A DNA stretch of 21,386 bases. It comes from a virus. The position numbers and the translations under genes are program-made. The stretch covers positions 1 through 21,386 of IMG/VR virus record IMGVR_UViG_3300009159_005369, one strand, 5' to 3'. Positions 1 to 21,386 of this stretch are shown in pieces. Each line of letters begins with the position of its first letter. The stretch's first letter is position 1. Below the pieces are notes generated by a model. It made no database searches, was not told where the DNA came from, and saw only the letters and a list, made by a program, of their open reading frames with translations.

Positions 1-89
1 ATATTGTAACGCGAACAAGAGTGAGTCGTTCCAAGTCGCCAGATCAACAAACACATTTCTGCGTTGTTCTCGCACCTGCAATATACTTT

Positions 90-157
90 TGGTGGACCCG
101 GGGAGAATCGAACTCCCGTCCACGATGCCTTCACTACGAAGGAATTACAACAATTCT
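90..157 (-). ncRNA. tRNA-like 3' domain, probably a tmRNA (ssrA) acceptor piece
   Basis: Read on the minus strand, this stretch has a T arm (GGGAG, loop TTCGATT, CTCCC), then CGGGTCC, discriminator A and CCA, ending at position 90. GGAC stands directly before the T stem, as at the 3' end of bacterial tmRNA. Two small hairpins precede it (128-142 and 142-156). No matching 5' acceptor strand (GGACCCG) or D arm is found in the 300 nt upstream, which holds the cold-shock gene, so it is not an ordinary tRNA. It could be the acceptor piece of a permuted, two-piece tmRNA whose coding piece lies beyond the window edge, or a remnant such as an attachment site. The T-arm/CCA structure is seen directly; the tmRNA identity is inferred. 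Confidence 0.5.
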
Positions 158-364
158 TTACTGTTGCGGAACAATGTTTGATGCTTGCTTGCCCTTGGGG
201 CCTTGCACCACATCAAACATAACAGTTTGATTCTCTTTGAGTGTCTTAAATCCACCAGTGTTGATTGCTGAGAAATGTGCAAACAAATCGTCGCCACCAC
301 CATCGGGTGTAATAAATCCAAAACCTTTTGCATCATTGAACCATTTTACTTTACCAAACGCCAT
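158..364 (-). CDS. CspA-family cold-shock protein
   Basis: A 68-residue single cold-shock domain, the full family length. RNP1 (KGFGFI, residues 13-18) and RNP2 (DLFAHF, 26-31) are intact, and the C-terminus contains [10 protein letters not shown], typical of proteobacterial Csp proteins. Such proteins bind single-stranded RNA and DNA and melt RNA structure in the cytoplasm; in a phage it could aid translation or transcription antitermination in the host. The ATG has a good Shine-Dalgarno sequence, AAGGAAG, nine bases upstream. The 5' leader contains a perfect hairpin at 420-441. The stop is followed at once by the tRNA-like element at 90-157. From memory the sequence looks closest to betaproteobacterial Csp proteins, which hints at host origin. 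Confidence 0.95.
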
Positions 365-419
365 AGTACTTTACTTCCTTTTAAAATTTAACTATCATTA
401 CTTATGATCCGACCCACCA

Positions 420-441
420 CGAACTTTTATGCAAAAGTTCG
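420..441 (-). promoter_or_regulatory. Perfect 9-bp hairpin in the csp 5' leader
   Basis: On the minus strand CGAACTTTT, loop GCAT, then AAAAGTTCG form a perfect 9-bp stem between the stop of the 29-aa gene (449) and the csp start (364). No T run follows, so it does not look like a standard intrinsic terminator. It could be a stability or processing element, or a structured leader as known for cold-shock mRNAs. Confidence 0.6.
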
Positions 442-448
442 AAAACTC

Positions 449-538
449 TTACCGTTCGTTACTGTCTACCCAGTTTTTTAATTCGATTAACCCGTATACA
501 AGTACACAGGCTAGAATAAGGTATGCAATCAATATCAT
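449..538 (-). CDS. 29-aa predicted membrane peptide, probably leaderless
   Basis: The ATG at 538 opens a 29-residue frame ending in TAA at 449. Residues 1-18 (starting MILIAYLILACVLVYG) form one hydrophobic helix; the tail LKNWVDSNER is polar. A near-consensus promoter ends six bases before the ATG, so the transcript should start at the ATG itself with no ribosome-binding site. I do not recognise the family. A single-pass inner-membrane microprotein is the simplest reading. Support comes from the promoter register and the composition rather than homology, so the call is moderate. It would be the first gene of a transcript that continues into csp. Confidence 0.55.
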   Translation of the reverse strand: MILIAYLILACVLVYGLIELKNWVDSNER

Positions 539-541
539 AGC

Positions 542-709
542 TTAATTATACCCTTTTACGACTTTGCCGTCAACCTTAGGATTACCTTTTGCATGGGCAT
601 CCAGATGTCGTTGGCTAACATCTCTTTCTTTGGGCAACGGACCACATCCTAATCGATCCCACTCTTTTTCAGAGTAGTAAAACTTATCAACGGGCGGTTT
701 GTTGTGCAT
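542..709 (-). CDS. 55-aa hypothetical phage-type protein
   Basis: The ATG at 709 opens a 55-residue frame ending in TAA at 542. The product begins MHNKPPVDKFYYSEKEWDRL and is charged, with no membrane segment; residues 11-30 look like a short helix and the C-terminal half is rich in Lys and Gly. It overlaps the last 23 nt of the radical SAM gene, in keeping with the packing of this genome, and fills what would otherwise be a gap. A late-promoter-like AATAAATA lies five bases upstream of the ATG and no clear Shine-Dalgarno sequence is visible. Function unknown; the call rests on a clean frame, fit to the gap and amino-acid composition. Confidence 0.6.
   Translation of the reverse strand: MHNKPPVDKFYYSEKEWDRLGCGPLPKERDVSQRHLDAHAKGNPKVDGKVVKGYN
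545..573 (-). promoter_or_regulatory. sigma70-type promoter, TTGACG-N17-TATAAT
   Basis: The -35 box is TTGACG (568-573) and the -10 box TATAAT (545-550) with a 17-bp spacer. Six bases separate the -10 from the ATG at 538. It lies inside the 3' end of the 55-aa gene and should drive the 29-aa gene and csp. Confidence 0.85.
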
Positions 710-2237
710 GTTGATATTTATTCTTTCTGACCAGCGCCATTAATTTGACTCGATATATGTTTTCAAACTTGGGTTTGGTTTTGGTGCGTATCTTGTGCCA
801 ATCCATGTGACTAGAACAGGTAGTACGCACCTGATCAAAATCCATGTCCATGGTTGTTAAATGCATGGCAGTGTGTCCGCTGACAAGATGATGTTGGCTG
901 TTGTTACTTGCAACCATGTAGGCCGCACTCAACTGTGTGGCAGTTTCGTGATCAAGGTATTCATTACGCCAATTGATAAAACGGCCTTTGCTGTCGGCTA
1001 ATCCAAGATTTTCGTAACCAAACTTTTCTGGAGTCAGGGTAATTTCGCTATTAAAAGCATTGTCCTCGGGCAGGAATATCTTTAACTCCTGAAAGATCCA
1101 ACTGTCCAATGGTATGTGGCCTGACATGATCTGCCCGTAGGTTTTCTGTATACTTTCTACAGGTTCATAAGGAAGCCCTACAATAAAACTGCCGTGTTGG
1201 CTGATATCTGGATATTGATCTTTCATGCGTCGCATCATTTCAATCTGCTTGGTACTATCAAACCCTTTGCCAATGGCACGCCCTGTGGGCTGATGCAGAG
1301 TCTCTATACCAAAATACATGCTTCTCACGCCGATGCGATACAATAGATCTAGGGTTTCGGGGCGGGTACAGATCAAATCTAATCTGTGGTAAGCCCAAAA
1401 CACAGGTTGAAAGTCCAGTCGCTCGACCATGCTGACCAGCGACTCTAATTTTTCTATATGATCATTAAGTGTATCGTCCACAATGATATAGTGCCGTATG
1501 CCGTACTGTTGATAGTTTTCTTGTAGTTCTTGATACAACGTGTCTGGTGTGCGTACAAAATCTAACTGTTGTTTGCCATTCATAGGATAGCTACAAAATT
1601 TGCAACGGAATATACAACCACGTGCAATTTCCAACGGCAACACCTTGTGATTTACTACATCTTCCGGCAACCATTTCATAGTACAACGTGGAAAATCATA
1701 ATCTTTGGCATAACGATCATCTATGATCCAACGACCCCAGACGTTTTTTACAGCCTTGTTCAATGGCTCGTCTAGATCCAAATGACGTATAAGATTGACC
1801 ACGCTGATTTCACTGTAGCCCAACAATACATAATCTATGTTGCGATTGCTGTAGTTGGGCCCAGTTTTGGTGCCACCTACCATGGTTTTTATGTTAGGAT
1901 TCAGCTGACGCAGATGTTGAATAATTTCAGCTTCAAATTCTGGACCCTGAGGGAACACAGTACTCTGCCCAATGTCTTCAACAGAGAGTTGAAACCCGTC
2001 ATTGTCGTGAATCATGCGGTTTAAAAATGTAGTGCTGAATCCAGCTAGATAAGTTTCTGGGCCTACTGCATCGTTCAATAACGCACACAGTTCGTCTTTG
2101 TTCCAGGAACTGAGATGGTTGACTACCAAGCAAGAGTAACCAGCTTGCCGTATGACATGGGCGCACTTGTAAGGCCCCAAGGCCAGTGTGGTAACTATAG
2201 GGTCAGTGACGTCGCTAAAGATTATAGAATTATACAT
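687..2237 (-). CDS. Radical SAM protein with B12-binding-like N-terminal region
   Basis: A 516-residue protein. Residues 1 to about 190 resemble the cobalamin-binding-like domain of the B12-type radical SAM superfamily, though I see no DxHxxG cobalamin-ligand motif. The radical SAM core starts at ARGCIFRCKFCSYP, with the [4Fe-4S] CX3CX2C cysteines at 208, 212 and 215, followed by SPASM-free barrel features such as YFGIETL and HGSFIVGLP. Such enzymes make methyl transfers or other radical modifications of RNA, protein or small molecules; the substrate cannot be told. The frame extends upstream to a GTG at 2276, but that lies inside the tRNA gene, so the ATG at 2237 is preferred. It lies nine bases past the tRNA CCA end and has no clear Shine-Dalgarno sequence. 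Confidence 0.85.
   Translation of the reverse strand: MYNSIIFSDVTDPIVTTLALGPYKCAHVIRQAGYSCLVVNHLSSWNKDELCALLNDAVGPETYLAGFSTTFLNRMIHDNDGFQLSVEDIGQSTVFPQGPEFEAEIIQHLRQLNPNIKTMVGGTKTGPNYSNRNIDYVLLGYSEISVVNLIRHLDLDEPLNKAVKNVWGRWIIDDRYAKDYDFPRCTMKWLPEDVVNHKVLPLEIARGCIFRCKFCSYPMNGKQQLDFVRTPDTLYQELQENYQQYGIRHYIIVDDTLNDHIEKLESLVSMVERLDFQPVFWAYHRLDLICTRPETLDLLYRIGVRSMYFGIETLHQPTGRAIGKGFDSTKQIEMMRRMKDQYPDISQHGSFIVGLPYEPVESIQKTYGQIMSGHIPLDSWIFQELKIFLPEDNAFNSEITLTPEKFGYENLGLADSKGRFINWRNEYLDHETATQLSAAYMVASNNSQHHLVSGHTAMHLTTMDMDFDQVRTTCSSHMDWHKIRTKTKPKFENIYRVKLMALVRKNKYQHAQQTAR
715..722 (-). promoter_or_regulatory. T4-like late promoter candidate (AATAAATA)
   Basis: AATAAATA on the minus strand matches seven of eight bases of the T4 late promoter TATAAATA and lies five bases before the ATG of the 55-aa gene. 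It also lies inside the radical SAM coding region, so chance is possible. Confidence 0.35.
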
Positions 2238-2246
2238 GATATAAAA

Positions 2247-2321
2247 TGGTGGGCCTTGAAAGAATTGAACTTTCACTCCATCGATTATGAGTCGATTGCT
2301 TTACCATTAAGCTAAAGGCCC
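2247..2321 (-). tRNA. tRNA with anticodon CAT, probably tRNA-Ile2 (lysidine type)
   Basis: A full cloverleaf: acceptor GGGCCTT/AAGGCCC, D stem GCTT/AAGC, anticodon stem ATCGA/TCGAT around loop CTCATAA (anticodon CAT), T stem GAAAG/CTTTC around TTCAATT, discriminator A and an encoded CCA. C4-G69 and C5-G68 and the CGA/TCG closing pairs resemble the E. coli isoleucine tRNA modified by TilS rather than elongator Met tRNA. T4 also carries an Ile2 tRNA, which reads AUA codons, which this window uses. The gene has its own promoter (2330-2358) and is followed after nine bases by the radical SAM start codon. The tRNA is certain; the Ile2 identity is inferred. Confidence 0.93.
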
Positions 2322-2329
2322 TGATGTAT

Positions 2330-2358
2330 AGTATAGCATCACGGCTCATAATTGTCAA
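2330..2358 (-). promoter_or_regulatory. sigma70-type promoter for the tRNA, TTGACA-N17-TATACT
   Basis: The -35 TTGACA (2353-2358) and -10 TATACT (2330-2335) have a 17-bp spacer; the tRNA 5' end lies eight bases after the -10. The -35 box is embedded in the last codons of the upstream gene (FLDNYEP). Confidence 0.85.
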
Positions 2359-2710
2359 GAAATTGCTGTAGGTTACCATACAGGTTGACCATCACTGCTT
2401 CTTTACTGCCAAAGAATATGATCTTTTTGGGTATGCCTTTGACTGCGTGAATATAATACGGCATTTGCATTTTACGATCCAACTTTAAAATGGTCTGTTG
2501 ATTGAACATCAAAGGATTGTCAATGCTGTATGAATAATTTTCCAAATCCAAATCCTCAGCAAATGCATCATACCCTATGGCAGTCAATCTCATTCCTCCA
2601 TTGCGACGAGTGTTGAACCACCAGGCATGCATTGTTGTAGTTAGATCGGTGCGGTGCTCTTCGGGTAGAAGTGCTAGTAGTTCTTCAGTCAGTTTCTTTT
2701 TATTGCGCAC
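2339..2710 (-). CDS. Conserved T4-type phage protein of unknown function, 123 aa
   Basis: A soluble 123-residue protein with a basic N-terminus (MRNKKKLTEELLALLPEEH), a central AWWFNTRRNGGMRLTAIGY segment and a C-terminal half with ILKLDRKMQMPYY and FFGSKEAVMVNLYGNL. From memory, similar proteins occur in T4-like phages of aquatic bacteria, with no assigned function. The start is a GTG at 2710, one base after the TGA of the upstream broken gene; an ATG two bases earlier is out of frame and hits a stop. Translation may be coupled to the upstream frame. No signal peptide or membrane helix. Confidence 0.8.
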   Translation of the reverse strand: MRNKKKLTEELLALLPEEHRTDLTTTMHAWWFNTRRNGGMRLTAIGYDAFAEDLDLENYSYSIDNPLMFNQQTILKLDRKMQMPYYIHAVKGIPKKIIFFGSKEAVMVNLYGNLQQFLDNYEP

Positions 2711-2711
2711 A

Positions 2712-2999
2712 TCAAGGATAAATCTGGTCGCCTGACTTTAACAACACCACGGTAAACTTTTCAGTTTTAAATTGTGTGTTGAGTTTGCGAGCCAAGTTCT
2801 TGGCATGGCCTGGATTACTGAATGAAACTTTTTTGTATTTGGGTCAAGGATATTGGACCAACATGTTTGATGTTTTTAGGTTGATAGGTTTAGCGTCATA
2901 GAACACAGCCCAAACTCCTTCGGAAGCCAAAACCTGCTCAGTCTTATAGGTGGCCTTGTTTGTGTGCTCAATTAATACACTAGGTTTTGGTCGGCTCAT
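2712..2999 (-). pseudogene. Small phage-type gene interrupted by an in-frame TGA
   Basis: From the ATG at 2999 (AGGAG nine bases upstream) the frame runs 51 codons to TGA at 2846-2844, then continues in the same frame for 43 more codons to TGA at 2714-2712. Both halves read as one protein: the first starts MSRPKPSVLIEHTNKATYK, and just after the stop comes PKYKKVSFSNPGHAKNLA. From memory, relatives in T4-like phages have a glycine at the break, and GGA to TGA is a single base change. The TGA is followed by C, a leaky context in bacteria. It may be a true nonsense mutation, a readthrough site or a sequencing error. TGA ends many genes here, so general recoding is unlikely. Function unknown. 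Confidence 0.8.
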
Positions 3000-3008
3000 T
3001 TCATTAAA

Positions 3009-3039
3009 CTCCTATATTTTATTTATCTAGAAATATAGG
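3009..3039 (-). promoter_or_regulatory. RBS-sequestering hairpin with a late promoter in its loop
   Basis: CCTATATTT (3039-3031) pairs perfectly with AAATATAGG (3019-3011). The 3' arm holds AGG of the AGGAG ribosome-binding site (3013-3009) for the gene starting at 2999. The loop contains GATAAATA (3027-3020), one mismatch from the T4 late promoter TATAAATA. Transcripts from upstream would hide the site; a transcript starting from the loop promoter would lack the 5' arm and be open. T4 genes e, soc and 49 are regulated this way. Confidence 0.65.
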
Positions 3040-3044
3040 TAGTT

Positions 3045-3254
3045 TTAGAATGTTCCACCATCCATTTGCACGGTAATCACTTCTTGTGGTGGAATTGCGG
3101 TCAATTGTTCACGTAGATTTTGAAGTTCTAACAATAATCTAGTGATATCAGCGTGTACATCCTTGGCATCAGCCATGCTCATAATAAAATCTTTAGAGCC
3201 ACGCGATTCGTGACCACGCACACGATCAACGAACTTCTGTAGGTGCATAGTCAT
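3045..3254 (-). CDS. Small phage-type protein, 69 aa, helical
   Basis: A 69-residue soluble protein beginning MTMHLQKFVDRVRGHESRG. Residues about 27-52 (MADAKDVHADITRLLLELQ and on) form a probable amphipathic helix or short coiled coil with leucine spacing; the tail is VITVQMDGGTF. From memory, similar small proteins occur in T4-like phages without known function. GAGG nine bases upstream supports the ATG at 3254; an in-frame ATG two codons later is possible. It overlaps the preceding gene by 29 nt, so translation is probably coupled. Its stop is followed directly by the regulatory hairpin at 3009-3039. Confidence 0.75.
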   Translation of the reverse strand: MTMHLQKFVDRVRGHESRGSKDFIMSMADAKDVHADITRLLLELQNLREQLTAIPPQEVITVQMDGGTF

Positions 3255-3690
3255 TGGCTTCGTCCTCGGAGTAAAAAGGTCCTTGGTAAGGATAGCGTTG
3301 AATCATGATTAATTTTGGTGCTAGTATAGTTTTCCAGACTCGACCTTTGCGTACTCGGTACCATCCGGCTGCAATCCAACTTTTACTTTTGTTGGTCTTG
3401 GTGTACACTGGTAACTGTTGACTAACGTCCCACATGGGATTGTACACTTGTCCTGAGACTGGATAACCATGCACATGTGTTGTTGTGGATTTTGGTCTGC
3501 TGATTTTAATTGCAGGTTCAAATTGAATGTTCACTCGCTGAGCGGCCATGCGTATGGTCTTGAACTGTACTATTTGATTATGGATCTTGACCTGATATCC
3601 GCCAGCACAAGCTTCTACATTGCCAATCTTACGATTGTTTTCTTGTAAGATCCAATACTGTTTATCTATAACTGGTTTTGCTACTATCAT
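3226..3690 (-). CDS. Conserved T4-type phage protein, 154 aa
   Basis: The protein starts MIVAKPVIDKQYWILQENNR; residues 1-60 look like a small beta-rich domain (KIGNVEACAGGYQVKIHNQ). A Pro-rich middle (GYPVSGQVYNPMWDVSQQLP) leads to a basic, aromatic C-terminal half (GWYRVRKGRVWKTILAPKLI) ending YSEDEANDYAPTEVR. From memory, T4-like phages of marine bacteria carry similar proteins of unknown role. The frame extends 12 codons upstream, but the ATG at 3690 has AAGGA seven bases before it and is preferred. It overlaps the small membrane protein upstream by 29 nt and the next gene downstream by 29 nt. Confidence 0.8.
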   Translation of the reverse strand: MIVAKPVIDKQYWILQENNRKIGNVEACAGGYQVKIHNQIVQFKTIRMAAQRVNIQFEPAIKISRPKSTTTHVHGYPVSGQVYNPMWDVSQQLPVYTKTNKSKSWIAAGWYRVRKGRVWKTILAPKLIMIQRYPYQGPFYSEDEANDYAPTEVR

Positions 3691-3877
3691 ATATGATTCC
3701 TTTTTTTCTACATGCTTCAATGGCATCCGGAGGGAAGTCCGGATGCCAACTACCGATCAACAATGCACAATCGTATTTGACTGGCATCTGATTGTCTCGG
3801 TAACTGGTTAACACTATAATTGCTACAGCCGCAATTAAAAAAATACCAATGGTCAGAACGTTATGCATCAGTTTCAT
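3662..3877 (-). CDS. Small membrane-anchored phage-type protein, 71 aa
   Basis: Residues 1-25 (MKLMHNVLTIGIFLIAAVAI and on) form one hydrophobic segment, probably an uncleaved inner-membrane anchor. The rest (YDCALLIGSWHPDFPPDAIEACRKKG) is soluble and would face the periplasm if the N-terminus is inside; two cysteines, 42 and 56, could pair there. AAGG eight bases upstream supports the ATG at 3877. It overlaps the end of the nuclease gene by 17 nt and the next gene by 29 nt. Function unknown; the conserved-looking soluble part and good start signal argue it is real. Confidence 0.75.
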   Translation of the reverse strand: MKLMHNVLTIGIFLIAAVAIIVLTSYRDNQMPVKYDCALLIGSWHPDFPPDAIEACRKKGIIYDSSKTSYR

Positions 3878-4871
3878 TTAATACGCCTTTGTATGTTTCA
3901 TTCATCCAACGGCCAAAACTGTCGGCGCTTTCACTGCATTTGTTTAATTCATACTTGCCACAGAACTGCATAAAGCGTACACCGACCTGACCAATGTCCT
4001 TGTGACTGATCTGTTCACGGATGGCAGTGTCCACCACTTGTTTAATCTCGTCGGGCTGTGCTGTTAAATCTATTAGAGTTCTGTTGCGTTCGTAATCATC
4101 TAGCACACGATGTTCTTGACCATCTGGATCAGTCCAGCGTTGTAGCATCATGTTGTTCCAGTTGAACCCTTGTTTCGCTCGATCTTCAAACGCTTCCTGG
4201 AGTCCAACTTTGTTCTTAGTGCCCTTAGTTCTGACACCTGGGTACGCTGAGAAGACATTATCCGAACTATCTCCTCGCATACACTTTTCAAAGAGTAGCC
4301 ATTCTGGGTTCGGCGTTGTTTTAGGTGCTTTAGTTTTCTTATCGATAACCGCTTTACCTTTGGCATCGAATATTCCTTCTATGGTGATTAGTTCGTCTGT
4401 GATACCATTATATTGTGTAACATTGGGTGCTATTAATTGAACAAAGTCAGTATCACTGCTGATAATAACGTGTTCGTCTTGGGGGTGTAGTGCTATCCAG
4501 CGAGCTATAATATCATCGCCTTCTGCTGTGGGACATCTAACAACTGAGCAATTGGTTCTTTCGGACAAGTATTTAGTCAAATTATCATAGGTTTCCCAAA
4601 ACATTTTATCTTCATCTGCTTGGGCTTCTGTCAGTGCCGCACGGGCTACAGCACGGTTATTTTTGTAGGGTTTATAAGTGTCTTTGCGCCAGCTTCTGCC
4701 TTCCAGTGCAAACACCACGTGATCTGCGTCAAAGCGTCGGGCCACCTTGTTAGCACTCATCAGGGTTACATGGAGGGCAAATCCAATTTTCTCCCACGTG
4801 TCAGCGGCACGAAAAGCACCGTGTCTAGCACGAAAGAACATATTAGCCGTATCTATAAGAACATATTTCAT
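3861..4871 (-). CDS. 5'-3' exonuclease of the FEN / T4 RNase H family
   Basis: A 336-residue metal-dependent nuclease. It starts MKYVLIDTANMFFRARH with the first metal-binding Asp at 7; further acidic clusters are EGDD (117-120), SSDTDF (138-143) and GDSSDN (200-205) followed by YPGVRTKG, the helix-hairpin-helix-like region of flap endonucleases. T4 RNase H in this family removes RNA primers and flaps during lagging-strand synthesis, the likely role here. The frame reaches an ATG at 4910, but that lies upstream of the promoter -35 box, so the ATG at 4871 is used. This ATG is six bases after the -10 box, predicting a leaderless mRNA. It heads a run of small genes down to 2339. Confidence 0.9.
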   Translation of the reverse strand: MKYVLIDTANMFFRARHGAFRAADTWEKIGFALHVTLMSANKVARRFDADHVVFALEGRSWRKDTYKPYKNNRAVARAALTEAQADEDKMFWETYDNLTKYLSERTNCSVVRCPTAEGDDIIARWIALHPQDEHVIISSDTDFVQLIAPNVTQYNGITDELITIEGIFDAKGKAVIDKKTKAPKTTPNPEWLLFEKCMRGDSSDNVFSAYPGVRTKGTKNKVGLQEAFEDRAKQGFNWNNMMLQRWTDPDGQEHRVLDDYERNRTLIDLTAQPDEIKQVVDTAIREQISHKDIGQVGVRFMQFCGKYELNKCSESADSFGRWMNETYKGVLNETDA

Positions 4872-4877
4872 ACTACC

Positions 4878-4906
4878 AGTATAACAGAAGTTATCTATTT
4901 TGTCAA
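4878..4906 (-). promoter_or_regulatory. sigma70-type promoter, TTGACA-N17-TATACT
   Basis: The -35 TTGACA (4901-4906) and -10 TATACT (4878-4883) have a 17-bp spacer. Six bases then lead to the nuclease ATG at 4871, so transcription should start at the start codon. The -35 overlaps the stop codon region of the SGNH-like gene. Confidence 0.88.
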
Positions 4907-5607
4907 ACAAATTTGTTGGCTATTAGATAATTGAGTATGCGTTTGAACCACCATGCGTGGGCATCTTTATCAAAATGATATGAATTGGGTGCCACTGTTT
5001 CAAATCCAGCTGTGCGAATTTGGGCGTCAAATGTACTGGCTGGATCATAAGGTCCTATGTAACTGAAACCCCAATCTTTTTGATTTTTAATCACGCTGAA
5101 ATCATTGTTGCCATTGAAGAACACATGCGGTATATTTTGGGCAAGAAGTTCTTGATGAAATTGCCAAATTTCGTCATGTGCTTGGTGTGTCTTTTGTTGC
5201 CAATCGAGACCAATTATGTAATTGCGATATCTTTCTTGGGCTTCGGGTGGAACTTGGTCAATACCCGAACCGTTGACTTGATAGGTAATACCATTGTATT
5301 CCCATTCTTCGCGTTCCCAAGTTGACCATTGAATAATGACCAGAATGTCTTGTAGATTATTTTTTTGTTCTCCTAACCAGGCACGAGCAGTTCTCAGTAT
5401 CCGGGCATTTGAACTGGCGCTTTCAGCTTCACACTGAAAACCACACCTCAACGACAGACTCAACAGTTTGCCCCAACTGGTCGCAAGATTTTCTGGGTGT
5501 GGTAATCGCCCTAGATAATATAATTTAGGATCATCTTCGGCAAACGCATGAGCATTTACGGCTTCGGCTGCCGCGGTGTGACTGTCACCATTAACATACA
5601 GAATCAC
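4903..5607 (-). CDS. SGNH/GDSL-like hydrolase domain protein, 234 aa
   Basis: The N-terminus MILYVNGDSHTAAAEA carries a GDSH block with candidate nucleophile Ser9. ASSNARI near residue 63 fits block II, and the C-terminal FDKDAHAWW (212-220) supplies an Asp and His217, as in block V. SGNH proteins usually remove or transfer acyl groups on sugars or lipids; in a phage with surface-sugar genes an O-acetyl group is possible, but many phage members are of unknown activity. The start is a GTG overlapping the upstream stop (GTGA), typical of this window's coupled genes. No signal peptide, so it is cytoplasmic or carried on the virion. Confidence 0.7.
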   Translation of the reverse strand: MILYVNGDSHTAAAEAVNAHAFAEDDPKLYYLGRLPHPENLATSWGKLLSLSLRCGFQCEAESASSNARILRTARAWLGEQKNNLQDILVIIQWSTWEREEWEYNGITYQVNGSGIDQVPPEAQERYRNYIIGLDWQQKTHQAHDEIWQFHQELLAQNIPHVFFNGNNDFSVIKNQKDWGFSYIGPYDPASTFDAQIRTAGFETVAPNSYHFDKDAHAWWFKRILNYLIANKFV

Positions 5608-6080
5608 GACTGTTTAAGAACCTTTATTGTTTCAGCTTCGGCCACACGTTTACGTAAACTGCTTGAACTAAACGAGTGATCACGTCCGTTAAAAATGGCC
5701 TTGATGCCACGGCGTTCACCTTCCTCACGTCCGGTAAAGGCCCTGTGTTCGTATTCCACACCCAACACACGGACATCCAACGGAAGGATCAGCAACAAGT
5801 CAATTAAGTCTTGTTCTGTTTGATAAACAACAACTTCATCTACATAGCGACAAGCGGCCAATTGTATTTGACGTTCTACAATACTTTGTACTGGTGGATT
5901 TTTACTGTCGGGACGGTCAATGGTAGGATCCGTTTGTAGTCCAGCAATCAGGTAATCACAGTGATTCTTAGCTTCGGCCAACATGGCAATATGACCTGCG
6001 TGTAACATATCAAAGGTACTGAAGGTGATGCCAATAGTTTTACCTTCTTCTTTGAGTTTACGGATATGATTGAAAATCAT
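5604..6080 (-). CDS. HxGH nucleotidyltransferase, glycerol-3-phosphate cytidylyltransferase-like
   Basis: A 158-residue Rossmann-type nucleotidyltransferase. GITFSTFDMLHAGH (17-30) carries the HxGH motif (27-30) that binds the nucleotide triphosphate. GLQTDPTIDR and VERQIQLAACRYVDEVVVY follow the TagD/HldE-like pattern, and SSSSLRKR near the C-terminus corresponds to the second ATP/CTP-binding motif. The reaction would be transfer of CMP or AMP to a phosphorylated alcohol or sugar. An NMNAT-like activity cannot be excluded because the superfamily shares these motifs. The frame extends upstream, but the ATG at 6080 forms an ATGA overlap with the preceding stop. It sits between a phage-type protein and the SGNH-like gene. 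Confidence 0.8.
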   Translation of the reverse strand: MIFNHIRKLKEEGKTIGITFSTFDMLHAGHIAMLAEAKNHCDYLIAGLQTDPTIDRPDSKNPPVQSIVERQIQLAACRYVDEVVVYQTEQDLIDLLLILPLDVRVLGVEYEHRAFTGREEGERRGIKAIFNGRDHSFSSSSLRKRVAEAETIKVLKQS

Positions 6081-6478
6081 GATACTTCGGATCTGCCGTC
6101 GCCAATGTTGCGAGTCTTGACCACACGATCGCGTTCGGGATTCATAGCTTCGGCCTGCTCGTAGGTTTCTAATACTATGTTGCGACACACAGCAGTAAAC
6201 CAACGATCTACAATGTCACTGTCGTGGTCTTTGGGGTTCATTTGATATCCAGCACGAACAAGATTGGCCACAAACTTGTCATTCCAGTCAAGTTCAAAAG
6301 CACCATTTTGTATATTCTCAGGATCAACTTCCATGCTGAGAATAGTCACAAAAGGCTCGCCTCGCTCAGTGGCCAATTCCTTGGCAGTTTTTTCTACCTT
6401 CTTGGGCTTGGGTTCGGGCTTGGGTTCAGACTTAACTTCAGGTTGTTTCTTTTTTAAAAATCGATCAAATATGCCCAT
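6077..6478 (-). CDS. Conserved T4-type phage protein, 133 aa, with charged linker
   Basis: The protein has a short helix (MGIFDRFLKKK), then a Lys/Pro/Glu-rich linker (SEPKPEPKPKKVEK, residues 16-30), then a globular domain with PFVTILSMEVDPEN, FELDWNDKFVANLVRAGYQ and VDRWFTAVCRNIVLETYEQ. From memory, close relatives are widespread in T4-like cyanophages and related marine phages, with no assigned function. AAGGA five bases upstream supports the ATG at 6478. Its stop overlaps the next start by ATGA. It lies 11 nt after the nucleotide-sugar dehydrogenase gene and is probably co-transcribed with it. Confidence 0.85.
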   Translation of the reverse strand: MGIFDRFLKKKQPEVKSEPKPEPKPKKVEKTAKELATERGEPFVTILSMEVDPENIQNGAFELDWNDKFVANLVRAGYQMNPKDHDSDIVDRWFTAVCRNIVLETYEQAEAMNPERDRVVKTRNIGDGRSEVS

Positions 6479-6489
6479 AAAGGTCCTTG

Positions 6490-7728
6490 TTAGAGTCTGG
6501 TGTTACCATAGTGTACTACATTAATGCCTGGCATGTCAAGTGGTAATTTGCGCCACGGGTCAACTATTATGCTGCCGCCTTGTATTTGACAGTACGGTTG
6601 GGTGTCTAATTGGTCGCCGGTGTATTCGTATGTAATTTTACGATTGTGTGCCCACAAAAATACAGCAGGAGCATGTACCTCTAACACAACGTTGGTAGGA
6701 TCGTCGGCAAGTGGGTCAACATAGGTGACTGTAAAACCTGCTTCTTTAATATAAAATCCAACCAGGGTAGAGTATGAACCAATACAATATTCAACGTCTG
6801 GCTTGTAGGCTTTACCGTGAATAACGATCGGCAAATTGTTTTCTCGAGCTTGGTCAACTAGGAACAAAGCCAAGTTCTTTGCTTGTATTTCTCTAGCATG
6901 CATGACTGTATCAAACAAGTCATAGCCCACTTGATATTCTTCAGCTAACCAACGTAGGGCAATGTTATCTCTTGGATGGCAAGCGCCTGCATCACCCATA
7001 CCTGCGGTCATGTACTTGGGGCCCATGATACGCATGGTACTTTTGGCCAAGGCATCTGTGACCACGTCAACATTGATATTGCCAATCTTCATAGCAAAGT
7101 CTTGGACCATGTTAACCAGGCCAACTTTGGCACTGATAAATGTGTTGTAGAAAATTTTAATAGCTTCGCACTCGTCCCATGTGCCAACTTCGTAGCGTGG
7201 ATTATTCTGCATGATAGTTTCATACAAGTCTCGAAGTTCGCCAGCAACACCAGTCAAGCTACCATCTTCTGTGCCCAACATAATCATTTCAGGATTGACC
7301 ATGTCCCACTTTACACTGCCCATGGCAATCAAATAAGGATTGTAAACAAATTCATGTTTAGGATCTAATAATGGAATAAACTTTTTACGAGTAGTGCCTG
7401 GCAATACTGTACTAATTAATACTACTTTTTTAGGTGTAGTGGCAAATTGATTGACTTTGTTAATTGCGTCAATGACAGCATCGTGCCCAAAGTCTCGGGG
7501 AGTCATGTGACTTGATGGAACTGATCCATCATACCCTTCGGCATGCGGAGTTGGAACAGCGATAAAAATCCATTCGCTTTCGTTGACTAATTCGTCGATG
7601 TTGCATACTTTTACTGTGTCGCTGACACGTGGATAAATGTCGTAACCACGAACTTCGTGTTTTTCTGCAAATACTTCTGCACAGTCCAAGCCCAGCTTGC
7701 CAATGCCAACAAATCCTATTTTTTTCAT
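6490..7728 (-). CDS. UDP-glucose/GDP-mannose dehydrogenase family protein
   Basis: A 412-residue enzyme of usual family length. The N-terminus has the NAD-binding GIGKLG (8-13); STVLPGTT (106-113) and NTFISAKVGLVN (195-206) are family signatures, with Lys201. The catalytic cysteine lies in GDAGACHPRD (Cys250), a variant of the common GFGGSCFPKD. Members oxidise the C6 alcohol of a nucleotide sugar to a uronic acid with two NAD+. The C-terminal NAD-binding domain is present (VDPLADDPTN, FLWAHNR). In this phage it would supply an acidic sugar for surface polysaccharide. The start has AAGGA six bases upstream. That site can pair with CTTGAG at the end of nadE. Confidence 0.88.
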   Translation of the reverse strand: MKKIGFVGIGKLGLDCAEVFAEKHEVRGYDIYPRVSDTVKVCNIDELVNESEWIFIAVPTPHAEGYDGSVPSSHMTPRDFGHDAVIDAINKVNQFATTPKKVVLISTVLPGTTRKKFIPLLDPKHEFVYNPYLIAMGSVKWDMVNPEMIMLGTEDGSLTGVAGELRDLYETIMQNNPRYEVGTWDECEAIKIFYNTFISAKVGLVNMVQDFAMKIGNINVDVVTDALAKSTMRIMGPKYMTAGMGDAGACHPRDNIALRWLAEEYQVGYDLFDTVMHAREIQAKNLALFLVDQARENNLPIVIHGKAYKPDVEYCIGSYSTLVGFYIKEAGFTVTYVDPLADDPTNVVLEVHAPAVFLWAHNRKITYEYTGDQLDTQPYCQIQGGSIIVDPWRKLPLDMPGINVVHYGNTRL

Positions 7729-7735
7729 TTCAATC

Positions 7736-7793
7736 CTTGAGATAATATTGAGTGCTACAGACTAATTTATCTGGGTTTTACGTCAGGCTCAAG
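7736..7793 (-). promoter_or_regulatory. Possible RBS-masking pairing with late-promoter-like element
   Basis: CTTGAG (7793-7788, at the nadE stop) can pair with CTCAAG (7741-7736), which contains the start of the AAGGA site of the dehydrogenase gene. Between them lies GATAAATT (7771-7764), two mismatches from TATAAATA. The arrangement echoes the hairpin at 3009-3039 but the stem is only six base pairs with a long loop. Confidence 0.3.
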
Positions 7794-8580
7794 ATTTTTT
7801 AAACACTGGAATAGGATTCATTTTGTGTAGACTACGGCTACGAATAGCACGATATTTTAATAAGTTAGCTACCAATGAAGGCTCATCTGTTGTAATTTCG
7901 CCCTGGTCCATACGCATTGCAACCTCTAACTCAGCATAACTAAGTCCGCCAAGCTGGTCTTGATCAGTGCGGCCATCATCCCATAAGCCATCTGTAGGTG
8001 CGGCATTGATAATATCGTTGAGTATGCCGAGCTCACGGCCCATTTGCCACACTTCAGTTTTGTAACAGTCAGCAATAGGGCTAATGTCTACTCCTCCGTC
8101 ACCATACTTGGTATAAAATCCCACACCAAAGTCTTCTACTTTGTTACCAGTACCAACCACAATACCATTTACTGATTGCGCAATTTGATACAAGGTAACC
8201 ATACGTAGTCGACTACGACTGTTGGCCAGGCCCAACAAGTTGGGATATGTAGCCAGGTGTTGTTCAAATTCATCAAAGATCGAAGTTAAATCAATAATTT
8301 CGTGACGTATATTATCAAAGTTTTGTGCTAACCAAAATCCTTGGCGCATACTGAGATCATGTAGGTCTGGGCGTTGATGAATAGGCATAGTGACTGCAAA
8401 CACATTTAATCCAGTTCTAGCACACAACGCACTGACCACAGCACTATCAATACCACCACTGATACCTACTACCAAAGATTTTATATTGGCTCTGTCAGCA
8501 TAGTCTCGAATCCAAGTGGTGATACGATCTTGCAATGAGGTTCCAGCTGATAGTCGATCTTCAGTTGTAAAAGTTGTCAT
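7789..8580 (-). CDS. nadE: NAD synthetase, ammonia-dependent type
   Basis: A 263-residue N-type ATP pyrophosphatase. SGGIDSA (41-47) is the P loop, and the stretch GTGNKVEDF followed by TKYGDGGVDISPIADCYKT is the diagnostic NadE region. It converts nicotinic acid adenine dinucleotide to NAD+ with ATP and ammonia; no glutaminase domain is attached. The length matches bacterial NH3-dependent NadE (about 270). An in-frame ATG lies five codons upstream (8595), but the one at 8580 forms the ATGA overlap seen across the operon. Phage NadE may keep NAD+ high during infection or counter NAD-depleting defences; that is inference. It ends the run that starts at the promoter at 10369-10397. Confidence 0.92.
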   Translation of the reverse strand: MTTFTTEDRLSAGTSLQDRITTWIRDYADRANIKSLVVGISGGIDSAVVSALCARTGLNVFAVTMPIHQRPDLHDLSMRQGFWLAQNFDNIRHEIIDLTSIFDEFEQHLATYPNLLGLANSRSRLRMVTLYQIAQSVNGIVVGTGNKVEDFGVGFYTKYGDGGVDISPIADCYKTEVWQMGRELGILNDIINAAPTDGLWDDGRTDQDQLGGLSYAELEVAMRMDQGEITTDEPSLVANLLKYRAIRSRSLHKMNPIPVFKKS

Positions 8581-8813
8581 TGTTTTAAATTCCATATTAA
8601 ATGTTCAATTCTTTCGTGATATCTAAATTCAAATACAGCCTCACCGGGCCCATGATACATTGCTATACCTTCGTACGCATGGCATAACCATAGCCAACGT
8701 CCTGTTATAGCACTACGCTTGGGCCACCAAATAAACTTTAGCCGCCATACTGCTTTGTGATAAAAATGATCATATGTATCCACACCGGGAGAATAGTAAC
8801 CGGCACCCATCAT
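8577..8813 (-). CDS. Small conserved phage-type protein, 78 aa, Trp-rich
   Basis: A 78-residue protein with many aromatic residues: HKAVWRLKFIWWPKRSAITG, RWLWLCHAYEGIAMYHGPGE and VFEFRYHERIEHLIWNLK. From memory, T4-like marine phages carry a similar WWPKRSAITGR protein. No function is known and no clear membrane helix is present. It overlaps the QueE-like gene by ATGA upstream and nadE by ATGA downstream, so it is translated as part of this chain. Confidence 0.8.
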   Translation of the reverse strand: MMGAGYYSPGVDTYDHFYHKAVWRLKFIWWPKRSAITGRWLWLCHAYEGIAMYHGPGEAVFEFRYHERIEHLIWNLKQ

Positions 8814-9676
8814 TTGCCCCAGCCATTACCCCACAAGTCCACATGTAATCTAGGACTGTAGTTAAATCCACGCTCACAACAGATGTTGGCAATGTTTAGT
8901 TTGTTGCTTTCGTATGGATCAACTACACCACCTTGCGGCATTAGGTAAACAACACCTTTAAATCCACCGGCACGGAACGCATCTACAGCCTTGACTGCCT
9001 CGTCCACATGATCTTCAGTTTCCACAACAAATTTGAGATAGGTATGACCAAACGACTGATATTCAGCTACTACATCGGGGCAAATAGCATCTTCCCATGA
9101 CTCGCCTGATGCTGACAATTTAGCACTTACACTAAATGTAATTTCTTTATTTTCACAACCGTAGGTCCAGAAATTGTCAATTAAAAATTGTTTAAAATCA
9201 TCTGACAACGGTTGTGTGCCATTTGTTTCAAATGTGATATTTTTTAAGTCTGCCATGCGTGGATGACTCAATAACTCTCCATAGGCACGTTGCCAACCTA
9301 ACAAGGGTTCGCCACCTGTAATAACCAAGTGAACATCGTTGCCATTATTCTGCCGCCACACACGATTAGGAGTAAGTGCCAGCATGCGTTCAACCAATTC
9401 ATCTGTGGTCAATGTAGGGCTCAAATGTTTAAATGCAGGATGCCAACTTGCGTAACTATCGCAACCTGTTTCCACCAATGGTAAGTCTGTAAACTTATCG
9501 TACATGTGAACAACTTCTGCTACATCGTCTGCACCTGTGCTCTTTTCACCAGGCTTGCAACCAAACCCTGCACAGGTAAAGTTACAACCATAAGTGCGTA
9601 AGAACACGCTAGGCACGCCTACAAAGCGACCTTCGCCTTGTAAGCTATAAAATATTTCTGACACTTTAATTTTCAT
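8810..9676 (-). CDS. QueE-like radical SAM enzyme (7-carboxy-7-deazaguanine synthase family)
   Basis: A 288-residue protein starting MKIKVSEIFYSLQGEG, the QueE N-terminal signature. TGGEPLLGWQRA is the SAM-binding GGE region, and FETNGTQ is also typical. QueE converts 6-carboxy-tetrahydropterin to 7-carboxy-7-deazaguanine, the step after QueD in preQ0 synthesis. The cluster motif is unusual: C31 and C35 are present, but the residue at the normal third position (38) is Phe, and the next cysteines are C40 and one in VETGCDSY. From memory T4-like phages have a clade with this feature. It overlaps the small gene upstream by 11 nt and the next by ATGA. FolE and a QueD-like gene lie elsewhere in the window. 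Confidence 0.85.
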   Translation of the reverse strand: MKIKVSEIFYSLQGEGRFVGVPSVFLRTYGCNFTCAGFGCKPGEKSTGADDVAEVVHMYDKFTDLPLVETGCDSYASWHPAFKHLSPTLTTDELVERMLALTPNRVWRQNNGNDVHLVITGGEPLLGWQRAYGELLSHPRMADLKNITFETNGTQPLSDDFKQFLIDNFWTYGCENKEITFSVSAKLSASGESWEDAICPDVVAEYQSFGHTYLKFVVETEDHVDEAVKAVDAFRAGGFKGVVYLMPQGGVVDPYESNKLNIANICCERGFNYSPRLHVDLWGNGWGK

Positions 9677-9869
9677 TTTTGACCTTTAATGGAATGCCTC
9701 TGAACATGTATTGCACGGAATTGTCTAGTAGAAATGATTTATCAAAAAAAGTAAAGTTACTATTAAATTCTTCTTGGGTCAGTTCAAAATGATCAATGGG
9801 TTCTTTGCTGGCAGCAATGGCCTGTCTCATTTCATCTAACAAATCGGGTTTTTTATAATGTATTTTCAT
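9666..9869 (-). CDS. Small hypothetical protein, 67 aa
   Basis: A 67-residue acidic soluble protein: MKIHYKKPDLLDEMRQAIAA, then EPIDHFELTQEEFNSNFTFF and a C-terminus MFRGIPLKVKNEN. The first 25 residues look helical. The ATG at 9869 overlaps the phosphoribosyltransferase stop by ATGA, which decides the start over a longer frame. It overlaps the QueE-like start by 11 nt. I do not recognise the family; its place between two enzyme genes shows only that it is co-expressed with them. Confidence 0.75.
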   Translation of the reverse strand: MKIHYKKPDLLDEMRQAIAASKEPIDHFELTQEEFNSNFTFFDKSFLLDNSVQYMFRGIPLKVKNEN

Positions 9870-10363
9870 CGCCACCAAGCCTCCCACGGGAACACAATCC
9901 ACACGTCTTCTTCAGCTTTATTTAGATCTACAGCACTATAGCTGACATTTAATTCACTCTTACTAGATTCGTTGTCTACTAGTGTGGCAACACGAACATT
10001 TGCACCCCAAATTTCTTCGTCCCAGCGTGGGTCGCTAGGAAAGCAACTATCCTGCCAATCTCGTTTGATCCAGTTTAGTGTAGCACCCGAATCGTTTATA
10101 TCATCTACAATAAGGATCTTCTTGCCTTCAAATGCATCTTCACTCATCCAGCAGTTGCTTTCACAGTCACCACCGCCACGTAGACTTACTTTTAAAGTTT
10201 CCATTCTAATTTCTAAATATTGACTAATTAGATTAGCTGGTACCAACCCACCACGTGTGAGCCCAACTACATAATTGGGCATCCATGCGTCACGTTGTAA
10301 TTGACGTAGGATTTCCTGTGTTTGATTTTCAATATCTTGCCAGGTATAGTATATTTTCTTCAT
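9866..10363 (-). CDS. Type I phosphoribosyltransferase (purine salvage-like)
   Basis: A 165-residue PRTase. The PRPP-binding motif is ILIVDDINDSGATL (83-96), and VVGLTRGGLVPA (32-43) is the pyrophosphate loop region, as in xanthine-guanine or hypoxanthine PRTases. It would join a base to PRPP, giving a nucleoside monophosphate. The base is not certain: guanine/xanthine is likely from similarity, while the neighbours QueE and NadE leave room for a deazapurine or other base. It is the first gene after a consensus promoter; the ATG lies five bases from the -10 box, so the mRNA should be leaderless. Its stop overlaps the next start by ATGA. Confidence 0.87.
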   Translation of the reverse strand: MKKIYYTWQDIENQTQEILRQLQRDAWMPNYVVGLTRGGLVPANLISQYLEIRMETLKVSLRGGGDCESNCWMSEDAFEGKKILIVDDINDSGATLNWIKRDWQDSCFPSDPRWDEEIWGANVRVATLVDNESSKSELNVSYSAVDLNKAEEDVWIVFPWEAWWR

Positions 10364-10368
10364 ATGCT

Positions 10369-10397
10369 ATTATACAATATTAATCAGAGTTTGTCAA
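10369..10397 (-). promoter_or_regulatory. Perfect consensus sigma70 promoter, TTGACA-N17-TATAAT
   Basis: The -35 TTGACA (10392-10397) starts right after the TAA of the SDR gene; the -10 TATAAT (10369-10374) follows a 17-bp spacer. The PRTase ATG comes five bases later. It should drive the run from PRTase through nadE. Confidence 0.93.
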
Positions 10398-11336
10398 TTA
10401 TCTTGCAAGCCATTCGGGATTGTTCTGAAACCAATTAACTGTTTGAGTTAACCGTTTTGTGTAGGAATCGGGTGCTTGCCACCCTAGCTCGTATAGTCGA
10501 CCGGGATCAACACTAAAACATAAATCATGTCCAGGGCGATCAACTGGAACCAACCGATAAGATAATTCACGGTCCATTATTTGGGAAATCTGTTGTGCAA
10601 ATTCAAGATTATTGATAAACTTATCGCCGGCGCTATTCCATTTTTCACAACGGGCGGATTGTGTTTGTAGTATAAATCGAGTATGACTGGCCACATCTCC
10701 AGCATAAAACCAACGGCGTCCACCAATTAGTTCACTGGGTCCTACGTGTATGTCCAAGGGTTCATTGTTGAGTAATTTGCGTATGATGATCACAGGCAAA
10801 CGATTGCTTTGGCAACGTGGGCCAAAGGTGTTGTTGATGTGTATAATGCTTGTGGGAATATCAAACGAGTTGGCATAGGCTAGACACAGTTCTTCACCTG
10901 CGGCTTTACCGGCTGCGTAAGGACTGTTGCTGTTGTAGGCATCAGTTGTTTGGCTGTCTTGACCAATGGGCACAGGGCCATATACTTCTCCTGAACTGTA
11001 GTAGACAAATCGATCAACACCGGTGTGTCTGGCGTGTTCCAACAAGTTTAGTGTGCCTAATACATTATCCATGACGGATGCTGTAGGGTTGCTCAAGCTG
11101 TCAGCGGCACTAGGGTTGGCGCCAGCGTGTAAGATAATGTCGGCTTTGGGAAGATTAGTGCAAGGATTTTTAATATCGTGTTCAACAATTTCAATGTCAT
11201 TGACAAATTGTTCTAGTCTAATCATGTTGGTTGAGCCTGGCCTCACCACACAGACCACACGATGATCTTTAACAAATTCTTCTACTAAGTAGTGACCAAT
11301 AAAACCATTGGCGCCAGTGATTAATACTGTTTTCAT
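10398..11336 (-). CDS. NAD(P)-dependent sugar epimerase/reductase (extended SDR)
   Basis: A 312-residue extended SDR. The Rossmann motif is TGANGFIG (7-14), the active-site SSGEVYG (114-120) and YAAGK (Tyr140, Lys144) are present, and the substrate end has NNTFGPR and GGRRWFYAGDVA. Family members epimerise, dehydrate or reduce nucleotide sugars. As last gene of the cassette that holds a 4,6-dehydratase and a 3-dehydrase, it could be the 4-keto reductase that finishes a dideoxysugar; an epimerase role is equally possible. The ATG overlaps the FkbM stop by ATGA. The stop is followed at once by the PRTase promoter. Confidence 0.87.
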   Translation of the reverse strand: MKTVLITGANGFIGHYLVEEFVKDHRVVCVVRPGSTNMIRLEQFVNDIEIVEHDIKNPCTNLPKADIILHAGANPSAADSLSNPTASVMDNVLGTLNLLEHARHTGVDRFVYYSSGEVYGPVPIGQDSQTTDAYNSNSPYAAGKAAGEELCLAYANSFDIPTSIIHINNTFGPRCQSNRLPVIIIRKLLNNEPLDIHVGPSELIGGRRWFYAGDVASHTRFILQTQSARCEKWNSAGDKFINNLEFAQQISQIMDRELSYRLVPVDRPGHDLCFSVDPGRLYELGWQAPDSYTKRLTQTVNWFQNNPEWLAR

Positions 11337-12013
11337 GGCGTGTATTTGTAAACAGTATCAGAATGTTCGTGCATAATTTCTTGATAACCTCGATCACTAA
11401 GAAACTTGTCAAACGTAGTTTTATCAACGCCGTATCTAGCAGACCATGCATCAAACCATTCTACTATGATCACCGGGTGATACCGTTCAATGGTGTCGAC
11501 AGCACCTTGTAAAGCAAAATACTCGTAGCCTTCGATGTCCAACTGGATAAGATCACACCCAGGCAGATTCATGTCATCAATACGCACAGTGGGTATGTTT
11601 CCTTTTTGTCCCACATGCATGCCACCTGCTTCTAGACCATCAGCAGTCGTGTGTCCGTCTAATTCTATAAAGATTTTTTCTTTACCCAGGCATGCTTGAG
11701 TCTTTATTACATTCCAGGGGCAGTTCAATGTAAGGCACAAGAAGTTTATTGGATCTGGTTCAAATGTGTACACTGTGTTAAACCACTTTGCGTATTCTCG
11801 AACATATTGTCCACAATTTCCTCCAGCCTGGATCATGATATTACGGTTAGGAATATGATCCATTAATGTTTTTAAAAACTCCGGCGTCACTGGGTATTCG
11901 ACCATTGCTCTCCAAGTTCCTCGATCATATTTGGGCCAAAATAAAGGATCTACATCCGGTAGCTCTGGTGACGATCTAACCTCGATAATTTTATTCAGTT
12001 CTTCGTTGGTCAT
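11333..12013 (-). CDS. FkbM-family SAM-dependent methyltransferase
   Basis: A 226-residue methyltransferase. QAGGNCGQY (62-70) is the SAM-binding loop, FEPDPIN (84-90) the acidic ribose-binding segment, and LIQLDIEGYEYFAL the DIEGxE motif characteristic of FkbM proteins. These O-methylate sugars in polysaccharides and antibiotics. Here it probably methylates a sugar hydroxyl made by the cassette, which would change receptor or antigen properties. The start overlaps the half-transketolase stop by ATGA and its stop overlaps the SDR start by ATGA. No signal peptide. Confidence 0.87.
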   Translation of the reverse strand: MTNEELNKIIEVRSSPELPDVDPLFWPKYDRGTWRAMVEYPVTPEFLKTLMDHIPNRNIMIQAGGNCGQYVREYAKWFNTVYTFEPDPINFLCLTLNCPWNVIKTQACLGKEKIFIELDGHTTADGLEAGGMHVGQKGNIPTVRIDDMNLPGCDLIQLDIEGYEYFALQGAVDTIERYHPVIIVEWFDAWSARYGVDKTTFDKFLSDRGYQEIMHEHSDTVYKYTP

Positions 12014-12489
12014 GTTCTTCTCACATTTAAATACGCCGGCTGATCACTGTATAAAAATTCTGGCCACATGGATTCCAATTCAGCTACGCTATTGGGTTGA
12101 TAAATTTTAATATTAGGAAATACTTGAACAGCACGGGCAGCATCTTCAGCCCAATGACTGAATCCCAAATGTCCATAGTCTTGATCACGGCCTACACCCA
12201 CTAACTTAACTGGAGCCAGCTCGTGATCTAGGTAGTTGCGTAGCCATTCATACGGACGGAATATCACAAACGGAGTAATGCTGTAGCACACAGGTATCTT
12301 ACCACAGTGTGTAAGCCCTACTGCTGTGCCCAACATAAGTTGTTCTGCGGCTCCTACATTAAGAGCACGGTCGGGCGCTACTTCTCTTGATCGATTCAGC
12401 ACACCAAACCCAAGATCGCCTGACAACAACCATACATCAGGATCTTTGGCCAACGAGTCAGCCATGAGTTCACCAAATCTATTTCTCAT
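12010..12489 (-). CDS. Transketolase-like pyrimidine-binding subunit, short
   Basis: A 159-residue protein covering only the transketolase Pyr domain. NVGAAEQLMLGTAVGL carries the catalytic Glu (49) that activates thiamine diphosphate. SGDLGFGVL and HLGFSHWAEDAA are also typical. A normal C-terminal half-transketolase is about 310 residues and adds a third domain, which is missing here. With the adjacent 202-aa PP subunit it should form a two-subunit ThDP enzyme transferring a two-carbon ketol or acyl unit. The location in a sugar cassette suggests a nucleotide-sugar acceptor rather than pentose phosphates; that is inference. The ATG at 12489 overlaps the upstream stop (ATGA), ruling out the longer frame. 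Confidence 0.83.
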   Translation of the reverse strand: MRNRFGELMADSLAKDPDVWLLSGDLGFGVLNRSREVAPDRALNVGAAEQLMLGTAVGLTHCGKIPVCYSITPFVIFRPYEWLRNYLDHELAPVKLVGVGRDQDYGHLGFSHWAEDAARAVQVFPNIKIYQPNSVAELESMWPEFLYSDQPAYLNVRRT

Positions 12490-13094
12490 AATTGATCCAA
12501 ATCTTCTGGTTTTAATACATAGTAATGTGTGAGTATGCCCTTGGCGAACGCCCAATCTGGCGGTGAAGTTTCACGTATATTGATACGTGGCAAAAAAGCA
12601 CGTAAGCGATTAATAATATATTCCTTGTCAATAAAGTCATAGGCAATCATGCCGTTGACATTTACATACACTTCTAGATTGTCTAACTTGGCTTCGTAGA
12701 TAAAACGTAGTGCTTCCCATATGCTGCCTTCACCACACTCACCGTCACTAATTAAACAATGTACTCGACGACCACGATCGGCCAAGGCATATCCACAGGC
12801 CACTGTGAGTCCCATACCTAGGCTACCAGAGCTACAAGGCAAGCCGTCTTCTATGTTTCTATGTGGATGTACTCCGTGTTTGTGGAACAGGTGCTCGGCA
12901 TCTTTACCTAGATATTTTTCCAACACCACATACCAAGCCAACGCCGCGTGACCTGAACTTAAGATAAATGGTTCGTCGGGCTGTCGATTTTTGTAAATCT
13001 CTTCAATGATATTAACCGCGTTAAGATTAGAGCTTAGGTGCCCAATCTTTTCGCGATAGCTGATATCAATGATTCGTCGTTCAACATCGTTCAT
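12486..13094 (-). CDS. Transketolase-like diphosphate-binding subunit
   Basis: A 202-residue PP-domain subunit. SDGECGEGSIWEALRF to VYVNVNG is the ThDP/Mg motif (normally GDG...N), here with Ser for the first Gly. GHLSSNL, SSGHAALAWY and GSLGMGLTVACGYA match the N-terminal half of transketolase. It is shorter than usual N-terminal halves (about 270). It binds the diphosphate of ThDP, while the partner encoded by the next gene supplies the catalytic Glu. The two genes overlap by ATGA, suiting equal synthesis of both subunits. The preceding RfbH-type gene overlaps it the same way. Substrate not determinable from sequence. Confidence 0.85.
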   Translation of the reverse strand: MNDVERRIIDISYREKIGHLSSNLNAVNIIEEIYKNRQPDEPFILSSGHAALAWYVVLEKYLGKDAEHLFHKHGVHPHRNIEDGLPCSSGSLGMGLTVACGYALADRGRRVHCLISDGECGEGSIWEALRFIYEAKLDNLEVYVNVNGMIAYDFIDKEYIINRLRAFLPRINIRETSPPDWAFAKGILTHYYVLKPEDLDQL

Positions 13095-14410
13095 AGATAT
13101 AAACTCATAAATCCGTCAACCTTCTCTCCAATGTAGGCAATCTGTTCAGGAGTGATAACTGGACTGCATCCGTGGAAGTAGGTGTTCTTCATAGTGAATG
13201 TAGCAACAGGATAGTTGTCACGTGCTGTTGCAGGATCCATCAAATGGCTATATGCAGGTTGCAACATGATATTGCCCGCAAAGTATGGACGTGTCTGTAT
13301 CAAGTTTTCTTCTAAGTAGTCAACAATGTCCATACGAGAAAACGGAGCACCTGCACGGATAGTTAATGGAAACGCAAACCAACTGACATCGGCCTTGTCT
13401 CTAGCACGTGGCAAGTGGAAGAACTGTTCGTACTTTTCATAGATGGCAAACAATAGATTGTAGTTGCGTTGACGTAAAGTGTGTATTTCTGGCAATTTTT
13501 TAAGTTGCTCAAGACCCATGGCCGCTTGTAGTTCAATGGGTTTTAAGTTGTAACCAATTTCATCATACACATACTTGTGATCAAAAATCTGATCTGGCAT
13601 TTCTGGAATCCACTCATTGAATCGTTTGCCGCAGGTGCCACATTTTAACTTGTTGGCCTCAGGCCCTACACAATAGCAACCACGGCCCCATTCACGTAGA
13701 CTACGCACAATGATTTCTTGTTGTGGATCATTCATAGCCACAAAACCACCTTCACCCATGGTCATGTGGTGTGCTGGATAAAAACTGCAACTGGCCATCT
13801 CGCCAAAACTGCCCAGCGGTTTGCCATCATAGGTTGTACCAAGTCCATCACAACAATCTTCTAATAGTATTAGATTGTGTTTATTGACCAGTTCCATCAC
13901 ACGATTCATGTTGGGAGGATTACCCAACACATGTGCAAAGGTTATAATTTTAATGTCTGGATCGTTGGCAAGTATCTGTTCTGCTTGATCTAGATCAATG
14001 TTTAAGGTATCGATTTCAATATCGCAGAACACCGGCGTAAATCCATTTTGTAAGGTCGGATTAAGTGTGGTCGGGAAGCCTGCAATGGGCATCAATACTT
14101 TAGTGCCCGATGGAAAGTTATAGCCACGCTTGCTTTTCATCGCTGCCATCATCAGCAGGTTAGCACTACTGCCCGAGTTGGTCAATACTCCGCGAGTCTT
14201 ACCAAATTCTTTGGGGAACTTTTGTTCAAAGCGTAGACTCTTGTTGCCCATGACTAGCCAACCGTTTAGTAGTGCTTCTGCAGCTGCCACATACTCGTCT
14301 GATGTAAAATGTGGGCCAGCATAGTTAACAAAGTCTTTGCCGGCTACCCAGGTCTTGTCTGCGTGTTTGGCATCGATGTATTTTTTAATGTCTTCTAATA
14401 TCTGTTTCAT
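13091..14410 (-). CDS. RfbH-type CDP-4-keto-6-deoxyglucose 3-dehydrase (DegT family)
   Basis: A 439-residue DegT/DnrJ/EryC1-fold protein. In SFYPAHHMTMGEGG the Schiff-base Lys of aminotransferases is replaced by His (214), as in RfbH/AscC (E1), which uses PMP to remove the 3-hydroxyl. The cysteines GCYC (245, 247) and KCGTC (257, 260) match the [2Fe-2S] ligands of E1, and the length equals RfbH. It therefore should make a 3,6-dideoxy-4-keto sugar, not a simple amino sugar. The E3 reductase partner (RfbI/AscD) is not in the window. The start at 14410 gives an ATGA overlap with the upstream gene; a longer frame to 14434 is less likely. Confidence 0.88.
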   Translation of the reverse strand: MKQILEDIKKYIDAKHADKTWVAGKDFVNYAGPHFTSDEYVAAAEALLNGWLVMGNKSLRFEQKFPKEFGKTRGVLTNSGSSANLLMMAAMKSKRGYNFPSGTKVLMPIAGFPTTLNPTLQNGFTPVFCDIEIDTLNIDLDQAEQILANDPDIKIITFAHVLGNPPNMNRVMELVNKHNLILLEDCCDGLGTTYDGKPLGSFGEMASCSFYPAHHMTMGEGGFVAMNDPQQEIIVRSLREWGRGCYCVGPEANKLKCGTCGKRFNEWIPEMPDQIFDHKYVYDEIGYNLKPIELQAAMGLEQLKKLPEIHTLRQRNYNLLFAIYEKYEQFFHLPRARDKADVSWFAFPLTIRAGAPFSRMDIVDYLEENLIQTRPYFAGNIMLQPAYSHLMDPATARDNYPVATFTMKNTYFHGCSPVITPEQIAYIGEKVDGFMSLYL

Positions 14411-15132
14411 GGTTGAATACCCAGTTGATTGCAAATTTCTTTCATGATGTTTATTACTGCTTGGCTGCCACGGCTACCATGAAAATGTAGTATATGAGCC
14501 TGCTCGATAGGTAAAGCATTCCATCGACCGTGCCAATCTATTACATTTTGATCTAGTGTTCTTAGACGCATAGTTTGATAGGCCATCTCTGGATGTAGTC
14601 TGTCTGAATCAGGAATATCTTGACTCCAGAACATAGCGTTGTGTCTTAACTGATCAAACCCCCAATTGCGGTCTGGGTGGGTTTCTCGTTGGGCCAGCCA
14701 CTTTTCTCCTAGTTCCCATACATCGTCAGACATGGTGTGAGGATAATATTGTATATCATCATTAAAATGATTTGTAAAATCTTTATAACTTCTTGGTTCA
14801 GTATAATTAAATAATCGATATTCAGGAAATCTATCTGAAAACAATTCTGTAGGTTTGATCATAAGCGTGTCAGCTCCTGCCCAGAATATATTGCAAGGTT
14901 CTTTGTGCCATAATTCCTTAATGTCCAACCAATTTTGATAAGTGCAGGTATCGCTGTTGGTAGCAGGATCGGTCCATAATATCGCTTCAAATGTTTCTTT
15001 TACAAAGTGTTCAAAACTGGCCAGTCTCAAACGATACATTTCTTGATAATCCGAATGCAGTTGTGCGCTGTCTTGCCCCATCCAATTTTCTGATATAGGA
15101 CGAACCGAACATACCAAGTAATTCTTTACCAT
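14407..15132 (-). CDS. Glycosyltransferase-like protein, 241 aa
   Basis: A 241-residue soluble protein. IFWAGADTLMIKP (82-94) resembles the nucleotide-sugar/metal-binding DxD-like region of GT-A glycosyltransferases, preceded by a segment EAILWTD typical of such folds. FDQLRHNAMFW and HILHFHGSRG near the C-terminus would fit acceptor or metal-binding parts (His-rich). I cannot place it in a named family. Its location between the RmlB-like and RfbH-type genes supports a role in making or attaching the cassette's sugar. It overlaps the RmlB-like gene by 7 nt and the RfbH-type gene by ATGA. Confidence 0.65.
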   Translation of the reverse strand: MVKNYLVCSVRPISENWMGQDSAQLHSDYQEMYRLRLASFEHFVKETFEAILWTDPATNSDTCTYQNWLDIKELWHKEPCNIFWAGADTLMIKPTELFSDRFPEYRLFNYTEPRSYKDFTNHFNDDIQYYPHTMSDDVWELGEKWLAQRETHPDRNWGFDQLRHNAMFWSQDIPDSDRLHPEMAYQTMRLRTLDQNVIDWHGRWNALPIEQAHILHFHGSRGSQAVINIMKEICNQLGIQP

Positions 15133-16076
15133 ACAAAATTACTCCTATAGTGCTTGACTATTTGGTCTAGTTCTTGATCAAAGTTAGCCGTTGGGTGCCA
15201 TCCTAATTTTTTTAATTTGCTGTCATCAATTGCGTAGCGAACATCTTGCCCTTGTCTAGCACTGGGAGTGGTAAATGTTTCCCAGTTGTTGTTATGGTCA
15301 ACTCCGTAATATAAACATAATATTTTTTTAATTACTTCGTGATTGGGTAATTCAGTATTGCCACTAATATTAAATATTTCATTGGTACACCCAGCATCAA
15401 TAGTAGTTATTACAGCACTGGCGGTATCCTTGGCATGTAACCAGGTTCTCACCGGATTACCGTGATTGTGTAAATCAATTAATTTTCCTAATTCAAGAAA
15501 TTTAATACTTTTGGGTATAAGTTTTTCAACATATTGACCAATGCCATAGTTGTTGGTAGGACGCACAATTACATATTTAATACCATAGGTCCTGGCCCAT
15601 GCTAGTATCAACATGTCGGCAGCGGCCTTTGATGCTGAATAAGGATTGCTAGGTTTTAACAAATCAGTTTCGGTGTGGGCTCCTGAATCAATGTCACCAT
15701 ATACCTCATCTGTTGAAAAATGCAACAATGTTGGTTGTCGTTGAACAGGTTGTTGTCGGATCAATTCCAACAATCGATGTACTCCATTGATGTTGCTGCG
15801 TAGGAATACTTCTGAGCTCATGATTGAATTATCCACATGAGTCTCGGCTGCTGTGTTTATAATATAGTCGCAGTCATACAGTCGATCAATATCATTAATA
15901 TCTTTGTGTACGAATTTAAATGTATTGTATTTTTGAAACTCGTCTAAAAAATCAAAATTGCTGGCATAGGTACCTTTGTCCACACCAATCACATGCCAGC
16001 CACGTGTTAGGCATTGACGTGTGATATGCACTCCTATAAATCCTAAACACCCGGTAACATATACAATTTTTTTCAT
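15126..16076 (-). CDS. RmlB-like nucleotide-sugar 4,6-dehydratase
   Basis: A 316-residue extended SDR. TGCLGFIG (8-15) binds NAD; STDEVYGD (121-128) holds the Asp-Glu pair typical of 4,6-dehydratases; YSASK (Tyr146, Lys150) is catalytic; RPTNNYG and the HNHGNPVRTWLHAKD substrate region follow. The enzyme turns an NDP-hexose into the 4-keto-6-deoxy form, the precursor of deoxysugars. Sequence resembles dTDP-glucose dehydratase; a CDP-glucose role (RfbG-like) would fit the RfbH-type gene better and cannot be excluded. The ATG overlaps the upstream glycosyltransferase stop by ATGA. A little shorter than typical RmlB (about 350). Confidence 0.87.
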   Translation of the reverse strand: MKKIVYVTGCLGFIGVHITRQCLTRGWHVIGVDKGTYASNFDFLDEFQKYNTFKFVHKDINDIDRLYDCDYIINTAAETHVDNSIMSSEVFLRSNINGVHRLLELIRQQPVQRQPTLLHFSTDEVYGDIDSGAHTETDLLKPSNPYSASKAAADMLILAWARTYGIKYVIVRPTNNYGIGQYVEKLIPKSIKFLELGKLIDLHNHGNPVRTWLHAKDTASAVITTIDAGCTNEIFNISGNTELPNHEVIKKILCLYYGVDHNNNWETFTTPSARQGQDVRYAIDDSKLKKLGWHPTANFDQELDQIVKHYRSNFVW

Positions 16077-16906
16077 TGAACCGGTTTTCCTGACCGTATT
16101 TGAAACTGACGCATCTGATGATTAGGGTCGTTGTTGCGTAATTTTTCCCAGGGATCTTGCTCGCCAACCTTTACACGTTGCCACCAGGTTGAATTTGATC
16201 CTAGACTTTTTAGATAGTCGTTGAGTTTTTCGCAATCTTGCATGCGTAACAGTGTTTGAGAGTGATTGTGAAAGTCTCGAGGATTGCTAGGATTGCCTTC
16301 AAGTAATTCTCGTTCTTTGTAAGTAGAATCTAAATTGTTGCCAGTAAGGTCAGCGCGATCATGCAATACACTAACGTCAATACGTTCCCACACATCAATA
16401 CAATAAGCAATTTGACTTAGCCAAGCATCGGTCATTGAATGTAAACTTAAATGGCCAATCACATCTAACCAAGCCTTAGGCACTATGGGAAATATGCTGT
16501 AAGGATGATCATTGTGTGTATGGACTGCTAGTAATTTAAACTCACCTGTGTGTTTGACGATTTTGATGTCCCAGTTGCGACTTTCCATTATGGCATCATC
16601 GTTCCAGAAAAACATCCAATCAGCTGATGAATTTTTAGCCAGGGTATTAACATAGTCGTGAAGTTGACTATATCCCATTGGTTCAAATGATATGGCAGTA
16701 TAATGCACACCCATGTTGTCTAACAACGGTTGCAATTTTTGTTGGAAATGGGCAATACCCACAGCGTCGTCTTTGTCTAGGCCCAGCAAAACCTGTATGC
16801 TGTCTAAATCTTGAGCTTTTTCAAGCAGACCGATCAAACTGCGTGTTAATGCTTCGGTGCGTCCTCGAGTAGGCAGTAGTACTGCAATTTTGTATTCATT
16901 TGACAT
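16073..16906 (-). CDS. GT-A fold glycosyltransferase, 277 aa
   Basis: The protein begins MSNEYKIAVLLPTRGRTEAL, the N-terminal strand and loop of GT-A (family 2-like) transferases, with DADWMFF-type core here as SADWMFFWNDDAIM: the NDD at 102-104 should bind metal and sugar nucleotide. GLDKDDAVG at 42-50 is a second acidic loop. It would add a sugar to a surface or lipid-linked acceptor in the cytoplasm. It is the first gene of the cassette and has TATAAATA eight bases plus upstream of its ATG. The stop overlaps the RmlB-like start by ATGA. The C-terminus (WWQRVKVGEQDPWEKLR) is basic. Confidence 0.8.
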   Translation of the reverse strand: MSNEYKIAVLLPTRGRTEALTRSLIGLLEKAQDLDSIQVLLGLDKDDAVGIAHFQQKLQPLLDNMGVHYTAISFEPMGYSQLHDYVNTLAKNSSADWMFFWNDDAIMESRNWDIKIVKHTGEFKLLAVHTHNDHPYSIFPIVPKAWLDVIGHLSLHSMTDAWLSQIAYCIDVWERIDVSVLHDRADLTGNNLDSTYKERELLEGNPSNPRDFHNHSQTLLRMQDCEKLNDYLKSLGSNSTWWQRVKVGEQDPWEKLRNNDPNHQMRQFQIRSGKPVQ

Positions 16907-16914
16907 AGTGCGAA

Positions 16915-16922
16915 TATTTATA
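16915..16922 (-). promoter_or_regulatory. T4-like late promoter, exact TATAAATA
   Basis: TATAAATA on the minus strand matches the T4 late consensus exactly, in the 50-nt gap before the glycosyltransferase gene, eight bases from its ATG. About 15 bases upstream of it, TATAAT occurs without a good -35. It would place the whole sugar cassette under late control. Confidence 0.6.
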
Positions 16923-16956
16923 TGCGCCGTTTATTATAGAAATAAATCTGTGCTGA

Positions 16957-17127
16957 TCACCAATGATGTATAACGCCTGCTACAATAAAGCAGTTTGTAA
17001 CAATGTATGTGAGTACAACCACAGTGCGAATGCCGGCAATACGATCTGCTTCTAAATCAGTATTGCCGGCTTTTTCTCCCAGGGCCTTGGCCCATAGTCG
17101 CCAAACATTACGCAAATAGGTCTTCAT
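16957..17127 (-). CDS. Small membrane protein, 56 aa, phage-type
   Basis: The protein has a basic N-terminal part (MKTYLRNVWRLWAKALGEKA), an acidic middle (NTDLEADRIAGIR) and a C-terminal hydrophobic helix (VVVLTYIVTNCFIVAGVI) ending HHW. This is a tail-anchored topology with the N-terminus in the cytoplasm. From memory, T4-like marine phages carry a similar protein. The ATG at 17127 overlaps the QueD-like gene by 20 nt; a GTG at 17148 in the same frame is a possible alternative. Function unknown. Confidence 0.78.
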   Translation of the reverse strand: MKTYLRNVWRLWAKALGEKAGNTDLEADRIAGIRTVVVLTYIVTNCFIVAGVIHHW

Positions 17128-17611
17128 TCCATTCACGATGACCTTCACGGAACGCCATGTTACTTTGTGTTTCGCGCACTTCTACACGATAACACCATAA
17201 GCGATCTGCTTCACCTGGGCCCCAATTCTCCGGAATGTAAACACCGTTTACAAACTTATAAAGCATATCGCTTAGTGCTTCACAACCTAATGCCGGTAGA
17301 ATAGTTAGTTTGGCTAACTTACGACGTTCCATCTCTTTGTAAAATTCTAATTCAGGATCATCTTGTGCTACCAAGGTAGTGTGATCAAATTGACTTTCAA
17401 GGATGGCCTTTAATTCTTTAAGTCCACCATAGTCGGCGGCCCAATTACGCACATCTAAATCGTCGGTACCGAAGTAAAACTTCATACTAAACGAATATCC
17501 GTGATTTAAGTTACAATGGCTATCTGCCCTCCATTGTCTATACGCACATGGAAATGCGTCGTGATACTCCTTGGTAGAAGTGTATTTGTATTGCCTAGGT
17601 TGATTTGCCAT
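17108..17611 (-). CDS. QueD-like 6-carboxytetrahydropterin synthase family protein
   Basis: A 167-residue T-fold protein. SHCNLNHGYSFSMKFYF (31-47) aligns with the QueD block CxxxHGH, with the catalytic-type Cys33 and His37 kept but Tyr39 in place of the second His. FDHTTL and YRVEVRET match the conserved Asp-His pair and Glu of the family. The first zinc His (in FxAAH) seems replaced too (AFPCAY). QueD makes 6-carboxy-tetrahydropterin from the FolE product. The gene has a good promoter (17630-17658) and AGGAG six bases before its ATG. Family membership is strong; activity is uncertain because of the altered zinc ligands. Confidence 0.82.
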   Translation of the reverse strand: MANQPRQYKYTSTKEYHDAFPCAYRQWRADSHCNLNHGYSFSMKFYFGTDDLDVRNWAADYGGLKELKAILESQFDHTTLVAQDDPELEFYKEMERRKLAKLTILPALGCEALSDMLYKFVNGVYIPENWGPGEADRLWCYRVEVRETQSNMAFREGHREWNEDLFA

Positions 17612-17629
17612 TGATTTCTCCTATGTTAG

Positions 17630-17658
17630 ATTATAGCATAGGCGGCAGAGTTTGTAAA
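17630..17658 (-). promoter_or_regulatory. sigma70-type promoter, TTTACA-N17-TATAAT
   Basis: The -35 TTTACA (17653-17658) and -10 TATAAT (17630-17635) have a 17-bp spacer. Unlike the other promoters here, it leaves a short leader with AGGAG before the QueD-like ATG at 17611. Confidence 0.87.
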
Positions 17659-17687
17659 GCGGGAGTGACGCCAAGACCGCTGTAAAT

Positions 17688-17873
17688 CTATTTATTTGTT
17701 TCTACCGGTGCGCATTTTAAACGTTCGTCGCACTGTTCAAAACTTCCGTTCTGTGTATTCATACGTATGATTTGATCTTTGTGTACTGTAAAAGTATATT
17801 TGGCATTATCAACGGCCGGCATGGTCACTTGGTAACCCAGTAATATACACATCATTGCTGTGAGTGCTATCAT
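17688..17873 (-). CDS. Small exported or membrane-anchored protein, 61 aa
   Basis: Residues 1-20 (MIALTAMMCILLGYQVTMPA) look like a signal peptide or membrane anchor without a strong positive N-terminus. The rest (KYTFTVHKDQIIRMNTQNGS, then FEQCDERLKCAPVE) is polar with two cysteines that could form a disulphide in the periplasm. The ATG at 17873 overlaps the HIT gene stop by ATGA, which supports that it is real. It ends the operon of the lipoprotein and HIT genes. I do not recognise a family. Confidence 0.7.
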   Translation of the reverse strand: MIALTAMMCILLGYQVTMPAVDNAKYTFTVHKDQIIRMNTQNGSFEQCDERLKCAPVETNK

Positions 17874-18238
17874 TTTTTATAATTTCCTTTGCCTGGTATT
17901 GTATTTCTTACACCGCCCACTGGATCCTCAACATCGCCGGTTGTGCGTGGAATAAGATGCACATGTGGATACATCACAGTTTGACCTGCGGCCACACCTG
18001 AATTAAATCCAATGTTAAATCCATCACACTCGCCTTGGGCAACCATGTGATTACCATCGGCCAGTGCGTCTTCAAAGGCCTCCACAATCCAATTTGGATT
18101 GTCATCCTTGGGCACATACAATCTATGGCCTGGAGTACAAGGATACTTGTCTAGATATATTGTAACCAATGGATGGTCTTTTATCTTTTCGGTCCAGGGT
18201 GCTATACCTGCTTGTTGTGCGTCAAATAGTGTTGTCAT
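17870..18238 (-). CDS. HIT-family nucleotide hydrolase
   Basis: A 122-residue histidine-triad-fold protein. YPHVHLIPR (90-98) carries the HxHxxP core with His92 and His94; QTVMY just before it and GGVRNTIPGKGNY at the C-terminus match bacterial HIT proteins. The first triad His position is occupied by Tyr-Pro here, so it is closer to HIT subtypes with two visible His. Members split dinucleoside polyphosphates, nucleotidyl-amidates or adenylated compounds. AAGGA eleven bases upstream supports the ATG at 18238. It follows the lipoprotein gene by one base and overlaps the next gene by ATGA. Confidence 0.85.
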   Translation of the reverse strand: MTTLFDAQQAGIAPWTEKIKDHPLVTIYLDKYPCTPGHRLYVPKDDNPNWIVEAFEDALADGNHMVAQGECDGFNIGFNSGVAAGQTVMYPHVHLIPRTTGDVEDPVGGVRNTIPGKGNYKK

Positions 18239-18239
18239 G

Positions 18240-20684
18240 TTAAAAGAATATCCTTAATTCGTTCATCAACCTGTATTGGCCATCTGTTGTGCTCATAGCA
18301 CTCAATCTCAATTGTGTCTGTTTGGTCAATTGATTGGTATAAAGTGCTCGTACATAACCTGTGGTTTGATTCTGTATTGCTAGTTTTTTATTAGTGTACA
18401 CGATATTGCCGGTATTGTCAACGGCAGTAGGCAATTTAGCTTCTACTGATCCAGACAGTACCACTGGTTTGATGCCGGCATACAAGCCAATATCGCCCTC
18501 ACGTCGTGCATTACCAAATCTATAACCAGTTTCCGCCCATGCACCCCACATGTTGTTGACTTGAGTAATTAGTCCTGGGGTTATGTTAGTGGTCACATAC
18601 ATGGCACTGGCCTGTGCTGAAAATCCTCGATTGCGATAAGTGACCACATTGTCCATGATTCCTGCTCCGGTAACTTCTCCCCAAGCACCACCAAACGCAA
18701 TCCACGGATTGGCATTCAAGTAGGTATATTGAGTACCAATGCTCCAGTTGTTATAACTGTAAATTTTAGGCATGCCAATGGTGTATTGTCTAGGCTTGTT
18801 GAGCATGTTCAACCTGTTGCTGTCTTGAGACGCATAATCACTGCCAAGCCTCATGCCATTTACTGTGGTAAGATTGCCGTTGACTAGATATTCAGCATGA
18901 CTGGTCAATTCGTATTGATCGTTGTGTTCGGTATTGTATCCAAATCCATTCATTCGGCTCACTACCATTGGACTTAGATTCAAGTTATAACTACGTCCAG
19001 CCATGTCCATGGCCACTACACTACCGTCACCGAGGTTAACACCAGCTAAGAATCCATTAATTGGAACAGAGCCACGAGCAGTGGCCAAACTCAAATTACC
19101 AATGGGTTTAAACAATGCATCATCGTCAATAACACCCACACCGTTGATGTACGAAGCCACAGTTTTTGCCAAAGCATCGTTGGCCTGGGGAACAGTCATG
19201 TAGGGCCATTTTTGTATCATTAAATTCACGGCTGTTTGTGCAGTGGTTGTACTTTGCGATCCTAAAGCACTGATATACACTGCCAGTTGTCGATCGCTAC
19301 CATTCATAAACCCCACAGCCGACACCAGGTACATCTTACCATCTGGACCTTGCACCACATTCACTGTGTGTTCATTTGAACTACCGCCTGCCATGGTCTT
19401 GACTTGTGCCAAATAATCAGTCAAGACCTTTGCATAAGTGGCCACAAACTTGCCATCTTTGGATTGTAGCAAGAACTGACTACTAGTGCCCGAGTTATCG
19501 CCGCCTGACACCAAAATATCTGTAAGTCCGTCACCGTTGATATCCATCAGTTTGGGATTGTAAGTTGTTCTGGTTGCGGTGTTGTAACCTACCAAAGTTG
19601 TATCAGTCACATCAGTGAACACTCCACTGCCATGATTCTTTAAAAATTGTATTTCGCTATAGTTGTTGTTGACACCGGATGCAACCATGCCAGGTTGACT
19701 GAAAACAACTGCACCGGTCCGCCCACTGTTGTCAAAGTCAAATGCTAGAGCTCGCACGTTATGGCTGGTAGTGATACCCAAGGCCGCCCACTTTGGCAAT
19801 TCAAATCTTGGAGTAGGCAGTACAGCTATCTGGTTAAACGACAGTTGATCGGCACCGTTGATCGACCATCCCCATAACTTAGTGGCATTTCCTATGGCGC
19901 CACTGGGTCCTGAGTCAGTTGTAATAAAAGTGCTGGATCCATTGCCCAAGAAGTCGGCCACAGCAACGCCACTACCACTGGGTCCGCCTACCTGTGAGTT
20001 GGTGTAGGTAGTGAAGCTGTTGACCCGATTGTTTATTCCTAAAGTAGTGCGATTACCTGTGTCTAGTATGAGAAAATCTGCAAAACCATCGCGATTAAGA
20101 TCATACACAGCCGAGTCGTGACTGTTGACATTGGTTATATTGATAGTTTGTCTGCTAAAATATGTGCCGTTGTTGGTATAAACATACGCAGGACCTGTTA
20201 ATCCAGCGTCATCGGTATAAGGAGCCACCAACATGCCGGTCTTGCCAGTGTTGAACCAATCAGCAAACTTTATGGTGTTGGTACCTAAGATAACATTGGT
20301 ATCACCTGGAAACCACTGTGCTGTTTTATCAACCAATTGCCCGCCTTGCCAGCTCAGCATAGTAATGCGACTGTTCACATGATCGGTTGAGGTAAACGGT
20401 TGTGTATCGAAGCCTGCGACTATTACGTCTTGACCTGACCCGGATATTGATGCAGTATAAGTATCGCCGACAAAATATTTGTTGGCATTATTGACCAAAG
20501 GATCCACCGTGGCCACACGCATAGGAGTTGCATAAGGAACCTCGGATCGTAAATATGATCCGCCAACATTGCCGGGTGTACCACTACCACCACCGCCTCC
20601 CCCACCTCCACAAGCAGACAATAAAAAAACTGTGGACGCGGCCATGGCCATGGCACTGCGTTTTAATATTTGCGTTTGTTTCAC
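18240..20684 (-). CDS. Surface lipoprotein with FG-GAP/VCBS repeats and C-terminal beta-barrel
   Basis: An 814-residue exported protein. The basic start and hydrophobic core (MKQTQILKRSAMAMAAS and on) end in the lipobox LLSAC, with Cys25 for lipidation, followed by eight glycines. FG-GAP/VCBS-type Ca-binding motifs include DLNRDGFADF (195-204), DFDNSGRTGA (316-325) and DINGDGLTDI (381-390), suggesting a beta-propeller. From about residue 560 the sequence alternates aromatic and polar residues like outer-membrane strands and ends LRIFF, a terminal Phe as in barrel proteins. It should sit in the host outer membrane, like a lipidated autotransporter, perhaps changing adsorption. Its GTG start overlaps the stop of a 9-codon leader (GTGA). 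By far the largest gene here and bacterial in style. Confidence 0.85.
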   Translation of the reverse strand: MKQTQILKRSAMAMAASTVFLLSACGGGGGGGGSGTPGNVGGSYLRSEVPYATPMRVATVDPLVNNANKYFVGDTYTASISGSGQDVIVAGFDTQPFTSTDHVNSRITMLSWQGGQLVDKTAQWFPGDTNVILGTNTIKFADWFNTGKTGMLVAPYTDDAGLTGPAYVYTNNGTYFSRQTINITNVNSHDSAVYDLNRDGFADFLILDTGNRTTLGINNRVNSFTTYTNSQVGGPSGSGVAVADFLGNGSSTFITTDSGPSGAIGNATKLWGWSINGADQLSFNQIAVLPTPRFELPKWAALGITTSHNVRALAFDFDNSGRTGAVVFSQPGMVASGVNNNYSEIQFLKNHGSGVFTDVTDTTLVGYNTATRTTYNPKLMDINGDGLTDILVSGGDNSGTSSQFLLQSKDGKFVATYAKVLTDYLAQVKTMAGGSSNEHTVNVVQGPDGKMYLVSAVGFMNGSDRQLAVYISALGSQSTTTAQTAVNLMIQKWPYMTVPQANDALAKTVASYINGVGVIDDDALFKPIGNLSLATARGSVPINGFLAGVNLGDGSVVAMDMAGRSYNLNLSPMVVSRMNGFGYNTEHNDQYELTSHAEYLVNGNLTTVNGMRLGSDYASQDSNRLNMLNKPRQYTIGMPKIYSYNNWSIGTQYTYLNANPWIAFGGAWGEVTGAGIMDNVVTYRNRGFSAQASAMYVTTNITPGLITQVNNMWGAWAETGYRFGNARREGDIGLYAGIKPVVLSGSVEAKLPTAVDNTGNIVYTNKKLAIQNQTTGYVRALYTNQLTKQTQLRLSAMSTTDGQYRLMNELRIFF

Positions 20685-20710
20685 GGCCGATACCTATAAT
20701 AGTTGATCAT
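20681..20710 (-). CDS. Nine-residue leader peptide coupled to the lipoprotein start
   Basis: The ATG at 20710 lies six bases after the -10 box and reads MINYYRYRP then TGA, which overlaps the lipoprotein GTG (GTGA). No Shine-Dalgarno sequence precedes the GTG. The layout predicts a leaderless start on the leader and reinitiation on the lipoprotein. The peptide itself may have no function. Confidence 0.5.
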   Translation of the reverse strand: MINYYRYRP

Positions 20711-20716
20711 ACTACT

Positions 20717-20745
20717 ATTATAACAATCCAGTCTTTTTGAGTCAA
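20717..20745 (-). promoter_or_regulatory. sigma70-type promoter, TTGACT-N17-TATAAT
   Basis: The -35 TTGACT (20740-20745) and -10 TATAAT (20717-20722) have a 17-bp spacer and sit in the only gap upstream of the lipoprotein gene. Transcription should begin at the ATG of the leader peptide. Confidence 0.9.
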
Positions 20746-20775
20746 ACTACATGTGGTTTTAAAACAACAGAATTG

Positions 20776-21000
20776 TTAGGCTCGTTGTCCTGTTAACCAA
20801 GCATCGACACGGTCTTCGGCTTCTTCTTGACTCAAGGCTGGCACCATAATCTCTACTGGGCCGCCCATGGTATGATTCATAGTGTATGGAATTGGATTAC
20901 CATTAAAAATGATTTCTTCCATTTCGCGGAATACCAAAAACTCTTGTAGGTTTTTAGCACGATTGATCAGTTGATCTGCTTGTTCTTTGGCGTTGGTCAT
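20776..21000 (-). CDS. Small hypothetical protein, 74 aa
   Basis: A 74-residue acidic soluble protein: helical N-terminus (MTNAKEQADQLINRAKNLQE), a middle with NGNPIPYTMNHTMGGPVEIM and an acidic C-terminal helix (SQEEAEDRVDAWLTGQRA). No recognised domain. Its ATG overlaps the FolE stop by ATGA, so it is translated with that gene. The 30-nt region after its stop leads into the lipoprotein promoter, with no clear terminator. Confidence 0.75.
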   Translation of the reverse strand: MTNAKEQADQLINRAKNLQEFLVFREMEEIIFNGNPIPYTMNHTMGGPVEIMVPALSQEEAEDRVDAWLTGQRA

Positions 21001-21386
21001 CTTGGGGCAAAGTCCTGTTGTAGTTTAATATTGTCCATAAACTCTTTTTTAGTTCCTGGGTCCGTTTGAAAGCTACCACGCAATACTGTGGTCTGTGTCA
21101 GACTTGAGTGTGCCATAATACCGCGATTTTCACAACACCCGTGTGTGGCCTGTATGTACACACCAACGTTTTCCGACTCTGTGGCCCGCATTATTTCTCT
21201 TGCGATGTCGTTACATAATTCTTCTTGAAGTGTGCCACGACGAGCACACCACTGAGCGATCCTAGTATATTTAGACAGGCCAATAAGTTTATTAGCGGCG
21301 ATGATTCCGATGTAAGCGACACCAGACACAGGCTGATGATGATGACTGCACATAGAACGCAGTTCGCTACGAACAACAAGCATACC
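20997..21386 (-). CDS. folE: GTP cyclohydrolase I, 5' end cut by window edge
   Basis: The last 129 codons of a GTP cyclohydrolase I. SMCSHHHQPVSG corresponds to the family's CEHH zinc motif (Cys and His ligands), LIGLSKYTRIAQWCARR is the signature helix, and THGCCENRG gives the third zinc Cys. The enzyme converts GTP to dihydroneopterin triphosphate, the entry to folate and to the QueD-QueE preQ0 route. The frame runs on past the window, so the visible ATG at 21383 is not taken as the start; full-length proteins have about 60-90 further residues. The gene is followed by an ATGA-coupled small gene. With QueD- and QueE-like genes in the window, deazaguanine synthesis is the likely purpose. Confidence 0.92.
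   Translation of the reverse strand, partial: GMLVVRSELRSMCSHHHQPVSGVAYIGIIAANKLIGLSKYTRIAQWCARRGTLQEELCNDIAREIMRATESENVGVYIQATHGCCENRGIMAHSSLTQTTVLRGSFQTDPGTKKEFMDNIKLQQDFAPR

Follow-up and report, generated by a model that had tools for sequence, protein, structure and literature searches.

The yersiniose A pathway of Yersinia O-antigens works on a CDP-sugar and uses E1/E3, YerE and a reductase. Three classes of ThDP enzyme are described as installing carbon branches on keto sugars: transketolase (TK)-like, acetolactate-synthase (AHAS)/YerE-like and pyruvate-dehydrogenase-E1 (PDH-E1)-like enzymes (2025 review, PMC12247030). The last two are known or proposed keto-sugar branchers, and the PDH-E1-like class includes the alpha-KADH2 enzymes of avilamycin, paulomycin, kosinostatin and kibdelomycin. 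Ketone-accepting transketolases are only proposed: the split, miharamycin-type enzymes are known solely from Streptomyces clusters, as 13 putative sequences, and have never been shown to act in vitro (PMC12247030). It is still unsettled whether transketolases form such branches on keto sugars, a point on which the enzyme family discussed below bears. Among T4-like phages, the sugar/LPS clusters of cyanophages and pelagimyophages contain glycosyltransferases, SDRs and sometimes RfbH-like genes.

Here, we analyse a viral stretch of 21,386 nucleotides, the window (IMG/VR record IMGVR_UViG_3300009159_005369), whose minus strand carries eight genes in the 5' to 3' order GTa, DH46, GTb, RfbH, TKn, TKp, FkbM and SDR (Table 1). 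The original prediction of a coupled eight-gene cassette holds: the ORF and junction check found every gene, and all seven junctions overlap without a gap. Six are 4-nt ATGA overlaps (GTa/DH46, GTb/RfbH, RfbH/TKn, TKn/TKp, TKp/FkbM and FkbM/SDR), and DH46/GTb share 7 nt (ATGGTAA); chance is excluded for seven such consecutive overlaps. RfbH starts at ATG 14410 (a longer ORF begins at an upstream TTG) and TKp at ATG 12489. The ThDP pair had been placed exactly between the 3-dehydrase and the SDR; it does directly follow RfbH, but the FkbM gene separates it from the SDR.

Table 1. Features of the cassette and its borders (positions in the window).
Feature	Position	Strand	Basis
GTa, GT2-like glycosyltransferase, first gene	16073..16906	-	phrog_14945 glycosyltransferase 1.2e-9; AlphaFold/Foldseek
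DH46, NDP-glucose 4,6-dehydratase, dTDP type	15126..16076	-	TIGR01181 295 bits; closest PDB entry 2hun
GTb, GT8/glycogenin-like GT-A glycosyltransferase	14407..15132	-	AlphaFold and Foldseek (glycogenin)
RfbH/E1-type PMP-dependent 3-dehydrase	13091..14410	-	NF011936 433 bits; closest PDB E1 (3bcx/3bb8)
TKn, transketolase-like PP-domain subunit, 202 aa	12486..13094	-	PF13292/PF00456; PDB 3ooy (transketolase), 6yak (split TK)
TKp, transketolase-like PYR-domain subunit, 159 aa, no C-terminal domain	12010..12489	-	PF02779 2e-15; 6yaj (split TK)
FkbM-family methyltransferase	11333..12013	-	PF05050 1e-12; TIGR01444 above cut-off
Extended SDR, probable reductase or epimerase	10398..11336	-	PF01370 1e-39
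T4-type late promoter core TATAAATA	16915..16922	-	8 nt before first-gene ATG
Sigma-70 promoter TTGACA-17-TATAAT	10369..10397	-	12/12 consensus matches; directly after cassette

We consider it likely that these genes form a late-expressed phage operon that makes and transfers a branched 3,6-dideoxyhexose; each reaction, the donor, the order of the late steps and the target are inferred. DH46 would convert host NDP-glucose (probably dTDP-glucose) into a 4-keto-6-deoxy sugar, from which RfbH, with host electron carriers, would remove the 3-hydroxyl. With a ketose phosphate or hydroxypyruvate as donor, TKn/TKp would then attach a two-carbon ketol unit (hydroxyacetyl) at the C4 ketone and leave a tertiary alcohol. 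Since the window's enzyme is transketolase-like and not YerE-like, the branch should be hydroxyacetyl and not acetyl. The SDR may reduce a keto group (or epimerise the sugar), FkbM may O-methylate the sugar, and the acceptor to which GTa and GTb may transfer the product would lie on the host surface or on the virion. The first reading of the DNA already had a ThDP enzyme branching a 4-keto-3,6-dideoxy sugar after the 3-dehydrase, and this is supported, since related phages have the other two branching classes in the corresponding position. The comparison supports a branched sugar well, without any enzyme assay or other biochemical evidence.

The predicted families bear up under profile searches and, for the glycosyltransferases, structure prediction. 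The GTa model (pLDDT 87) finds RmlT and TarP as its best Foldseek matches (E 4e-10). GTb gave no match in family searches; its model (pLDDT 74) resembles glycogenin (E 1e-5, probability 1.0, TM about 0.5), and both proteins are modelled as GT-A folds. DH46 scores far better against the dTDP-type model TIGR01181 than against the CDP-type model (295 vs 72 bits), yet falls below the equivalog cut-off of 365 bits, so its nucleotide specificity remains open. Its catalytic STDEVYG, with the Asp-Glu pair, is kept in 46/46 relatives, and YxxxK in all. RfbH exceeds the curated cut-off of NF011936 (423 bits). Its AHH histidine, which aligns with that of E1 and replaces the PLP-binding Lys, is present in 58/58 sequences, and the Cys-rich loop CYC...C..C that supplies the 2Fe-2S ligands is conserved, one Cys aligning with a small insertion. 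In every SDR relative read, Tyr-Lys is kept and the dehydratase Asp is replaced (Gly/Ala-Glu), which suggests a probable reductase or epimerase and not a dehydratase. Methylation by FkbM and reduction by the SDR are inferred from family membership alone.

The TK pair keeps its catalytic residues. The SDG...NxNG Mg-ThDP motif and a His of TKn are invariant among relatives, as are the catalytic Glu in GAAEQ of TKp and the GHA and SH motifs (active-site His) of the pair. TKp, by contrast with ordinary split transketolases, aligns to 6yaj over the PYR domain only and ends after it. Measured from match start to stop, 94 viral loci span 158-160 aa and 22 bacterial loci 155-158 aa, whereas more distant bacterial pairs span about 300 aa. 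Judged by these alignments and lengths, TKn and TKp belong to a conserved family without a C-terminal domain. It comprises hundreds of compact pairs, and many lie beside enzymes that would make the acceptor. TKn has no close relative in 50,697 isolated-phage records (the best hits reach about 34%, mostly in unannotated or cell-like contigs).

Strong independent support comes from the position directly after RfbH, where related phages carry three unrelated ThDP classes between flanks of 75-94% DNA identity. Among 76 RfbH loci, the slot is TK-type in 21, split AHAS-type in 24, fused AHAS-type in 7 and PDH-E1-type in 16, and holds a small SDR only in 8; two further RfbH loci could not be assigned. 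All were retrieved with queries from the cassette, and the counts are not an unbiased survey. An exact replacement is seen between loci L032 and L068, whose homology stops at 9331 in both (the end of RfbH) and restarts at 10485 and 11207. The RfbH tree requires at least 40 changes of ThDP class; counting its starred branches only, 7-9 are forced for each main class. When de-duplicated loci were instead retrieved by their ThDP gene and RfbH sought within 5 kb, it was found in 23/26 TK, 30/30 PDH and 30/31 AHAS loci of 70% identity or more. For TK homologues below 70% identity, RfbH occurred in only 3/33 loci and a 4,6-dehydratase in 31/33; therefore, the sugar that the TK enzyme accepts is not necessarily a 3-deoxy one. 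Because so many related pairs occur without RfbH, the family as a whole is not confined to 3,6-dideoxy sugars.

Compared with the yersiniose A locus, the cassette likewise unites a 4,6-dehydratase, an E1-type 3-dehydrase, a ThDP carboligase and an SDR. Its own ThDP enzyme, however, is split and transketolase-like, and a fused YerE/AHAS-like enzyme is found only in relatives (module D; YerE-like JanthE, 8rph, is its second-best PDB match). Moreover, the dehydratase is not of the CDP-glucose type. It is unusual for a dTDP-type dehydratase to be paired with a CDP-type 3-dehydrase, and this, like the lack of an E3, counts against the proposed pathway. There is an additional FkbM methyltransferase, the genes sit in a phage genome, and neither an E3 nor a nucleotidyltransferase was found for them. 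The miharamycin-type enzymes are similarly two-subunit and transketolase-like within a keto-sugar cluster (no sequences were compared), whereas the TKn/TKp family lacks the C-terminal domain, accompanies RfbH or a 4,6-dehydratase and is widespread in phages. The alpha-KADH2 enzymes have their counterpart in the PDH-E1 alpha/beta-like pairs of other relatives (module C), which are shortened (about 206 + 177 aa) and differ in class from the window's enzyme. RfbH reaches at best 42.5% identity in isolated phages, mostly cyanophages, and the cyanophage loci checked have no ThDP gene. That such a pathway would be new in a phage stands within the phage records and literature searched: a DNA-level search of phage records returned one short, uninformative match only, literature searches found no report of this cassette, and the main text of a jumbo-phage survey does not contain the words 'thiamine' and 'transketolase'. 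No homologue from a different known pathway, which would have refuted the prediction, turned up.

Two other assignments of the ThDP enzyme have to be weighed. It could branch another keto position or another sugar (e.g. the 4-keto-6-deoxy sugar before 3-deoxygenation), with RfbH acting in a parallel arm of the pathway. This fits most of the distant TK loci, where a 4,6-dehydratase, an FkbM gene and an SDR accompany the pair in the absence of RfbH, and two loci (L150 and L151) with two TK pairs each. We nevertheless hold it to be unlikely: in the window's clade RfbH immediately precedes the pair in 22/26 RfbH-linked TK loci, and swaps change the ThDP class yet retain RfbH. Alternatively, the product could be an unbranched, methylated 3,6-dideoxyhexose (abequose- or paratose-like), and the pair an ordinary split transketolase supplying the infected cell with sugar phosphates. 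Eight RfbH loci do lack a ThDP enzyme, RfbH being followed just by a small SDR, and the RfbH-like genes of isolated cyanophages are likewise unaccompanied by ThDP genes. On the other hand, the AHAS-like and PDH-E1-like enzymes of the same slot cannot make ketose phosphates, and the domain that an ordinary split transketolase has is missing across the family. An ordinary transketolase was rejected as first choice on the absent domain and the other classes in the slot, and we regard an unbranched product as quite improbable.

Returning to the branched sugar, class swapping at one spot suggests that it is actively diversified in nature. Since related phages carry acetyl-transferring enzymes in the same slot, the branch itself would be a diversified feature, and phages may vary it as they do tail fibres. 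A broader claim, which we put at even chances, is that T4-like freshwater phages share an exchangeable 'branching slot' in a late dideoxysugar operon, where three swapped ThDP classes give each phage a differently branched sugar, one class being a new C-domain-less family of split transketolases that adds hydroxyacetyl to nucleotide-bound keto sugars. Swaps with the other two classes offer matched controls that differ clearly in the expected mass shift (+60 vs +44).

The carrier is a freshwater T4-like phage. All cassette families are also known from bacterial polysaccharide loci, so that the cassette could be a piece of a host O-antigen locus and the contig misassigned or chimeric. This reading was rejected and is close to refuted: dozens of viral contigs of up to 353 kb share the gene order, as a search proposed at the outset was to establish, the T4-type gp23 capsid gene is present in 7/10 large relatives vs 0/14 control cellular genomes, and a phage-type late promoter motif lies at the cassette start. 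The ten large relatives (contigs of 168-453 kb, possibly incomplete) contain no nucleotidyltransferase (PF00483), E3-type reductase (PF00175) or Wzx-type flippase. With no nucleotidyltransferase detected, the cassette probably draws on host NDP-glucose; the host could also supply E3.

The late motif TATAAATA has a sole exact match in the window, where 1.4 are expected by chance, so alone it is not significant. It recurs upstream of GTa in 13/21 distinct relatives, vs 9/808 other ORFs. The exact string does not precede gp23; only the shorter ATAAATA is common with the structural region (in the capsid region of three relatives it falls 16:0 on the coding strand). Late expression would point to the virion, or the cell surface late in infection, as the site of the sugar. 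The cassette genes are under purifying selection, with dN/dS of 0.03-0.05 for RfbH and mostly the same for TKn and TKp, 0.05-0.08 for SDR and 0.11-0.19 for FkbM. The sigma-70 promoter serves the next gene (a phosphoribosyltransferase) and, by its position, is read as marking the end of the late cassette.

The eight genes, which the original prediction had described as one overlapping cassette, are indeed joined without a break, by ATGA overlaps at six junctions and a 7-nt overlap at one. All are under purifying selection, strongest for RfbH (the E1-type 3-dehydrase) and the split transketolase-like ThDP pair (TKn and TKp). This pair had also been placed exactly between the 3-dehydrase and the final short-chain dehydrogenase/reductase (SDR) gene, which is right on the RfbH side only, as the methyltransferase gene FkbM intervenes before the SDR. 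RfbH scores above its curated cut-off (433 vs 423 bits), has E1, the CDP-4-keto-6-deoxyglucose-3-dehydrase, as its best solved relative and still carries that enzyme's active-site His and its Cys loop. The 4,6-dehydratase (DH46) is an SDR resembling dTDP-glucose-4,6-dehydratase (TIGR01181 295 bits vs 72 for the CDP model), with the catalytic DE pair kept in 46/46 relatives read. TKn matches the transketolase PP domain and TKp the PYR domain, and their catalytic residues are invariant. The final SDR has the Tyr-Lys pair; a role as second dehydratase can be ruled out because every relative has Gly or Ala in place of the dehydratase Asp. Of the two putative glycosyltransferases, structure models place GTa among GT2-like enzymes (pLDDT 87, best matches RmlT/TarP) and, less confidently, GTb among GT8/glycogenin-like ones (pLDDT 74).

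Searching viral contigs with RfbH as query gave 78 loci (76 classifiable), many of which show the same gene order where contigs extend far enough. The main point of difference among close relatives is the slot after RfbH, occupied by a transketolase-like pair in 21/76 loci, a split acetolactate-synthase-like (AHAS) pair in 24, a fused acetolactate-synthase-like enzyme in seven, a PDH-E1 alpha/beta-like pair in 16 and only a small SDR in eight. For example, loci L032 and L068 share 82-94% DNA identity on both flanks, and their homology ends at 9331 in both (the RfbH end) and restarts at 10485 and 11207; L058/L069 and L008/L013 repeat this flank-and-swap pattern. In the reciprocal search from the ThDP genes (identical proteins counted once, loci at least 70% identical to the query), RfbH lay within 5 kb in 23/26 TK, 30/30 PDH and 30/31 AHAS cases. 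In a phylogeny of 136 RfbH proteins, the ThDP class changes at least 40 times, and well-supported branches alone require 7-9 changes per main class. A ThDP gene accompanies 127/136 of these proteins, which is not an unbiased frequency because the set includes loci retrieved by ThDP queries. The viral loci are partly redundant, the cassette itself served as bait, the class labels rest on BLAST thresholds, and a few ‘none’ labels (e.g. L065, L188) are probably wrong. In L001, L023 and 11 others, RfbH and the split AHAS-like pair are separated by a gene for a 388-aa class I/II aminotransferase, which could be a source of the 2-oxo acid donor. In L050, L051 and L070, a NeuB-like synthase, a HAD phosphatase-like gene and a full-length acetolactate-synthase-like enzyme lie downstream of RfbH, possibly combining a nonulosonate with a branched sugar.

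A 2025 review describes three ThDP classes as adding carbon branches to keto sugars: YerE-like decarboxylases, alpha-KADH2 (PDH-E1-like) and split-gene transketolases, the last only as a proposal in Streptomyces (PMC12247030). Since these are precisely the three classes seen in the phage slot, we infer that the phage enzymes branch sugars, although no reaction has been shown for them. The second-best solved relative of the fused phage enzyme is JanthE, a characterised YerE-like enzyme (PMC12188165). A common role in general sugar-phosphate metabolism would leave the exchange unexplained. For the sugar-branching reading, yersiniose, the original prediction's comparison, is the nearest chemical model (PMC12247030, PMC4753412), but the window differs from it in both ThDP class and dehydratase type. 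Sugar clusters are a familiar feature of cyanophages and pelagimyophages and are interpreted as surface modification (PMC7824862, PMC7029224); ThDP genes were not found in the cyanophage RfbH loci checked, and the closest TKn match in 50,697 phage records is about 34% identical.

The cassette is probably a single late transcription unit, given a T4-type late promoter core 8 nt upstream of GTa, its recurrence in relatives and a sigma-70 promoter after the last gene. TATAAATA precedes GTa in 13/21 distinct relatives (vs 9/808 other ORFs), and ATAAATA precedes the first gene of cassettes with other arrangements (18/20 starting with glycosyltransferase c9, 6/11 with RfbH). In the capsid region of three relatives, the ATAAATA core favours the coding strand 16 to 0. 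By inference, late timing favours decoration of virions or of the late-infection cell surface, rather than a role in shutting out other phages early on. Ten large relatives (168-453 kb), seven with a T4-type gp23 capsid gene, contain no PF00483 nucleotidyltransferase, PF00175 reductase or PF01943 flippase, which suggests that the cassette draws on host NDP-glucose and reductants and does not lead to export of a new polysaccharide.

TKp has nothing beyond its PYR domain and is 158-160 aa long in 94/94 viral loci measured. Its bacterial homologues split cleanly into a short group (22 loci, 39-54% identity, 155-158 aa) and a long one (27 loci, 25-37%, 286-310 aa) that includes the C-terminal domain; an extended SDR lies within 3 kb in 17/22 short vs 6/27 long loci (Fisher p 2e-4). 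Judged from this split and SDR proximity, hence from sequence alone, the short form makes up a family of its own with a link to nucleotide sugars. Many more distant phages carry the short pair with glycosyltransferase, SDR, FkbM and 4,6-dehydratase genes (the last in 31/33 loci) and mostly without RfbH (present in 3/33), which means that the family extends beyond 3,6-dideoxy sugars. A second operon type, which lacks RfbH, occurs in L196 and about 30 similar loci. L150 and L151 each have two transketolase pairs, which share about 85% and 54% identity with that of the window. TKp residue 108 varies between clades (Leu in the window, Asp in L062/L063); by motif this position corresponds to the Asp with which yeast transketolase senses the acceptor, and it is a possible acceptor-specificity switch.

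Features of the 21,386-base virus record and of one related locus
Feature	Position	Strand	Remarks
rfaE/HldE-type nucleotidyltransferase	5604-6203	minus	
UDP-glucose-dehydrogenase-like gene	6490-7728	minus	
NAD synthase (PF02540)	7789-8595	minus	in relatives, conserved next to the cassette
Radical-SAM QueE-like gene	8810-9676	minus	
Sigma-70 promoter	10369-10397	minus	perfect (12/12); after cassette, before phosphoribosyltransferase gene
Cassette	16906 to 10398	minus	GTa, DH46, GTb, RfbH, TKn, TKp, FkbM, SDR
TKp start	12489	minus	ATG
RfbH start	14410	minus	ATG
PTPS/QueD-like gene	17108-17611	minus	
814-aa protein	18240-20684	minus	lipoprotein-like signal, Gly run, FG-GAP repeats (PF13517)
GTP cyclohydrolase I	20997-21383	minus	
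L196-type operon	L196 5740-10043		GT, SDR, FkbM, TKn, TKp, 4,6-dehydratase

Among the neighbouring genes, GTP cyclohydrolase I and the QueD-like and QueE-like genes form part of a 7-deazaguanine pathway, and pelagimyophages have been reported with both the rfaE/HldE-type and the UDP-glucose-dehydrogenase-like kinds of gene. The 814-aa FG-GAP protein, which relatives also keep close to the cassette, is unusual for a phage; its C-terminus ends in ...LRIFF, as in an outer-membrane protein.
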